Shown here: one piece after another, positions 1 through 64,000 of the stretch
How the letters are laid out: the number at the start of each line of letters is the position of its first letter
How positions within the stretch are numbered: the first letter of the stretch is position 1
Assembly (NCBI RefSeq): GCF_004363075.1
Contig: NZ_SNYN01000002.1
Location: 310,001-374,000 of the forward strand
DNA length: 64,000 nt
Source: Actinorugispora endophytica
GTDB lineage: Bacteria; Actinomycetota; Actinomycetes; Streptosporangiales; Streptosporangiaceae
Reading direction: 5' to 3'
Program-made: the position numbers and the translations under genes
Notes under the pieces: generated by a model
Database searches by the model: none
Told to the model about the DNA's origin: nothing
The model's input: the letters and a program-made list of their open reading frames with translations, nothing else

Positions 1-1
1 C

Positions 2-1033
2 GGGTTCCGCGAGAAGGGCGCGCTGCGGGAGGTCCCTCCTCTTCTCCGGTCCGCGCCGGTCATGCGCCTGCGGCACAACTGGCGGAGCAGCCAGACCATC
101 TGCGACCTCGCGGCGACCCTGCGTACGAGCGGTGGGAGCCGCCCCGACACCGCCACCGGACAGCACCAGGACGACGGCACGCCGATCACCCTCATCCCCC
201 TCCCGGAGCAGGGCGTGGACCACGTTCGGGCCTTCTGCGCCGAAGCGGGGAAGCTCGGTATCCGGCAGTCGGAACGGCTCGTCGTCGCGTACGCCGGCGC
301 CTCGCTGCCGGTGGAGTTGGCGGGCGCGAGCTGCTTGCCCGAGTCCCCGTTCGGCCGCATGGCCTGGGCGGTCGGGGTCCTCCGTGCCCCGGTTGCGCCG
401 AGGAGGCAGCGGGAGAAGGCCCGCCGGATCATACGGGAGAACATCCTGGACGTCTGGTACGGGGCGGACGAACGTCTTGAGGAGGAAAGGCGCGAGAAGC
501 ACGGCGTCACCGGGGAAGGGCTGACACGGGCGACGGCCCTGGTGCTGCGGGATCTGCCGTCCCTGGACGAGCCGGCGGAGAAGTGGCGGATCGGTGCGCG
601 GGAGGCGTTCGAACGGTACCGACCCGGTCCCGGTCTCTCCTCCCCGGTTGGCGTTCCCGACTGGTCGGGCGCCTGGTGGGAGAGGGATGCCAGGCCCGCC
701 CGCGAAGTCGGAGGACACGGTGTCGCCGCGCTCGCCAGCCAGGTCGAAGTAGGGCGGGTCACCACGATCCACCAGGCCAAAGGAGGGGAAGCGGACGCGG
801 TGCTGATCGTCGTCCCGAAACGGGGGAAACAGGGTGATTCCTCCGCGAAGACCATCCGCCAGTGGCTCGCCCGGACACCGGTCAAAGGAAAGGACGAGGA
901 GGCGCGCAACGTCCTCTACGTCGCGGCCACCCGCGCCCGCCGCCTCCTGGCCTTCGCGATGGGTGAGGAGCAGGTCCGGCTGGTGGAGGCCTTCCTGGAG
1001 GAACGCGGTATCCCGTGCCGTGTGCTCCCCTGA
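2..1033 (+). CDS. UvrD/Rep-like superfamily 1 helicase, C-terminal part (5' end outside window)
   Basis: The reading frame is open from the window edge, so this is the last ~343 residues of a longer ATP-dependent helicase. Visible motifs are RLRHNWRSSQTIC (positions ~62-100, the NYRS-type motif IV of UvrD-like helicases), VTTIHQAKGGEADAV (~756-800, motif V) and RNVLYVAATRAR (~905-940, motif VI). The Walker A half lies upstream of the window. Known family role: DNA unwinding in repair or RNA polymerase displacement. The exact subfamily cannot be told without the N-terminus. ATG at 62 is internal to the helicase domain and is not a credible start. A large palindrome follows 21 nt after the stop and probably ends transcription. 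Confidence 0.85.
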   Translation, partial: GFREKGALREVPPLLRSAPVMRLRHNWRSSQTICDLAATLRTSGGSRPDTATGQHQDDGTPITLIPLPEQGVDHVRAFCAEAGKLGIRQSERLVVAYAGASLPVELAGASCLPESPFGRMAWAVGVLRAPVAPRRQREKARRIIRENILDVWYGADERLEEERREKHGVTGEGLTRATALVLRDLPSLDEPAEKWRIGAREAFERYRPGPGLSSPVGVPDWSGAWWERDARPAREVGGHGVAALASQVEVGRVTTIHQAKGGEADAVLIVVPKRGKQGDSSAKTIRQWLARTPVKGKDEEARNVLYVAATRARRLLAFAMGEEQVRLVEAFLEERGIPCRVLP

Positions 1034-1054
1034 CCCCGACCGTGCCCTCTCCCC

Positions 1055-1116
1055 GGTGATCTTGACCTTTCCGGGGTCTCGGAAGCGGTTGAGACCCCGG
1101 AAAGGTCAAGATCACC
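1055..1116. repeat. Perfect 26-bp inverted repeat with 10-nt loop, terminator-like
   Basis: Left arm 1055-1080 begins GGTGATCTTGACC; right arm 1091-1116 ends GGTCAAGATCACC; the arms are perfectly complementary. It lies 21 nt after the helicase stop and can fold into a very stable hairpin in either direction, so it may be a bidirectional terminator. The same outer sequence (GGTGATC...GATCACC) recurs at 15371-15434 and, less exactly, 49745-49803. Confidence 0.8.
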
Positions 1117-1201
1117 GCGAGGACCCGACGGTCGCCGTATGGTCACGATCGGCGGGAAACCGCATCCTTTCGGGGCGGTCCGGCGTCGGACGGTGCGGAT
1201 G

Positions 1202-1230
1202 TCGGTTCGGTTCGGTTCGGTTCGGTTCGG
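1202..1230 (+). repeat. Pentanucleotide microsatellite (TCGGT x5.8)
   Basis: Nearly six uninterrupted copies of TCGGT end 16 nt before the chosen start of the DUF2330 gene. Five-base units change frame or promoter spacing when copy number changes. If translation began at the in-frame ATG at 1199 the repeat would encode SVRFGSVRFG. Confidence 0.85.
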
Positions 1231-1246
1231 GAAGCGGGGTGCGCCC

Positions 1247-2311
1247 ATGCGGGTGGTCGGTGCGGTGCGGCGGGCGGCGGCGGTGGCGGCGGCCTCGGTG
1301 CTCGTGGTGGCGGGCGGGTGGGCCGCCCCCTCGTGGGCGTGCGCGTGCGGGGCGATGGTCGGCGCGGGCGACGTCGACGTCTACGGCGAGAGCACGATCG
1401 TGCGGTTCGGGGAGGGGACCCAGACCGTGGTGCTGCGCCTGGACGTGGACTCGGCCGAGAGCGACGCGGCGCTGCTGCTGCCCACGCCCGCGCCCGCCGA
1501 GGTGGATCTGGGCGACGCCGCGATGTTCGACGAGCTCAAGGAGGTCTCCGAACCGCGGATCGAGTACGTCGACCAGTGGTGGCCGCCGATGTCCGCCTCC
1601 GACGGCGCGGGCTCGGTCGGAGACGCGCCCGGCAGCGGGGTGGAGGTCCTGGACAGCACCCGGCTCGGCCCCTTCGAGGTGGCCACGCTCGCCGCCGACG
1701 ACGCCGCCGCGCTGCGGGACTGGCTCGACGGGCACGGCTTCGCGCTGGAGGGCGACCTGGAGGCCGCGCTGGAGCCGTACGTCACCGAGGGCTGGTACTA
1801 CGTCGCGGTCAGGCTCGCCGCCGGGGACGAGGAGGCGCTGTCGGGGACGCTGGACCCGGTCCGGGTGAGCTTCGCCGCCGAGGAGATGGTCTACCCGATG
1901 CGGTTGACCGCGCTGTCCGAGCACGGCCAGTACGCGCGCCTTTACCTGCTCGCCGAGCACCGCGTGGACCGGGCGGACGACGTCGACGTCCCCGGCGAGG
2001 TGCGGTACGCGGGCCGCCTGGAGGCCGCCGACGTGGAGTCCGGGGGGCTGCGCGCGCTCGTGGGCGAGGACGGCGCGTACCTGACCACCATGGACCACGA
2101 CATCTGGGACCCGTCCCGGGTCACCGGGGACTTCGCCTTCGCGCCCGCGGCCTCGGACGAGCCCCACCAGGAGGTCGTGCGCGTCGAGCGGACCGTGCGG
2201 ATCATGGGGTTCGCGGCGGGGCCGTTCCTCGTGCTGGTCGGCGCGGTCGTCCTGCTCGCCGGGGCGGGCGCGGCCGTCGTCCTCGTGCTGCGCGCGCGGC
2301 GGTCCGGCTGA
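1247..2311 (+). CDS. DUF2330-type secreted/membrane-anchored protein
   Basis: 354-residue protein with an Arg-containing N-terminal signal peptide (MRVVGAVRRAAA, then a hydrophobic stretch ending near APSWACACG), an extracytoplasmic body starting with the CACGAMV Cys motif typical of DUF2330, and a C-terminal transmembrane helix (~residues 325-347) followed by RARRSG. It is therefore predicted to face outward with a short cytoplasmic tail. Start chosen at 1247 because it places the signal peptide at the N-terminus; in-frame ATGs at 1139 and 1199 would add an Arg-rich leader encoded partly by the TCGGT repeat. No function is known for the family and the neighbours do not suggest one. Confidence 0.75.
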   Translation: MRVVGAVRRAAAVAAASVLVVAGGWAAPSWACACGAMVGAGDVDVYGESTIVRFGEGTQTVVLRLDVDSAESDAALLLPTPAPAEVDLGDAAMFDELKEVSEPRIEYVDQWWPPMSASDGAGSVGDAPGSGVEVLDSTRLGPFEVATLAADDAAALRDWLDGHGFALEGDLEAALEPYVTEGWYYVAVRLAAGDEEALSGTLDPVRVSFAAEEMVYPMRLTALSEHGQYARLYLLAEHRVDRADDVDVPGEVRYAGRLEAADVESGGLRALVGEDGAYLTTMDHDIWDPSRVTGDFAFAPAASDEPHQEVVRVERTVRIMGFAAGPFLVLVGAVVLLAGAGAAVVLVLRARRSG

Positions 2312-2453
2312 CGGACTGTGGCAGAATCCCGGGAGGGGCCGGACAGCCGGGTAAGGACATGCGCGACCCCGCAGGGCTGGTCGGGCGGGTGACATACCAG
2401 TCGCGCGTGTCGCCCTCTCCACGATTCGCGGGGCCGCGCGCCCGGCCGCGCGC

Positions 2454-4856
2454 TCAACGGCGCCTCCTCGGGGCGGGAAGCCCCACGATGTCCTCCGGGC
2501 GGATCGGGACGCGGGTGAGCGCCCTGCCGGTGGCCGCGCGCACGGCGGCGGCCACGGCCGGGGTGGAGGACAGGGTGCCGGGCTCCCCGGCGCCGCGCAG
2601 CCCGTAGGGCGCGGCCGGGTCGGGGCACTCCAGCACGTCGATCCGCATCGGCGGGGTGTCCAGGACGGTCGGGATCAGGTAGTCGGTGAACGACGGGTTG
2701 CGGATCACGCCGTCGGCGACCTGGACCTCCTCCATCAGCGCCAGCCCGACGCCCTGGGCGGTGGCGCCCTGGATCTGGCCGACGAGCTGCTGAGGGTGGA
2801 CCGCCCGGCCCACGTCCTGGACCGCGGTCATCTCGACCACCTTGACCAGGCCCAGCTCCACGTCCACGTCCACCACGGCGCGGTGCACGCACATCCCGAA
2901 CTGGACGTGCGAGTCGCCCTGGCCGTTGACCGGGTCGACCATCCGGGTCGCGCGGTGGTGGTACTCGCGGGTCTCCTCCACGGGGGAGCCGTCCAGCAGC
3001 TCCGCCAGGGGGACCAGCACGTCCCCGGACGCCGAGACCACCGCGCCGCCGCTCAGGGAGAGCCGGGCGCCGGGCGGGACCGGGCCGCGCTCGCGCGCCA
3101 GGGCGAGCACGCGCTCGCGCACGGCCTCGCAGGCGGCCTTGACCGCGCCGCCGGTCATGTAGGTCTGGCGCGACGCCGAGGAGGAGCCCGCCGACCCCAC
3201 CCGGGTGTCGGCCGGGAGCACGGTGACCCGCTCGACGCCCAGCTCGGTGCGCGCGATCTGGCCCTGCACGGTGACCAGGCCCTGGCCGACCTCCGCCGCC
3301 GCGGTGTGCACCGTGACCGCGGGCCCGCCCCCGACGGACTCCAGGCGCACCCGCGCCGTGGAGTAGTCGTCGAAGCCCTCGGAGAAGCACAGGTTCTTCA
3401 TCCCCACGGCGTACCCCACGCCGCGCACGACGCCCTCGCCCAGGACCGTGGCGGAGACCCCGCCGGGCAGGGTGCGCGGGTCGGCGGGGTCGGGCAGGGC
3501 CGAGCGCCCGGGCGGCATCGGCGCGTCCCGGGCGCGCAGCAGCATCTCGGCCATCGGCAGCGGCGCGTCGATCCGCTGCCCGGTGATGACGCGCGACCCC
3601 TGCGCCAGCGCGTTCGCGACCCGCAGGTCCACCGGGTGCGCGCCCAGCCGCGCGGCGAGCGCGTCCATCTGCGACTCGTACCCGAAGCACGCCTGCACCG
3701 CGCCGAATCCGCGCATGGCCCCGCACGGCGGGTTCGTGGTGTACACGCCGTAGGCGTCCACCCGGACGTTGGGGATCGCGTAGGGCCCCACGCCCATGGA
3801 GGCGGCCACGCCCACGACGGCCGGGGTCGTCGAGGTGTACGCCCCGCCGTCCAGCACGATCCGCGCGACCGCGTAGAGCAGGGCGCCGTCGCCCGTCGCG
3901 CCGTGCTCGTACTCCATCCGGGCCGGGTGCCGGTGCACGTGCCCGAGGAAGGACTCCTCCCGGTTGTACACGATCTTGACCGGCCTGCGGGCGCGCAGGG
4001 CCAGCAGGCACGCGTGGACCTGCATCGACAGGTCCTCGCGGGCGCCGAACGCGCCGCCCACGCCCGCCAGGGCCAGCCGCACCTTGTCGGGGGCCAGGCC
4101 CAGGCACGGGGCGATCTGGCCCTGGTCCACGTGCAGCCACTGGGTGGCGACGTACAGGTCCACGCCGCCGTCCTCGGCGGGAACCGCCAGGCCCGACTCG
4201 GGTCCCAGGAACGCCTGGTCCTGCATGCCGACCTCGTAGGACCCGGTCACGACCACGTCGGCCCGGGCGCGCAGCTCCTCGACCGTGGCGCCCTCGGCGA
4301 ACGCGCCGGTGCGGACGGGCTGGTGGCGCGCCAGGTTGCCGCCGCGGCGGTGCCGCCCGTCGTCGGGGACCGACCCCTCCTCGTGCACCAGCGGGCAGTC
4401 GGGGTCGAAGGCGGCCCGGAGCGGGTCCGACACCGGCTCCAGCACCTCGTAGTCCACCCTGATCCGGTCCAGCGCGCGGCGCGCGGTCTCGGGGTGGTCG
4501 GCGGCCACGATCGCCACCGGCTCGCCCTTGTAGCGGACCTTGCCGAAGGCCAGCACCGGCTGGTCGGCGTACTCCAGGCCGTACCGCTTCTCGCCCGGCA
4601 CGTCCTCGTGCGTGAGGACCGCGTGGACGCCGGGGAGCGCCAGCGCGGCGGCGGTGTCCACGCCCAGGAGGCGGGCGTGCGGGTGGGGGCTGCGCAGGGT
4701 CGCCCCCCACAGCATGTCCTCCGTCCACATGTCGGAGGAGTACGCGAACTCCCCGGTCGCCTTCAGGGCGCCGTCGGGGCGGAGCGGGCTCGCCCCGACG
4801 CCGTCCCGGGTGGCGGTGGGAAGGCCGGTGGACGCGGGCGCGGTCGTCTCGCTCAT
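2454..4856 (-). CDS. Xanthine dehydrogenase-type molybdenum hydroxylase, large (Mo-binding) subunit
   Basis: 800-residue Mo-cofactor subunit of the xanthine dehydrogenase/aldehyde oxidase family. The N-terminal a/b hammerhead domain (SPLRPDGALKATGEFAYSSD...) is followed by the molybdopterin-binding domain, with the GVGGAFGARED, CGAMRGFG and late YGLRGAGEPG (active-site Glu region) motifs in order. It would hydroxylate a purine such as hypoxanthine or xanthine together with the FAD and 2Fe-2S subunits encoded upstream. The ATG overlaps the aminohydrolase stop by 4 nt (ATGA), so the two are translationally coupled. Last gene of a four-gene operon. Resembles PucD; substrate not provable from sequence. 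Confidence 0.88.
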   Translation of the reverse strand: MSETTAPASTGLPTATRDGVGASPLRPDGALKATGEFAYSSDMWTEDMLWGATLRSPHPHARLLGVDTAAALALPGVHAVLTHEDVPGEKRYGLEYADQPVLAFGKVRYKGEPVAIVAADHPETARRALDRIRVDYEVLEPVSDPLRAAFDPDCPLVHEEGSVPDDGRHRRGGNLARHQPVRTGAFAEGATVEELRARADVVVTGSYEVGMQDQAFLGPESGLAVPAEDGGVDLYVATQWLHVDQGQIAPCLGLAPDKVRLALAGVGGAFGAREDLSMQVHACLLALRARRPVKIVYNREESFLGHVHRHPARMEYEHGATGDGALLYAVARIVLDGGAYTSTTPAVVGVAASMGVGPYAIPNVRVDAYGVYTTNPPCGAMRGFGAVQACFGYESQMDALAARLGAHPVDLRVANALAQGSRVITGQRIDAPLPMAEMLLRARDAPMPPGRSALPDPADPRTLPGGVSATVLGEGVVRGVGYAVGMKNLCFSEGFDDYSTARVRLESVGGGPAVTVHTAAAEVGQGLVTVQGQIARTELGVERVTVLPADTRVGSAGSSSASRQTYMTGGAVKAACEAVRERVLALARERGPVPPGARLSLSGGAVVSASGDVLVPLAELLDGSPVEETREYHHRATRMVDPVNGQGDSHVQFGMCVHRAVVDVDVELGLVKVVEMTAVQDVGRAVHPQQLVGQIQGATAQGVGLALMEEVQVADGVIRNPSFTDYLIPTVLDTPPMRIDVLECPDPAAPYGLRGAGEPGTLSSTPAVAAAVRAATGRALTRVPIRPEDIVGLPAPRRRR

Positions 4857-6211
4857 CGGCCGTCCGCCTCCCCGGCGAGGGCGCGGTGGGCGCGGCGGCC
4901 CGCCAGGGCGGCCGCGTCGGCGGTGACGGTGCGCGGCTCGCCGGACTCCACGACCGTCTCGCCGCCGACGAGCAGGAGCTCCAGCGGGGGAGCGGGGCCG
5001 AAGACCAGGGCGACCACCGGGTCGTCGACGACGTCGCGGCCGAACCCGTCGACCCGCCACAGGGCGACGTCGGCGAGCCTGCCCGGCTCCAGCGTCCCGA
5101 TCTCGCCGTCCCGGCCCAGGCAGCGGGCCCCGCCGACGGTGGCGATCCGGAGGGCCTCGCGGGCGCTCAGCGCCCGGGGGCCCTTGCGGGCGCGGGCCAT
5201 CAGCAGCGCCTGGCGCATCTCGCCCGACAGCGGGGTCAGCTCGCTGGAGGCGGGGCCGTCCACGCCCAGGCCCACGGTCGCCCCGGCGGCCAGCAGCTCG
5301 GTCACCCGGCAGATCCCCGCGCCCAGGCGGGCGTTGGAGGTGGGGCAGTGCGCGACGCCGGTCCCGGTGGCCGCGACGCGGTCGACCGCCGCGTCGGACA
5401 GGTGCACGGCGTGCGCGAGCCACACGTCCGGGCCCAGCCAGCCGAGCTCCTCGGCGTACTCCACCGGGGTGCGGCCGGACTCGGCCAGGCACCGGCGCTC
5501 CTCGTCGGCGGTCTCGGCGAGGTGGGTGTGCAGGCGCACCCCCTTGTCGCGGGCCAGCCGCGCGGTCTCGACCATCAGGTCGCGGCTGACCGTGAACGGC
5601 GAACAGGGGGCGACCGCGACGCGGGTCATGGAGCCGAAGGACGCGTCGTGGTGGGCGTCGACCGCGTCGGCCGTGGCCTCCAGCGCCTCGTCGAGGCCCT
5701 CGACGACGCTGTCGGGCGGCAGCCCGCCCCGGGACGCGCCCCGGTCCATGGAGCCGCGGGCCAGGTCCAGCCGGATCCCGACGGCGCGGGCGGCCGCCAC
5801 CTCGGCGTCGACGATGTCGCCGCGCCCCTCGGGGAAGACGTAGTGGTGGTCCGAGGCGGTCGTGCAGCCCGACAGCGCCAGCCAGGTCAGTCCAGCGGTC
5901 GTGGTGTCCGCGACGACGCCCGCGTCCAGGCGGCGCCAGAGCTCGTAGGAGCCCGCCAGCCACTCGAACAGGGCGCTGTCCGCGAACAGGCCCTGCGTGG
6001 CCCACTGGTACAGGTGGTGGTGCGTGTTGACCAGGCCGGGCGTGGCGAGGCAGCCGGTGCCGTCCACGTACCGGGCGCCGGGGAGGCGCGGCGCGGGGCC
6101 CGCCCCGACCCGGTCGATCCGCCCGTCGACGGCGACGACGTGGCCCGAGGGGTACTCGGCGCCCGCGACGGTCGCGACGTGGGCGTTGTCGATGACCACG
6201 GTCCGGCTCAC
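4853..6211 (-). CDS. Amidohydrolase of the 8-oxoguanine/guanine deaminase type
   Basis: 452-residue metal-dependent aminohydrolase. Metal-binding and catalytic motifs are in order: NTHHHLYQ (HxH, beta-strand 1), HTHLAETADEE (strand 5), HAVHLSD (strand 6) and GLGVDGPASSE (strand 8 Asp). The NTHHHLYQ form is typical of 8-oxoguanine deaminases and hydroxyatrazine hydrolases. It would convert an amino-purine to the oxo form that feeds the neighbouring xanthine dehydrogenase. GTG start at 6211 has GGGGAGG six nt upstream and overlaps the 2Fe-2S subunit stop (GTGA). It sits between the small and large dehydrogenase subunits and overlaps both, arguing for co-expression. Exact substrate uncertain (8-oxoguanine, guanine or related). 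Confidence 0.8.
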   Translation of the reverse strand: MSRTVVIDNAHVATVAGAEYPSGHVVAVDGRIDRVGAGPAPRLPGARYVDGTGCLATPGLVNTHHHLYQWATQGLFADSALFEWLAGSYELWRRLDAGVVADTTTAGLTWLALSGCTTASDHHYVFPEGRGDIVDAEVAAARAVGIRLDLARGSMDRGASRGGLPPDSVVEGLDEALEATADAVDAHHDASFGSMTRVAVAPCSPFTVSRDLMVETARLARDKGVRLHTHLAETADEERRCLAESGRTPVEYAEELGWLGPDVWLAHAVHLSDAAVDRVAATGTGVAHCPTSNARLGAGICRVTELLAAGATVGLGVDGPASSELTPLSGEMRQALLMARARKGPRALSAREALRIATVGGARCLGRDGEIGTLEPGRLADVALWRVDGFGRDVVDDPVVALVFGPAPPLELLLVGGETVVESGEPRTVTADAAALAGRRAHRALAGEADGR

Positions 6212-6720
6212 CGGGCGCCTCCCCGGACGGCGGCGTCGGCGCGCTCGGCCGCCAGGCGCACGGCCTCGACGATCGCCTCGTACCCCGTGCAGCGGCACAG
6301 GTTCCCGGCCAGGTGCTCGCGGATCTCGGCGTCGCCGGGCACGCCCAGGCCCCGGCGCGCGGTCCGCCCGACCAGGTCGTCGGCCTGCACCAGCAGGCCC
6401 GGGGTGCAGAAGCCGCACTGCACGGCCCCGGCCTCCAGGAACGCCTCCTGGACGGCGTCCAGCCGCTGCCCGCCGCCGGGGGACGACAGGCCCTCCACGG
6501 TGCGCACCCGCCGGCCGTGCGCCTGCCCGGCGGCGACCATGCAGGCGCACACCGTCACCCCGTCCAGGTACACCGTGCAGGAGCCGCACTCGCCCTGCTC
6601 GCAGGCGTTCTTGCTGCCGGGCAGGCCGAGCCGCTCGCGCAGCACGTACAGCAGGCTCTCCCCGGCCCACACGTCGTCGGCCGTGACCGGACGGCCGTTG
6701 ACCTCGAATGTCACGCGCAC
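6208..6720 (-). CDS. Xanthine dehydrogenase-type 2Fe-2S subunit
   Basis: 170-residue small subunit carrying two [2Fe-2S] clusters that pass electrons from the Mo site to FAD. The plant-ferredoxin-type motif CEQGECGSC...C is followed by the second-cluster motifs QCGFCTPG and CRCTGY. GTG at 6720 is preferred over the in-frame GTG at 6714 because GGAGG lies 6 nt before it. It overlaps the 3' end of the FAD subunit by 10 nt. Length and motif order match PucE/CoxS-like proteins. Confidence 0.9.
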   Translation of the reverse strand: MRVTFEVNGRPVTADDVWAGESLLYVLRERLGLPGSKNACEQGECGSCTVYLDGVTVCACMVAAGQAHGRRVRTVEGLSSPGGGQRLDAVQEAFLEAGAVQCGFCTPGLLVQADDLVGRTARRGLGVPGDAEIREHLAGNLCRCTGYEAIVEAVRLAAERADAAVRGGAR

Positions 6721-7580
6721 CGGGCGCCTCCTTCGCGGTAGTCGGCGGCGGCGCGCGCCAGCGCACGCCGGGCCAGGACGGCGAGGGCGTGCCTGCGGTA
6801 GCCGGCGCTGCCCCGCACGTCGTCGATGGGCCGGGCCGCCGCGGCGACCAGCTCCCCGAACCGGTGGACGGCCGACTCGGGAAGCGGCGCGCCGCCCTCC
6901 CAGTCGAACTCCGCGGCGGCGAACTCCTCGGCCCCGGGCGCGCGCAGCGGCGTCGGCCCGGCCGAGCCGATCCCGGTGCCGACGGTGCGGGAGCGGGCGT
7001 CGAGGGCCAGCGCGAAGGACACCACCGCGATGACCATCGCGTTGCGGGTGCCGACCTTGGCGAACCGCTGCGGACCGGCGGGCGCGGGCAGCAGCACCGC
7101 GGCGATCAGCTCGTCGTCGCGGCGGGCGGTGCGCCGAGGCCCCAGGTAGAACTCGCGGGCGGGCACGCGCCGGACGCCGCCGACCGAGGCGAGCTCGACG
7201 ACGGCGTCGGTGGCCAGCAGCGGCGGGTGCGCGTCCCCGGCCGGGGACGCGCCGCCGAGGTTGCCGCCGACCGAGCCCCGGTTGCGGATCTGCGGGGAGG
7301 CGACCGAGCGCGCGGCCGCGGCCAGCGCCGGGGCGGCCCCGCCCAGCGCGTCGACGATCCCGGTGTAGGGGACGCCCGCGCCCAGCCGCACGCCGTCCCC
7401 GTCGGCCCGCCACTCCCGCAGCCCGGGCACGCGCGTGAGGTCGATCAGCGCGGGGGGACGGCGCCGGTCGAAGTTGATCTCCACCATCACGTCCGTGCCG
7501 CCCATGATCGGCACCGCGTCGGGGCGCTCGCTCTTCGCGGCGAGCGCCTCCTCCCACGTGGCGGGGCTCAGGAACTCCAT
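6711..7580 (-). CDS. Xanthine dehydrogenase-type FAD-binding subunit
   Basis: 289-residue FAD subunit (CoxM/PucC-like). N-terminal PIMGGTDVMVEIN is the pyrophosphate-binding loop of this fold, QIRNRGSVGGNLGGASPAGD is the second FAD motif, and the C-terminal CO-dehydrogenase flavoprotein domain follows. It accepts electrons from the 2Fe-2S subunit and passes them to NAD or another acceptor. ATG at 7580 has GGAGG 3 nt upstream; an upstream in-frame ATG at 7667 would add an Arg/Val-rich extension lying inside direct repeats and is rejected. First gene of the operon, so its promoter should lie between 7581 and 7949. Confidence 0.88.
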   Translation of the reverse strand: MEFLSPATWEEALAAKSERPDAVPIMGGTDVMVEINFDRRRPPALIDLTRVPGLREWRADGDGVRLGAGVPYTGIVDALGGAAPALAAAARSVASPQIRNRGSVGGNLGGASPAGDAHPPLLATDAVVELASVGGVRRVPAREFYLGPRRTARRDDELIAAVLLPAPAGPQRFAKVGTRNAMVIAVVSFALALDARSRTVGTGIGSAGPTPLRAPGAEEFAAAEFDWEGGAPLPESAVHRFGELVAAAARPIDDVRGSAGYRRHALAVLARRALARAAADYREGGARCA

Positions 7581-7623
7581 GTGCCTCCTTGCCGGCCGCC
7601 GTACCGCCGACGGCGCCCATGCG

Positions 7624-7683
7624 GATACCCGCACCCGGACAGATACCCGGTGCGCCCGGACAGACACCCGGTGTTCCGGGACA
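7624..7683. repeat. Three near-tandem ~20-bp direct repeats upstream of purine operon
   Basis: Units at 7624-7641, 7642-7662 and 7663-7683 share the pattern GAYACCC...CCGGACA. They lie 44-103 nt upstream of the FAD-subunit start, where an operator for a purine-catabolism regulator would be expected. No known consensus is recognised. Confidence 0.6.
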
Positions 7684-7920
7684 CGGCACGGGAAGGGGCG
7701 GAAACCGTCGGTACCACCGGGTAGCGTCGGGCGCGCCGCGGCGTTGGCCGTGACGATCGCGGGCGCGCCGCCGTGGAGGACGGACCCGGCGGCGCGCCCG
7801 GCCCGCTGCCGGACCGGGCGCGCCCCGCCCCGGGGCGCCGTACCCCCTCCGCGCCGCGCGGCCGCGCCCCCTCACCGTCCGGGGCCCTCCGCTCCCGGGA
7901 ACGCCCCAGGTCCCGGGGGC
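7684..7920. other. Intergenic between divergent purine operon and DUF6493 cluster
   Basis: GC-rich, no convincing ORF on either strand, no codon-position bias. It should hold the purine operon promoter (reading left) and the upstream part of the first DUF6493 promoter (reading right). The block beginning CCAGGTCCCGGGGG near 7906 is repeated ahead of the second DUF6493 gene. Confidence 0.5.
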
Positions 7921-7943
7921 CTGTCGGCGGATGCCCCTAGGGT
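7921..7943 (+). promoter_or_regulatory. RecA-independent DNA-damage-type promoter (RecA-NDp/PafBC-like)
   Basis: CTGTCGGCG-N8-TAGGGT. The recalled actinobacterial RecA-NDp consensus is TTGTCRGTG-N8-TAnnnT; this site matches 7 of 9 in the first box, has the exact 8-nt spacer and a matching -10. The ATG follows 6 nt after the -10, so the transcript is probably leaderless. The assignment to PafBC is inference. Confidence 0.5.
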
Positions 7944-7949
7944 CGCCCC

Positions 7950-10900
7950 ATGGAGAACACCCCCGCCATCCCCGAGAACCCGCCCGCGTGGTGGGCCGCG
8001 CTGCCCGAGCGGGAGCGCAAAGCGCTGGAGAAAGCCGAGAGGACACCCGCCCCCGGGGTGCGCGCGGTGCTGGCCGCCGTCGCCGAGAACGCGGCCGACC
8101 GGGTGGCCGGCCTGGCCGCCGCGCTGTCGCAGAAGGAACGGCGCTCCTGCGCGCGCCTGCTCACGGCGTGGAGCCGCATCCTGCACGAGACGTACGACCG
8201 GCGCCTGAACACGCTGGTGATCGCGGCCGTGCTCTGCCAGGACTCCCCCGCCTCCGTCGCGGACCGGATCATCACCCTGGGGCCCGGCGCCACCGGCCCC
8301 GAGACCGGCGGCAGGATACTGGAGGTCCTGGCCGACCGGCCCGGGGAGTGGCTGGCCGCCGTCGCGCACCACATCGTCACCAGGGACGGCGGGATGCATC
8401 TGAGGCGCCACTTCCCCCTGGTCGAGCACCTGATCCTGCTCTCCGACACCCCCGTGTCCGCGGACAGGCGGTTCGTCCTGGGCTGGATGAACGACCGCAC
8501 CCCCGGCTTCTCCTACGAGGACTCGGCCTGGCCCGACGTCGTCGAGGAGGGCTCGGAGCCCCGTGCGGAGTACCGGGACTGGGACCTGTTCGTCGAGCGG
8601 CTGCGCGCCGACCCCCTCCTGGACAGGGTCCTGCCGCACGTGTTCGAGGCGGAGGGAGCCGGCCACCTGATGCGGTGGAACAGGCACTGGGCGATCGTGC
8701 TGTCCGCGTTCGCCGGGAGCGGGCGGGTGGACCGGGCCGCCCTCGTGGACGGCGCGCTGGGGCGGCTGCTGCGTCCGGGGCGCCCCGACGAGCTGCGCGG
8801 TTTCCGGGAGCTGCTCGACGCGCTGGCGCCCACCGGGGACGAGTACGCGGCCCGCGTCCCCGCGCTGCTGGCGCTGCTGTCCGACACCCCCTCCAGTGTC
8901 GCGGGATACGCGCAGAAGATCCTGGTCGGGTTGGACGAGGCGGGGCGTCTGTCCGACGAGCACCTGGCGGAGGCGTCGGCGTCGGTGCTGTTCCGCACCG
9001 AGAAGACGCTGGTACGCGCCCAGTTGTCGTGGCTGGACAGGGCCGCGCGCCGGGACCGGTCGCGGGCGGGGGTCGCGGTGCTGGCCGCCGCCGACGCGTT
9101 CGGCCATCCCGACCCGGCGCTCCAGGAGCGCGCGCTGGCTCTGGTGGAGCGCCATCTGAAGCACGCCGGGGACGCGGTCCGCGCCGATCTGGCGGCGGCG
9201 GCCGAGGCGCTGAGCCCGGCGCTGCGCCCCCGCGCCGCCGAGCTCCCGGGCGTGCCCGGCGGCGTTCCCGGATCGGAGGCGGCCGTCGTGCTGCCCGCCG
9301 TGCCCGAGGCCCGGCCGGTCGCGCCGCCGGTGACGGACCCGGCCGAGGCCGCCATCGAGATCAACGCGATCCTGGTGTCCATGCGGAGCGGAAGAGGGAC
9401 CGGCCGGTACGAGGCATCGGGCCTCTCCGTCGACGTCCCCACGTTCGAGCGGGTCCTGGACGGGCTGGTGCGGTGCGCCCACACCGACCGCGACGCCCTC
9501 CTCGCGGAGCTGCGCGCCGTCGCCGGGGCCCACCCGTCGGAGAACTGCGCACCCAACGACGACTGGAACATGGGCGACGTCCGCTGGGTGGTCGCCGAGG
9601 TGCTGGGAGAGGAGCGGAGCCCGAACCGCTGGGACCCGGGGTACCCCCACTCCGTCACGACCGTATACAGACGCTCCTACCACGGTTCGGCTCCGTTGAA
9701 CGCGGTGCTGCGGGAGCGGTTGCGTGAGGTGGCGGGGATGGTGGCCGGCGGGGACGGGCCGCCGTTCCTGTTGGCGGTGCCGACCCTGTCGGACGGGCGG
9801 ATCGATCCGGCGGTGCTGGTGGACCGGATCGCGGGGTACGAGCGGCTGGGCGTGGTCCCGGGCGGGGTGGACCTGTCGCAGGCGCTGCTGCGGGTGGACA
9901 CCACGGCGGCCACTGAGGGGGTCCTGGCGGACGCGCGGCGGTTGTCGTCGGAGGCGGGGGCCGGGCTCGCCGCCTGGCTCGAAGCGGGCGGACTCCCCGA
10001 ACCCGAACCCCTCCGCTCCGACGTCGACGACTGCCCGTGCGGCGAAAGGTCCCCGAGTCACCTGCTGTTCGGCGCGGAGCGGCTGACCGCGCCGTGCGCG
10101 CTGCACGAGGTCTTCGGGCCCGTGCTGGGGCCCGCGCGCGGCCTTCTGCACGAGGTCTTCGGGCCCGTGCGCGGACTCCACCGCGCCGAAGTCCCCAGAG
10201 CGGGGATCGACCACTGGCCGGCGGTGGTCCCGACGCGGCGGGAACTGGTCGCCCTCCGCCTGCAGGAAGCGTTCGCCGGCCGGAAGGCGCTGCTGCTTCC
10301 GGAGCTGGCCGCGGCGCACGGCCAGGCCGGCCCCGTCCTGCACATGGGGGTGGCCTGCGGTCTGGGTTCGGACGAGGACGAGCACCGGACGGCGGCGGTG
10401 GACGCGCTGCTGGTCCTGGCCGCGCGCGGCGACCTCGACACGGGACTGCTGGCCCGCGAGGTCGCCGAGGCGGCGCGCTGGGGGACCGTCAGGCCCGAGA
10501 GCCTGGCCGGGTCGATGCGCTCGCTCATCGACGCGGGCCTCCACCACGCCGCGTGGGAGGCGCTGGAGGGGGCGCTGCCGTTCCTGATCGACGACCTCCC
10601 GGTGGAGCCGGGCTACACCCCGGGCATGAGCCGGTCCGAGAAGGCGCGGGTGGAGAAGACGCGGAAGCTGGCCGACGTCTTCGAAGTGGCCGTCGACTGC
10701 GCCCACCTGTGCGGCGCGCGGGGCGGAATCCCCCAGGTGGACATGGTGGCCGGGCAGAAGGGCTCCTCCCGCCTCCTCAAGGAGGCCCGCAGGCTGCGCG
10801 CGGTGCTCGGCGGCACGCCGCGCGCCGACGAGCGGGCCGGGGCGCGGCCGGCGCCGTCCGGACCCCGGCCGGTGGCGCCGCCGGTCACCGGCGCCGCCGA

Positions 10901-12380
10901 GGCCGCCGCAGGGGTCGCGGCGGTCCTGGAGTCCGTCCGGACCGACTGGTCCCACCACGCCTACGTCGTCGGCGCCGACGTCCCCGTGTTCGAGCGGGTC
11001 CTGGACGGGCTGGTGCGCTGCGCCCACACCGACCGCGACGCCCTCCTCGCGGAGCTGCGCGCCGTCGCCGAGGCCTACCCGTGGCGGGACTTCCGGCGCG
11101 AGCTGGACTGGAACATGGGCGACGTCCGCTGTGTGGTGGCCGAGGCGCTGGGCGAGGCCAGGGGCGCGGAGGTGTGGGACGCCCCGCGCGTGATCCCGGC
11201 GCCGCAGGTGGACGACCCCTACCACGGTTCGGCTCCGTTGAACGCGGTGCTGCGGGAGCGGTTGCGGGAGGTGGCGGGGATGGTGGCCGGCGGGGACGGG
11301 CCGCCGTTCCTGTTGGCGGTGCCGACCCTGTCGGACGGGCGGATCGATCCGGCGGTGCTGGTGGACCGGATCGCGGGGTACGAGCGGCTGGGCGTGGTCC
11401 CGGGCGGGGTGGACCTGTCGCAGGCGCTGCTGCGGGTGGACACCGGCGCGGCCACTGAGGGGGTCCTGGCGGACGCGCGGCGGTTGTCGTCGGAGGCGGG
11501 GGCCGGGCTCGCCGCCTGGCTGGAGGCCGGCGGACTCCCCGAACCGGTGACGACACAGGGAAAGGTGGTCGAGTGCGCGACCCCCAGGGAGGACCCGGCG
11601 TACTGGTGCGGGTGCCGGCTCCGCCTGGGGGCCCTGCCGGTGCTGTTCACCTCCGAGCGGTCGGCCGCCCCGTGCGCCCTGCACGAGGTGTTCGCCCCCG
11701 TGCTGGCGGAGAGGAGCGATCCCCAGCACCACTACGTCCCGGTCGGCAACATCGGCCACTGGCCCGCCGTCCTCCCGCTCGGGCGGGAACTGGTCGCCGT
11801 CAACCTGCAGAGCGCCTTCGTCGAGAGGAAGGCGCCGCTGCTTCCGGAACTGGCCGCAGCGCACGGCCAGGCCGGTCCCGTCCTGCACATGGGGGTGGCC
11901 TGCGCGCTGCTCTCGGACGCGGCCCGGGTCCGGATGACGGCGGTGGACGCGCTGCTGGCCATGGCCGGGCGTGGGGACCTCGACGCGGAGCTGCTGGCCC
12001 GTCTCCTGGTCGGGATGTTCCAGGAGAGCGGATGGATGTCCCCGTTCCCGAAAGCGTGGAACCTGGCCCGGACCGTGCGCGAGGCCACTCGCGGCGGCGC
12101 CCACGCCGTGGTGTGGCGGGTCCTGGTGCGGGCGCTGCCCGGCCTGCTCGCCGACGCGGAGAAGGCGCTGCCGGCGAACGAGAGCCGGTTCGAGGGCCGG
12201 CGCAGCGGCATCGAACGGGCGCGGTCCACGAGCGTTGTGCTGGCGGAGGCCGTCGAGTGCGCCCGGCGCAGCGGAGCCAGGGGCGAGATCCCCGAGTTGA
12301 GCGCGGCGGCCGCGCTGGAGGGCCCCGCCCATCTGGTCAAGGAGGCCCGCCGCCTGCGCGACGCGCTCGCGGGAGCCTGA
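7950..12380 (+). CDS. Giant DUF6493-like protein, paralogue 1 (duplicated C-terminal module)
   Basis: 1476 residues, soluble, no signal peptide or membrane segment. An N-terminal alpha-helical unit (~1-440) with HEAT-like helices is followed by a Pro-rich linker (RPVAPPV) and two copies of a ~500-residue module (~453-960 and ~970-1476). Each module has FERVLDGLVRCA, APLNAVLRERLREVAGM, PPFLLAVPTLSDG, ERLGVVPGGVDLSQALLRV and ends with a Cys-rich C..LCGARG- or C.RSGARG-type helix. Paralogue 2 has a single module, so this one looks like an internal duplication. I recognise the family as the actinomycete DUF6493 type by general sequence pattern. The biochemical function is unknown. No catalytic motif is visible; a protein-interaction scaffold is plausible. 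Confidence 0.72.
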   Translation: MENTPAIPENPPAWWAALPERERKALEKAERTPAPGVRAVLAAVAENAADRVAGLAAALSQKERRSCARLLTAWSRILHETYDRRLNTLVIAAVLCQDSPASVADRIITLGPGATGPETGGRILEVLADRPGEWLAAVAHHIVTRDGGMHLRRHFPLVEHLILLSDTPVSADRRFVLGWMNDRTPGFSYEDSAWPDVVEEGSEPRAEYRDWDLFVERLRADPLLDRVLPHVFEAEGAGHLMRWNRHWAIVLSAFAGSGRVDRAALVDGALGRLLRPGRPDELRGFRELLDALAPTGDEYAARVPALLALLSDTPSSVAGYAQKILVGLDEAGRLSDEHLAEASASVLFRTEKTLVRAQLSWLDRAARRDRSRAGVAVLAAADAFGHPDPALQERALALVERHLKHAGDAVRADLAAAAEALSPALRPRAAELPGVPGGVPGSEAAVVLPAVPEARPVAPPVTDPAEAAIEINAILVSMRSGRGTGRYEASGLSVDVPTFERVLDGLVRCAHTDRDALLAELRAVAGAHPSENCAPNDDWNMGDVRWVVAEVLGEERSPNRWDPGYPHSVTTVYRRSYHGSAPLNAVLRERLREVAGMVAGGDGPPFLLAVPTLSDGRIDPAVLVDRIAGYERLGVVPGGVDLSQALLRVDTTAATEGVLADARRLSSEAGAGLAAWLEAGGLPEPEPLRSDVDDCPCGERSPSHLLFGAERLTAPCALHEVFGPVLGPARGLLHEVFGPVRGLHRAEVPRAGIDHWPAVVPTRRELVALRLQEAFAGRKALLLPELAAAHGQAGPVLHMGVACGLGSDEDEHRTAAVDALLVLAARGDLDTGLLAREVAEAARWGTVRPESLAGSMRSLIDAGLHHAAWEALEGALPFLIDDLPVEPGYTPGMSRSEKARVEKTRKLADVFEVAVDCAHLCGARGGIPQVDMVAGQKGSSRLLKEARRLRAVLGGTPRADERAGARPAPSGPRPVAPPVTGAAEAAAGVAAVLESVRTDWSHHAYVVGADVPVFERVLDGLVRCAHTDRDALLAELRAVAEAYPWRDFRRELDWNMGDVRCVVAEALGEARGAEVWDAPRVIPAPQVDDPYHGSAPLNAVLRERLREVAGMVAGGDGPPFLLAVPTLSDGRIDPAVLVDRIAGYERLGVVPGGVDLSQALLRVDTGAATEGVLADARRLSSEAGAGLAAWLEAGGLPEPVTTQGKVVECATPREDPAYWCGCRLRLGALPVLFTSERSAAPCALHEVFAPVLAERSDPQHHYVPVGNIGHWPAVLPLGRELVAVNLQSAFVERKAPLLPELAAAHGQAGPVLHMGVACALLSDAARVRMTAVDALLAMAGRGDLDAELLARLLVGMFQESGWMSPFPKAWNLARTVREATRGGAHAVVWRVLVRALPGLLADAEKALPANESRFEGRRSGIERARSTSVVLAEAVECARRSGARGEIPELSAAAALEGPAHLVKEARRLRDALAGA
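9681..10001 (+). repeat. First of five nearly identical ~320-bp coding repeats in the DUF6493 genes
   Basis: The tract starting near CACGGTTCGGCTCCGTTG and running to about GGACTCCCCGAACC occurs at 9681-10001, 11223-11546, 14252-14574, 17246-17570 and 18784-19107 and is almost unchanged at DNA level, while flanking module DNA has diverged. It encodes APLNAVLRERLREVAGM...LAAWLEAGGLPEP. A second tract (about 8910-9230, 13502-13820, 16510-16830) is similarly conserved in the N-terminal units. Confidence 0.85.
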
Positions 12381-12420
12381 CCGGCCGGGCCTCCGCCGAA
12401 GAGGCGGAGGCCCGGCCGGT
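12380..12420 (+). terminator. 18-bp perfect hairpin at end of DUF6493 paralogue 1
   Basis: Arms 12380-12397 and 12403-12420 are perfectly complementary around the loop GAAGA. The stem starts on the last base of the stop codon. There is no T-run, as usual for high-GC actinomycete terminators. Confidence 0.75.
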
Positions 12421-12474
12421 CCCCGCTCCGGGACAACACGGAAGGGCTTCCCCGACGATCCAGGTCCCGGGGGT

Positions 12475-12497
12475 CTGTCGGCGGACGGCCCTAGGGT
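12475..12497 (+). promoter_or_regulatory. Second RecA-NDp/PafBC-like promoter
   Basis: CTGTCGGCG-N8-TAGGGT with the ATG of paralogue 2 seven nt after the -10. The block from CCAGGTCCCGGGGG to the -10 is the same as ahead of paralogue 1, so the promoter was duplicated with the gene. A leaderless transcript is likely. Confidence 0.5.
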
Positions 12498-12504
12498 CTC
12501 CTCC

Positions 12505-15354
12505 ATGGAAACCACTGCCCCCACCGTTCCCGGGAACCCGCCCGCGTGGTCGGCCGCGCTGCCCGAGCGGGAGCGGACCGTGCTGGAGAAGGCCGGGAAG
12601 ACGCTCACCGCCCAGACGCGCGCCGTGCTGTCGGCCGTGGCCGAGGAGAAGAACGACCGCCTGCCCGGTCTGGTCGCCGCGCTGTCGGAGCAGGAGCGGC
12701 GCGCCTGCGGGCGTGTGCTCAAGGCGTGGCTGGCGCCGATGCACGAGACCTCCGAGGACTACAGGGTGCGGACCTCCGAGGTGTGGCAGGCCGCCGAGCG
12801 GCGCAAGGAAGCGCTGAAGGTGGCGGGCGCGGGCTGCGCCACGGGCGCGGCCGACGCCGCCCGGTGGATCACCCACCGGAGCCTGTCGGAGCAGTGCGAC
12901 ACCTCCACCCTCCTGGAGGTCCTGCTCGACCGGCCCGCGGAGTGGCTGGCCGACGTCGCGCACCGCGTCGTGGCCCGGTCCGGCCGGGAGGACTGGCCGT
13001 GGGGCCGCTTCCCCCTGGTCGAGCACCTGATCCTGCGCTCCGGCGCCGCCGTGCCCACCGACGGGCGGTTCGTGATGGCGTGGATGAGAAACAGCATGTG
13101 GTACGACAGCGGATTCGCCTGGACCGACGTCCTCGACGGGAAGGCGGTGCTGCGCCGCGAGGGCCGGAAGTGGGACTCGTTCGACGAGCGGCTGCGCGAC
13201 GACCCCTTCCTGGACGACCTGGTGCCGCTGCTGTTCGAGGCGGACGGTGCCGGCCACCTGATGCAGCGGAGCGACCGGTGGATTCCCGCGCTGGTCGGGT
13301 TGGCCGGGGACGGGCGTCTCGACCGGGGGATGCTGGTCGACGGCGCGCTGGGGCGGCTGCTGCGTCCGGGCCGCCCCAACGAGCTGCGGGGCTTCCGGGA
13401 GCTGCTCGACGCGCTGGCGCCCACCGAGGACGAGTACGCGGCCCACACCGTCACGCTGCTGCGGATCCTGCCCGACGCGCCCTCGCCGGAGGCGGGCTAC
13501 GCCCAGAAGATCCTGGTCGGGTTGGACGAGGCGGGGCGTCTGTCCGACGAGCACCTGGCGGACGCGTCGGCGTCGGTGCTGTTCCGGCCGGAGAAGGTTC
13601 TGGTACGCGCCCAGTTGTCGTGGCTGGACAGGGCCGCGCGCCGGGACCGGTCGCGGGCGGGGGTGGTGGTGCCGGCCGCGGCCGTGGCGTTCGGCCATCC
13701 CGACCCGGCGCTCCAGGAGCGCGCGCTGGCTCTGGTGGAGCGCCATCTGAAGCACGCCGGGGACGCGGTCCGCGCCGATCTGGCGGCGGCCGTCGAGGCG
13801 CTGAGCCCGGCACTGCGCCCCCGCGCCGCCGAACTCCTGGGCGTTCCCGACAGCGTTCCCGGACCGGAGGCGGCCGCCGTGCTGCCCGCCGTGCCCGAGG
13901 CCCGGCCGGTCGCGCCGCCGGTGACGGACCCGGCCGAGGCCGCCATCGAGCTCAACGCGGCCCTGGCGGCCGTCCGGGACCGGTGGGTCGGCTACTCCCG
14001 CGACTACCGCGTCCTCATCGACGTCCCCGTGTTCGAGCGGGTCCTGGACGGGCTGGTGCGCTGCGCCCGCGCCGACCGCGACGCCCTCCTCGCGGAGCTG
14101 CGCGCCGTCGCCCGCGACCACCCGTGGCGGGAGGTCGGGGACGGCGACGACGACTGGGACATGGCGGGAATCCGCTGCGTGGTCGCCGAGGCGCTGGGCG
14201 AGTCCGAGGGCCCGAAGACGTGGGAGACCCGGCGGGCGGCCGGCGGCTACTACGGCACGGCTCCGTTGAACGCGGTGCTGCGGGAGCGGTTGCGTGAGGT
14301 GGCGGGGATGGTGGTCGGCGGGGACGGGCCGCCGTTCCTGTTGGCGGTGCCGACCCTGTCGGACGGGCGGATCGATCCGGCGGTGCTGGTGGACCGGATC
14401 GTGGGGTACGAGCGGCTGGGCGTGGTCCCGGGCGGGGTGGACCTGTCGCAGGCGCTGCTGCGGGTGGACACCGGCGCGGCCACTGAGGGGGTCCTGGCGG
14501 ACGCGCGGCGGTTGTCGTCGGAGGCGGGGGCCGGGCTTGCCGCCTGGCTGGAGGCCGGCGGACTCCCCGAACCGAAGGCGGACCGCGCGAACACCGCCGA
14601 CTGCTCCTGCGGGGACCGCCACGCCTCGCATCTGCTGTTCGCCTGGGAACAGGTGGCCGCGCCGTGCGCGCTGCACCCGGTCTTCGACGACGTGCTGGAC
14701 GGGAACCGCTACCCCCAGCACAGCCTCGTCCCGTACCGCAACAACGACCACTGGCCCGCGGCGCTCCCGCTCGACCGCGAACTGGTCGCCCTGCACCTGC
14801 AGAAGCCGTTCCCCGAGGGCAGGGCGCCGCTGCTGCCCGCCCTGGCCGCCGCGCACGGCGCGGCCGGTCCCGTCCTGCACATGGGCGCGGCGAACGGGCT
14901 CGGGACGGACCACGCCGACGTCCGGGCGCAGGCGGTGGACGCGGTGCTGGTCCTGGCCGCGCGCGGCGACCTCGACACGGAGCTGCTGGCGGGGGAGCTG
15001 GCCGGGGCCGCGCGGCGCGGCCTCGACACCGAGGGGCTGGCCGAGTCGCTGCGCGCGCTGGTCCACAGCGGCCTGCACGCCGTGGTGTGGGCGCTGCTGT
15101 CGGCGGCGCTGCCCGTCCTGGCCGACGACGTCCCCGCGGAGCTGCGGATCGTCAGGGACATGGACTGGACGCTGGAGAAGAGGGTCACGAGGGCGCGAGG
15201 GCTGACCGGAGTACTGGAGGTCGCCGCCGAGTGCGCCCGGCTGTGCGGAGCGGGGGGAGAGATGCCCCAGGTCAGCGCTCTGGCCGCCCGCAAGGGCGCC
15301 AACCGCCTGGTCAAGGCGGCCCGTACCCTGCGCACGGTCCTCGCGGGAAGCTGA
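12505..15354 (+). CDS. DUF6493-like protein, paralogue 2 (single C-terminal module)
   Basis: 949 residues, the shortest and probably the basic architecture: N-terminal helical unit (~1-455) containing KVAGAGCATGAADAARWI and the FRPEKVLVRAQLSWLDRAARRD motif, the linker EARPVAPPVTDPAEAA (~463), and one module (~467-949). The module holds a CxC motif (DCSCGDRHASHLLF) and ends ECARLCGAGGEMPQV...RTVLAG. No enzyme motif, signal or membrane helix is seen. It has its own promoter and is separated from paralogue 1 by a terminator, so the three genes are likely separate transcripts. Function unknown; family call by recognition of the general DUF6493 pattern. Confidence 0.72.
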   Translation: METTAPTVPGNPPAWSAALPERERTVLEKAGKTLTAQTRAVLSAVAEEKNDRLPGLVAALSEQERRACGRVLKAWLAPMHETSEDYRVRTSEVWQAAERRKEALKVAGAGCATGAADAARWITHRSLSEQCDTSTLLEVLLDRPAEWLADVAHRVVARSGREDWPWGRFPLVEHLILRSGAAVPTDGRFVMAWMRNSMWYDSGFAWTDVLDGKAVLRREGRKWDSFDERLRDDPFLDDLVPLLFEADGAGHLMQRSDRWIPALVGLAGDGRLDRGMLVDGALGRLLRPGRPNELRGFRELLDALAPTEDEYAAHTVTLLRILPDAPSPEAGYAQKILVGLDEAGRLSDEHLADASASVLFRPEKVLVRAQLSWLDRAARRDRSRAGVVVPAAAVAFGHPDPALQERALALVERHLKHAGDAVRADLAAAVEALSPALRPRAAELLGVPDSVPGPEAAAVLPAVPEARPVAPPVTDPAEAAIELNAALAAVRDRWVGYSRDYRVLIDVPVFERVLDGLVRCARADRDALLAELRAVARDHPWREVGDGDDDWDMAGIRCVVAEALGESEGPKTWETRRAAGGYYGTAPLNAVLRERLREVAGMVVGGDGPPFLLAVPTLSDGRIDPAVLVDRIVGYERLGVVPGGVDLSQALLRVDTGAATEGVLADARRLSSEAGAGLAAWLEAGGLPEPKADRANTADCSCGDRHASHLLFAWEQVAAPCALHPVFDDVLDGNRYPQHSLVPYRNNDHWPAALPLDRELVALHLQKPFPEGRAPLLPALAAAHGAAGPVLHMGAANGLGTDHADVRAQAVDAVLVLAARGDLDTELLAGELAGAARRGLDTEGLAESLRALVHSGLHAVVWALLSAALPVLADDVPAELRIVRDMDWTLEKRVTRARGLTGVLEVAAECARLCGAGGEMPQVSALAARKGANRLVKAARTLRTVLAGS

Positions 15355-15370
15355 CGGCCCGTCGCGCGAC

Positions 15371-15434
15371 TGCCGGTGATCCCGACGCCCCCGGGAACGG
15401 TCATAGCGGGGCGCTAGCGTCAAGATCACCGGCA
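15371..15434. repeat. Degenerate copy of the GGTGATC palindromic element
   Basis: Arms TGCCGGTGATC (15371-15381) and GATCACCGGCA (15424-15434) are perfect; the interior is diverged but keeps GTCAAGATCACC as in the 1055-1116 element. It lies 16 nt after the paralogue 2 stop, so it may serve as its terminator. Confidence 0.6.
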
Positions 15435-15490
15435 GGCCCCAGTGGGGCGCACTCCGGACACCGAACAGCCGAGCAGAATGGAAACCCCCC

Positions 15491-18400
15491 ATGGAAACCG
15501 TCTTCCCCGCAGACTCCGGGAACCCGCCCGCGTGGTCGGCCGCGCTGCCCGAGCGGGAACGGGCCGTGCTGGAGAAGGCGGTGCCGGAGAAGGCCGGGAA
15601 GACGCTCACCCCCCAGGCGTCGGCGGTGCTGGCGGCGGTGGCCGACGGCGCGGCCGAGCGCCTGCCGGAGTTGGTCGCCGTGTTGTCGGAGCAGGAGCGG
15701 CGTTCCTGCCTGCGCCTCCTCAGGGCGTGGCTGGCGCCGATGCACGAGACCTCCGAGGACTACGGGACACGGACCCCGGAGGTGTGGCAGGCCGCCGAGC
15801 GGCGCAAGGAGGCGCTGAGGGTGGCGTGCGCGGGCTGCGCCGCGGGCGCGGCCGACGCCGCCAAGTGGATCACCCACCGGAGCATCGAATGGTCGAGGGG
15901 CAACGACCTCCTGGTCCTGCGGACCCTGGCCGAACGGCCGAAGGAGTGGCTGGCCGACGTCGCCCAGCGCGTCCTCGCCCGCACCAGCCGCGACGACCTG
16001 GCCTGGGGCCGCTTCCCCCTGGTCGAGGGGCTGGTCGCGCTCTCCGACGCCCCCGTCTTCGCGAACGAGCGGTTCGTCCTGGGCTGGTTGAACGACCGCA
16101 CCCCCAACTGGTCCTTCACGGGGTCCGCCTGGCCCGACGTCGTCGATGAGGGCTCGGAGCCCCGTGCGGAGTACGGGGACTGGGACCTGTTCGTCGACCG
16201 GCTGCGCGCCGACCCCTTTCTCGACAGGGTCCTGCCGCACGTGTTCGACGCCGACGGCAGCGGCCACCTGATGCAGCGGAGAAAGCACTGGGCGATCGTG
16301 CTGTCCGCGTTCGCCGGGAGCGGGCGTCTCGACCGGGGGATGCTGGTCGACGGCGCGCTGGGGCGGCTGCTGCGTCCGGGGCGCCCCAACGAGCTGCGGG
16401 GCTTCCGGGAGCTGCTCGACGCGCTGGCGCCCACCGGGGACGAGTACGCGGCCCACACCGTCACGCTGCTGCGGATCCTGCCCGACGCGCCCTCGCCGGA
16501 GGCGGGCTACGCGCAGAAGATCCTGGTCGGGTTGGACGAGGCGGGGCGTCTGTCCGACGAGCACCTGGCGGAGGCGTCGGCGTCGGTGCTGTTCCGCACC
16601 GAGAAGACGCTGGTACGCGCCCAGTTGTCGTGGCTGGACAGGGCCGCGCGCCGGGACCGGTCGCGGGCGGGGGTCGCGGTGCTGGCCGCCGCCGACGCGT
16701 TCGGCCATCCCGACCCGGCGCTCCAGGAGCGCGCGCTGGCTCTGGTGGAGCGCCATCTGAAGCACGCCGGGGACGCGGTCCGCGCCGATCTGACGGCGGC
16801 GGCCGAGGCGCTGAGCCCGGCACTGCGCCCCCGCGCCGCCGAACTCCTGGGCGCGTCGGAAACCGGGGAGCAGGCCGGTCCGGCCGTCGTGCTGCCCGCC
16901 GTGCCCGAGGCCAGGCCGGTCGCGCCGCCGATCACCGGCGCGGCCGAGGTCGCCATCGAGATCAACGCGATCCTGGTGTCCATGCGGAGCGGAGGAGGGG
17001 AGGCATCGGGCCTCTCCGTCGACGTTCCCGCGTTCGAGCGGGTCCTGGACGGGCTGGTGCGGTGCGCCCGCGCCGACCGCGACGCCCTCCTCGCGGAGCT
17101 GCGCGCCGTCGCCGAGGCCCACCCGTGGGGGATGCACCGGTGCGGTGACGACTGGCACCCGGGCGACGTGCGCCACGTGGTCGCCGAGGCGCTGGGAGAG
17201 GAGCCGAGGAAGGCCGATTGCGGGTACCAGGGGTTCTGGCACCCCCACGGTTCGGCTCCGTTGAGCGCGGTGCTGCGGGAGCGGTTGCGTGAGGTGGCGG
17301 GGATGGTGGCCGGCGGGGACGGGCCGCCGTTCCTGTTGGCGGTGCCGACCCTGTCGGACGGGCGGATCGATCCGGCGGTGCTGGTGGACCGGATCGCCGG
17401 GTACGAGCGGCTGGGCGTGGTCCCGGGCGGGGTGGACCTGTCGCAGGCGCTGCTGCGGGTGGACACCGGCGCGGCCGACGAGGGGGTCCTGGACGATGCG
17501 CGGCGGTTGTCGTCGGAGGCGGGGGCCGGGCTCTCCGCCTGGCTCGAAGCGGGCGGACTCCCCGAACCCGAACCCGTCCGCGAGGACGTCGGCGCCTGCC
17601 GGTGCGGTTACTTCCAGAAGAACCACCTGATGTTCGTCCACGAGGGGCTGACCGCGCCGTGCGCGCTGCACGAGGTCTTCGCGCCCCTCCTGGGAACCGG
17701 ATCCGCGCCCCGGAGCAGGACCGTCCCCGATTCGGGGGTCGACGGCTGGTCGGCGGCGCTCCCTCTCCGGCGCGAACTGGTCGCCCTGCACCTGCAGCAG
17801 GCGTTCCTCAACGGCAAGGCGCCGCTGCTGCCCGTCCTGGCCGAGGCGCGCGGAGCGGCCGGTCCCGCCCTGCACCTGGGCGTGGCCTGCGCTCTGGGCT
17901 CGAAACGGGAGGAGCACCGGACGGCGGCGGTGGACGCGCTGCTGGCCATGGCCGCGCGCGGCGACCTCGACACAGGACTACTGGTCAGCGAAATGGTCGA
18001 AGCGGTCCGCTACGGGGTCGTCGAACCCGGGGGCCTGGCCGCGTCGACGCGCGCGCTCGTCGGTCTCGGATTCCACCGCACGGCGTGGGCGGCACTGGAG
18101 GCGGTGCTGCCGATCCTGATCGAGGCGTCCCCGCTGGAGCCCAACTACACCAAGTACATGAACTGGCAGGAGAAGGACCGGGTAGCGAAGACGCGGGAAC
18201 TGGGCGAGGTCGTGGAGGCGGCCGCCGAGTGCGCCCATCTGTGCGGCGCCAAGGGCGAGATCCCCCAGGTGAGCGCCCTGGCCGCGCGCAAGGGATCGGG
18301 ACGGCTGCTCAAGGCGGCCCGCACGCTGCGCGGCGCTCTCGGTGGTGGGGCCGCCTCCGCCGACGGCTCCGGAGCGGTCCCCGACGCCGCGCCGCCCGCC

Positions 18401-19957
18401 GTCTTCGAGGCCCGGCCGGTCGCGGCGCCGATGGGCGGCGCCGCCGAGGTCGCCGACGGGATCGACGCGATCCTGGCGTCGGCGTGGTTCGACCGGATCC
18501 ACCGGGCCCGCGTCGTCCCCGTCGACGTCCCCGCGTTCGAGCGGGTCCTGGACGGGCTGGTGCGGTGCGCCCGCGCCGACCGCGACGCCCTCCTCGCGGA
18601 GCTGCGCACGACCGCCGAGCGCCACCCGTGGCGGGACTTCCCCCGGGAGACGGACTGGAACACGGGAGACGTGCGCCGCGTGGTCGCCGAGGCGCTGGGC
18701 GAGGCCACGGGCGCGGAGCTGTGGGAGGAACCGGGCGAGGAGCCGGAGGAAGCCTACTGCGACTTCCACGAGGCGCGGCACCACCACGGCACGGCTCCGT
18801 TGAACGCGGTGCTGCGGGAGCGGTTGCGGGAGGTGGCGGGGATGGTGGCCGGCGGGGACGGGCCGCCGTTCCTGTTGGCGGTGCCGACCCTGTCGGACGG
18901 GCGGATCGATCCGGCGGTGCTGGTGGACCGGATCGCGGGGTACGAGCGGCTGGGCGTGGTCCCGGGCGGGGTGGACCTGTCGCAGGCGCTGCTGCGGGTG
19001 GACACCGGCGCGGCCACTGAGGGGGTCCTGGCGGACGCGCGGCGGTTGTCGTCGGAGGCGGGGGCCGGGCTCGCCGCCTGGCTGGAGGCCGGCGGACTCC
19101 CCGAACCCGAACCCGTCCTGGGCGGTGTGCTGCCCTGCGACCTCTCCTCGCGGGAGGAGAGGAAGGAGGACAAGTGCTACTGCAGGGTCCACCACGGCGA
19201 CGGCTTCTGGAACCTGCTGTTCGGCTACGAGGGGCTGACCGCCCCCGGTGAGCTGCACGAGGTGTTCGCCCCCGTGCTGGCGGGCGGCCGCGACAAGCCC
19301 CAGCACGGCTACGTCCCGTCCGAGAACGCCGGGCACTGGCCGGCCGCGGTCCCGCTCCGGCGCGAACTGGTCGCCCTGCACCTGCAGAGGACGTTCCTCG
19401 ACGAGGAGGCGCTGCTGCTTCCGGCGCTGGCCGCCGCGCACGGCGCGGCGGGCCCGGTCCTGCACGTGGGCGTGGCGCGCGGGATGAACTCGCGGGCGGC
19501 CTGCCACCGGACCGCGGCGGTGGACGCGCTGTCGGTCCTGGCCGCGCGCGGCGACCTCGACGCGGCGCTGCTGGGCCGCTTCCTGGCCGAGGCGGTCCAG
19601 GTCAGGGGCAGTGGCTACCACACGAAGGAGACCCTGGTCACGACGGTGCGAGAGGCGGTCCGCCGCGGCGCGCACGCCGTGGTGTGGGCGGTCCTCGCGG
19701 AGGCGCTGCCGGTCATGCTCGCGGATGTCGACGAAGCGAAGGCGCTGCGACCGAACGAAGACCTGAACTGGTCGGAGCAGTACACGGCCTCGGACGCGCG
19801 GTCCGCGTCCGTGGTGCTGGCGGAGGCCGTCGAGTGCGCCCGGCGCAGCGGAGCCAGGGGCGAGATCCCCGAGGTGAGCGCGCTGGCCGCGCGGGAGGAG
19901 CCCGTCCGCCTGGTCGAGGAGGCCCGCCGCCTGCGCGACGTCCTCGCGGGGGTCTGA
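15491..19957 (+). CDS. Giant DUF6493-like protein, paralogue 3 (duplicated C-terminal module)
   Basis: 1488 residues: N-terminal unit (~1-465), module 1 (~474-965) and module 2 (~974-1488). Its N-terminal unit is closest to paralogue 2 in the first ~130 residues (AWLAPMHETSEDYGTRTPEVWQAAERRKEALRVACAGC) and closest to paralogue 1 further on (SEPRAEYGDWDLFVDRLRADPFLDRVLPHVF), suggesting mosaic origin. CxC motifs occur in both modules (CRCGYFQKNHLMF and CYCRVHH). No RecA-NDp-like promoter is visible upstream, unlike paralogues 1 and 2. ATG at 15491 is used; the ATG at 15478 is out of frame. Function unknown. Confidence 0.72.
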   Translation: METVFPADSGNPPAWSAALPERERAVLEKAVPEKAGKTLTPQASAVLAAVADGAAERLPELVAVLSEQERRSCLRLLRAWLAPMHETSEDYGTRTPEVWQAAERRKEALRVACAGCAAGAADAAKWITHRSIEWSRGNDLLVLRTLAERPKEWLADVAQRVLARTSRDDLAWGRFPLVEGLVALSDAPVFANERFVLGWLNDRTPNWSFTGSAWPDVVDEGSEPRAEYGDWDLFVDRLRADPFLDRVLPHVFDADGSGHLMQRRKHWAIVLSAFAGSGRLDRGMLVDGALGRLLRPGRPNELRGFRELLDALAPTGDEYAAHTVTLLRILPDAPSPEAGYAQKILVGLDEAGRLSDEHLAEASASVLFRTEKTLVRAQLSWLDRAARRDRSRAGVAVLAAADAFGHPDPALQERALALVERHLKHAGDAVRADLTAAAEALSPALRPRAAELLGASETGEQAGPAVVLPAVPEARPVAPPITGAAEVAIEINAILVSMRSGGGEASGLSVDVPAFERVLDGLVRCARADRDALLAELRAVAEAHPWGMHRCGDDWHPGDVRHVVAEALGEEPRKADCGYQGFWHPHGSAPLSAVLRERLREVAGMVAGGDGPPFLLAVPTLSDGRIDPAVLVDRIAGYERLGVVPGGVDLSQALLRVDTGAADEGVLDDARRLSSEAGAGLSAWLEAGGLPEPEPVREDVGACRCGYFQKNHLMFVHEGLTAPCALHEVFAPLLGTGSAPRSRTVPDSGVDGWSAALPLRRELVALHLQQAFLNGKAPLLPVLAEARGAAGPALHLGVACALGSKREEHRTAAVDALLAMAARGDLDTGLLVSEMVEAVRYGVVEPGGLAASTRALVGLGFHRTAWAALEAVLPILIEASPLEPNYTKYMNWQEKDRVAKTRELGEVVEAAAECAHLCGAKGEIPQVSALAARKGSGRLLKAARTLRGALGGGAASADGSGAVPDAAPPAVFEARPVAAPMGGAAEVADGIDAILASAWFDRIHRARVVPVDVPAFERVLDGLVRCARADRDALLAELRTTAERHPWRDFPRETDWNTGDVRRVVAEALGEATGAELWEEPGEEPEEAYCDFHEARHHHGTAPLNAVLRERLREVAGMVAGGDGPPFLLAVPTLSDGRIDPAVLVDRIAGYERLGVVPGGVDLSQALLRVDTGAATEGVLADARRLSSEAGAGLAAWLEAGGLPEPEPVLGGVLPCDLSSREERKEDKCYCRVHHGDGFWNLLFGYEGLTAPGELHEVFAPVLAGGRDKPQHGYVPSENAGHWPAAVPLRRELVALHLQRTFLDEEALLLPALAAAHGAAGPVLHVGVARGMNSRAACHRTAAVDALSVLAARGDLDAALLGRFLAEAVQVRGSGYHTKETLVTTVREAVRRGAHAVVWAVLAEALPVMLADVDEAKALRPNEDLNWSEQYTASDARSASVVLAEAVECARRSGARGEIPEVSALAAREEPVRLVEEARRLRDVLAGV

Positions 19958-19961
19958 CCCG

Positions 19962-19995
19962 CCGGTCGGGGCCGCCTCCCGGCGGCCCCGACCGG
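19962..19995. terminator. 15-bp perfect hairpin between convergent genes
   Basis: Arms 19962-19976 and 19981-19995 around a TCCC loop lie between the stop of DUF6493 paralogue 3 (plus) and that of the SDR (minus), so the hairpin can terminate both. Confidence 0.75.
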
Positions 19996-20005
19996 CCCGG
20001 CGTGC

Positions 20006-20857
20006 TCAGCCCGCCTGGATCTCCCCGCCCACGGGGGTCAGCACCTGCCCCGAGTAGTACGAGGACGACTTCCCGCTGGCGAAGAACACGTACGACGGCG
20101 CGATCTCGTCGGGCTGGGCGGCGCGCCCCATCGGCGCCTGCTGCCCGAACCCCTCCACCTTCTCCTCCGGCAGGGTCGCGGGGATCAGCGGGGTCCACAC
20201 CGGGCCCGGCGCCACGCAGTTCACCCGGATGCCCCGCTTCATGTAGTGCTGGGCCAGCGACGACACCAGGTTCATCACCGCGGCCTTGCTGGCGGCGTAG
20301 TCGATGAGCGAGGCGTTGCCGCGCAGCCCGTTGACGGACCCGGTCACGATCACCGAGCCGCCGTCGGGCATCCTCGGGACGGCCGCGCGCAGCAGCCAGA
20401 ACACGCCGAACACGTTCACCTCGAAGGTCCGGCGCAGCTGCTCGGTGCTCAGGTCGGCGAAGTCCTCCACCGGCGCCTGGGTGCCGTGGTGGGCCACCAG
20501 CACGTCCAGCCCGCCGAACTCGGAGACGGTGCGCTCCACCACCTCGGCGCACCGCGCCTCGTCGCCGAGGTCGCCCGGCAGCAGCAGGCTCCGCCGCCCG
20601 GCGTCCTCCACCAGGGACGCGGTGTGCCGGGCGTCCTCGTGCTCCTCCAGGTAGGCGATCGCGACGTCGGCGCCCTCCTTGGCGAAGGCCGCGGCCACCG
20701 CCCGCCCGATCCCGGAGTCACCGCCCGCGACCAGCGTCCGCTTCCCCTTCAGCAGGCCGCTCCCCGCGTACTCGCGCATCTCGTCGCGGGGGCGGGGGAC
20801 CATGCCCTCGGTCCGCCCCGGGTAGGGCTGCTGCTGCGCCGGAGGCCGCTGGGCCAT
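20006..20857 (-). CDS. SDR family oxidoreductase (YghA/GSP39-like)
   Basis: 283 residues with the ~40-residue N-terminal extension (Pro/Gln-rich, then DEMREYAGSGLLKGKRTLVAGGDSGIG) that marks the YghA/general-stress-protein-39 group of short-chain dehydrogenases. The Rossmann glycine motif is GGDSGIG and the catalytic YxxxK is in DYAASKAAV; the usual NNAG is replaced by AHHG. NAD(P)-dependent, cytosolic, substrate unknown. ATG at 20857 has GAGG upstream. It converges with the DUF6493 cluster and follows pstS on the same strand. Confidence 0.85.
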   Translation of the reverse strand: MAQRPPAQQQPYPGRTEGMVPRPRDEMREYAGSGLLKGKRTLVAGGDSGIGRAVAAAFAKEGADVAIAYLEEHEDARHTASLVEDAGRRSLLLPGDLGDEARCAEVVERTVSEFGGLDVLVAHHGTQAPVEDFADLSTEQLRRTFEVNVFGVFWLLRAAVPRMPDGGSVIVTGSVNGLRGNASLIDYAASKAAVMNLVSSLAQHYMKRGIRVNCVAPGPVWTPLIPATLPEEKVEGFGQQAPMGRAAQPDEIAPSYVFFASGKSSSYYSGQVLTPVGGEIQAG

Positions 20858-20951
20858 GGTCGCTCACGCTCCTCGGTCGAAGTGCCTGTCACCGGGAGCG
20901 GCTAACCGGCCGGGGGCGGGGCAAACACCACCGCGCCCGACCGCGCCGGGA

Positions 20952-22061
20952 TCACTCCGCGCTGATGGCGTCGACCGTGTCCAGCAGCTCCGCGCGCAGG
21001 TCCGCCGAGAGCGGCGCGGACCCGGCCTCCCGCGAGGCGGCCTGCTGCCCCTCGTCGCTGAGCAGGTACGAAAGGAACGCCTTGGCCCCCGCCGCGTCGG
21101 TCTCGTCCGGGTAGGTCAGGCAGACCACCTCGTAGCTGACCAGCACGATCGGGTAGGCGCCGGTCCCGCTGGCGGTGTAGTCCAGCTCCAGGGCGTGGTC
21201 GTGCTCGCCGCCGCCCTCGCGCCGGGGCGAGACCGCCAGGATCTCCGCCGCCGCCTCGGGGGACAGCTCCACGAAGTCCCCGTCCGAGCCGATCCGGGCC
21301 GTGGACATCCCGTGCGCGTGCGAGGCCTCCAGGTACCCGATGGTGCCGGTGCCGCCCTCGATCGCCTCGGCCACGCCGCTGTTGCCCTGCCCGGCCTCCA
21401 CCGGCGGGAACGGCCACTGGCCGTCGGGCTCGTGCGGCCACTCCCCGCCCGCCGCGGCCGCCAGGTAGGACGTGAAGTTCTCGGTGGTGCCGGACTCGTC
21501 CGAGCGGCTGACCGGCACCACGGGGATGTCGGGCAGCTCCACGTCCGGGTTGTCCGCGGCGAGGGCCGGGTCGTTCCACCGGGTGATCTCACCGCTGAAC
21601 AGGCGGGCGAGGGTGGACGCGGTCAGGTTGAGTGAGTCGACGCCCTCCAGCCGGAACGCCACCGCGATCGGCACCACGTAGGCGGGGACGTTCACCGCGT
21701 CGCCGCCCGCGCAGCGCGCCCGCGCGTCGGCGGCCTCGTCGGCGTCGAGGGCGGCGTCGGTGCCCGCGAACGCCACCGCGCCGTCGATGAACTGGCTGCG
21801 GCCGCCGCCGGAGCCGATCGCGTCGTAGTAGACCCGGGAGTCGCCGCACGCGGTCTGGTACCCGGCGATCCACACCTGCATCGCCAGCTCCTGGGCGCTG
21901 GAGCCCGCACCCGAGATGGTGCCGCCGAAGCACTCCAGGTCGGCGGGGACCGGGACGGGATCGCCGCCGCGCACAGCGTTGTCGCTGCCGCAGCCGCTCG
22001 CCAACGCCAGCGCGCCGAGCAGCGCGATCGCGGACATCCTGCGGTAGGTCGACGGTGACAC
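20952..22061 (-). CDS. pstS: Phosphate ABC transporter substrate-binding lipoprotein
   Basis: 369 residues. N-terminal lipoprotein signal ends in the lipobox ALASGC (Cys24), so the mature protein is membrane-tethered outside the cell. Phosphate-binding motifs include GAGSSAQ, IGSGGGRSQF, AFAGTDAAL and SRSDESGTTENF. GTG at 22061 is chosen because it gives a proper lipoprotein signal and has GGGAG just upstream; an upstream in-frame ATG at 22121 would add 20 residues before it. No pstC, pstA or pstB lies nearby, so it is an orphan binding protein or a second copy. A possible PHO box lies upstream. Confidence 0.87.
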   Translation of the reverse strand: MSPSTYRRMSAIALLGALALASGCGSDNAVRGGDPVPVPADLECFGGTISGAGSSAQELAMQVWIAGYQTACGDSRVYYDAIGSGGGRSQFIDGAVAFAGTDAALDADEAADARARCAGGDAVNVPAYVVPIAVAFRLEGVDSLNLTASTLARLFSGEITRWNDPALAADNPDVELPDIPVVPVSRSDESGTTENFTSYLAAAAGGEWPHEPDGQWPFPPVEAGQGNSGVAEAIEGGTGTIGYLEASHAHGMSTARIGSDGDFVELSPEAAAEILAVSPRREGGGEHDHALELDYTASGTGAYPIVLVSYEVVCLTYPDETDAAGAKAFLSYLLSDEGQQAASREAGSAPLSADLRAELLDTVDAISAE

Positions 22062-22108
22062 GGTTCTCCCACTTCCCCGATGGAACACTCGGTTATCGAA
22101 TGCCGTCG

Positions 22109-22130
22109 AAGAATTTAACAAGAGATGAAC
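22109..22130 (-). promoter_or_regulatory. Candidate PHO box (PhoP binding)
   Basis: On the minus strand two adjacent 11-nt units, GTTCATCTCTT and GTTAAATTCTT, resemble the direct-repeat units (GTTCAYYYRS type) bound by actinomycete PhoP. They lie ~48-70 nt upstream of the pstS start. Only the first five bases of each unit fit well. Confidence 0.4.
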
Positions 22131-22166
22131 ACCCGTTCGGACACGGCCCCCTGCCCCGGACGGCCT

Positions 22167-22631
22167 CTACCGGCTTTCCCCGCTGATCAGCGACACCACG
22201 TGGCGCAGCGCCAGCTCGTACCCGTGCACACCGCAGCCGCTGATGGAGCCCCGCATCACCGGCGCGGTCACCGACGTGTGCCGGAACGGCTCGCGGGCGT
22301 ACACGTTGGAGACGTGGACCTCCACGCACGGGGCGGCGACCGCGTCCACGGCGTCGCGCAGGGCGATGCTGTAGTGCGCGTAGGCCCCGGGGTTGAACAC
22401 GATGCCGTCCATGGCGCGCGCGGAGTGGACGTGGTCGACGAGCGCGCCCTCGTGGTTGCTCTGCGCGCAGACCACGTCCACGCCCAGTTCGGCGCCCAGG
22501 GCCGAGACCCGCTTCTCGACGTCGGCCAGCGTGGTGCTGCCGTACTGGGCCGGGTCCCGCTCGCCCAGCAGGTTCAGGTTCGGGCCGTTCAGCAGCAGCA
22601 CGGTCGGGCGCGCGGCGCGGGGAGCGTCCAT
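22167..22631 (-). CDS. aroQ: 3-dehydroquinate dehydratase, type II
   Basis: 154 residues, the usual size of the dodecameric type II enzyme that dehydrates 3-dehydroquinate to 3-dehydroshikimate in aromatic amino acid synthesis. Diagnostic motifs are LLNGPNLNLLGERDPAQYG (with the active-site loop Arg and Tyr), QSNHEG, FNPGAYAHYS and EVHVSNVYAREPFRH. ATG at 22631 follows GGCCCCTTCCC on the opposite strand (GGGAAGGGGCC region is downstream on plus), so the ribosome site is weak. Not linked to other shikimate genes here. Confidence 0.93.
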   Translation of the reverse strand: MDAPRAARPTVLLLNGPNLNLLGERDPAQYGSTTLADVEKRVSALGAELGVDVVCAQSNHEGALVDHVHSARAMDGIVFNPGAYAHYSIALRDAVDAVAAPCVEVHVSNVYAREPFRHTSVTAPVMRGSISGCGVHGYELALRHVVSLISGESR

Positions 22632-22889
22632 GGGAAGGGGCCTCTCGTCGGTCGTGCGGCGCGGGTCCCGGCCGGGACCCGCGCCGGGGTCCAGGTGGAC
22701 ACAGCCTATTGACCAGCGGCGCGGCAACACGCCGATGAGCCGAACGCCCCCTTCGGCGCGGCGCGGCGTTCTAGAGTCGTCACGCGCGGCCAACGCGCGA
22801 ACCCGTCGCGGCGGCCGGACCGTCCTCCTGAGAGACCGACAACGCTCCGCCGGACCCGCACCCCGGCGGACCCCGATAAGGAGCCCGTT

Positions 22890-25057
<2,168 letters not shown>

Positions 25058-25058
<1 letters not shown>

Positions 25059-25091
25059 CAGGGGTTGACCACGGACAGGGGTTGACCACGG
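25058..25091 (+). repeat. 17-bp perfect tandem direct repeat
   Basis: Two copies of ACAGGGGTTGACCACGG (25058-25074 and 25075-25091) fill the gap between treX and treY, the first overlapping the treX stop. Each contains TTGACC; replication slippage or a binding site are both possible. Confidence 0.8.
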
Positions 25092-25115
25092 GCCGGTACG
25101 GGCAGAAGGGAGCCG

Positions 25116-27449
25116 ATGAGCGCACACACCCGTCCCGCGTCCACCTACCGCCTGCAACTGCGGCCCGAGTTCACCCTCAACGACGCCGCGGGCGTCGCGG
25201 ACTACCTCGCGCGCCTCGGCGTCGACGCGGTGTACACCTCCCCGATACTGGCCGCCGCCCCGGGCTCCACGCACGGCTACGACGTCGTGGACCCCACCCG
25301 GGTCTCCCCGGCCCTGGGCGGCGAGCGGGCCCGGCGCACCCTGGCGTCCCGGCTGCGGGAGGAGGGCCTGGGCCTCGTCGTGGACATCGTGCCCAACCAC
25401 ATGTCCATCGCCGACCCGGCGGCGAACCCGTGGTGGTGGGACGTGCTGCGCTGCGGCCGGGAGTCGCGCTACGCCCGCTGCTTCGACATCGACTGGGCCT
25501 CGGGGCCGCTGCTGATCCCCGTCCTCGCCGACGAGGGCGACGACGGCGCGGCCGCGCTGGGCGAGCTCACGATCGCCGACGGCTGCGTCACCTACTACGA
25601 GCACCGCTACCCCATCGCCGAGGGCACCTACGAGCCCGGTGACAACCCGCTGGACGTGCTGGAGCGCCAGCACTACCGGCTGGCGTCGTGGCGCCGCCAG
25701 GACTCCGAGCTGAACTACCGGCGCTTCTTCGACGTGGCCACGCTGGCGGCGGTGCGGGTGGAGGACCCGGGGGTCCTGGAGGCCACCCACGGCGAGGTGC
25801 TGCGCTGGGCCGCCGACGGCGACGTGCGGGGACTGCGGGTGGACCACCCCGACGGGCTCAGCGACCCGGGGGAGTACGCGCGGCGGCTGCGCGACCGCTT
25901 CGACGGGTGGCTGGTGCTGGAGAAGGTCCTGGCGCCCGGCGAGCAGCTGCCCGCCTCCTGGCCGGTGGACGGCACCACCGGCTACGACGCCCTGCGCGAG
26001 GTGTGCGGGGTGTTCGTCGACCCGGCGGGGGAGGAGCCGGTCACCGCGCTGGCCGCCGAACTGGGCGTGCCCACCGACTTCGGTGAGGTCGAGGCCGAGT
26101 GCCGCCGCGCGGTGGCCGGGACCGTGCTGGCCGCCGAGGTGCGCCGCATCGCCGCCCTGGTCCCGGGCCCCGACCCCGGGCGCGTCCGCGAGGCCGTGGC
26201 CGAGCTGCTGGCGGCGTTCGGGGTGTACCGCTCCTACCTGCCCGAGGGGGAGCGGGACTGGGCGCGCGCCCTGGAGCGCGCCGCGCGGCGTCGCCCGGAC
26301 CTGGCCGACGTGCTGGAGCGCGTCGACGCGGACGCGCGCTCGGACCCGCGCGGCGAACTCGCCCGGCGCGTCCAGCAGACCAGCGGGATGGTGGTCGCCA
26401 AGGGGACCGAGGACACCGCCTTCTACCGGTACTCCCGGTTCGCGGCGCTGAACGAGGTGGGCGGGGCCCCCCAGGAGTTCGGGGTGTCCCCGGCCGGCTT
26501 CCACGCCGCCGCGGCCCGGCGCGAGGCGTCCTGGCCGCACGCCATGACCACCCTGTCCACGCACGACACCAAGCGCTCCGAGGACGTGCGGGCCCGCCTG
26601 GCGGTGCTCGCGGAGGTTCCCGGGGAGTTCGCCGACGCGGTGCGCGCCTGGACCGCCCGCGCGGGCCTGGGCGAGCCCGCCCTGAACCTGCTGGCGTGGC
26701 AGACCCTCGTCGGGGCGTGGCCCATCGAGGAGCACCGGCTGCGCGACTACCTGGCCAAGGCCGCCAAGGAGGCCAAGCTCCGCACCTCGTGGGTGGCGCC
26801 CGACCCGGACTTCGAGGAGGAGGTCGGCTCCTGGCCCGGCCGGGTGCTCGGCGACGCCGGCCTCGCGGCCGGGGTGGCGGCGTTCGCCGACCGGGTCCGC
26901 GGGCCCGGCTGGTCCAACGCGCTGGGCCAGAAGCTGGTCCAGCTGCTCGCCCCGGGCGTGCCCGACGTGTACCAGGGAACGGAGCTGTGGGACTTCTCCC
27001 TGGTCGACCCGGACAACCGCCGCCCCGTGGACTACGCCGAGCGGCGCCGCCTGCTGGAGCGGCTCGAACAGGGGTGGCGCCCGCCGGTGGACGGCGGCGG
27101 CGCCGCCAAGATGCACGTGGTCCGCCAGGCGCTGCGGCTGCGCCGGGAGCGCGACCTGACGGGGCACCTCCCCCTGCGCGCGGAGGGCCCGGCCGCCGAC
27201 CACTGCCTGGCCTTCGCCCGGGGCCGCGCCCGCGACGTGGTGGCCGTGGCCACCCGCCTGCCGGTGGGGCTGGACCGGTCGGGCGGCTGGCGCGACACGG
27301 TGCTGCCCCTGCCCTGGGGGCGCGGCGACTGGACCGACCTGCTCACCGGCCGCCCCGTGTCCCCGACGAGCGCGACCGGCTCCGCCGCCGCCCCGCTGTC
27401 GGGACTGCTCGACCACTACCCGGTCGCCCTCCTGCTCCGGAAGGACTGA
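25116..27449 (+). CDS. treY: Maltooligosyltrehalose synthase
   Basis: 777 residues, GH13 family. Converts the reducing-end alpha-1,4 bond of maltodextrin to the alpha,alpha-1,1 bond of trehalose. TYRLQLRPEFTLNDAAGVADYLARLG at the N-terminus, YTSPILAAAPGSTHGYDVVD, IVPNHMS, GLRVDHPDGLSDP (nucleophile Asp region) and STHDTKRSEDVRARL are family signatures. ATG at 25116 with AGAAGGG upstream. Acts between TreX and TreZ in the cytosolic glycogen-to-trehalose route. Confidence 0.93.
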   Translation: MSAHTRPASTYRLQLRPEFTLNDAAGVADYLARLGVDAVYTSPILAAAPGSTHGYDVVDPTRVSPALGGERARRTLASRLREEGLGLVVDIVPNHMSIADPAANPWWWDVLRCGRESRYARCFDIDWASGPLLIPVLADEGDDGAAALGELTIADGCVTYYEHRYPIAEGTYEPGDNPLDVLERQHYRLASWRRQDSELNYRRFFDVATLAAVRVEDPGVLEATHGEVLRWAADGDVRGLRVDHPDGLSDPGEYARRLRDRFDGWLVLEKVLAPGEQLPASWPVDGTTGYDALREVCGVFVDPAGEEPVTALAAELGVPTDFGEVEAECRRAVAGTVLAAEVRRIAALVPGPDPGRVREAVAELLAAFGVYRSYLPEGERDWARALERAARRRPDLADVLERVDADARSDPRGELARRVQQTSGMVVAKGTEDTAFYRYSRFAALNEVGGAPQEFGVSPAGFHAAAARREASWPHAMTTLSTHDTKRSEDVRARLAVLAEVPGEFADAVRAWTARAGLGEPALNLLAWQTLVGAWPIEEHRLRDYLAKAAKEAKLRTSWVAPDPDFEEEVGSWPGRVLGDAGLAAGVAAFADRVRGPGWSNALGQKLVQLLAPGVPDVYQGTELWDFSLVDPDNRRPVDYAERRRLLERLEQGWRPPVDGGGAAKMHVVRQALRLRRERDLTGHLPLRAEGPAADHCLAFARGRARDVVAVATRLPVGLDRSGGWRDTVLPLPWGRGDWTDLLTGRPVSPTSATGSAAAPLSGLLDHYPVALLLRKD

Positions 27450-27484
27450 CCGATCCGTGTTCTCCTGTGCGGCGCGGTGACGGG

Positions 27485-27646
27485 GCGGCGACGGCGGGCG
27501 GGACCGGGGCCGCCCTCACCCGGAATGGTCTTGGGCTTTCCGCCCTTCCGGGCCCCGAAACGGGCAGAAAGCCCAAGACCGTCAACGAACCCCTCACACA
27601 GCGGACATCATGGGCGCGGCCCCGACCCTCACCCGCCGTCGCCGCC
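27485..27646. repeat. Composite palindromic intergenic repeat, copy A
   Basis: Central hairpin 27527-27580 has arms GGTCTTGGGCTTTCCGCCC and its complement with one mismatch. An outer inverted repeat (~27485-27515 against ~27615-27646, starting GGCGGCGACGGCGGG) surrounds it, so the whole element is one large palindrome. The flank beginning CGGACATCATGGGCGCGG and ending near 27735 recurs at 45634 and 49829. The interval 27450-27765 contains no gene; only this element and the rlmA promoter region. Confidence 0.75.
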
Positions 27647-27765
27647 CGCCCTGACCCCGTGCTCCGCACGGCACGAGGCCGAACGACCCGCCCGAAGCAC
27701 CGGCACGCGGAATCACCCCCGCGCCGGAGACTCCCTACGGGCGGCGCGGTAGCCTGGACGGGATC

Positions 27766-28659
27766 ATGGACCACAGCGGCGAAGACGAACGGCCGCCGGT
27801 GCTCGCGCGGCTGCGCATGCCCCCTTCCGTGCTCGCGGCGCTGGCCTGCCCGCACTGCGGCGGCGGCCTGGGACCCGCGGGCAACGCGCTGGGCTGCGCC
27901 GGGGGGCACTCCTTCGACGTGGCCCGGGAGGGGTACGCCAACCTGCTGTCGGGGCGGCCCGTCGCGGGCGGCGGCGACGACCGGGAGATGGTGCGGGCGC
28001 GCCGGGAGTTCCAGGAGGCGGGGCACTACGCGCCGCTGGCCGCGCGCCTCGCCGAGGTCGCGGCGCGCCACTGGCCGGGTGGTCCCGTGGCCGACATCGG
28101 CGCGGGGACCGGCTACTACCTGCGCGCGGTGCTGGACGCGCTGCCCGGGGCCGAGGGCCTGGCCGCGGACGCCTCCAAGTTCGCGCTGCGCCGCGCCGCG
28201 CGCGGCCATCCGCGCGCGGGCGCGGTCGGCTGCGACGCCTGGCGCGGCCTCCCCCTGCGCCGGGCCGCCTTCGGGCTGCTGCTGAACGTGTTCGCGCCCC
28301 GCAACGGACCGGAGTTCCGCCGGGTCCTGCGCGCCGACGGCGCGCTGCTGGTGGTGACCCCGGCCCCCGGCCACCTGGCCGAGCTGCGCGGCCCCCTGGG
28401 CCTGATCGCGGTGGACCCGCGCAAGGACGAGCGCCTGGCGGCGGGCCTGGAACCGCACCTGGAGCCGGAGCACCGCGAGGACGTCGCGTTCGGCCTGCGC
28501 CTGACGCGCCCCGAGGCGGCCGCCCTCGCGGGGATGACCCCCAGCGCCCGCCACGTCGCCCCCGGTGAGCTGCGCGACCGCGTCGCCGCGCTCCCCGCCG
28601 GGGTCGAGGCGTCCGCGGCCTTCAGGCTGTCGGTGTACCGCCCGGGAGGGGACGCCTGA
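27766..28659 (+). CDS. rlmA: 23S rRNA (guanine-N1) methyltransferase, RlmA/TlrB family
   Basis: 297 residues. N-terminal zinc-binding segment C28-P-H-C31...C44...H48 followed by FDVAREGYANLLS is the hallmark of RlmA proteins; a SAM-binding Rossmann domain follows with DIGAGTGYYL. Methylates N1 of G745 (RlmA-I) or G748 (RlmA-II, TlrB) in 23S rRNA helix 35. In actinomycetes the RlmA-II type gives tylosin/mycinamicin resistance together with another methylase; which position is modified here is not proven. It interrupts the trehalose cluster between treY and treZ. Possible -10 TAGCCT lies 9 nt before the ATG. Confidence 0.85.
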   Translation: MDHSGEDERPPVLARLRMPPSVLAALACPHCGGGLGPAGNALGCAGGHSFDVAREGYANLLSGRPVAGGGDDREMVRARREFQEAGHYAPLAARLAEVAARHWPGGPVADIGAGTGYYLRAVLDALPGAEGLAADASKFALRRAARGHPRAGAVGCDAWRGLPLRRAAFGLLLNVFAPRNGPEFRRVLRADGALLVVTPAPGHLAELRGPLGLIAVDPRKDERLAAGLEPHLEPEHREDVAFGLRLTRPEAAALAGMTPSARHVAPGELRDRVAALPAGVEASAAFRLSVYRPGGDA

Positions 28660-28681
28660 CGCGGGGAAGGGGCGCCCCGGC

Positions 28682-30463
<1,782 letters not shown>

Positions 30464-30489
30464 CGCCCCGACGCCGGTGTCGGGGGCGC
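30464..30489. terminator. Hairpin between convergent treZ and beta-glucosidase genes
   Basis: GCCCCGAC and GTCGGGGGC pair around a 6-nt loop with one bulged base, immediately after the treZ stop. It can serve both strands. Confidence 0.55.
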
Positions 30490-30496
30490 CCGCGGG

Positions 30497-31888
30497 TCAG
30501 GAGGCGTGCCGGGCCCGGTGCTCCTCGATGAGCCGCTGGTACCAGGAGTAGCTGTCCTTGGGCAGGCGCTCCAGGGTGTCGTAGTCCACCCGGATGATGC
30601 CGAACCGGCGCTCGTACCCGAACGCCCACTCGAAGTTGTCCAGCAGCGACCACACGAAGTAGGCGCGCACGTCCACGCCCGCGTCGATCGCCGCGGCCAG
30701 GGCGTGCAGGTGGCCGTTCAGGTAGTCGACCCGGTCGGTGTCGTGCACCCGGCCGTCCTCGGACACGGTGTCGGCCTCGGCGGAGCCGTTCTCGGTGATC
30801 TCGATCGGCGGCAGTTGCGGGTAGCGCTTCTTGAGGTCCACCAGCAGGTCGGTGAAGGTCCCGGGCACCACGGGCCAGCCCATGGTGGTGTGCCGGACCC
30901 CTTCGACGCCGCGCTCGGGGGAGCGGATGTCCACGGCGGTGCGCAGCGCCGGGTCGGGCTCGGTGAACGGGCCGTCGGCGACCACGGTGGGCCGGTAGTA
31001 GTTGACGCCGAGGAAGTCCAGCGGCCGGCCGATGGTCTCCAGGTCGCCCTCGCGCCGGTAGGAGCCGTCCGCGAGCGGCCCCCACACCTCGGCCTCGTTG
31101 GCCGGGTAGGCGCCCGCGAACAGCGGGTCCAGCCAGACCCGGTTGTGCAGGGTCTCGGCGCGGTCGGCCGCGGCGACGTCGGCCGGGTCGGGGGTGTGCG
31201 GGAGCACCCGGTCCAGGTTGAGGGTGATGCCGACCTCGCCGGCGTCGGCCGCGCGCAGCTCGCGCACCGCCAGGCCGTGCGCCAGCAGCAGGTGGTGGGC
31301 GGCGGCCAGGGCGGGTGTGCCCTCGCGGGCGCCCGGGGCGTGCCGCCCGATGGCGTAGCCGACGAAGGAGGAGCAGAACGGCTCGTTCAGGGTGATCCAA
31401 CGGCGGACCCGGTCGCCCAGGGCGTCGGCGACGACGCGGGCGTACTCGGCGAAGCGCTCGGCGGTGTCGCGCGAGCGCCAGCCGCCCAGGTCCTCCAGGG
31501 CCTGGGGCAGGTCCCAGTGGTAGAGGGTGGCCACCGGCGTGATCCCCGCCTCCAGCAGCGCGTCCACCAGCCGGCTGTAGAAGTCCAGGCCCTTGGGGTT
31601 GACCGGGCCGGAGCCGCTGGGCAGCACGCGCGGCCAGGCGACGGAGAAGCGGTAGGCGTCCACGCCCAGGCGGCGCAGCAGCTCCACGTCCTCGGGGTAG
31701 CGGTTGTAGTGGTCGCAGGCCACGTCGCCGGTGTCGCCGTTGAGGACCAGGCCGGGGGTGTGGCTGTAGGTGTCCCAGATGGACGGGCCCCTGCCGTCGG
31801 CGGTCACCGCTCCCTCGATCTGGTAGCTGGCGGTCGCCGCGCCGAACTGGAATCCGGCGGGGAACTCGGGCAGGCGGTCGTTGGTCAA
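30497..31888 (-). CDS. GH1 beta-glucosidase, cytosolic
   Basis: 463 residues, typical GH1 length, no signal peptide. Catalytic acid/base is the Glu of TLNEPF, nucleophile the Glu of ITENGS; FGAATASYQIEG at the N-terminus and WSLLDNFEWAFGY near the C-terminus are family signatures. It would cleave imported cellobiose or short cello-oligosaccharides to glucose. TTG at 31888 is chosen because AGGAG lies 5 nt before it and the GH1 domain starts at once (LTNDRLPEFPAGFQFG). Divergent from the GH9 cellulase; the pair suggests a cellulose-use locus of BglC type. Confidence 0.9.
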   Translation of the reverse strand: MTNDRLPEFPAGFQFGAATASYQIEGAVTADGRGPSIWDTYSHTPGLVLNGDTGDVACDHYNRYPEDVELLRRLGVDAYRFSVAWPRVLPSGSGPVNPKGLDFYSRLVDALLEAGITPVATLYHWDLPQALEDLGGWRSRDTAERFAEYARVVADALGDRVRRWITLNEPFCSSFVGYAIGRHAPGAREGTPALAAAHHLLLAHGLAVRELRAADAGEVGITLNLDRVLPHTPDPADVAAADRAETLHNRVWLDPLFAGAYPANEAEVWGPLADGSYRREGDLETIGRPLDFLGVNYYRPTVVADGPFTEPDPALRTAVDIRSPERGVEGVRHTTMGWPVVPGTFTDLLVDLKKRYPQLPPIEITENGSAEADTVSEDGRVHDTDRVDYLNGHLHALAAAIDAGVDVRAYFVWSLLDNFEWAFGYERRFGIIRVDYDTLERLPKDSYSWYQRLIEEHRARHAS

Positions 31889-31920
31889 AGCGGCTCCTGA
31901 CGGCTCTCGCGACGCGGTTG

Positions 31921-31935
31921 GGTTAACCGGTTCAG
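31921..31935. promoter_or_regulatory. Candidate operator upstream of the beta-glucosidase gene
   Basis: GGTTAACCGGTTCAG contains the palindromic core AACCGGTT (31925-31932), 37-44 nt upstream of the TTG start, a position suited to a LacI-family repressor. No specific regulator can be named. Confidence 0.3.
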
Positions 31936-32063
31936 TAATCAGGGTAGGCGCTACCGGCCCCCAGGTCGAGGGGGCGCGCGGCGTCCGCTTCGGCCGCCCC
32001 GGCTCGGTGTCACCCATTGACATCACCCGGTCACCCTGTTTTTATGGCGTAGGTCACAGTATA

Positions 32064-32077
32064 TGGGAGCGCTCCCA
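32064..32077. promoter_or_regulatory. CebR operator (cellobiose/cellotriose-responsive)
   Basis: TGGGAGCGCTCCCA is exactly the 14-bp palindrome known as the CebR box of streptomycetes and Thermobifida CelR; here the symmetry extends to 20 bp (32061-32080). It lies 61 nt upstream of the cellulase start, so cellulase expression should be relieved by cello-oligosaccharides. The cebR gene itself is not in the window. Confidence 0.9.
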
Positions 32078-32137
32078 TATGTGTCCATCCCTCGCACGCG
32101 GCTTCCCCCGACGCCGATCCCCCGCGAAAGGACTCCC

Positions 32138-35050
32138 GTGTCCAGGAGAACCAGAAGAAGACGGCCTCCTCTCCTCGCCGCGGCGGCCGCCGCCTGCGCC
32201 GCCGCCCTCGGACTCACCGGGCTCGCCGCCCTCCCCGCCCACGCCGACCCCGTGGAGCAGATCGTGAACGGCGGCTTCGACGACGGGCACGCCCCCTGGT
32301 GGGGCAGCCCCACCATCGAACTCCGGACCGAGGACGGGGTCCTGTGCGCCGAGGTGCCCGGAGGGACCTCCGCGGCCTGGGACGTGATCATCGGGCAGGA
32401 CGACGTGCCGCTGGTCGCGGGGGAGTCCTACTCGTTCTCCTTCACCGCCTCGGGCGCCGAGGGCCTGTCGATCCGCGCGCTGGTGCAGCAGCCCGTCGAC
32501 CCCTGGCGGACCCAGATGGACGAGCGCGCGCTCCTGACCGGGGAGGAGCAGTCGTACGAGTACGTGTTCACCTCCACCGCGGACTGGGACGACGCGCAGG
32601 TCGCCTTCCAGATCGGCGGCGCGGACGAGGCCTGGACGTTCTGCGTGGACGACGTGTCGATGCTGGGCGGGGCCGAACCGCCCGTGTACGAACCCGACAC
32701 CGGGCCGCGCGTGCGCGTCAACCAGGTCGGCTACCTGCCCGACGGCCCCAAGCGGGCGACCGTGGTGACCGACGCGGCCGACCCGGTGGACTGGGAGCTC
32801 GCCGACTCCGGCGGCGCGGTCGTGGCCCGGGGGCGGAGCGAGCCGCAGGGCGCCGACGCCTCCTCCGGCCTGTCCGCGCACACCGTCGACTTCGGCTCCC
32901 ACACCGAACCCGGCGAGGACTACACGCTGACCGCGGACGGCGAGACCAGCCACCCGTTCGACATCGGCCCGGACGCCTACGACCGGCTCCGGGTGGACTC
33001 GCTGTCGTTCTACTACCCCCAGCGCAGCGGCGTCGAGATCCTCGACTCCGTCGCGCCGGGCTACGGCCGGGAGGCCGGGCACGTGGGCGTGGCGCCCAAC
33101 CAGGGCGACACCGACGTACCGTGCGCGCCGGGGACCTGCGACTACTCCCTGGACGTGTCGGGCGGCTGGTACGACGCGGGCGACCACGGCAAGTACGTGG
33201 TCAACGGCGGGATCTCGGTGCACCAGCTGATGAGCGCGTTCGAGCGCGCCACCGTCGTCGACGGGGCCGGGGCGGACGCCCTCGGCGACTCGACGCTGCG
33301 CCTGCCCGAGCGGGACAACGGAGTGCCCGACGTGCTGGACGAGGCGCGCTGGGAGATGGAGTTCCTGCTGAAGATGCAGGTCCCCCAAGGCGAGCCGCTG
33401 GCGGGGATGGCGCACCACAAGATCCACGACGAGCGGTGGACCGGCCTGCCGCTGATGCCCGCCGACGACCCCCAGCCCCGCTACCTGCAGCCGCCGTCCA
33501 CCGCGGCGACGCTGAACCTGGCCGCCACCGGGGCGCAGTGCGCCCGGCTGTACGAGCCCTACGACGCGGACCTCGCCGCCGACTGCCTGGCCGCCGCCGA
33601 GACCGCCTGGGCCGCGGCCGTGGCGAACCCCGAGGTCTACGCCCCCGTCGGCGGTGAGGGCGGTGGACCGTACAACGACACCGACGTCTCGGACGAGTTC
33701 TACTGGGCCGCCGCCGAGCTGTTCCTCACCACAGGCGCCGGCGAGTACCGCGCGGCCGTGACCGGATCGCCGCTGCACACCGACGACGAGGAGGTGTACC
33801 GCGCCTCCGGCTTCGACTGGGGGTGGACCGCGCCGCTGGCCCGGCTCCAGCTCGCGACCGTGCCCAACGACCTGGCCGACCGCGACCGGGTGCGCGCCTC
33901 GGTCGCCGCGGCCGCCGACGGGTACCTGGCCGCCGCCGGGGCGAGCCCGTGGGGCCTGCCCTACGCCCCCGACGACGGGGTGTTCGCCTGGGGCTCCAAC
34001 GGCCTGGTCCTCAACACCATGGTGGTGATGGCCACCGCCTACGACCTGACCGGCGACGAGCGGTACCGGGACGGCGTCCTGGAGGGGATGGACTACGTCC
34101 TCGGCCGCAACGCGCTCAACCAGTCCTACGTCACCGGGTACGGCGAGAACGCCTCCCGCAACCAGCACAGCCGCTGGTACGCCGACCAGCTGGACCCGGG
34201 CCTGCCCAACCCGCCGCGGGGGACGCTGGCGGGCGGCCCGAACTCCGACACCGCCTCCTGGGACCCGGTGGCCCAGGCGGACCTGGCCGGCTGCGCGCCG
34301 CAGTTCTGCTACATCGACGACATCGAGTCGTGGGCCACCAACGAGCTGACCATCAACTGGAACGCCCCGCTGGCCTGGATCGCCTCCTTCGTCGCCGACC
34401 AGGGCGGGGACGGCGGCGAGGCCCCGGACCCGACCCCGCCGAGCGCGCCGGGGGACCTGGCCGCCTCGGACGTCACCGACACCGGCGCCTCCCTGTCCTG
34501 GAGCCCCGCCACCGACACCGGCGGCAGCGGCCTGGCCGGGTACGAGGCGGCCCTCCAGCGTCTGGACGCCGTCGAGGTCCTGGGAACCACGACCGGGACC
34601 GGTTACGAGCTCACCGGCCTGAGCCCCGACACCGAGTACACCTTCCGGGTGAACGCCTACGACAACGCGGGCAACACCTCCGAACCCAGCACCGTCACCT
34701 TCACCACCGAACCCGGGGACACCGGCGGCGGCGCCTCCTGCGCGGTGGCCTACAGCACCAGCGACTGGCCGGGCGGCTTCACCGGAACGGTCCGGGTGAC
34801 CAACAACGGGGACGCCGCGCTGCGGGACTGGACCCTGGCCTTCCGCTTCACCGCCGGGCAGCGGATCAGCCACGGCTGGAGCGCGACCTGGCTCCAGAGC
34901 GGCCCGGACGTCACCGTCAGCCCGCTGGCCTGGAACGCCGGCCTCGCGCCGGGCGCCACGACCGAGGTGGGCTTCAACGGCACCTGGACCGGGGCCAACC
35001 CCCGCCCCACCGGGTTCACCCTCGACGGCGAGCCCTGCGACACCGCCTGA
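32138..35050 (+). CDS. Secreted modular GH9 cellulase (CBM4-Ig-GH9-Fn3-CBM2)
   Basis: 970 residues. Twin-Arg-rich signal peptide ([18 protein letters not shown]...) to about residue 37, CBM4 (~40-195, [12 protein letters not shown]...), Ig-like domain (~205-285, [20 protein letters not shown]), GH9 catalytic domain (~290-765, with [10 protein letters not shown] carrying the catalytic-base Asp and [15 protein letters not shown] carrying the acid Glu), Fn3 (~775-860) and CBM2 (~868-970, with the paired Cys at its ends). The same order is known from Thermobifida Cel9B, an endoglucanase. GTG at 32138 follows AAAGGA by 5 nt; ATG/GTG codons further upstream lie at or before the CebR box and are rejected. 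Confidence 0.92.
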
Positions 35051-35076
35051 CCCCCGACCCGCCCCCCGGGAAGGAA

Positions 35077-35110
35077 CCGGGCCCCGTCGGCACGCGTCGG
35101 CGGGGCCCGG
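35077..35110 (+). terminator. 10-bp GC-rich hairpin after the cellulase gene
   Basis: CCGGGCCCCG (35077-35086) and CGGGGCCCGG (35101-35110) pair perfectly across a 14-nt loop, 26 nt after the stop codon. Confidence 0.65.
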
Positions 35111-35294
35111 ACTTTCGACCGCCCCCGGGCATTGGTCAGGTCAATCGCGGGGCCCCGGCCGGGGGGACCCCGCCCTGTCCGGTCTCCCGGCCGTTTCCGC
35201 CGAGACGGGAGGGGGATTGGTCGGATCATTCTCCTCGGGGGAGGCGCGATGATGCCAGGATAGGGACTCCACCACTAGTGAGGGAGCCATCGCG

Positions 35295-36026
35295 ATGATC
35301 TCCGAGGGCCTCGTGCAGGCGGACCCCGTCGGGACCGAGCGGATGCCGGTCACCCAGCGGGCGATCGAACGGATCAAGGCGATGATCGCCGACGGCTCGC
35401 TCCAACCCGGCCAGCGGCTGCCCACCGAGCGGGAGCTCGCGGTCGAGATGGGCCTGTCGCGCAGTTCGATGCGTGAGGCGATCCGCGCGCTGACCACGCT
35501 GGGCGTGCTGGAGGCGCGGCACGGCGCGGGCGTCTACGTCACCGCGCTGCGCCCCGGGGACCTGCTGGAGACGTTCTCGGTGCTCGCCGAGGTCTCCCGG
35601 GGGCAGACCCTGCTGGAGGTGCTCCAGGTGCGCCGGATGATCGAGCCCGCCGCCACCGCGCTGGCCGCGGCCCGCGCGACGGAGGCGCAGCTGGACGAGC
35701 TCTCCGCGGTCCTGGACCGGATGGGCGAAGGCGACAGCGTGGGGGAGACCGTCACCGCCGACCTGACCTTCCACCAGGCCATCGTCGCGATGACCGGCAA
35801 CGCCACCCTGGCGGCCGTCAACGACGGGTTGTCCTCGCGCACCTTCAACGCCCGGGTGTGGCGCGGCCACCGCGAGGCGGGGGTGACGGCCCGGCTGCGC
35901 GAGGACCACGACCGCATCCACCGCGCCCTGCTGGCCCGCGATCCCGACGCGGCCCGCGCCGCCGCCACCATGCACGTCCTGGAGGTGGAGAACTGGCTCC
36001 GCGCCCACCTGGACGACTTCGCCTGA
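35295..36026 (+). CDS. GntR-family (FadR/FCD) transcriptional regulator
   Basis: 243 residues. N-terminal winged helix (LQPGQRLPTERELAVEMGLSRSSMREAIRALTTLGVLEARHGAGVYV, roughly residues 35-80) and a C-terminal all-helical FCD ligand domain with the metal/ligand residues in the D...FHQAIVAMTGN and H...HRALLARD segments. Typically a repressor of uptake or catabolic genes for a carboxylic acid or sugar acid. No target is adjacent: fdhD is convergent and cellulase lies upstream behind a terminator. CACTAGTG (35272-35279), just before the start, may be its own operator. ATG at 35295 follows GAGGGAG. Confidence 0.85.
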   Translation: MISEGLVQADPVGTERMPVTQRAIERIKAMIADGSLQPGQRLPTERELAVEMGLSRSSMREAIRALTTLGVLEARHGAGVYVTALRPGDLLETFSVLAEVSRGQTLLEVLQVRRMIEPAATALAAARATEAQLDELSAVLDRMGEGDSVGETVTADLTFHQAIVAMTGNATLAAVNDGLSSRTFNARVWRGHREAGVTARLREDHDRIHRALLARDPDAARAAATMHVLEVENWLRAHLDDFA

Positions 36027-36056
36027 ATCTACACTGTAAAGGCGACGGTCGGGGTG

Positions 36057-36893
36057 TCACCCCACCCCGGAGACGACGACCCGCTCACCACCCGTGTACA
36101 CGTTCATCGACTCCCCCCGCAGGAATCCGACCAGGGTCAGTCCCGCCTCGGCGGCCAGGTCCACGGCCAGGGAGGACGGGGCGGACACGGCGGCCAGCAG
36201 CGGGATCCCCGCCATCACGGCCTTCTGGACCAGCTCGAAGGAGGCGCGGCCCGACACCAGCAGGCCGGTGCCGCCCAGCGGCAGGCCGCGCTCGTTGACC
36301 GCCCAGCCCACGAGCTTGTCCACGGCGTTGTGCCGCCCCACGTCCTCGCGCACCGCCAGCAGCTCGCCCCCGGGCGTGACCAGCGCGGCCGCGTGCAGCC
36401 CGCCGGTGCGCGCGAACACCTTCTGGGCCGCGCGCAGCCGGTCCGGGAGCGCGGCCAGCGTCGACGAGGCGAACCGCGCGCCGTCCCCGTCCACGGCGAA
36501 CCGGGCCACCGTGCGCACCGCGTCCAGACTGGCCTTGCCGCACACCCCGCACGAGGAGGTCGTGTAGAAGTTGCGCTCGAGGGAGCCCTCGGGAAGCGGC
36601 ACCCCCGCGGCCAGTACCACGTCCAGCACGTTGTAGGTGTTGGCCCCGTCCTCGGCCGCCCCCGCGCAGTACCGGATGGAGTGGACGTCCTCCGCGCGGG
36701 CGACGACCCCCTCGCTCACCAGGAACCCCACGGCGAGTTCGAAGTCGTGGCCGGGGGTGCGCATGGTGACGGTCAGCGCCCGGCCGCCCAGGCGGATCTC
36801 CAGCGGCTCCTCCACCACCAGCGAGTCGACGCGGTCGCGCGCCGTCCCGCCGTCGATCCGCCGCACCTTCTCCCGAACCGTGACGCGTCCCAT
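36057..36893 (-). CDS. fdhD: Formate dehydrogenase accessory sulfurtransferase
   Basis: 278 residues. FdhD passes sulfur from the IscS cysteine desulfurase to the molybdenum cofactor of formate dehydrogenase. The conserved active-site loop [14 protein letters not shown] carries both Cys, and [14 protein letters not shown] and [14 protein letters not shown] are further signatures. ATG at 36893 has GGGAGG 8 nt upstream. No formate dehydrogenase gene is in the window; the molybdenum link to the xanthine dehydrogenase genes 30 kb away is only thematic. Converges with the GntR gene with a 30-bp gap. Confidence 0.92.
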
Positions 36894-37074
36894 CGGCTCG
36901 CCCTCCCGCCTCGTGTGCCCGGTCCCGGGCCCCACCGGCCAAACTATCCGGTCGGCGCCCCGGAGACGGCCCCCGGAACCGCTGACCGGATGCGGCCGGG
37001 GACGGCGGGGGACGGAAGGGGGGAAGAGGGGCAGGTACCACAGGGTGGTCGAACGCGGAGGACGAGAGGGCGCG

Positions 37075-38169
37075 ATGGCCGGGGAGTGGGAGGAGCGCGA
37101 CCCGATCTGGGACCGGGTGGCCGGTGCGATGGTGGGCGGCGCGGTGGCGCCGGTCCTGGCCGGGCGGGAGGCGGGTCCCGACGACGGGCGGGAGTACGCG
37201 CGCGGCGTGGGCGCCCTGGTCACCGGGGTGCTGCGCGGCCTGGCCGACGAGGGGCGAGACCCCGGGGACGGATGGTCGCGGGCGCTGCGCGCGACCGTGC
37301 TGACCGGGGAGGTGCCCGCGCCCGGGGCCGGCTCCGGGCCGTCGGCCGTGGGATGGGGCGCGGCCGCCACGGCCCCGGCCCCGGGACTGGACGCCGCGCG
37401 CGGGGTCTTCCCGTGCGCCCAACTGGTCACGGCGGTGCGCGCCGCCCACGGCCGGGGCGGTGTCGAGGCCGCCCGGTACGCGGGCGCGCTGGCCGGCGCG
37501 CGCTGGGGGGTGTCGGGCGTCCCGCTCGCGGCCCAGCGCGCGTTCGCCGCGGTGGCGCCGCCGAGGCGCCTGGTCACGGAGGCGCTCGTCGCCGTCCGGG
37601 GGGACGCGCCCGAGCAGTGGCCGCAGAAGCGGACCCAGGTCCACCCCACCCTGGACCGGGAGAACCGGCGGACGTTCGCGGTGCCGCACCCGTACGACCC
37701 GGGGGTCACGCTGTGCAACATGGAGTACGTGCGCGACAGCGCCGACGCGGAGGCGGTGGTGTCGCTGTGCCGGATGGGCGCCGATGACCGGCCCCGCCAC
37801 CTGGCCCCCGGCGACGTCGTGGAGGTGTGGCTGCACGACAGCCCGGGGGCCAACCCCAATCTGCACTTCGTGCTGGACGACGCCGCGCGCGCGGTGGCGG
37901 CGATGCGGGCGGAGGGCAAGCGGGTGCTGCTGCACTGCGCGGCCTGCCAGTCGCGCACCCCCGCCGTCGCGGCCCGGTACGCGTCCCTGACCGGCGGGGC
38001 CGACGTGGTGCGGGCGCTGCGAACCGTCATCGAGACGGTGGCGGGCCACCTGGACAACCCGGAACTGAGCCGGGCCGCCGCGGCCCTCGACGGCGTCGAC
38101 CTGGCCGACCCGCCGGCCCTGCTCTTCCCCGACGGCCTCCCGGCCCTGACCAGGACCCCGAGGAGCTGA
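37075..38169 (+). CDS. Degenerate ADP-ribosylglycohydrolase-like domain fused to a dual-specificity phosphatase domain
   Basis: 364 residues. The first ~190 residues resemble a shortened ADP-ribosylglycohydrolase: [16 protein letters not shown] at the N-terminus and [21 protein letters not shown] late, but the acidic metal-binding motifs of active enzymes are not visible and the domain is about two-thirds of normal size. After a [11 protein letters not shown] linker the C-terminal half (~220-364) has [10 protein letters not shown], the HCx5R active site of Cys-based protein phosphatases, and the acid-containing [10 protein letters not shown] loop. Predicted role is removal of phosphate from a protein, with the ARH part perhaps only binding. 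ATG at 37075 with GGAGGACGAGAGGG upstream. Confidence 0.7.
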
Positions 38170-38210
38170 CGGCCACCGCGGAAGTCCGGCCGGGCCGCCG
38201 TCCCCGGCCG

Positions 38211-39065
38211 CTACCGGCCCTCGTGCGCCGCCGCGCTCTCCTCGTCCTCCACGCGGCGGTTCCAGTCGGCCTTGACCGACCGCCAGGCCTCGTCGTCGCT
38301 GCCCAGGCGCCAGTAGCCCGAGACGGACAGCTGCTCCAGGGGGATGCCGTGGTCGATCCGCAGCAGCCTGCGCAGCTCCTTGACGAAGCCCGCCTCCCCG
38401 TGCACGAACGCGTGCACCCGGCCCCCGGGGAAGGAGAGGGCGCGAACCGCCGCGACCAGGGCCGAACCGACCGGGCCCGACCCGCGGTGCACCCAGGTGA
38501 CCTCCGCCCCGGCGGGCGCGGACAGTTTGACCTCCTCGTCCGCGTTCGCGATCTCCACGAGGACGTGGGCGCGGGCGTCGTCGGGGAGCCGCTCCACCGA
38601 CGCGGCGATGGCGGGCAGGGCGCTCTCGTCGCCGACCAGGAGGTGCCAGTCGGCCGAGGGGTCGGGCGCGTACCCGCCGCCGGGGCCGAGCAGGTTCATC
38701 GGGTCGCCGGGGCGGGCATTCGCCGCCCACGGCCCGGCGAGCCCCTCGTCGCCGTGGTGGACGAAGTCGACCGCCATCTCCAGGGACTCGGGGTCGAAGG
38801 AGCGCACCGTGTAGGTGCGCGTGCTCGGCCACTGCTCCCGGGGCAGGTCGCGGCGGACGGCCGCCATGTCGAACGGCTCGGGGTAGGCCACACCGGGCCT
38901 GGGGAACAGCAGTTTGACGTAGCTGTCGGCGTGGCGGCTCGGGTCGAACCCGGCGAGGTCGTCCCCGCCCAGGACGACCCTGATCATGTGCGGGGTCAGT
39001 CGCTCGACCGAGCGCACCACGGTGCGGAACGCGCGTGGTGCCTCGCGTGCGGGACGGTCGGACAT
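38211..39065 (-). CDS. Siderophore-interacting protein (ferric-siderophore reductase, ViuB/SIP family)
   Basis: 284 residues. FAD-binding domain with TRTYTVRSFD (RxYTxR flavin motif) and VDFVHHGDEGLAGPWA, then an NAD(P)H-binding domain with LVGDESALPAIAASVE. It reduces ferric siderophores in the cytosol to release iron. ATG at 39065 is preceded by GGAGGGCC. An IdeR/DmdR box lies 22-40 nt upstream, so it should be derepressed under iron limitation. Monocistronic; no siderophore transporter lies nearby. Confidence 0.9.
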   Translation of the reverse strand: MSDRPAREAPRAFRTVVRSVERLTPHMIRVVLGGDDLAGFDPSRHADSYVKLLFPRPGVAYPEPFDMAAVRRDLPREQWPSTRTYTVRSFDPESLEMAVDFVHHGDEGLAGPWAANARPGDPMNLLGPGGGYAPDPSADWHLLVGDESALPAIAASVERLPDDARAHVLVEIANADEEVKLSAPAGAEVTWVHRGSGPVGSALVAAVRALSFPGGRVHAFVHGEAGFVKELRRLLRIDHGIPLEQLSVSGYWRLGSDDEAWRSVKADWNRRVEDEESAAAHEGR

Positions 39066-39086
39066 GGCCCTCCACCTACTTTCCGA

Positions 39087-39105
39087 TACGGTTAGGCGAA
39101 CCTAA
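39087..39105 (-). promoter_or_regulatory. IdeR/DmdR iron box
   Basis: TTAGGTTCGCCTAACCGTA on the minus strand matches 15 of 19 positions of the TTAGGTTAGGCTAACCTAA consensus, directly upstream of the siderophore reductase gene. Confidence 0.8.
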
Positions 39106-39191
39106 GCAATGGTCAGCCTAGTCGCTCGGTGGACGGCCCGGGGCCCTCCGCGGGCCCGGGAGGCCGTCGTCCGCGTCGTCAGGAGGATGCC

Positions 39192-40166
39192 TTGGTCCAG
39201 CCCTTCCCGCCGATCGAGCCGTACGCGCGCGGCCTCCTGGATGTCGGCGACGGCAACCAGGTCTACTGGGAGACCAGCGGCAACCCCGACGGGAAGGCGG
39301 CCCTGTGCGTGCACGGCGGCCCCGGAAGCGGGGGAGGCCGGGGCAGCCGCAGGACGTTCGACCCCGAGGTCTACCGGATCGTCCTGTTCGACCAGCGCGG
39401 TTGCGGTGAGAGCCGGCCGCACGCCTCGGATCCGGGTGTCGGCCTGGAGCACAACACCACCGACCACCTCGTCGCCGACATGGAGCGGCTGCGCGAGCAC
39501 CTGGGCGTCGACCGCTGGCTCCTCTACGGCGGCTCCTGGGGCTCGACGCTGATCCTCGCCTACGCCGAGCGCCACCCCGAGCGGGTCAGCGAGGTCGTCA
39601 TCGCCGGCGTCACCATGACCAGGCCCGAGGAGATCGACTGGCTCTACCGCGGTGTCGGGCGCCTGCTGCCCGGGCCCTGGGAGGCGTTCCGCGACGCGGT
39701 TCCGGAGGAGGACCGGGACGGCGACCTCGTGGCCGCCTACAACCGGCTGCTGAACAGTCCGGACGAGGCGGTCCGGGCCAGGGCGGCGCGGGACTGGTGC
39801 GCCTGGGAGGACGCCGTCATCGCCCACGAGACCACGGGCGCCCCGGGCCGGTACAGCGACCGGCCGGACGACGCGATGGCGGCCTTCACCCGGATCTGCG
39901 CGCACTACTTCGCGAACCGCGCCTGGCTCGACGACGGGCGGCTGCTGCGCGACGCCCACCGGCTGGCGGGGATCCCGGCGGTGCTGGTCCACGGCCGGCT
40001 CGACCTGAGCAGCCCGCTGAGGACCGCCTGGGAGCTGGCCAAGGCGTGGCCGGACGCGGAGCTGAGGGTGATCGACGACTCCGGCCACACGGGCGGCCCC
40101 GCGATGCGGGACGCGGTCCTGGAGGCGGTCGCGCGGTTCGGCGAAGCACCCCGGAACGACCGCTGA
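39192..40166 (+). CDS. pip: Prolyl aminopeptidase (proline iminopeptidase)
   Basis: 324-residue alpha/beta hydrolase of peptidase family S33. Oxyanion region VHGGPGSGGG, DQRGCGES(RPHAS), nucleophile elbow GGSWGS, late Asp in VHGRLD and His in DDSGHTG give the full catalytic triad. Removes N-terminal proline from peptides; cytosolic. TTG at 39192 is preferred: AGGAGG lies 5 nt before it and the family N-terminus (FPPIEPYARGLLDVGDG) follows at once. It is divergent from the siderophore reductase gene. Confidence 0.9.
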   Translation: MVQPFPPIEPYARGLLDVGDGNQVYWETSGNPDGKAALCVHGGPGSGGGRGSRRTFDPEVYRIVLFDQRGCGESRPHASDPGVGLEHNTTDHLVADMERLREHLGVDRWLLYGGSWGSTLILAYAERHPERVSEVVIAGVTMTRPEEIDWLYRGVGRLLPGPWEAFRDAVPEEDRDGDLVAAYNRLLNSPDEAVRARAARDWCAWEDAVIAHETTGAPGRYSDRPDDAMAAFTRICAHYFANRAWLDDGRLLRDAHRLAGIPAVLVHGRLDLSSPLRTAWELAKAWPDAELRVIDDSGHTGGPAMRDAVLEAVARFGEAPRNDR

Positions 40167-40252
40167 GGCCCGGGGGGGCGCGGGACCCCGGAGCGGGAGG
40201 ACCGCGTTGAGGACTTCCGGCCTGTCGCGGGGACGCGGTCGACGGACGAGGA

Positions 40253-40790
40253 TCAGGCGGTTCGGAGGGAGCCCCGGGGGAAGGCGACTCCCGTCAGGTC
40301 CTCGGAGGCCTTCCACAGGCGGCGCGCCGCCCCGGCGTCCCGCGCCCTCGCCGGGCGGCCGACCGGTTTCGGCGCGCCGCGTCCCTCCAGGAAGCCGCTC
40401 GGGCCCGCGTAGCCGTCGCCCGGAACGCCCGCCACGGCCGCGTGCAGCGTCGGCAGGGCGCCGTCGTCGTCGCTCTGCGCGAAAAGGCCGACCACCGCCT
40501 TCTGCGCGAGGCGGCGCGCGCCTCGCCGGCCGTCGGACCTCAGCGGGTTCGTGGCCGCCCTGCCGGGGTGCGCGGCGGTCGAGACCACCGGTGAGCCGGC
40601 TCGGGAGAGGAGCCGCTGGAGTTCCGACGTGAACAGCAGGTCGGCGGGTTCGGCCCGCGCGTACGCGGCCAGCGCCCGGTACGGCCCGCGCTCCCGGTCG
40701 AGGTCCTCGACGTCGGTCGAGCCCGCCTTGCGGCCGTCGGACGGGACGGTGACGACCCGTTCCCGGACGCGCGGCAGGAGCCGGATCCAC
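40253..40790 (-). pseudogene. C-terminal remnant of a short-chain dehydrogenase (retinol dehydrogenase-like)
   Basis: The segment reads LLPRVRERVVTV...GPYRALAAYARAEPADLLFTSELQRLL...STAAHPGRAATN...FAQSDDDGALPTLHAA, which matches the last two-thirds of large atypical SDRs. The NAD-binding first ~110 residues (TGxxxGIG, NNAG) are missing and the catalytic YxxxK has become YARAE. An inactive relic. Its truncation point lies beside the long inverted repeat at 40804-40868. Confidence 0.75.
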
Positions 40791-40803
40791 ACAGCCGCCA
40801 CCT

Positions 40804-40868
40804 TCGACGACCTCGACGCCGGCGCCCCCGAGACGGGCGTCGCAGGGCGCCGGCGTCGAGGTCGTCGA
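40804..40868. repeat. 24-bp perfect inverted repeat, terminator-like
   Basis: Arms 40804-40827 and 40845-40868 (TCGACGACCTCGACGCCGG...) pair perfectly over a 17-nt loop. It sits 30 nt beyond the MarR stop on the minus strand and at the broken end of the SDR relic, so it can act as the marR terminator. Confidence 0.75.
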
Positions 40869-40897
40869 GAGACGGTCCAGGCGCCGTGCCGGCGCGC

Positions 40898-41380
40898 CTA
40901 CCGCGGGGGGGACGCGGCCGGAGTGCTGGCCGCTTCGAGGGCGACGACCTGTTCCAGAGCGCGCCGCAGTGTGGCGGCCTGGTCGCTGCCGAGAAGCCGA
41001 GACCATCGCTGCTCGACGCCGGCGAGGATCCGGGCCGCTGCGGCCCGGGCCGCCCTGCCCTGGTCGGTGAGCCGGATGATCTTCGCGCGGCGGTCGGTCT
41101 CGTCGGCGACCCGCTCGAGGTAGCCGTGCTCCTCCAGGTCGCCGACAAGTTCGCCGATCGCCTGCTTGGTGAGTCCGGAGCGCTCGGCGAGCGTGGTCAG
41201 CCGCGAGCCTTCGGCGTCGATGCATCGGAAGACCGAGCCGTGGACGTACCGGATCCCCTCGAACCCCTCGTCGGCCAGCTGCTGGTGAAGTCCCTCGATC
41301 GCGATGTCCCTGACCTGTGTGAGCAGGGTGGGGAGCGGCAGCTTCGGGTTGCCGCTCCCGCCTTCCGAACGCGTCGTCAT
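40898..41380 (-). CDS. MarR-family transcriptional regulator
   Basis: 160 residues. Winged-helix segment EGSRLTTLAERSGLTKQAIGELVGDLEEHGYLERVADETDRRAKIIRLTDQG is typical of MarR, with the DxRxK wing (DRRAKI). ATG at 41380 is chosen; the TTG at 41437 would overlap the -35/-10 region of the divergent operon. Divergent from an esterase/FAD oxidase pair, which it probably represses from a site in 41420-41470, where TTGACAGTAT and TTGACTGTAA repeat. Confidence 0.8.
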   Translation of the reverse strand: MTTRSEGGSGNPKLPLPTLLTQVRDIAIEGLHQQLADEGFEGIRYVHGSVFRCIDAEGSRLTTLAERSGLTKQAIGELVGDLEEHGYLERVADETDRRAKIIRLTDQGRAARAAAARILAGVEQRWSRLLGSDQAATLRRALEQVVALEAASTPAASPPR

Positions 41381-41420
41381 CGTCGTGCGGTCCTTCTCCC
41401 GGGCGAGTTCATCAGGTCGC

Positions 41421-41448
41421 TTGACAGTATCAGCCAAAATGGTAAGGT
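41421..41448 (+). promoter_or_regulatory. Sigma70-type promoter of esterase/FAD oxidase operon
   Basis: TTGACA (41421-41426), 16-nt spacer, TAAGGT (41443-41448). The -35 core recurs as TTGACTGTAA immediately downstream (41452-41461), and CCTTGACTGTAAGG there is an imperfect palindrome that could bind the divergent MarR protein. Confidence 0.6.
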
Positions 41449-41478
41449 TCCTTGACTGTAAGGAGGCCTGACTAAATT

Positions 41479-42339
41479 ATGGAAGACGAAACGCACGGCA
41501 TCACCGAACGGCGCGAGCGGTTCGCGGCGATGTTCACCCGGTCCCTGCCCGCGGATGTCACCTCGTCGGCGACGACACTCGGCGGGCGGCCGGCACTGCA
41601 ACTGAGGACCGCGACGCCCGGCACGGCGGGCGAGGATGTGCTGCTGTACCTCCACGGCGGCGGGTTCGTGGTCGGGTCGGCGCGAGTCACCGCCCACATC
41701 TCCGCCGCGCTGCTGCGGCACCTGGACGGCCGGGCGGTCTCGCTCGACTACCGGCTGGCGCCCGAGCACCCGTTCCCGGCCGCGCCCGATGACTGCCTGG
41801 CGGCCTACCGCGAGCTGCTGGACTCCGGTGTCGATCCGCAGCGGCTGGTGCTCGCGGGCGACTCGGCCGGCGCCGCTCTGGCTGTCGTCACCATGACGCG
41901 CGCCCGGGACGCGGGCCTGCCGATGCCTGCGGCGGCGGTCCTGTTCTCGCCGGCGGTCGACCTGACCCTCAGCGGCGCGAGCATGCGGTCCAAGAACGGG
42001 GTGGACCCGGTCTTCGCTCCGGCCGACCTCGCGTGGCTCTTCGATCGGTACCTCGCCGGGGGCGACGGTGCGGCGCCCGAGGCGAGCCCGGTCTTCGCCG
42101 ATCTCACCGGGCTGCCGCCCCTGCTGATCCAGGTCGGCTCGCGCGAGCTCCTGCTGGACGACGCCGTACGGCTGGCCGGACGTGCCGGGGCCGACGAGGT
42201 CGCGGTGACGTTGGAGGTGGTCCCGGGGCAACCGCACGTGTTCCAGCTCGACGACGAATCGGCCGAGGCGGCAGCGGCGCTGGAGCGTGCCGGCCGGTTC
42301 CTGGCCGCCCGCTCCGGCGGCGAGAAGGAGGAATCATGA
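41479..42339 (+). CDS. Alpha/beta hydrolase, HSL-type esterase
   Basis: 286 residues of the hormone-sensitive-lipase family: oxyanion motif HGGGFVVGS, nucleophile elbow GDSAGAAL, late GSRELLLDD (Asp) and GQPHVFQ (His). Hydrolyses small acyl esters; cytosolic. ATG at 41479 follows AAGGAGG by 13 nt, a long spacing. Its stop overlaps the next start (ATGA), so it is co-translated with the FAD oxidase. Substrate unknown. Confidence 0.87.
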   Translation: MEDETHGITERRERFAAMFTRSLPADVTSSATTLGGRPALQLRTATPGTAGEDVLLYLHGGGFVVGSARVTAHISAALLRHLDGRAVSLDYRLAPEHPFPAAPDDCLAAYRELLDSGVDPQRLVLAGDSAGAALAVVTMTRARDAGLPMPAAAVLFSPAVDLTLSGASMRSKNGVDPVFAPADLAWLFDRYLAGGDGAAPEASPVFADLTGLPPLLIQVGSRELLLDDAVRLAGRAGADEVAVTLEVVPGQPHVFQLDDESAEAAAALERAGRFLAARSGGEKEES

Positions 42340-43709
42340 ACCGGCTGGCCGACCGGGTGACAGGGCCGGTACTCGCGCCCCGCGACGAGGGGTACGACGA
42401 GGAGCGCGCCGGTTGGCAGACCGCCCGCCGGCACCGTCCCGACCTGGTGGTGGGCGCCGCCGGACCCGCCGACGTGCAGGCGGCGGTGGCGTACGCGAGC
42501 GGCCGCGGGCTCCCGGTGGCGGTGCAGGGCACCGGGCACGCCTCGGCCGCCGTCGCCGCCGAGGGCGGAGTGCTGATCACCACCGCGCGGATGAGCGCCG
42601 TCCGGGTGGACGCCGATGCCGGCACCGCGTGGGTGTCCGCGGGGACACGCTGGGATCAGGTGGTCCACAGGGCGGCGCAGGCCGGACTGGCGCCCCTGTC
42701 CGGCTCGGCCCCGCGCGTGGGCGCGGTCTCCTACACCCTCGGCGGTGGCCTGGCCCTGCTGTCCCGGACCTTCGGCTACTCCGCCGACCACGTGCGCGGC
42801 CTCGACGTCGTCACGGCGGACGGCCGCCTTCGGCACGTCACCCGGGACCGCGAGCCGGACCTGTTCTGGGCTCTGCGCGGCGGCCGGGACAACTTCGGCG
42901 TGGTGACCGGGATGGAGATCGATCTGATGCCGGTCACCACGCTGTACGGCGGAGCGCTGGTCTTTCCCGTTGAGAAGGCCGCCGAGGTCTTCGGCGCCTA
43001 CCTGCAATGGGCCGCCACGGTGCCGGAGGCGATGAACTCCTCGGTCGCGCTGATCTCCCTGCCGGACGTTCCGGCGATCCCCGAGCCGGTGCGCGGCCGT
43101 CACACCGTCCATATCCGCGTCGCCTGCGCGGCCGGCGGCCCCGGAACCGGCGAGCGCCTGGTGGCGCCGCTGCGGGCCATCGGCCCGATGAGCGACACCC
43201 TCGGCGAGCTGGCCTACGCCGAAGCCGGGTCGATCTACAACGACCCCGTCGCACCGGGCGCGGTCGAGTCGGGCACGGCCATGCTCGGCGAGATCGACGC
43301 CGCCGCCGTGCAAGCCGTCCTCGACCTGGCGGGTCCCCACGCGCCGGTGCCGCACGTCGTCGAACTGCGCCACCTCGGCGGCAGGCTCGCCCACCCGCCC
43401 GCCGTGGGCAACGCCGTCGGCAACCGCGACGCGCGATACCTGTTCAACGTGGTGTCCCGGCTGGAACGCGCCGACATCGCCCGGATCCGGCCGGCGCACG
43501 CGCGCATGTTCGAGGCGATCACGCCATGGAGCACCGGCGGCCGGTTCCTCAACTTCATGAACGGCGAGAACGCCGCCACACAGGTGCGCTCCGCCTACGA
43601 CGCCGCGGACTACCGGAGGCTGACCGACCTCAAAGCCGTCTACGACCCGGAGAACACCTTCCGCCTCAACCACAACATCCCGCCCGGCCGGGGGCTGATC
43701 CGGGGCTGA
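42336..43709 (+). CDS. FAD-binding oxidoreductase of the berberine-bridge (PCMH) type
   Basis: 457 residues. FAD-binding PCMH domain (~35-205) contains VQGTGHASA, whose His can hold FAD covalently; the position that carries the second covalent link (Cys) in bicovalent members is in GSAPRVGAVSYTLGGG, where no Cys is present, so single attachment is expected. C-terminal BBE segment reads YYDPENTFRLN-like (VYDPENTFRLNHNIPP). Oxidises an alcohol, amine or phenolic substrate with O2. Coupled to the esterase and probably under the MarR protein; the two may detoxify the same compound. Confidence 0.87.
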   Translation: MNRLADRVTGPVLAPRDEGYDEERAGWQTARRHRPDLVVGAAGPADVQAAVAYASGRGLPVAVQGTGHASAAVAAEGGVLITTARMSAVRVDADAGTAWVSAGTRWDQVVHRAAQAGLAPLSGSAPRVGAVSYTLGGGLALLSRTFGYSADHVRGLDVVTADGRLRHVTRDREPDLFWALRGGRDNFGVVTGMEIDLMPVTTLYGGALVFPVEKAAEVFGAYLQWAATVPEAMNSSVALISLPDVPAIPEPVRGRHTVHIRVACAAGGPGTGERLVAPLRAIGPMSDTLGELAYAEAGSIYNDPVAPGAVESGTAMLGEIDAAAVQAVLDLAGPHAPVPHVVELRHLGGRLAHPPAVGNAVGNRDARYLFNVVSRLERADIARIRPAHARMFEAITPWSTGGRFLNFMNGENAATQVRSAYDAADYRRLTDLKAVYDPENTFRLNHNIPPGRGLIRG

Positions 43710-43819
43710 GGGGATCGGGGGGGAGGGCAGGGCGAGGCCGAGAAGGGCGTCCGGCTGCGGCGGACGGTCGGCGGGGGGTTCCGGACACTCCCCTCCACTC
43801 TCAACGTATAGCGCACCCG

Positions 43820-43839
43820 GGGGCTTGCGGCAAGACCCC
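43820..43839 (+). promoter_or_regulatory. Rifamycin-associated element (RAE) and promoter of rox
   Basis: GGGGCTTGCGGCAAGACCCC matches the published RAE inverted repeat found ahead of rifamycin-inactivating genes in actinomycetes. Just upstream is a conserved block with CACTCCCCTCCACTC and the -10-like GTATAGCG (43806-43813). The same block and element precede helR at 57167-57215 on the other strand. Confidence 0.88.
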
Positions 43840-43871
43840 GGTCGTGCCGCAGAATCGCTGTCCGAGGTTAG

Positions 43872-45407
<1,536 letters not shown>

Positions 45408-45556
45408 GGGAGTTTCCGTCGCGGGGGTGGTTCGGGCTTTGTCGGATCAGGGTCCGCTCGGGGGCCGTCACGGCGGGTGGGGCCGGGGGCCCGCGCGTGC
45501 CCGCCGGACGTCCGTGACGCGGCGGTTCGAGGGCCGGTTCCGCTCTCGCTCGGAAT

Positions 45557-45610
45557 GATCGTGGGCTTTCCGCCCTTCCTGGCCCCGGAACGGGCGGAAA
45601 GCTCACGACC
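45557..45610. repeat. Palindromic intergenic repeat, copy B
   Basis: Arms 45557-45575 (GATCGTGGGCTTTCCGCCC) and 45592-45610 pair with two mismatches, as in copy A. The left flank from the rox stop and the right flank CGGACACTATGGGCGCGG (45634) also match copies A and C. Confidence 0.75.
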
Positions 45611-45647
45611 GCCAACGAAACCCCCATGCAACGGACACTATGGGCGC

Positions 45648-45672
45648 GGTCCCGGCCCTTCGGGCCGGGACC
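45648..45672 (+). terminator. 11-bp perfect hairpin with TTC loop
   Basis: GGTCCCGGCCC (45648-45658) and GGGCCGGGACC (45662-45672) form a tight stem downstream of rox and ahead of the ABC-F promoter. Confidence 0.7.
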
Positions 45673-45776
45673 TGCCTCCGGCGTGCTCCGGTGCCGGACC
45701 CCGGCCGGTTCGAGGCCCCGCGAAGTACACCCCACGGCTGTCGCGTTCCGGGATTCCCGTGAACGGGGGATCGGGG

Positions 45777-46034
45777 TAGGATGCCAGAGTCCTGTCGTCT
45801 CCGATAGAGGTGGACGTTGCGCATCTGAGGTCCGCGATCACCGCGCGGTACACCCGTCACGCCGTAGCCGGCTCTTCTGCCGCCCGTGACCCCGCGCGGA
45901 TGCGACCTCGGTGCACGAGCCGTCTCTGTCTTGCTCTTCGGACGGCCGCACTTCTCCCTTCCCACGGTCTGGTCGCCGCGTGGTGCTCGCATACGAAGCC
46001 CCTTCCGACCACGTCTGTGACTGCGAGAACCGCC
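45777..46034 (+). promoter_or_regulatory. Promoter and ~250-nt leader of the ABC-F gene
   Basis: -10 TAGGAT at 45777-45782 with a weak -35 TTCCCG 17 nt upstream. The leader then runs ~245 nt to the ABC-F ATG without a strong ribosome site for a long protein. A three-codon ORF (TTG CGC ATC TGA, from 45819) follows GAGGTGGACG. The GCCGTC/GACGGC pair near 45921-45949 could form a hairpin. ARE-type ABC-F genes are often controlled by drug-sensing leader attenuation; here this is inference. The frame is open through the leader but its codon use is unlike coding DNA. Confidence 0.45.
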
Positions 46035-47696
46035 ATGTCCGAATCCACAGTGCCCAGCGCCGCCGTGACCTGCTCCGACCTGTCCTTCCGGTGGCCGGAC
46101 GGCACGACCGTCTTCGACGGGCTCTCCCTCGGCGTCGGCCGGGGCCGCACCGGCCTCGTCGGCGCCAACGGCTCGGGGAAGTCCACCCTCCTGCGGCTCC
46201 TGGCCGGTCGGCTGCGGCCCTCCCACGGGTCGGTGGCGGTCGACGGCAGCCTCGCCTATCTTCCGCAGAACATCACCCTCGACACGACACTGCGCGTCGA
46301 CCAGGCCCTGGGGATCGCCGAGCGCCGCGCCGCGCTGCGCGCCATCGAGGCCGGGGACGTGGGGGAGGAGCACTTCGAGACGGTCGGCGACGACTGGGAC
46401 GTCGAGGAGCGGGCCCTGGCGACACTGGGCTCGCTCGGACTCGACGGCGTCGGGCTGGACCGCACCGTCGGGCAGATGTCCGGCGGTGAGACCGTCCTGC
46501 TGCGCCTGGCCGCGCTGCTGCTGGAGCGCCCCGATGTCCTGCTGCTCGACGAGCCGACCAACAACCTCGACCTGTTCGCGCGCCGCAGGCTCTACGAGGC
46601 GGTCGACTCCTGGCGCTCCGGTGTGCTGGTCGTGGTCAGCCACGACCGCGACCTGCTGGAGCGGGTGGACCGCGTCGCCGACCTGCGCTCCGGGGTGGTG
46701 CGCTGGTACGGGGGCGGCTGGTCCGCCTACCAGGAGGCGCTGGCCGCCCAGCAGGAGGCGGCCGAGCGGACGCTGCGGGCCGCCGACGCGGACGTGCGCC
46801 GGCAGAAGCGGGAGCTGGAGGAGACCCGGATCAAACTGGCCCGCCGCCAGCGGAACGGCAGGAAGCTGGACGCCCAGGGGGGAATCCCGAAGATCCTCGC
46901 CGGAAGGCGCAAGCGGTCCGCGCAGGAGTCGGCGGGCAAGCTCCGCGGCGTGCACGAGGAGCGGCTCGACGACGCGCGCGAGCGGCGTGAGGAGGCCGCG
47001 GAGGCGATCCGCGACGACGCCGAGATCCGCGTGAGCCTTCCCCACACCGAGGTGCCCGCGGGCCGCACCGTCCTGAGCCTGGACGGGGTGGGCCTCCGGT
47101 TCGGCGGGCTGCGCGAGGGCGGCCTCCAGGTGCGCGGCCCCGAACGCGTCGCGCTGGTCGGGCGCAACGGGGCCGGCAAGACCACGCTGCTGCGTACCAT
47201 CACCGGGGAGATCGCGCCGCTGACCGGTGAGGCCAGGGTGTTCGTGCCGCTGCGGTTCCTGCCGCAGCGGCTGGACGTGCTGGACGAGGAGCTGAGCGTC
47301 GCGGAGAACGTGTCCCGCCTGGCCCCGGGGGTCACCGACAACCACATCCGCGCCCAGCTCGCGCGGTTCCTGTTCAAGGGGGCGCGTGCCGAGCAGTCGG
47401 CGGGCACCCTCTCGGGCGGGGAGCGCTTCCGGGCCGCCCTCGCGGCGACGATGCTCGCCGCGCCGGCTCCGCAGCTGCTGGTTCTGGACGAGCCGACCAA
47501 CAACCTCGACGCCGCCAGCGTGCGGCAGCTGGCGAGCGCGCTCGACTCCTACCGGGGCGCGCTCCTGATCGCCGGCCACGACCTGGCCTTCCTGGAGTCG
47601 GTCGGCGTCACCCGTTGGCTGTTCCTGGGGGAGGAGCTTCGGGAGACGACGGCCGAGGAGGTCCGAGACCTGCTGGACGGGTCGGAGGCCGGTTGA
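46035..47696 (+). CDS. ABC-F family ATPase, probable antibiotic-resistance ribosome protection type
   Basis: 553 residues with two ABC domains and no membrane segment. Walker A motifs GANGSGKST (~residue 44) and GRNGAGKTT (~378), signatures MSGGE and LSGGE, Walker B LLLDEPTNNLD in both halves. The interdomain linker (~235-340) is charged, long and coiled-coil (QQEAAERTLRAADADVRRQKRELEETR), as in the ARE subgroup that dislodges ribosome-targeting drugs. ATG at 46035 is chosen because the ABC domain starts within 10 residues. Lies next to rox but behind its own terminator and promoter. Drug spectrum cannot be predicted. Confidence 0.87.
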   Translation: MSESTVPSAAVTCSDLSFRWPDGTTVFDGLSLGVGRGRTGLVGANGSGKSTLLRLLAGRLRPSHGSVAVDGSLAYLPQNITLDTTLRVDQALGIAERRAALRAIEAGDVGEEHFETVGDDWDVEERALATLGSLGLDGVGLDRTVGQMSGGETVLLRLAALLLERPDVLLLDEPTNNLDLFARRRLYEAVDSWRSGVLVVVSHDRDLLERVDRVADLRSGVVRWYGGGWSAYQEALAAQQEAAERTLRAADADVRRQKRELEETRIKLARRQRNGRKLDAQGGIPKILAGRRKRSAQESAGKLRGVHEERLDDARERREEAAEAIRDDAEIRVSLPHTEVPAGRTVLSLDGVGLRFGGLREGGLQVRGPERVALVGRNGAGKTTLLRTITGEIAPLTGEARVFVPLRFLPQRLDVLDEELSVAENVSRLAPGVTDNHIRAQLARFLFKGARAEQSAGTLSGGERFRAALAATMLAAPAPQLLVLDEPTNNLDAASVRQLASALDSYRGALLIAGHDLAFLESVGVTRWLFLGEELRETTAEEVRDLLDGSEAG

Positions 47697-47757
47697 CGGT
47701 CCGAGGTCTTCGCTACCGTGTACACCCGCGTTGGAACACCGATGGATTGGGGAACCC

Positions 47758-48126
47758 GTGACGATGGCTTACGCGATCGGTGAGGTCGTGGCCGAGCGGC
47801 GGATCGATGCCGTCGCCGAGGACGGCGGGCGCGCACCGGTGGTCGTGCGGATCGGCAAGCCGGTGCCGGACACCCTCCCGGGAGGGGACTGGTGCTGCCC
47901 CCACCAGATTCTGGGCCTGGGAGACGAGGCCGTGGAGGCGTCCTTCGGCGTCGACTCCCTGCAGGCTTTCCTGCTGTGCGTGTACAGCCTGCGGCTGAAG
48001 CTGGGGGAGCGGGCGGAGGCGGCGTCGGTCCGGCTGGACTGGCTGGGCCAGGCGGGCCTGGGGCTGGACGTCGACCCGGAGCTGTACGGGTCGGCGCCGC
48101 CCGGCGGTGGTCGGGCGGCGCGCTGA
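47758..48126 (+). CDS. Small DUF6968-like protein
   Basis: 122 residues, soluble. Conserved-looking core is VVVRIGKPVPD...GGDWCCPHQILGLGDE...GVDSLQAFLLCVYSLRLKL, which I associate with the DUF6968 family by pattern only. GTG at 47758 is chosen (GATTGGGG upstream); TTG 47731 and ATG 47764 are alternatives. A TTGACG (47693-47698)/TACCGT (47714-47719) pair just upstream, spacer 15, could be its promoter. Function unknown; such proteins recur as small actinobacterial accessory genes. Confidence 0.6.
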   Translation: MTMAYAIGEVVAERRIDAVAEDGGRAPVVVRIGKPVPDTLPGGDWCCPHQILGLGDEAVEASFGVDSLQAFLLCVYSLRLKLGERAEAASVRLDWLGQAGLGLDVDPELYGSAPPGGGRAAR

Positions 48127-48130
48127 CGGC

Positions 48131-48166
48131 GTCGGGGGCCGGGACTTTGCCGCCCCGGCCCCCGAC
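48131..48166 (+). terminator. 13-bp perfect hairpin
   Basis: GTCGGGGGCCGGG (48131-48143) pairs with CCCGGCCCCCGAC (48154-48166), 5 nt after the DUF6968-like stop. Confidence 0.7.
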
Positions 48167-48227
48167 CCGGTCCGCACTCGTCTCCGGTGGGCAGTATGAA
48201 ATCTACAACGTAAAGGTGCTGGTTTTG

Positions 48228-48278
48228 TAACCAAACCCAAAAACAAAGAAAACAAACACAAAGGTCTCCTACGGAGCC
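48228..48278 (-). terminator. Intrinsic terminator with T-rich tail, in an AT-rich island
   Basis: Reading on the minus strand downstream of the CGNR gene, GGCTCC-GTA-GGAGACC (48278-48263) is followed by a run of about 30 nt that is almost all T with a few G. T-tailed terminators are rare in this high-GC DNA. The interval 48190-48290 is strikingly A-rich on the plus strand. Confidence 0.55.
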
Positions 48279-48316
48279 CCTCCAAAAGGCTCGAACCAGC
48301 CGGAAACTGTGGGCGG

Positions 48317-48919
48317 TCACTCTTCCACGGAGCGTCGCGCGCGCAGGGACCGCACTTTGTGGCGGTTGCCGCAGTGCTCCATGGAGCACCAGCGGCGGTT
48401 GCCCGGACGCGAGGTGTCGACGTAGACGAGGTAGCAGTCGTCGGCGGAACAGGTTCGGACGCGGTGCGCGAACGGGCCGGTCAGCAGGTCCACGGCGTCG
48501 CGTGCGACGGTGGCGATGAGCTGGGTCCCGCTGGCGGTTCCGGCCCAGCGCCGTTCGCCGTCGGGGCCGATGGCGGGCGTCAGCGGGGGGTGGGCGGCGG
48601 CCTCGTTGACGGCGTCCAGGTCGGCGGGGGCGGGTGGTTCTCCGCGTGTGCGGGCGACGGCCGTCCGAAGCAGCGCGTCGCGCACGCGTCGGGCGGCCCG
48701 CAGTTCGGCCTCGGAGATCTCCAGTTCGGGGGTGGGGGTCAGCCGCGACCGGTCCGCCCAGGCGGCGAGGTCCGCGGGGGTGTGCAGCACCTCGTACCGG
48801 CTGAACGCGCCGGGACCGCCGGTGGGCAGCAGTTCGAGGCAGAGCGCGCCGGGGTCGAACCGGTAGGTGGCGCCTGTGTGGGAGCGCAGCAGCAGCCCGG
48901 GGGTTGCGGGTGAGTCCAT
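48317..48919 (-). CDS. CGNR zinc-finger (ABATE domain) putative stress-induced transcriptional regulator
   Basis: 200 residues. The C-terminal CGNR zinc finger has CSADDCYLVYVDTSRPGNRRWCSMEHCGNRHKV, with Cys-x4-Cys and Cys-x3-Cys ligands, and a basic tail for DNA binding; the N-terminal ABATE domain (~1-140) likely senses a ligand. ATG at 48919 lies inside a 29-bp palindrome shared with the divergent VOC gene, and the -10 TATACT stands 6 nt before it, so the mRNA is predicted leaderless. It probably represses itself and the VOC gene by binding the palindrome. Confidence 0.85.
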   Translation of the reverse strand: MDSPATPGLLLRSHTGATYRFDPGALCLELLPTGGPGAFSRYEVLHTPADLAAWADRSRLTPTPELEISEAELRAARRVRDALLRTAVARTRGEPPAPADLDAVNEAAAHPPLTPAIGPDGERRWAGTASGTQLIATVARDAVDLLTGPFAHRVRTCSADDCYLVYVDTSRPGNRRWCSMEHCGNRHKVRSLRARRSVEE

Positions 48920-48944
48920 GTAACCAGTATAAAGGGTTACATGG
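48916..48944. promoter_or_regulatory. Palindromic divergent leaderless promoter/operator
   Basis: Perfect 10-bp arms CCATGTAACC (48916-48925) and GGTTACATGG (48935-48944) around AGTATAAAG. Both start codons are inside the arms. The spacer holds a -10 for each strand: TATAAA (48928-48933) seven nt before the plus ATG and TATACT (48931-48926) six nt before the minus ATG. Confidence 0.85.
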
Positions 48945-49393
48945 CACTGCACTGGAAACTGATCATCGACACGAGGGACGCGCCCGCTCTCGCGGACTTC
49001 TGGGCCGCCGCGCTGGAGTACGAGGTGGAGGACCCGAGCCCGCTCATCGCCCGCCTGCTGGGCGCGGGCCACATCGGCGAGGACGCCGTCGCCGAGCACC
49101 GGGGTCGCCGGATCTTCCGGGGCTACGCGGGGATCCGGCACCCCGAGGACCCGTTCGACGAGGTCAGCGGTGTCGGCCACGGCCGTCGGCTGCTCTTCCA
49201 GGACGTTCCCGAGGACAAGACCGTCAAGAACCGGCTGCACATCGACGTACACGGCGCCCCCGGCGGACTGGAGGAGCTGGTGGCCCGCCTGGAGGCCCTG
49301 GGAGCCACCCGCCTCCGCGAGGTCGACAGGGGGCCTGCCGGCCACTGGTGGGTCATGCGGGACCCGGAGGGCAACGAGTTCTGCGCGGTGTAG
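48941..49393 (+). CDS. VOC-superfamily (glyoxalase-like) protein
   Basis: 150 residues with two beta-alpha-beta-beta-beta halves: WKLIIDTRDAPALADFWAAALEYEVE at the N-terminus and LHIDVHGAPGGLEELVARLEALGATRL...HWWVMRDPEGNEFCAV at the C-terminus, the usual VOC pattern with possible metal ligands His and Glu. Members include glyoxalases, dioxygenases and drug-binding resistance proteins; the role here is not known. Leaderless and divergent from the CGNR regulator. Confidence 0.82.
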   Translation: MALHWKLIIDTRDAPALADFWAAALEYEVEDPSPLIARLLGAGHIGEDAVAEHRGRRIFRGYAGIRHPEDPFDEVSGVGHGRRLLFQDVPEDKTVKNRLHIDVHGAPGGLEELVARLEALGATRLREVDRGPAGHWWVMRDPEGNEFCAV

Positions 49394-49654
49394 GCCGTTG
49401 ACGGGAGGGCCGCCCGGCATCCGGTGGTTCGATGTCAGGAATCACCCGTGCGGGGGAGGACGCTCTCCGCACGGGGGAATCGGCGTGCAAGGTCGCTCCC
49501 CGCGCCTCGCGGTCGTATGGATTTCACGCGCGTCCCGGTCGACGAGGATTCTGGTCCCTGGCCGTGGTAGGGCCCGTACCAGGCGTTCAGGCAGATGGCA
49601 GCGCTATGGAGTCTCCGGCGCGGGGGTGATTCGGGCACCGGTGGTTCCGTTGAC

Positions 49655-49708
49655 GGTCTTGGGCTTTCCGCCCTTCCCGGTCCCGAAACGGGCGGAAAGC
49701 CCACGATC
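49655..49708. repeat. Palindromic intergenic repeat, copy C1 (inverted flanks)
   Basis: Arms 49655-49673 (GGTCTTGGGCTTTCCGCCC) and 49690-49708 pair with two mismatches. Its left flank (GGAGTCTCCGGCGCGGGGGTG from ~49611, about 20 nt) is the reverse complement of the right flank of copy A, so this copy is in the opposite orientation. Confidence 0.75.
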
Positions 49709-49744
49709 ATTCCGGGTGGGGGCGAAATCGGCCCTCTAATGTCC

Positions 49745-49803
49745 GGTGATCTTGCTGTTCCCCCCCGAAGTCAAGGTTCTCGAGGGGAAATAGCAAGATC
49801 ATC
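49745..49803. repeat. GGTGATCTTG palindrome joined to copy C2 flank
   Basis: Arms GGTGATCTTGCT (49745-49756) and AGCAAGATCATC (49792-49803), one mismatch. Its stem belongs to the 1055-1116 type but its right flank (CGGACATCGTGGGCGCGG at ~49829 through ~49955) is that of copy A. Thus two element types share flanks. The interval 49394-49940 holds only these elements. Confidence 0.7.
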
Positions 49804-49949
49804 AACGGAAACCACGCGAAACGGACATCGTGGGCGCGGCCCCGACCGACACCCTCCGTCGCCGCCCGCCGTGACCCCGCGATCCGCGTGGCGTGAGGCC
49901 GAACGACCCACCCGAAGCACCGGCACGCGAATCACCCCCGCGCCGGAGG

Positions 49950-50146
49950 CTCCCTGACCGAGGTGTCCGCGTTCTCGAAGCCCGGCTGGAAGGCGGGGTC
50001 GCCCTGGGTGAGTGCAGCCGACGCCGCCATGTGCCCGCCGGCCGAACTGCCCGCGACGAACAGCGGCGTCGGATTGGCGCCGTACTGGTGGGCGTGCTCG
50101 CGTACCCAGGCGATGACCTTCTTGAGGTCGATCAGCCTGCTCAAGT
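49950..50146 (-). pseudogene. Fragment of an alpha/beta hydrolase (esterase/lipase)
   Basis: LIDLKKVIAWVREHAHQYGANPTPLFVAGSSAGGHMAASAALTQGDPAFQPGFENADTSV contains the nucleophile elbow GSSAGG and flanking helices of an HSL/BD-FAE-like esterase, but nothing of the oxyanion motif or the catalytic Asp and His. Both ends are cut, one by the repeat element at ~49955, the other by sequence fused to the transposase relic. Confidence 0.7.
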
Positions 50147-50302
50147 CGGGCGAGGCGGCCGGTTTCTGCTCATGGCTCGGCCCGGCCTTCGTTCCCGTCC
50201 GAGACGCCCCCTCTGCCAGTGGTCCTTCGTATGGCGTACTTCGGGCGAGGATCCACTCGTTCGCGCATTCGCCAGAGCGGCTGTCGATGCCCATTAACTC
50301 GT

Positions 50303-50578
50303 CGGGGGTGAGCAGGCGGAGACGGCCTCCCGCCCACTTAGGGTCCAGGCAGCTCAGCCCTTGGTCGTTGAAGGCGTGGATGACCTCGCGCACGGTTCTC
50401 TCGTCGTCGGCGGCCAGACGGGCGATGACCGGGACGGTGCCGCTGGACGAGGCCAGGATGATCATCGCCCGCCGGTAGCGGACCGTGGTGGTGCTGCTCC
50501 GGCGGACGATGCGACGATGCGTTGCAGTTGTCGGCCTTCAGGGTCGGTGAGCCTGCGGGCTTTGAGGGGTGCGGACAC
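50303..50578 (-). pseudogene. N-terminal remnant of an IS630-type transposase, frameshifted
   Basis: From GTG 50578 the frame reads VSAPLKARRLTDPEGRQLQRIV, then breaks; the correct continuation TTTVRYRRAMIILASSSG...TVREVIHAFNDQGLSCLDPKWAGGR lies in another frame. This is the helix-turn-helix N-terminus of IS630-family transposases. The shift is explained by an 8-bp tandem duplication GACGATGC at 50505-50520. The DDE catalytic domain is absent; after LLTPDE the sequence switches to unrelated residues leading into the esterase fragment. Confidence 0.75.
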
Positions 50579-50658
50579 CGCGGCTCCCGGGGTTGACCGC
50601 TGTCGCGGCCATCCCTGGCACCGGTCACTCGCCCGGGCGAACGTTTCCGGCCACGGCA

Positions 50659-51474
50659 CTAGATGATCTGTTCGGTCGGGAGGATGGTGATCTCGGTCAG
50701 GTTGACGTGCTTGGGGACCGAGGTCATGAAGGCGACCGTCTCCGCGACGTCTTCGGGGGAAAGGACGTCGATCTGGGCGATCAGATCGGCCATGAGCTTG
50801 CTCGCCGCCGGGTCGGTGACGTGGTCCGGCAGCTCGGTGTCGACCATGCCCGGTTCGATCGTCGCCACGCGGATCCTCTTGCCGCCCAGCTCGGTGCGCA
50901 GCAGTTTGGTGAGCTGGGTGACGTAGGCCTTGGTCGCCGAGTAGACCTGGAAGCCCTCCAGGATCCGGACGGCGGCGATCGATGACGTCATGATGAGGTC
51001 GGCGCTGCGGCCGGAGGCCGCGGCCGATTCCAGGGACGGCACGAAGGCCTGGACAGTGTTCATGACGCCCTTGATGTTGAGGTCGATCTGGGCGTCCCAG
51101 TCCGCTGTGGCCAGGTCGGTGATGCCGGAGATGAGCTGTACGCCGGCGTTCGCGAAGACGAGGTCGGCCTGGCCGAGTTCGTCGGCGACCCGGTCGGCCG
51201 CCGCGAGGACGGCGGCGCGGTCGGTGACGTCGGTGGGCAGGGCGAGGGCGGTTCCGCCGTTGGCGCGGATGCGGTCTTCGAGCAGGTCGAGCCGGTCGCC
51301 GCGGCGGGCCATCAGTGCCACTTTCGCGCCGAGTTCGGCGAAGCGGACGGCGGTCGCTTCGCCGATGCCGCTGGAGGCGCCGGTCACCACGGCGATACGT
51401 CCGGCGAGCGGGGTTCCGGAGACGATTCGGGCGGAGGGTTGGGGGTTCTGTGTTGTGTTCATGTCGACAAGCAT
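50659..51474 (-). CDS. SDR family oxidoreductase
   Basis: 271 residues, classical SDR: VVTGASSGIGEA (cofactor loop, Arg-Arg after ALMARRGD suggests NADP), FANAGVQ, catalytic S in TSSIAAV and YSATK. C-terminal TEITILPTEQII is common in a YdfG-like group. ATG at 51474 or 51462; neither has a good ribosome site. Divergent from an XRE regulator, a pairing often seen in actinomycetes, so it is probably that regulator's target. Substrate unknown. Confidence 0.87.
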   Translation of the reverse strand: MLVDMNTTQNPQPSARIVSGTPLAGRIAVVTGASSGIGEATAVRFAELGAKVALMARRGDRLDLLEDRIRANGGTALALPTDVTDRAAVLAAADRVADELGQADLVFANAGVQLISGITDLATADWDAQIDLNIKGVMNTVQAFVPSLESAAASGRSADLIMTSSIAAVRILEGFQVYSATKAYVTQLTKLLRTELGGKRIRVATIEPGMVDTELPDHVTDPAASKLMADLIAQIDVLSPEDVAETVAFMTSVPKHVNLTEITILPTEQII

Positions 51475-51495
51475 GAAACCGGTTCTGCCGGATCG

Positions 51496-51516
51496 GGGGG
51501 TAGTGATACGACCCCC
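51496..51516. promoter_or_regulatory. Inverted repeat between SDR and XRE genes, candidate operator
   Basis: GGGGGT (51496-51501) and ACCCCC (51511-51516) flank AGTGATACG-type spacer. It sits about 20 nt from the SDR start and 45 nt from the XRE start and could be bound by the XRE/MmyB-like protein. Confidence 0.5.
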
Positions 51517-51560
51517 TCACTGACCGGGATTGGCGTCGTACCCGTGGGTAGGGGCGGGGA

Positions 51561-52337
51561 ATGCCACGCACTGAGTTGGGCGGGTTCCTCATGACCCGCC
51601 GTGCCAAGGTGACCCCCGAGGTCGTTGGAATGCCCGCGGCGGGCGAGCGCCGTGTTCCCGGTCTGCGCCGCGACGAGGTCGCCGCGATCGCCGGATTGAG
51701 TGTCGACTACTACCGCAGTCTGGAGCAGGGCAAGGAGACCCGCCCGTCGGAGGTGATTCTTGCCGGTCTCTCCCAGGCGCTGCGGTTGACCGTGGCCGAG
51801 GAGCGGCACCTGTACGCGCTGGCCGGTGCGGCGCGCCGGCTCGGTGCAGAGGCGACGGTCCAGCCGGTGCCGGTCGAGTTGCTGAACCTGATGGACTCCT
51901 GGAGCGATTCCGGGGCGATCGTGTTGGATCCGGTGCTCGACGTCCTGGCGATGAACGCGAAGGCGCGGGAGCTGTTCGCCGGTTTCGGGGAGACCGCGAA
52001 CCTGGTGGAGATGGTTCTGCTGGCCCCCGAGGGCCGTCGGTTCTTCGTCGAGTGGGAGGCTTCCGCCGAGGAGACTGTGGCCAACCTGCGTGCCAGTGCC
52101 GACTTCGCTGTCGCTCCCGCCCGGCTCCGGGAACTGCTCGGCCGGCTGAAGGCCGAGAGTCCGGAGTTCCCCGGCCTGTGGGAGCGCCACGACGTGTGGC
52201 CTAAAACCCACGAGACGAAGGTGTTGCGCCATCCCACCCGGGGCCTGCTGAGTATCGACTTCCACGCTTTCAATGTCGCCAGCGTGCCCGGTCACCAGCT
52301 CCTGATCTACCAGGAGAAGGGGGTCGGGGAGGGGTGA
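51561..52337 (+). CDS. XRE-type regulator with MmyB-like ligand-binding domain
   Basis: 258 residues. Helix-turn-helix (VPGLRRDEVAAIAGLSVDYYRSLEQGKETRPSEVILAGLSQALRLTVAEERHLYALAG, roughly 30-90) followed by the MmyB-type PAS-like domain (~105-250) with NAKARELFAGF and SPEFPGLWERHDVWPKTHETKVLRHPTRGLLSIDFHAF. Such proteins often bind a fatty acid-like ligand and control a divergent SDR. ATG at 51561 has GGGGCGGGGA just upstream. A GCGCTCGC/GCGAGACGCGC hairpin near 52379-52415 may terminate it. Confidence 0.88.
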   Translation: MPRTELGGFLMTRRAKVTPEVVGMPAAGERRVPGLRRDEVAAIAGLSVDYYRSLEQGKETRPSEVILAGLSQALRLTVAEERHLYALAGAARRLGAEATVQPVPVELLNLMDSWSDSGAIVLDPVLDVLAMNAKARELFAGFGETANLVEMVLLAPEGRRFFVEWEASAEETVANLRASADFAVAPARLRELLGRLKAESPEFPGLWERHDVWPKTHETKVLRHPTRGLLSIDFHAFNVASVPGHQLLIYQEKGVGEG

Positions 52338-52497
52338 TGCGGGATTGAGGGGGTGGAGCGAGTAAGCCGGAAAGCGGTTTGCGCGCTCGCGTAGCACTGG
52401 TGCGAGACGCGCACGGTTACTTGTACGGGGTGGGGGTGTCGCGGGTCGGCCGTGCGGGGGGTGGCGTGGGGTGGGCGGTTGCGAGAGGGTTTCGGTT

Positions 52498-52974
52498 ATG
52501 GAGATCGGGGAGCGCAGGGAACCGCCGAGGGGGTTGGGCCGGATGCTATTCCGGTTGCCCGTTCATCTCTACCGGATGCGGTTGGGGCGGCTGTTGGGTG
52601 GCCGTTTGCTGTTGTTGGAGCACACGGGGCGGGTTTCGGGGAAGCGGCGTCTGGTCGTCGTGGAGGTGGTCGAGCGCGACGCCGGGGGCGGTTACACGGT
52701 CTGCTCGGGGTTCGGGGCCGGGGCCGATTGGTATCGCAACGTCCTGGCCGCGCCGGAGACGACGGTCCGGGTGGGCGGGCGGGTGGTGCGGGTGACCGGT
52801 GTGCCGTTGTCCTCGGGGGATGGTGGCGAGGCCATGGTGCGTTACGCGCGGCGGCATCCGGTGGCGGCGCGCAGGTTGTCGGGCTTCATGGGGTTCGTGG
52901 TGGACGGTTCTGAGGGGGATTACCGGGAGGTGGGGCGGCGTCTGCCTTTCGTCCGGTTCGTTCCCCGGCGGTGA
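52498..52974 (+). CDS. Nitroreductase/deazaflavin (F420)-dependent reductase of the Ddn family
   Basis: 158 residues with the split-barrel signature LLLLEHTGRVSGKRRLVVVEVVERDAGGGYTVCSGFGAGADWYRNVLAAPETTVRVGGR. Ddn-like proteins use F420H2 to reduce quinones or nitroimidazoles; the ADWYRN stretch is the hallmark. ATG at 52498 has GAGAGGG 8 nt upstream. Its 3' end overlaps the convergent TetR gene by 89 nt. Confidence 0.83.
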   Translation: MEIGERREPPRGLGRMLFRLPVHLYRMRLGRLLGGRLLLLEHTGRVSGKRRLVVVEVVERDAGGGYTVCSGFGAGADWYRNVLAAPETTVRVGGRVVRVTGVPLSSGDGGEAMVRYARRHPVAARRLSGFMGFVVDGSEGDYREVGRRLPFVRFVPRR

Positions 52975-53617
52975 GATGTCCTGGTTCTGTTTCGGCGGGT
53001 GGTGTCTGTGTTTCGCTGCCGGTGAGCGCTCCGCGCGCCATCGCCTGTGCGAGGGCGTGGACCTGTTCTCGGTCGAGTAGGTCGGCGGGGAGGGTGACCA
53101 GGGTGAACAGTGTGCCGGAGTAGAGGGTGACGAGGACGGGGATCGCGGTCTCGGGTACGGGGGTCCCCGTTTCGTTGTGCAGTTCGGTGGTGGCGGTGAG
53201 CGCGGTGGTGTTCAGCCGGGCCAGGACGGCGGCCAGGGCGGGGCGGCGGCGGGCTTCCAGTTGGAGTTCGAAGATCGCCAGGTAGCGGTCGCGTAGGTCG
53301 GTCGCGGCGGTCCACAGCGAGGCGGCGAGGATTTCGGCCAGGTCGTGCGTGTCGGTGGTCCTGCGGGTCGCCGGGTGTGTCTCGTCCGCGGGGGCGGTGG
53401 CGGTGGCCATGTCCGCGAGGTGGAGTTCGAGGACGCGTTCGGCGGCCGCGACGAGGAGGGCTTCGCGGTTGCGGGCGTAGTTCGTGGCGGTTCCGGCGGG
53501 GACCCCTGCGCGGGCTTCGACGGCGCGGTGGGTCAGGCCGTGTGCCCCTTCCTCGGCGAGGAGGGCGATGGCCGCGTCCGCCAGGGTGTGGCGTCGGCGC
53601 AGGTTGGGGGGTGGCAT
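52886..53617 (-). CDS. TetR-family transcriptional regulator
   Basis: 243 residues. N-terminal HTH: LADAAIALLAEEGAHGLTHRAVEARAGVPAGTATNYARNREALLVAAAERVLE. The C-terminal ligand domain is followed by an unusual Pro/Glu/Arg-rich tail (~45 residues, TGSETQTPPAETEPGH...) that overlaps the Ddn-like gene on the other strand; the tail may be an artefact of a lost earlier stop. ATG at 53617 has -10 TATACT (rc of 53625-53630) 7 nt upstream, so the transcript is probably leaderless. Divergent from a FAD monooxygenase, its likely target. Confidence 0.83.
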   Translation of the reverse strand: MPPPNLRRRHTLADAAIALLAEEGAHGLTHRAVEARAGVPAGTATNYARNREALLVAAAERVLELHLADMATATAPADETHPATRRTTDTHDLAEILAASLWTAATDLRDRYLAIFELQLEARRRPALAAVLARLNTTALTATTELHNETGTPVPETAIPVLVTLYSGTLFTLVTLPADLLDREQVHALAQAMARGALTGSETQTPPAETEPGHLTAGERTGRKADAAPPPGNPPQNRPPRTP

Positions 53618-53624
53618 GGGGGTC

Positions 53625-53675
53625 AGTATAGGTCGGCGACGCTTATCACTACTATCGTATTGAATGGCGGCCGGT
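53625..53675. promoter_or_regulatory. Divergent promoter/operator region of TetR and FAD monooxygenase
   Basis: Locally AT-rich. Minus-strand -10 TATACT (53630-53625) serves tetR. The stretch TATCACTACTATCGTATTGA (53644-53663) is the likely place for a TetR operator and the plus-strand promoter, but no perfect palindrome is seen. Confidence 0.45.
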
Positions 53676-53710
53676 CCCCTGCCGGGCGCCCGACGGCGAG
53701 GGAGCGGGCT

Positions 53711-54943
53711 ATGAGGGAACCGGTGGCGACGGTGGTCGGCGGCGGCATCGCGGGGCTCGCGTCGGCGGTGGCGCTGGCCCGGGAGGGCTGGCGGACCACC
53801 GTGCTGGAGCGTCGGGATGGCGCGGCCGAGGTCGGCGCCGGGGTCGCGGTGCCCGCCAACGGCGTCGCCGCGCTGCGCGCGCTCGGATTCGACGACGGGC
53901 GCGTCGCGGAGATCGGGTACGCGACGACCGCGACGGGTTTTCGGGACACCCGGGGCCGTCGCGTCCTGCTCATCCCCGACGACCGCGCCGACGTGCGCCC
54001 GGTGGTCTCGCTGCTGGGCCTTCACCGGCAGCGGCTGCGCGCCGCCCTCCTGCGGGCGGCGGAGGAGGCCGGGGTGGTGGTGGCCGCGGGGGCGCGGGTC
54101 ACCGGGGTGCGCCCCGGAGCGCCCGGCGGGGCGCGTGCGGAGGTGGAGTGGCGGAGCGGGGACGCCGCCCACCGCGCGGAGGCCGATCTCGTGGTCGGCG
54201 CCGACGGGATGTGGAGCGCGGTGCGCGCCGCGCTCTTCCCGGGGGCGCGTCCCCGCTACAGCGGGAGTACGAGCTGGCGCGCGGTCGTGCCCGACACCGC
54301 CCGTGACGGGCGCCTGGCCGAGTACTGGGGGCCGGGCGCGGAGTTCGGGTCGGTGCGGGTCGGCGCGTCGGAGTTGTACTGGTACGGCTACGTCCGGGCT
54401 CCGGAGGGGGCGGTCGTGGGCGACGAGCACGCGGTGGCGTGCTCGCGGTTCGCCCGCTGGGCGCCCGAGGTGGGCGGGCTCATCGCGGCGACCGCCCCCG
54501 ACCGGCTCGTGCGGCACGACGTCTACCATCTGCCGGGCGGGTTGCCGGGTTATGTGCGGGGGCGGGTCGTGATGGTCGGCGACGCCGCTCACGCCGCGCT
54601 GCCCACGATGGGGCAGGGTGCCGCCACCGCCTTGGAGGACGGTGTCAGCATCGGGCGTCTGGTCGGCGGGCGGGTGGCGCGCGGGTGCGGTCTGGGGTCG
54701 GCGCTGGCGGAGTTCGACGCGGTCCGGCGCCCGCGGTGCCGGGCGATCGCCGCGCACGCGGTCCTCATGGCGCGGTTCGGGGCGGATCTGGGCGGGGGGT
54801 GGCGTCAGGCGGCGCGCAACTCCGTGTTCCGTCTGGTTCCCGGCGGGGCTGTGGTGCGGGCGTTCTCCTCGGTGGCGCGCTGGACGCCGCCGTCGGTTCC
54901 CGGGTCCGCCCGTCCGGCCGGTCGGGGGGCGGCCGCCACTTGA
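53711..54943 (+). CDS. FAD-dependent monooxygenase (salicylate hydroxylase/UbiH-like)
   Basis: 410 residues: FAD motifs VVGGGIAGLASAVALAREG, DLVVGADGMWS and GRVVMVGDAAHAALPTMGQGA in the expected order. Single-component NAD(P)H-dependent aromatic hydroxylase by family; no substrate evident. ATG at 53711 follows GAGGGAG. Its stop is 18 nt from the convergent helR stop, and it is probably controlled by the divergent TetR. Confidence 0.88.
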   Translation: MREPVATVVGGGIAGLASAVALAREGWRTTVLERRDGAAEVGAGVAVPANGVAALRALGFDDGRVAEIGYATTATGFRDTRGRRVLLIPDDRADVRPVVSLLGLHRQRLRAALLRAAEEAGVVVAAGARVTGVRPGAPGGARAEVEWRSGDAAHRAEADLVVGADGMWSAVRAALFPGARPRYSGSTSWRAVVPDTARDGRLAEYWGPGAEFGSVRVGASELYWYGYVRAPEGAVVGDEHAVACSRFARWAPEVGGLIAATAPDRLVRHDVYHLPGGLPGYVRGRVVMVGDAAHAALPTMGQGAATALEDGVSIGRLVGGRVARGCGLGSALAEFDAVRRPRCRAIAAHAVLMARFGADLGGGWRQAARNSVFRLVPGGAVVRAFSSVARWTPPSVPGSARPAGRGAAAT

Positions 54944-54961
54944 TCCTGGTGTTGTTGGTGG

Positions 54962-57112
54962 TCAGGGGCTCGTGAGGATGACGAGCCGGCGGGTGGTCCG
55001 GGTCATCGCGACGTAGCGGTCGACGGCTCCCTCGGTGCCGTCGCCGAACGCCTGCGGGTCGACGAGGACGACCAGGTCGAATTCGAGTCCTTTCGCCAGG
55101 GCGGGGGTCAGCGACCGGACGCGGGGCGTCGACCGGAGGGAGGGGGCGCCGATGACGCAGGCGGTCCCGTCGGGGTTGGCGGCGAGCCAGGTGTCGAGGA
55201 GCGGTTCCAGGTCCGAGGCGGGTCCGTGTGTGACGGGGACGCCGTTGCTGCGGATGGAGGTGGGTACGTTGGCGTCGGGGAGGGCGGCGCGGATGGCCGG
55301 TTCGGCTTCGGCCATGACCTCTTGGGGGGTCCGGTAGTTGATGTTCAGGGGGGCCAGGTTGATCCGGTCGAACCCCGCCCGGGCGAGCCGTTCTTGCCAT
55401 GACTCCGTGAACCCGTGCCTGGCCTGGGCGCGGTCGCCGACGATGGTGAAGCTCCGGGAGGGGCAGCGCTGCAGCAGCATGTGCCATTCGGCGTCGGTGA
55501 GTTCCTGGGCCTCGTCCACGACGATGTGCGCGAACGGGCCGGTGAGCGGGTCCGGGGCGGCGTCGGGCAGCGCGGCCTCGTCGACCAGGCTGTCTCGCAT
55601 GTCCTGTCCGATCAGCATCGTCACCAGGCCTTCGCCGTCGTCGTCGGCGTGGAGCAGGTTGTCGACGACGCTGTCCATGTGCTCACGTTGGGCCGCCAGG
55701 GCGGAGTCGTGTCGGTGTCTGCGTCGTGTGGCCCGGGGGTCGCCGAGGCGTTGGCGTGCCGCGTCCAGGATGGGCAGGTCGGACACGGTCCAGGCGTGGG
55801 GGTTGTCGCGCTGGAGTTTACGGATGTCGTCGATGCTGAGCCAGGGGGCGCATTTTCGCAGGTAGGCGGGTACTGTCCAGAGGTCTCCGACGAGGTCGGC
55901 GGGTTCGATCAGCGGCCACGCGCGGTTGAGGGCCCCGGTCAGTTCCGTGTCGCGCAGCAGCGATGCCCGGATGAGGTCCGGCGGGACTTCGTCGTCGTCG
56001 TGCTTGTCGGTCAGGATCGTGATGAGTTCTTCCAGGATCTGTCCGCGCGCTTCGTTGTGCGGGGTTCCCGGTTCGGGCGCCTCGAACGCCTCGGCCCAGT
56101 CGTGGGGGTCGAGCTGGATGTCGGACCAGTCCGTGGTGACCGTCGTCGCCTCGGTGGGCGGTTGTTCGTAGAACCTGACGGCCGCCTCGATCGCCTTCAC
56201 CAGGTTCGCGGACGACTTCAGGAGGGTCACGTCGGGGTCGGTCTCGGTCGTGGCCGTGGCTCCTTCGGGGACGAGGTCGCGCAGGGTGCAGGTCTGCACG
56301 CCCTCTTCTCCGAGGCTGGGGAGGACGTCGGAGACGTAGGCCAGGTAGGGGTGGTGCGGGCCGACGAACAGCACGCCGCCCCGGCGGTGGCCGAGTCGGG
56401 GGTCGGAGTAGAGGAGGTGGGCGGTGCGGTGCAGGGCGACGACGGTCTTGCCGGTGCCGGGGCCGCCGTCGACGACGAGGGCGCCGCGGGATCCGGCGCG
56501 GATGACGGCGTCCTGGTCGGCCTGGATGGTGCCGAGCACGTCGCGCATGCGCGACGTCCGGTTGGCGCCGAGGCTGGCGATGAAGGCGGACTGGTCGTCG
56601 AGTGCGGCGTGCCCTTCGAATCCGTCCGCGGTGAACACCTCGTCCCAGTAGTCGCTGATCCGGCCGCGGGTCCAGCGGTACCTGCGGCGGCTCGCCAGTC
56701 CCATGGGGTTGGCGTGGGTGGCCGCGAAGAACGGTTCGGCCGCGGGGGAGCGCCAGTCGATCAGCAGTCGGCGTCCCTGGGGGTCGGTGAGGCCGAGTCG
56801 TCCGATGTACACGGGTTCGGGGTGGTCCGTGCTGACGATGCGTCCCAGGCACAGGTCCAGGCCGAAGCGGCGCAGGGCGCGCAGGCGGGCGGCCAGCCGG
56901 TGGGCCTCCATGTCCCGTTCCAGGACCTCTCGGCCTGTTCCGCCGGTCGTGGCGTGTTCGGCGTGGAGGCGGTCGGTCAGGTCGGAGATGGTGTGTTCGA
57001 GGCTGTGCGCGATGGCGGTGAAGTGCTGTTCGTCGTCGGCGACGAGTGTGGGGGAGGCTTTGGCGGCGAGGTGGTCGGGGAGGTCGAACGCGCTGGTGGC
57101 GGGGTGTTTCAC
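54962..57112 (-). CDS. helR: HelR-type helicase-like RNA polymerase-protection protein
   Basis: 716 residues of the HelD/UvrD-like group. N-terminal helical coiled-coil, TGRIVSTDHPEPVYIGRLGL and the LIDWRSPAAEPFF motif common to this group, Walker A GGPGTGKTVVALHRTAHLLY (~residue 220), Walker B HIVVDEAQELT, and a C-terminal motor half ending AKGLEFDLVVLVDP...RYVAMTRTTRRLVILTSP. HelR displaces rifamycins from RNA polymerase by prying it open. GTG at 57112 is chosen: GGGAGACGAC precedes it. The longest frame begins at TTG 57181, inside the RAE itself, and is rejected. Controlled by a RAE like rox. Confidence 0.87.
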   Translation of the reverse strand: MKHPATSAFDLPDHLAAKASPTLVADDEQHFTAIAHSLEHTISDLTDRLHAEHATTGGTGREVLERDMEAHRLAARLRALRRFGLDLCLGRIVSTDHPEPVYIGRLGLTDPQGRRLLIDWRSPAAEPFFAATHANPMGLASRRRYRWTRGRISDYWDEVFTADGFEGHAALDDQSAFIASLGANRTSRMRDVLGTIQADQDAVIRAGSRGALVVDGGPGTGKTVVALHRTAHLLYSDPRLGHRRGGVLFVGPHHPYLAYVSDVLPSLGEEGVQTCTLRDLVPEGATATTETDPDVTLLKSSANLVKAIEAAVRFYEQPPTEATTVTTDWSDIQLDPHDWAEAFEAPEPGTPHNEARGQILEELITILTDKHDDDEVPPDLIRASLLRDTELTGALNRAWPLIEPADLVGDLWTVPAYLRKCAPWLSIDDIRKLQRDNPHAWTVSDLPILDAARQRLGDPRATRRRHRHDSALAAQREHMDSVVDNLLHADDDGEGLVTMLIGQDMRDSLVDEAALPDAAPDPLTGPFAHIVVDEAQELTDAEWHMLLQRCPSRSFTIVGDRAQARHGFTESWQERLARAGFDRINLAPLNINYRTPQEVMAEAEPAIRAALPDANVPTSIRSNGVPVTHGPASDLEPLLDTWLAANPDGTACVIGAPSLRSTPRVRSLTPALAKGLEFDLVVLVDPQAFGDGTEGAVDRYVAMTRTTRRLVILTSP

Positions 57113-57166
57113 GTCGTCTCCCGTGGTGTGGGTTCTGGTCACGGTCGACGATTCTGCGGCATGAGG

Positions 57167-57186
57167 GGGGTCTTGTGGCAAGCCCC
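57167..57186 (-). promoter_or_regulatory. Rifamycin-associated element (RAE) of helR
   Basis: Minus strand reads GGGGCTTGCCACAAGACCCC, two bases different from the rox copy. Upstream (plus ~57190-57216) is the same promoter block seen at rox, including the GCTATAGCGC -10 region. The sequence after the element (CCGCAGAATCG) is also shared. Confidence 0.85.
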
Positions 57187-57358
57187 GGGGTGCGCTATAG
57201 CTTGGGAGTGGAGGGGAGTGGCCAAAGCCCTCTCCTTCGGTCGTCCGCTGCCGGTGGGCCGTCTCCTCGCGAGGGGGCGGTGGCGCCGCGGGCCCGAAAG
57301 GGCTCCGCCGCTCACCGGTGTTGCGCGGCGCGGGTGCCGGTCGTCGTGCGGGGCGTGG

Positions 57359-58354
57359 TCAGGGGGACGGCACGCGGACGCGGCGTCTCGGCGTTTCCGG
57401 TTTCTTCCGGGGTTCTGACGGTGGTTCGCCCAGGCGGTACTGCTGGGGGCTGACGCCGTGGACGCGTTTGAAGGCGGTGCTCAGCGCGAACGGGGTGGCG
57501 TAGCCGACTTTGCGGGCGACGGAGGCGACGGTGGTGTCGGGGAAGCGCAGCAGGTCCGCGGCCAGGGCCAGGCGCCACCCGGTGAGGTAGGCCATGGGGG
57601 GTTCTCCCACCAGGTGGGTGAAGCGGCGGGCCAGTGCCGCGCGGGAGACGCCCGAGGCCGCGGCCAGGGCCGCCACCGTCCAGGGGCGGGCCGGGTCGCC
57701 GTGGATCAGCCGCAGCGCGCGCCCCACCACGGGGTCGCCCAGAGCCAGGTACCAGGCGGGCGCGCGGGCCTCGGGGCGGGAGAACCAGGTGCGCAGGACC
57801 GCGATGAGCAGCAGGTCCAACAGCCGGTCCAGGACCGCATCCTGGCCGGGGTCGTCCTTGGCGATCTCCTCGCCCAGCAGCGCCATGAGGGGGCTGTCCC
57901 AGGCCCCGTGGGGCAGGACCAGCAGTGTGGGCAGCGCTGTGAGCAGGCTCCGGCTGACCTCTCCGCTCCTCTGGTAGGTGCCGACGAGGACGGTCGTCGC
58001 GCCGTCGGGGTCGTTTCCCCAGGACCGGACGCCCAGGCCCATCTCCTGGGCGAGGGGGCGGCCGGCCGGGTCGGTGCAGTGCTGGCCGGGGTGGACGATG
58101 ACCAGCGGCTCGGTGGAGGGGGAGTCGGCGATCGTGTACGGTTCGGGGCCGCGCGCGACGGCGACGTCCCCGACGCCCAGTTCCAGCGGGTCGCCGTCGT
58201 CGGGCACCACCCACGCCGAGCCGCGCACCACGGCCATCAGGGTGATCGGCGCCTCGTCGCGCACGCGGATGGACCAGGGCGGGTCGAATACCGCGCGGAG
58301 CAGGAAGGCGCCGCGGGCCCGCGGCCCGTCCAGAAGACCCGCGAGTGCGTCCAT
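57359..58354 (-). CDS. AraC-family regulator with N-terminal cupin domain
   Basis: 331 residues. Cupin (AraC-binding type 2) ligand domain ~1-180 (DPPWSIRVRDEAPITLMAVVRGSAWV) and C-terminal double HTH ~225-320 (PWTVAALAAASGVSRAALARRFTHLVGEPPMAYLTGWRLALAADLL...VGYATPFALSTAFKRVHGVSPQQYR). ATG at 58354 with -10 TACACT 7 nt upstream, so leaderless expression is likely. Divergent from the NmrA-like reductase gene, its probable target. Confidence 0.88.
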   Translation of the reverse strand: MDALAGLLDGPRARGAFLLRAVFDPPWSIRVRDEAPITLMAVVRGSAWVVPDDGDPLELGVGDVAVARGPEPYTIADSPSTEPLVIVHPGQHCTDPAGRPLAQEMGLGVRSWGNDPDGATTVLVGTYQRSGEVSRSLLTALPTLLVLPHGAWDSPLMALLGEEIAKDDPGQDAVLDRLLDLLLIAVLRTWFSRPEARAPAWYLALGDPVVGRALRLIHGDPARPWTVAALAAASGVSRAALARRFTHLVGEPPMAYLTGWRLALAADLLRFPDTTVASVARKVGYATPFALSTAFKRVHGVSPQQYRLGEPPSEPRKKPETPRRRVRVPSP

Positions 58355-58435
58355 AGGCGGCAGTGTAGACGCTCGGACATGGAGGCGAGCCTCTGGGCGA
58401 TGGCCCGCCCGGGTGCCGGGCGCTTGACTTGGGGC

Positions 58436-59275
58436 ATGACGCAGAACACGCGAGAGCGCGGGACGACACTGGTATTGGGCGGCACCGGTAAGACCGGCCG
58501 CAGGGTGGCCGGGCGGCTCACCGGTCTGGGCCTCCCGGTCCGGGTGGGTTCGCGGTCGGGGGAGCCGCCGTTCGACTGGCAGGACGAGGCCACGTGGGCG
58601 CCCGCCCTGGAAGACGTCGGGGCGGTGTACCTGGCGTACGCGCCCGACGCGGGGTTCCCGGGGGCCTCCGACACGATTGGGGCGTTTGCCGCGCGGGCGG
58701 CCGAGGCCGGGGTGCGGCGCCTGGTGCTGCTGTCGGGGCGCGGCGAGGAGGGGGCCCGGCGCAGCGAGCAGGTGGTGCGCGACTGCGGGGTCGAGTGGAC
58801 GATCGTGCGGGCGGCTTTCTTCTCGCAGAACTTCAGTGAGGACTTCCTGGTGGAGGGGGTGCGGGGCGGTGTGGTCGCGTTCCCCGCCGGTGGTGTGGCC
58901 GAGCCGTTCGTCGACGCCGAGGACATCGCCGACGTCGCGGTCGCCGCGCTGACGGGGGACGGGCACGCGGGTGAGCTCTACGAGGTCACCGGCCCCCGGC
59001 TGCTGACGTTCGCCGGCGCGGTCGCGGAGATCGCGAGGGCCGTCGGCCGCGAGGTGGGGTATCTGCCGGTCTCCTTGGAGGAGTTCACGGCCGCCATGGC
59101 GGGGCAGGGGGCGCCGCCGGAGTTCACCGGCCCCTTCTCCGACCTGTTGGCCGACATCCTGGACGGGCGCAACGCGTCCTTGTGTGACGGGGTGCGGCGC
59201 GCGCTGGGCCGGGAGCCCCGCGACTTCGCCGAGTACGCGCGCGCCACGGCCGCCACCGGGGTCTGGGACGCCTGA
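58436..59275 (+). CDS. NAD(P)H-binding protein, NmrA/azoreductase-like atypical SDR
   Basis: 279 residues. Rossmann motif LVLGGTGKTGRRVAGRL, then a typical NmrA-like body (YLAYAPDAGFPGASDTIGAFAARAAEAGVRRLVLLSGRGEEG, EWTIVRAAFFSQNF, FVDAEDIADVAVAAL). No classical YxxxK. Reductase or redox sensor; substrate unknown. Forms with the downstream DUF1772 protein and the divergent AraC a set repeatedly seen in actinomycetes. Confidence 0.82.
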   Translation: MTQNTRERGTTLVLGGTGKTGRRVAGRLTGLGLPVRVGSRSGEPPFDWQDEATWAPALEDVGAVYLAYAPDAGFPGASDTIGAFAARAAEAGVRRLVLLSGRGEEGARRSEQVVRDCGVEWTIVRAAFFSQNFSEDFLVEGVRGGVVAFPAGGVAEPFVDAEDIADVAVAALTGDGHAGELYEVTGPRLLTFAGAVAEIARAVGREVGYLPVSLEEFTAAMAGQGAPPEFTGPFSDLLADILDGRNASLCDGVRRALGREPRDFAEYARATAATGVWDA

Positions 59276-59391
59276 CCCCGGAAGGGCCGGCGATAGGGCC
59301 CTCGCGGGGCGGGGGTCTTCCCGGGGGCGGCGGCCGCGCGAGAATCCCGGGTCGTCGAACGCTTCCCGGTACACGAAGGACGAGGAACACC

Positions 59392-59898
59392 ATGACCGAA
59401 GTGCTGGGCGGTGCCGTGCTGGTCGCGGCCACGATGGCCACCGGGCTCCTGGCGGGCCTGTTCTACGCCTTCGCGATGTCCGTCATGCCGGGCCTGCGCG
59501 GGGCCGGGGACCGGACCTTCGTGGAGGCCATGCAGCGGATCAACGTGGCGATCGTCAACCCCTGGCTGTTTCTGGCCCTGCTCGGCGCGCCGGTGCTGTC
59601 CCTTGCCGCGGCGGGGCTCATGCTCGGCGGCGGCGGGCGGGGCGCGCTGGGGTGGACCGTCGCGGGGTTCGTGCTGTGCGTGGCGACGCTGGCCGTCACG
59701 GGCGCGGCCAACGTCCCGCTCAACAACGCGCTGGACGCGGCCGGGCCGCCGGAGCGGATCGTCGACCCGGCGAAGGCGCGCCGGGACTTCGAGGCCGGGT
59801 GGGTCAGGTGGAACACCGTCCGCGCGGTGACGTCGGCGGCGGCGTTCGGCTGCCTGGCGTGGGCGCTGGTGCTCCACGGGCAGGGCCTCGCGGGTTGA
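59392..59898 (+). CDS. DUF1772 (anthrone-oxygenase-like) membrane protein
   Basis: 168 residues with four hydrophobic helices (~5-30, 55-77, 84-105, 140-162). MATGLLAGLFYAFAMSVMPGL and NVPLNNALDA are the DUF1772 signatures shared with fungal/bacterial anthrone oxygenases. ATG at 59392 with GAAGGACGAGG upstream. Follows the NmrA-like gene in the same direction, likely one operon under AraC. Confidence 0.8.
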   Translation: MTEVLGGAVLVAATMATGLLAGLFYAFAMSVMPGLRGAGDRTFVEAMQRINVAIVNPWLFLALLGAPVLSLAAAGLMLGGGGRGALGWTVAGFVLCVATLAVTGAANVPLNNALDAAGPPERIVDPAKARRDFEAGWVRWNTVRAVTSAAAFGCLAWALVLHGQGLAG

Positions 59899-59959
59899 GT
59901 GGGGTTGCCTGTGCCTTTCGGGGTTCTGTCCCCGGGGGAGGAGGGGCGCCGGGGCGGGG

Positions 59960-60883
59960 TCAGTCGTGGTCGGCGGCGACGAGGATCTTGCCGCCGGGGT
60001 GTCCCTGTTCGCTGAGGCGGTGGGCGTCGGCGGCCCGGTCCAGCGGGTAGACGCGGCCGACCGGTACGCGCAGCGCGCCGCGTCGCACCAGGGGGAGGAC
60101 CTCGGTGAGGACGTCGGCGGCGGGGGTGTTGCCGGGGCCGCCGCCGGAGAAGCGCACGCCGTGGTCGGCGGCGTGGTCGTCGGCGATGGTGATGACCTTC
60201 TCGGGGCTTCCGGCGAGTTCGACGGACAGGGCGAGCACGCCGCGGCCCGAGGCGTCCAGGACCGCGTCGACGCCGTCGGGGGCCAGGGCGCGGATCCGGT
60301 CGCGCAGGCCCTCGCCGTAGGGGACGGGGTGGACGCCGGTGGCGCGCAGGAGGGCGTGGTTGCGGGTGCCGGCGGTGCCGATGACCCGGGCTCCCCGGGC
60401 GAGTGCCAGTTGGGCGGCGGCCTGGCCGACGCCGCCCGACGCGGCGTGGATCAGCAGGGTCTGGCCGGGGCGCACGTCGAGTTGGCGCAGGGTGCGGTGG
60501 GCGGTCTCGGTGGCGACGGGGAGGGCGGCGGCCTCGTCGAAGGGCAGCCAGTCGGGTTTTTCCACGAGGTCGCCGGTGTCGGCCAGCGCGTGGGTGGCCA
60601 GGGCGGGCGAGAGGGGGCCGAAGACGGCCTGGCCGGGGGTCCAGGCGGTGACGCGGGGGCCGACGGCGTCGATGGTTCCCGACGCCTCCAGGCCGGTCCC
60701 GGTGGGCGCGTCCGGGGGGGTTTGGGCGAACAGGCCGCGGCGGACCTTGCAGTCGTAGGCGTTGACCGCGGCGAAGCGCACCCTGATCCGGACCTGCCGG
60801 GGGCCGGGTTCGGGGGTGGGGACCTCGTCCAGGGTGAGGACGTCGGGGTCGCCGTAGCGGGTGAAGCGGACGGCCTTGGCCAC
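59960..60883 (-). CDS. Zinc-free NADP-dependent quinone oxidoreductase (MDR family)
   Basis: 307 residues. GroES-like N-terminus (VRFTRYGDPDVLTLDEVPTPEPGPRQVRIRV) and cofactor domain with IHAASGGVGQAAAQLALARGARVIGT. No zinc ligands, as in quinone reductases; reduces quinones or enones with NADPH. GTG at 60883 has GGAGG 7 nt upstream. Converges with the DUF1772 gene. Confidence 0.88.
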   Translation of the reverse strand: MAKAVRFTRYGDPDVLTLDEVPTPEPGPRQVRIRVRFAAVNAYDCKVRRGLFAQTPPDAPTGTGLEASGTIDAVGPRVTAWTPGQAVFGPLSPALATHALADTGDLVEKPDWLPFDEAAALPVATETAHRTLRQLDVRPGQTLLIHAASGGVGQAAAQLALARGARVIGTAGTRNHALLRATGVHPVPYGEGLRDRIRALAPDGVDAVLDASGRGVLALSVELAGSPEKVITIADDHAADHGVRFSGGGPGNTPAADVLTEVLPLVRRGALRVPVGRVYPLDRAADAHRLSEQGHPGGKILVAADHD

Positions 60884-61132
60884 GGGGTTTCCTCCGGTGT
60901 GTGGGGTGTGCGGGCTGGTCGGTGGCGCTGTTTCGGGGGCGTGGCGGGCCGTGGAAGGTGTCGCGGTGGGTGGTGGGGCCGCGTGCGGGTGTTGGTGTGG
61001 CGGGGCGGCGGTGCCGAAGCCCGCGTCGGTGCGGTTCCGTCCGGGGCCGGGCGCGCGGAAGCGGCCATGGCCCGATCCTCGCACATGTCGTCTTTCGGGC
61101 CGCTCGTGCGGTGATCGGTGGCGCGGTGTGGG
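60884..61132. other. Intergenic without recognisable gene
   Basis: G-rich on the plus strand with open frames but no family resemblance, ribosome site or codon bias. It may hold the quinone oxidoreductase promoter. Palindromic sites follow at 61133 and 61259. Confidence 0.5.
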
Positions 61133-61147
61133 TGAACACGGTGTTCA
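61133..61147. promoter_or_regulatory. Palindromic operator candidate
   Basis: TGAACAC-G-GTGTTCA is a perfect 15-bp palindrome of a form common among TetR-family operators. No tetR gene is adjacent. Confidence 0.5.
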
Positions 61148-61258
61148 GCGGGTCGGGCGCGCTGTGTGTGGTGGCGCTGCTGGTCCGCCGGGGCCCGAGG
61201 CGCGTTCTGTTTCTCGATCCCTTTCCTGTGGCGTGGATCAATAGCAGGATTTAATGGT

Positions 61259-61275
61259 AGAAACGTATCGTTTCT
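61259..61275. promoter_or_regulatory. Second palindromic operator candidate, upstream of styA-like gene
   Basis: AGAAACG-TAT-CGTTTCT, perfect 7-bp arms, ~100 nt before the monooxygenase start in an AT-rich promoter-like stretch. Confidence 0.55.
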
Positions 61276-61373
61276 CAGTGGTCACCGCACAGATCACTGA
61301 TATCGGACAAGCCAGAGTCCGCGGCGCGCGGCGCCCGGCTTTGCCCGCACACCACAGCGATAGGCACCATTCC

Positions 61374-62600
61374 ATGCGAAGAATCCTGGTCGTCGGCGCC
61401 GGCCAGTCCGGTCTCCTCCTGGCCCACGGGCTGCTCGGGAACGGCTACGACGTCACCCTGCTGACCGGGCGGACGTCCGACGAGGTCCGGTACGGCTCGG
61501 TCTCCGTCGGCCAGTTGTCCTTCCCGGGCGTGCTCGACTACGAGCGCGGCATGGGCCTGGACTTCTGGGAGGGGCGGGCGCCGATGCTGATGACCACGGT
61601 CATGACCCGCACCACGCAGCAGGGCGAGGTGTCGAGCCGGCTCATAGGGCACATCGCCGGCGGCGGGGTGTGCATCGACCAGCGGGTCAAGATGGCCGAC
61701 TGGCTGGAGGCGTTCGAGGACCGCGGCGGCAAGGTCACCATCCACGGGGCGACCGTCTCCGACATCGACTACTTCACCCGCATGTACGACCTGGTGGTCG
61801 TGGCCGTGGGCGGCGGGGAGCTCGGCCAGCTGTTCGACCGGGACCACTCCCGCTCGGCCGGGGGGCAGCCGCTGATCGCCGTGGACGCCTACGTGCAGGG
61901 GGCGAGCGGTGAGGAGGGGGACCAGTTCCAGGTCAACTTCATCGACGGGCTGGGCACCCAGTGCCTGGACCCCGCGTTGACGCCCTACGGCCAGGCGCAC
62001 CGGGTCACGTTGTACGCCGCCCCGGGCGGGCCGCTGGACTTCTCCGGGGAGCGGTTGTCCCCGGACGGCACGCTCGCGCGGCTGCTCGACGTCTTCGCCG
62101 AGCGCGCGCCCCACATGCACGCGCAGCTCGCCGGTTCCCGGCTCGTCGACGAGCTCAGCGTCAACATCGAGAAGGTCGTCCCCTACGTCCGCGACCCGGT
62201 CGGGACGCTGCCCTCGGGCGGCCGCGTCCTGGGGATGGCCGACGTGGTCTTCTCCAGCGCGCCCTCGATAATGCAGGGCTGGAACAACTCGACCGCCTGC
62301 GCGCACATCTACCTGAACCGGATCCTCCGGCACGGCGACGAGCCCTTCGACGCCGAGTTCATGCGCGGCGCCTTCGACGACTACTGGGAGTACGCCAAGT
62401 ACACGGCGTGGCTGGCGGACCTGCTCTCGGGGGCGAACCCCGAGAGCACCCCGCCGCACGTCGCCGGACTGCTGCAGAGCCTGAGCACGGACCAGGCCGT
62501 CTCCGACCTGATCCTGGGCGGGCTGGACAACCCCATGAAGCTCGCCGAGAAGCTCGCCACGCCGGAGACGACCGCCCAGGCGCTGGCGGCACTGTCGTAG
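61374..62600 (+). CDS. Styrene/indole monooxygenase-type flavoprotein (StyA-like)
   Basis: 408 residues, close to the ~415 of StyA. N-terminal RRILVVGAGQSGLLLAHGLLGNGYDVTLLTGRTSDEVRYGSVSVGQ and the central DLVVVAVGGGEL are typical of class E flavin monooxygenases, as is MQGWNNSTACAHIY near residue 300. StyA epoxidises alkenes or indole using reduced FAD from a separate reductase StyB; no StyB lies in the window. ATG at 61374 is chosen because the dinucleotide-binding motif starts at once; ribosome site is weak. The ATG-like start at 61254 would put the operator inside the gene. Confidence 0.85.
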   Translation: MRRILVVGAGQSGLLLAHGLLGNGYDVTLLTGRTSDEVRYGSVSVGQLSFPGVLDYERGMGLDFWEGRAPMLMTTVMTRTTQQGEVSSRLIGHIAGGGVCIDQRVKMADWLEAFEDRGGKVTIHGATVSDIDYFTRMYDLVVVAVGGGELGQLFDRDHSRSAGGQPLIAVDAYVQGASGEEGDQFQVNFIDGLGTQCLDPALTPYGQAHRVTLYAAPGGPLDFSGERLSPDGTLARLLDVFAERAPHMHAQLAGSRLVDELSVNIEKVVPYVRDPVGTLPSGGRVLGMADVVFSSAPSIMQGWNNSTACAHIYLNRILRHGDEPFDAEFMRGAFDDYWEYAKYTAWLADLLSGANPESTPPHVAGLLQSLSTDQAVSDLILGGLDNPMKLAEKLATPETTAQALAALS

Positions 62601-62636
62601 GAATCCGGCGTAGCGGACCGGATCAGGGGCGGTGGT

Positions 62637-62670
62637 AAGGCCCGTATCCCCCTCGGGGGGTACGGGTCTT
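62637..62670 (+). terminator. Hairpin after the styA-like gene
   Basis: AAGGCCCGTATCCCC and GGGGTACGGGTCTT pair around CTCGG with mismatches, followed by CCTCG. It lies 36 nt after the stop. Confidence 0.65.
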
Positions 62671-62965
62671 CCTCGTCGGTCTCCGCGGCCGCGATCCCTC
62701 CCGTTACCGCGCCCACCGGCGGCGCCGCAGACGCTCGTGCCGCTTCTCCCGGGGCCGGCCTGGCCTCGGGCCGCGGGGCGCGGGCCCTCTGGCGCCACTG
62801 CTTCACCGTGGTTCCGGGGTGCCTCGGAACCGTCTGGACGTCGTCGCGGACGACAGCCTGAAATCCCATGTTGCCGAGCACTGCCTGCCGCGTCGTGTGG
62901 AAGGCCGGGGACACGCGCCAGGCGGGCTGGCGAGACCGGCCCGCCTCCCAGGACTTGCCGCATGC
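62671..62965. other. Intergenic, no convincing gene
   Basis: A minus-strand frame here reads TTRQAVLGNMGFQAVVRDDVQTVPRHPG, which looks protein-like but has no recognisable start, family or stop context; it may be a decayed gene. Confidence 0.4.
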
Positions 62966-62990
62966 AGTCGTAACGACTATTGTTACGACT
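62966..62990. promoter_or_regulatory. Operator of the Rrf2 regulator (GTAAC-N7-GTTAC)
   Basis: AGTCGTAAC-N7-GTTACGACT with perfect 9-bp arms, ~32 nt before the Rrf2 start. The core is repeated ahead of the next genes at 63506-63526. Confidence 0.75.
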
Positions 62991-63021
62991 GAAGTCGAGG
63001 GGTGAGGGGGAGGAGTCCGAC

Positions 63022-63453
63022 GTGAGCGCCAACAGCAGGCTGACCATCGCGGCGCACGCCCTGACATGGATCGGGCTGTACCAACGGCGCGGCCACGAGG
63101 TCGCCACCTCCGAGCAGATCGCGACGAGCGTCAACACCAACCCGGTGGTGATCCGCCGCCTGCTGGCCAAGCTGGGCAAGGCCGGCCTGGCCGGTTCGCG
63201 ACGGGGGGCGGGGGCGGGCTGGATGCTCGCGCGGGACCTGGCGGCGATCACCCTGCTCGACGTCCACCAGGCGATCGAACCGGGGCCGGTCTTCGCCCTG
63301 CACCGCGCGACGCCGAACCCCGAGTGCGTCGTGGGCCACGGCATCGGGCCGGCGATGACCGCCGTGTACGACGGCGTGGAGGCCGCCCTGCGCAGGGAGC
63401 TGGCCAAGACCACGCTGGAGGACGTGCTGCGGGACGTCCTGCAAGCCGCCTGA
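63022..63453 (+). CDS. Rrf2-family transcriptional regulator
   Basis: 143 residues. Winged helix: EVATSEQIATSVNTNPVVIRRLLAKLGKAGLAGSRRGAGAGWMLARDLAAITLLDVHQAIE. Iron-sulfur Rrf2 proteins carry three Cys; only one (PECVVGH) is seen, so this is the non-cluster YwnA-like type. GTG at 63022 has GGAGGAG 6 nt upstream. Probably binds its own promoter and the site at 63506. Confidence 0.87.
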   Translation: MSANSRLTIAAHALTWIGLYQRRGHEVATSEQIATSVNTNPVVIRRLLAKLGKAGLAGSRRGAGAGWMLARDLAAITLLDVHQAIEPGPVFALHRATPNPECVVGHGIGPAMTAVYDGVEAALRRELAKTTLEDVLRDVLQAA

Positions 63454-63505
63454 ACCAGGACCGCCGACCTCCCCTGATCGAGGGGGCCGCACCACACGCC
63501 CATCA

Positions 63506-63526
63506 ATGTAACCAAAATAGTTACAT
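63506..63526. promoter_or_regulatory. Second GTAAC-N7-GTTAC site
   Basis: ATGTAAC-CAAAATA-GTTACAT, perfect 7-bp arms with the same core and spacer as the Rrf2 operator; located ahead of the SDR-like relic and the NTF2-like gene. Confidence 0.7.
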
Positions 63527-63545
63527 CAAGAAACCGGAGAGTCCC

Positions 63546-63701
63546 ATGGGACGGCTGGACGACAGGACCGCCTTCACACGGCTGCCGACCGAGTCCGGGT
63601 TCGCGCCGGTCGGCCTTGGCGCGCCGCGCGAAGGCGGGGCGCTCATCCCGTCCGGCGGGCCGCCGAGCCGAACGGCAAGCGCTCCCTGTTCCCAGGGCTG
63701 A
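63546..63701 (+). pseudogene. Possible N-terminal remnant of an SDR gene
   Basis: ATG at 63546 reads MGRLDDRTAF, like the MGRLDGKTA start of many SDRs, but then departs; a shifted frame further on gives RGAHPVRRAAEPNG, recalling the GAxVxxxGRRxAEL second strand. The frame stops at 63701. An internally deleted, frameshifted SDR is suggested; Rrf2-SDR-NTF2 triplets are familiar in actinomycetes. A true short peptide cannot be excluded. Confidence 0.35.
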
Positions 63702-63749
63702 GGCCCGGCCGACACGCCTCGTACGAACGAGAAGACAAGGACAAGGACG

Positions 63750-64000
63750 ATGGCAACAGATACCCAGACCTCACGGATCGTGGCCGAGAAGTTCGTGGAG
63801 CGCCTCGCCGGGCAGGACCCCGACGGCATCCAGGAACTGTTCGCCGAGGAGATCGACTGGCATGTCCCCGGCAGTGACGCGCTGTCCTGGTCCGGGCGCC
63901 GTACCCGCAGGGAGGAGGTCGCGCCGTACTTCACCACGATGTGGCCGCACTTCGCGCACGGCAAGAGCGAGGTCGTGCTGGAGCGCGTCATCGCCGACGG
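63750..64000 (+). CDS. NTF2-like/SnoaL-like protein (3' end outside window)
   Basis: First 83 residues: IVAEKFVERLAGQDPDGIQELFAEEIDWHVPGSDALSWSGRRTRREEVAPYFTTMWPHFAHGKSEVVLERVIADG. The alternating helix then DWHVPG strand and the R-REEVAPYF helix are typical of SnoaL-like polyketide cyclase/nuclear transport factor 2 folds. ATG at 63750 follows ACAAGGACG. Presumed member of the Rrf2-controlled group; small-molecule isomerase or binding protein. Confidence 0.8.
   Translation, partial: MATDTQTSRIVAEKFVERLAGQDPDGIQELFAEEIDWHVPGSDALSWSGRRTRREEVAPYFTTMWPHFAHGKSEVVLERVIAD

Follow-up and report, generated by a model that had tools for sequence, protein, structure and literature searches.

Tandem genes for modular DUF6493-related proteins in Actinorugispora endophytica: candidate members of a proposed DNA-damage-inducible actinobacterial module

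Three co-directional, intact open reading frames encoding proteins of 1476, 949 and 1488 residues form a tandem array in the window, the 64,000-nucleotide stretch of Actinorugispora endophytica DNA analysed here (Table 1). A preliminary description had proposed that these giant genes each consist of an N-terminal unit followed by one or two modules, and this holds, with two, one and two modules in genes 1, 2 and 3: the reading frames are open, and the direct-repeat families (the module in five copies, the N-terminal unit in three) and the alignments agree. Genes 1–3 also beat overlapping reading frames in a codon-usage gene call, which is weak support because they were themselves in the training set. 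The start previously assigned to the array, 7921, lies 29 nt 5′ of the ATG of gene 1, where a promoter element begins. For the hairpin 3′ of gene 1, the terminator scan listed no T run. From a reading of the translations, the array is preceded by a xanthine-dehydrogenase-type operon, and it is followed by a short-chain dehydrogenase gene; these neighbours are of housekeeping type. As had been noted before, no MoxR, VWA or SWIM partners were seen adjoining the array. A Gabija-type GajA/GajB pair is located about 7 kb upstream. The flanking genes were uninformative as a guide in four relatives: the PstS-like neighbour has relatives of 78–79% in G085 and G131 and of 40–44% in G065 and G066, and the dehydrogenase-subunit neighbour of 33% and 65–69%, respectively.

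Table 1. Features of the array (positions in the window).
Feature	Position	Strand	Remarks
Promoter element, gene 1	7921..7944	+	10/12 consensus positions; TAGGGT 6 nt 5′ of ATG
Gene 1 (A)	7950..12380	+	1476 aa; N-terminal unit and two modules
Gene 1 N-terminal helical unit	7950..9308	+	residues 1–453; borders set by us from alignments
Gene 1 module 1	9309..10817	+	residues 454–956; from alignments
Homogenised core copy 1	9621..9920	+	gene 1; repeat family D1
Gene 1 module 2	10863..12377	+	residues 972–1476; from alignments
Homogenised core copy 2	11163..11462	+	gene 1
Hairpin 3′ of gene 1	12379..12421	+	19 bp; −51.5 kcal/mol; z −7.7
Promoter element, gene 2	12475..12498	+	10/12 consensus positions; TAGGGT 7 nt 5′ of ATG
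Gene 2 (B)	12505..15354	+	949 aa; N-terminal unit 12505–13899, one module 13900–15351
Homogenised core copy 3	14191..14490	+	gene 2
Gene 3 (C)	15491..19957	+	1488 aa; N-terminal unit 15491–16909
Gene 3 modules	16910–18337 and 18410–19954	+	from alignments
Homogenised core copy 4	17186..17485	+	gene 3
Homogenised core copy 5	18725..19024	+	gene 3

The earlier label "DUF6493-like" finds weak support. PF20103 (DUF6493; gathering cut-off 25 bits) scores 15.2, 22.3 and 15.9 bits in proteins 1, 2 and 3, below the cut-off in all three; PF25148 (DUF7824; 27.5 bits) is passed by proteins 1 and 3 with 47.7 and 48.7 bits and reaches 23.5 bits, below the cut-off, in protein 2; PF25149 (DUF7825; 27.4 bits) remains below its cut-off in protein 1 (15.7 bits) and is not listed for proteins 2 and 3 at E ≤ 10. 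Two paralogues elsewhere in the genome, D and E, are 54–55% identical to protein 2 and pass both DUF6493 (28.8 and 27.4 bits) and DUF7824, and a plasmid relative carries the annotation "DUF6493 family protein". By sequence, the array proteins are related to the DUF6493/DUF7824 family but divergent from it. The family had been described as having no known function, and none was found in print for DUF6493, DUF7824 or DUF7825; the accessible parts of PMC10910872, PMC7159879 and PMC11272600 do not mention it. In a profile search of genome contigs, a first scan gave no match, and another that used alignment A3 yielded 61 loci. The genome studied here, to which the genus-level search was confined, has five genes of the family (hereafter solenoid genes, after their predicted fold), namely those of the array plus D and E. 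Only 2 of 119 called family genes encode proteins with two cores, and both lie in the window.

This core is a stretch of 100 codons, whose borders we picked after viewing the alignment, within which the five module copies share 94–100% of their residues, as opposed to 52–66% outside it (ungapped columns). Mere protein constraint is ruled out as the cause of this identity by the silent sites: the five cores agree, by our count, at every one of the 56 fourfold sites that they share (residues 599 to 677 of protein 2), whereas 34–43% of fourfold sites differ between the same core and those of D and E. As judged from these silent sites, the module cores have been homogenised by gene conversion, and tandem duplication together with conversion of the core keeps the common part alike while the flanks diverge. 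The array is a clear natural example of modules that have been duplicated, with gene conversion limited to a core.

In many windows, raw pN was higher than pS. In pairwise fits of the GY94 model with F3x4 frequencies, which allow for the roughly 95% GC at third positions, omega was 0.35–0.54 for the modules, 0.39–0.46 for the N-terminal units and 0.18–0.76 for the least conserved columns, with no fit above 1; one value from IQ-TREE codon runs, for the least conserved module columns, was 0.409. Since no omega exceeds 1 once base composition is modelled, positive selection was rejected and the raw excess is read as saturation. By these codon models, the array copies are under constraint and show no positive selection. 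Decay of the copies and membership in a characterised enzyme family had been named as results that would speak against the preliminary description; the copies are intact and constrained, and no enzyme family was found.

An AlphaFold model of the gene 2 protein (pLDDT 87.3) is helical throughout, and the predicted fold of the array proteins is an all-helical, HEAT-like solenoid. Among the matches listed for this model, the best Foldseek E value is 2.1e-4 and VIA Z scores extend to 14.5, which we do not read as kinship because helical models reach 13–14 by chance. Invariant charged residues on the predicted channel helices comprise five R/K and one D/E, compared with 11 and 11 elsewhere, whereas the overall K/R share is 0.11 in both; this predicted bias is only suggestive. 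The core contains a motif, DLxQALLR, that recalls a clamp-binding peptide, with D, Q and R kept in 40 of 40 sequences. That the array might be an expanding interaction scaffold is supported insofar as the proteins form a growing, modular, helical scaffold with lineage-specific paralogues and duplicated modules.

In two sets of loci, a gene for a SWIM zinc-finger protein, hereafter the partner, lies directly upstream of the solenoid gene in 22 of 39 loci of one set and in 50 of 61 of the other; the remaining 17 and 11 have no adjacent partner, as is true of the array in the window. These are not population rates, since the loci were chosen by matching; at least five occur in both sets (L090, L092, L093, L135 and L138) and L121 repeats L120, and such doubled loci were kept in the adjacency and promoter counts and excluded from the tree and the pair comparison. 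Among 200 genomes, 82 had both genes, 1 the solenoid only, 4 the partner only and 113 neither (Fisher p 4.8e-50, ignoring the kinship of the genomes). These surveys scored four solenoid or eight partner candidates in each genome; what they list is matches rather than genes, so that one gene may give two; a few partner matches, that in G131 among them, are fragments. In every one of 1653 comparisons, the partner was more conserved than its linked solenoid (means of 63% and 37%), using 58 of 64 pairs, with L045 also dropped. The genome studied here has one partner gene, on a contig other than that of the array.

The loose association with SWIM, MoxR and VWA proteins proposed earlier is upheld for SWIM, by co-occurrence and adjacency, and is not supported for MoxR and VWA. 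The latter accompany DUF5691, in a locus with SWIM, MoxR, DUF5682 and VWA genes. DUF5691 was found in 17 of 41 searched genomes and not in this one; by hhalign, its profile shows no similarity to that of DUF6493, and A1/A2 profile matches were absent from six loci. We thus rejected both a MoxR/VWA partnership and kinship between DUF6493 and DUF5691.

At E ≤ 1, SWIM was found in 21 of 21 partner proteins and DprA_WH in 19 of 21; in the one member displayed fully, DprA_WH scored 19.8, below its cut-off of 22.9. Residues 45–289 of the partner model gave a best VIA match with a Z score of 15.4 and an rmsd of 3.1 over 215 residues, and the best 50 Foldseek rows and best 50 VIA rows are all sliding clamps, checkpoint clamps or complexes that include one. 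The clamp model has a mean pLDDT of 68, and four other models have 48–54. A clamp identity was not found by sequence: hhalign, with a shallow partner alignment (Neff 1.8), detected no relationship to 12 DnaN proteins (probability 0.4), and there was no clamp among the PDB sequence matches. The prediction for the partner of this genome is a protein that combines a PCNA-like clamp with a winged helix of DprA type and a SWIM finger. A role in recombination is known for SWIM proteins such as Shu2/Sws1. The partner could also be conceived as a mediator of recombination or DNA uptake that binds DNA through its winged helix and SWIM finger and uses the clamp-like part as a non-encircling platform; the frequency of these two domains and the moderate quality of the clamp model are in keeping with this, but over 215 residues the model matches clamps specifically, and we consider this alternative improbable.

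The elements upstream of genes 1 and 2 resemble the consensus tTGTCRgtg–8 nt–TannnT, which the accessible part of the literature gives for PafBC/RecA-NDp promoters. A site was called when at least 10 of the 12 consensus positions of the published motif agreed. Gene 3 has no such site (best match 8/12), paralogue D reaches 9/12 at best, and the partner gene of this genome has the same element with three mismatches to the array form; in this genome, both the array sites and the partner site are degenerate. A site stands before 47 of the 74 partner genes (43/65 without redundancy) and, among solenoid genes, before 21 of the 44 that do not follow a partner (20/42 without redundancy) and 0 of the 73 that do; 27 partner genes and 23 solenoid genes of the former group lack one. 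Of 1267 other genes, 11 have a site. All 12 positions agree before ten family genes and at least 10 before 68 of 118; 57 of these 68 sites lie 6–8 nt before the next ATG or GTG. Reversed, permuted and reverse-complement motifs gave 0/74 and 0/44, and motifs with a wrong spacer at most 4/74 and 1/44; the reverse complement matched before 34 of the 1267 other genes, presumably divergent neighbours of family genes. A sigma-70 consensus scan found no promoter.

An exact-pattern search of the genome gave six matches, versus two for the control. Apart from those at array genes 1 and 2, no match is just before a called start; one is about 200 nt upstream of a putative NAD-dependent DNA ligase gene, inside the preceding reading frame. 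No recA gene was recognised at these loci, which leaves this genome without a positive control of that kind. This, together with gene 3 and the part of the family that lacks the element, would fit an ordinary expansion of scaffold paralogues that has no role in damage and uses another kind of promoter resembling RecA-NDp. Conservation of the motif is likewise doubtful in S. venezuelae, for which an initial search was reported to suggest a lack of conservation of the motif from M. smegmatis (PMC9380542, accessible part). Such an expansion is nevertheless quite unlikely in view of the complete matches before ten family genes, the high frequency of the element before family genes relative to others, and its dependence on the 8-nt spacer. 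By the motif, genes 1 and 2 are candidate members of the PafBC regulon and gene 3 is not, and the array is probably DNA-damage inducible, a reading to which both partner and promoter point.

We lean, somewhat beyond even, towards regarding the array genes as paralogues specific to this lineage that encode the solenoid half of a bipartite actinobacterial module inducible by DNA damage. Damage would expose single-stranded DNA, by which PafBC can be activated (published for mycobacteria; PMC11804915, accessible part). PafBC would then start transcription from the RecA-NDp-type promoters that stand 6–8 nt ahead of the start codon, both at the partner gene and at many of the solenoid genes that do not follow a partner. 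The partner, with its predicted clamp, winged helix and SWIM finger, may bind or encircle DNA at sites of damage or recombination; the solenoids may dock on the clamp, perhaps via the conserved module core, and their variable surfaces could bring in various clients or hold them in place. The five solenoid genes of this genome would share a single clamp gene, and a protein with two modules could link two clamps or two clients.

A further and more tentative proposal, relying on the partner model, is that actinobacteria have a second, damage-induced clamp, a two-domain PCNA-type ring with winged helix and SWIM finger that is served by multiplying DUF6493 adaptors. It might then, just as tentatively, correspond in bacteria to the clamp tool belt or to the 9-1-1 checkpoint clamp, and one clamp could conceivably be common to five adaptors, two of them double-headed.

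The same components might instead form an anti-phage or anti-plasmid conflict system triggered by single-stranded DNA or damage, in which the conserved clamp-like protein is seated on invading or replicating DNA and the solenoids are sensors or adaptors, each set against a different invader. The solenoids evolve faster than the partner and are amplified, partly in tandem, and modular; a GajA/GajB pair is nearby; and activation of PafBC by single-stranded DNA could also report phage replication (cf. PMC11804915, accessible part). However, the three array proteins have no match better than E 2.1 in PADLOC 2023 and none in the phage collection, only 6 of 72,556 records in the plasmid collection match, at low coverage, and no domain was recognised as a nuclease, a protease or another toxin. 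Given also that omega stays below 1 and that the neighbours are of housekeeping type, the diversifying conflict-type system suggested earlier is unproven, and we consider it unlikely.

A damage-inducible module would give a widespread actinobacterial gene pair without described function a part in the DNA-damage response that can be put to the test, and the promoter result bears on whether a PafBC-type response operates in Streptomyces and relatives, a question raised in print (PMC9380542, accessible part). As in the PafBC/RecA-NDp regulon, the shared consensus stands just before many start codons of the family; neither partner nor solenoid genes are named in the accessible parts of the PafBC literature examined. 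The array proteins show their domain matches in the same order as DUF6493, DUF7824 and DUF7825 but differ from those families in falling below the DUF6493 cut-off and in the duplication of the module in two of three. They are predicted all-alpha solenoids like the HEAT/armadillo proteins SF3b, importins, Scc2 and CAND1, although the scores are near chance level for helical repeats and we claim no kinship. The DUF5691 locus likewise places a SWIM-type finger protein beside a large DUF protein, but the two SWIM proteins are alike in the zinc finger alone. Bacterial beta clamps have three domains (PMC8357120, accessible part), whereas the predicted fold of partner residues 45–289 has two clamp domains, like PCNA. 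Compared with PCNA, the beta clamp and 9-1-1, the partner shows no kinship of sequence profiles and adds a winged helix and a SWIM finger. If it is a real PCNA-like clamp, bacteria would own a second, dedicated clamp whose set of adaptors can expand, and the parallel to the damage clamps of eukaryotes would be striking.

Open reading frames, protein alignments and DNA repeats agree with the preliminary description of the array as three tandem giant genes; all three are intact, and each encodes an N-terminal unit (~450-470 residues) plus one or two copies of a module (~475-515 residues; see the table). In the DNA, the N units recur three times and the modules five times, in register. The label "DUF6493-like" given to the proteins holds only weakly: DUF7824 passes the Pfam cut-off in proteins 1 and 3, but DUF6493 falls below it in all three, and Pfam places them only weakly in the DUF6493/DUF7824/DUF7825 architecture. 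Pfam detected no enzyme domain in them, and the best match in NCBIfam, PADLOC and PHROGs was no better than E 0.06. The model of protein 2, built from 40 sequences, is helical almost throughout (mean pLDDT 87.3, pTM 0.66); a PDB sequence search with this protein gave no match at E<=1. Elsewhere in the window, the 716-aa protein is one that we take to be possibly HelD-like. The window starts within the GajB-like helicase gene of the Gabija-type pair, which a GajA-like gene precedes; the GajA call aligns to its best profile only beyond position 169, which may reflect a miscalled start or a truncated gene.

Locations of the array genes, their relatives and other features
Feature	Location	Strand	Size	Description
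Gene 1	window 7950-12380	+	1476 aa	ORF; N unit and two modules
Gene 2	window 12505-15354	+	949 aa	ORF; N unit and one module
Gene 3	window 15491-19957	+	1488 aa	ORF; N unit and two modules
Paralogue D	host contig C5, 105.0-107.9 kb			54-55% identity to protein 2 (range for D and E)
Paralogue E	host contig C5, 143.2-146.2 kb			54-55% identity to protein 2 (range for D and E)
Modelled partner	locus L012, 5833-7209		459 aa	model from 21 sequences
Operon	window 2454-7580	-		directly upstream of array; xanthine-dehydrogenase/CO-dehydrogenase-type subunits and amidohydrolase-like gene, read from translations
Gabija-type defence pair	window 62-1033 and locus L013, 8986-12033 (contig C2, ~308.0-311.0 kb)			~7 kb upstream of array
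Cellulase	window 32252-35050	+		multi-domain: CBM4/9, CelD N-domain, GH9, Fn3, CBM2
Helicase-like protein	window 54962-57112	-	716 aa	UvrD-like helicase matches, split
Third DnaN domain, two matches	host genome (G000), C1:837046-837369 and C1:897437-897805			besides the predicted clamp-SWIM gene
Exact RecA-NDp-like pattern	locus L190, G000:C3:80584-80605			inside preceding ORF, ~200 nt upstream of gene reading as NAD-dependent DNA ligase

Relatives of these genes are linked to a gene for a SWIM zinc-finger protein, hereafter the partner. We sampled 40 loci from same-family genomes, 39 of them with a called family gene, and 61 from named actinobacteria (Streptomyces, Micromonospora, Actinoplanes, Actinomadura, Lentzea and others). 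In 22/39 and 50/61 of these loci, respectively, the next gene upstream of the family gene (or run of family genes), on the same strand, is the SWIM gene. In the host genome (5.25 Mb in 44 contigs), the end of a SWIM gene, the single match of the partner profile there, is overlapped by gene E by 4 nt. Across 200 evenly drawn same-family genomes, relatives of protein 2 were found in 83 and the partner in 86; both occur in 82, the solenoid only in one (G012), the partner only in four and neither in 113 (Fisher p 4.8e-50 for the 200 genomes, with kinship ignored). Each search was positive in 31 of 68 genera, and most positive genomes have one partner match and several solenoid matches, counted as matches rather than genes. 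Among 58 linked pairs, partner identity exceeded solenoid identity in all 1653 comparisons (means, 63% and 37%). At one locus (L047, genome G131), the DUF6493 gene is shortened to 473 called residues and little of the partner profile persists (only positions 413-448), which would fit ongoing loss of the pair.

The partner model (mean pLDDT 68.2, pTM 0.65; four weaker models reached 48-54) gave 156 Foldseek matches in the PDB at E<=0.001, the best 50 of which are clamps of the PCNA, 9-1-1 or beta type, or clamp-containing complexes. All 50 matches listed by VIA-align are likewise clamps, headed by a Sulfolobus PCNA subunit (Z 15.4, rmsd 3.1 over 215 residues of a 244-residue chain, model residues 45-289); this is well above the best Z of 7-8 that the tool cites for models that match nothing clearly. 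C-terminal to the clamp part are a winged helix, which resembles DprA_WH in 19/21 partner members at E<=1 (one member inspected in full scores under the Pfam cut-off), and the SWIM finger, present in all 21. Sequence profiles detected no clamp kinship of the partner, and the clamp fold is thus a prediction needing proof. The two third-DnaN-domain matches of the host genome have counterparts in several relatives.

Reading of the intergenic DNA revealed that genes 1 and 2 are preceded by a shared element. A search pattern built on both sites matches no other place in the window when 3 mismatches are allowed, and none in 100 shuffles; with the same tolerance, its core occurs at five sites in the host genome (control, 0), including one on the other contig that lies 7 nt ahead of the SWIM partner gene. 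The element agrees with the promoter consensus published for RecA-independent DNA-damage responses in actinobacteria, "tTGTCRgtg - 8 nt - TannnT" (PMC5656591). This motif, RecA-NDp, is the route of action of PafBC (PMC6789036), which ssDNA activates (PMC11804915). It was reported upstream of Streptomyces SCO6735, described as UV-inducible (PMC5087735); for S. venezuelae, a first search is reported to point to a lack of conservation of the M. smegmatis motif (PMC9380542).

We scored the best site between -250 and +60 of called genes in 104 sequences. At least 10 of 12 consensus positions were matched at 47/74 SWIM genes, leaving 27 lacking such a strong site, and at 21/44 solenoid genes that have no SWIM gene immediately in front, against 0/73 that do and 11/1267 other genes; at 11 or more positions, the counts were 26, 11, 0 and 0. 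The element thus sits at whichever gene comes first in the unit. For SWIM and solenoid genes, reversed, permuted and reverse-complement motifs gave 0/74 and 0/44, motifs with a 6- or 10-nt spacer no more than 4/74 and 1/44, and removal of similar upstream regions left sites at 43/65 and 20/42. For 57 of the 68 sites, the following ATG or GTG, whatever its reading frame, is 6-8 nt away, the spacing of a -10 element in a leaderless transcript. Evidence pointing the other way comes from the 27 SWIM genes without a strong site, from the best sites of gene 3 (8/12) and paralogue D (9/12), and from the search reported for S. venezuelae. In the host genome, six sites fit the exact pattern (control, two); only the two array sites are placed immediately before a called start, and none of the loci looks like recA. 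A 19-bp hairpin stands 3' of gene 1, so that gene 2 is probably transcribed separately from gene 1.

In a FastTree phylogeny of 101 family proteins, array proteins 1-3 cluster in a clade of their own (support 1.0) and next join D and E (support 1.0), showing that the expansion arose within the host lineage. A single module core (a 100-codon stretch) is present in 111 of 119 called family genes; six short or partial calls have none, and two genes, both in the window, have two cores; same-strand adjacent family genes occur in 10/100 loci, one of which, L143, holds short fragments. Fourfold-site differences among the five array modules are 1-7% in the core versus 15-24% outside, the core being less divergent in 10/10 pairs (Fisher p 0.01 to 5e-5). 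Against D and E, the core differs at 34-43% of fourfold sites and is more divergent than the rest in 10/10 pairs, significantly in three; D versus E gave 1/72 in the core and 12/173 outside (p 0.12). We read this homogenisation as gene conversion within the array, confined to the module's most conserved part.

In codon models, every full-length comparison showed constraint and omega never exceeded 1, indicating that the copies are not decaying. Of the earlier alternatives, an expanding scaffold or a diversifying conflict-type system, expansion is borne out by the tree and the module copies; positive selection of variable parts is not supported, although a pairwise test could miss single selected sites. 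A conflict system carrying the same damage switch we consider improbable. We lean towards the array being part of a DNA-damage-inducible clamp-solenoid module: DNA damage would induce the module, the clamp-like partner would bind DNA, and the solenoid would dock on the clamp and serve as an adaptor. DUF6493, DUF7824, DUF7825 and their Pfam accessions have no mention in the open-licence PMC papers searched, nor does "SWIM zinc finger" occur there with "DNA damage" and "actinobacteria", earlier work elsewhere being possible for both; in one review (PMC9097270), the terms "SWIM domain", "sliding clamp" and "bacteria" all occur.

The MoxR/VWA/SWIM association loosely suggested before survives for the upstream SWIM gene but not for MoxR and VWA, which, with another SWIM-type gene, presumably belong to the DUF5691/DUF5682 locus. 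DUF5691, present in 17/41 genomes searched, was not found in the host genome, and no called protein at six DUF5691 loci matches DUF6493 or the partner profile; the SWIM protein there shares the zinc finger alone with our partner. Kinship between DUF5691 and DUF6493 was rejected (no alignment, hhalign probability 0.6). In the PDB, the fold of protein 2 matches solenoids of the HEAT and armadillo kinds (SF3b, importins, Scc2 and CAND1), at scores usual for helical repeats; we predict a solenoid and claim no kinship to these proteins. Each PCNA chain comprises two domains, and each chain of a bacterial beta clamp three (PMC8357120); the predicted clamp-like region of the partner has the two-domain layout of PCNA.
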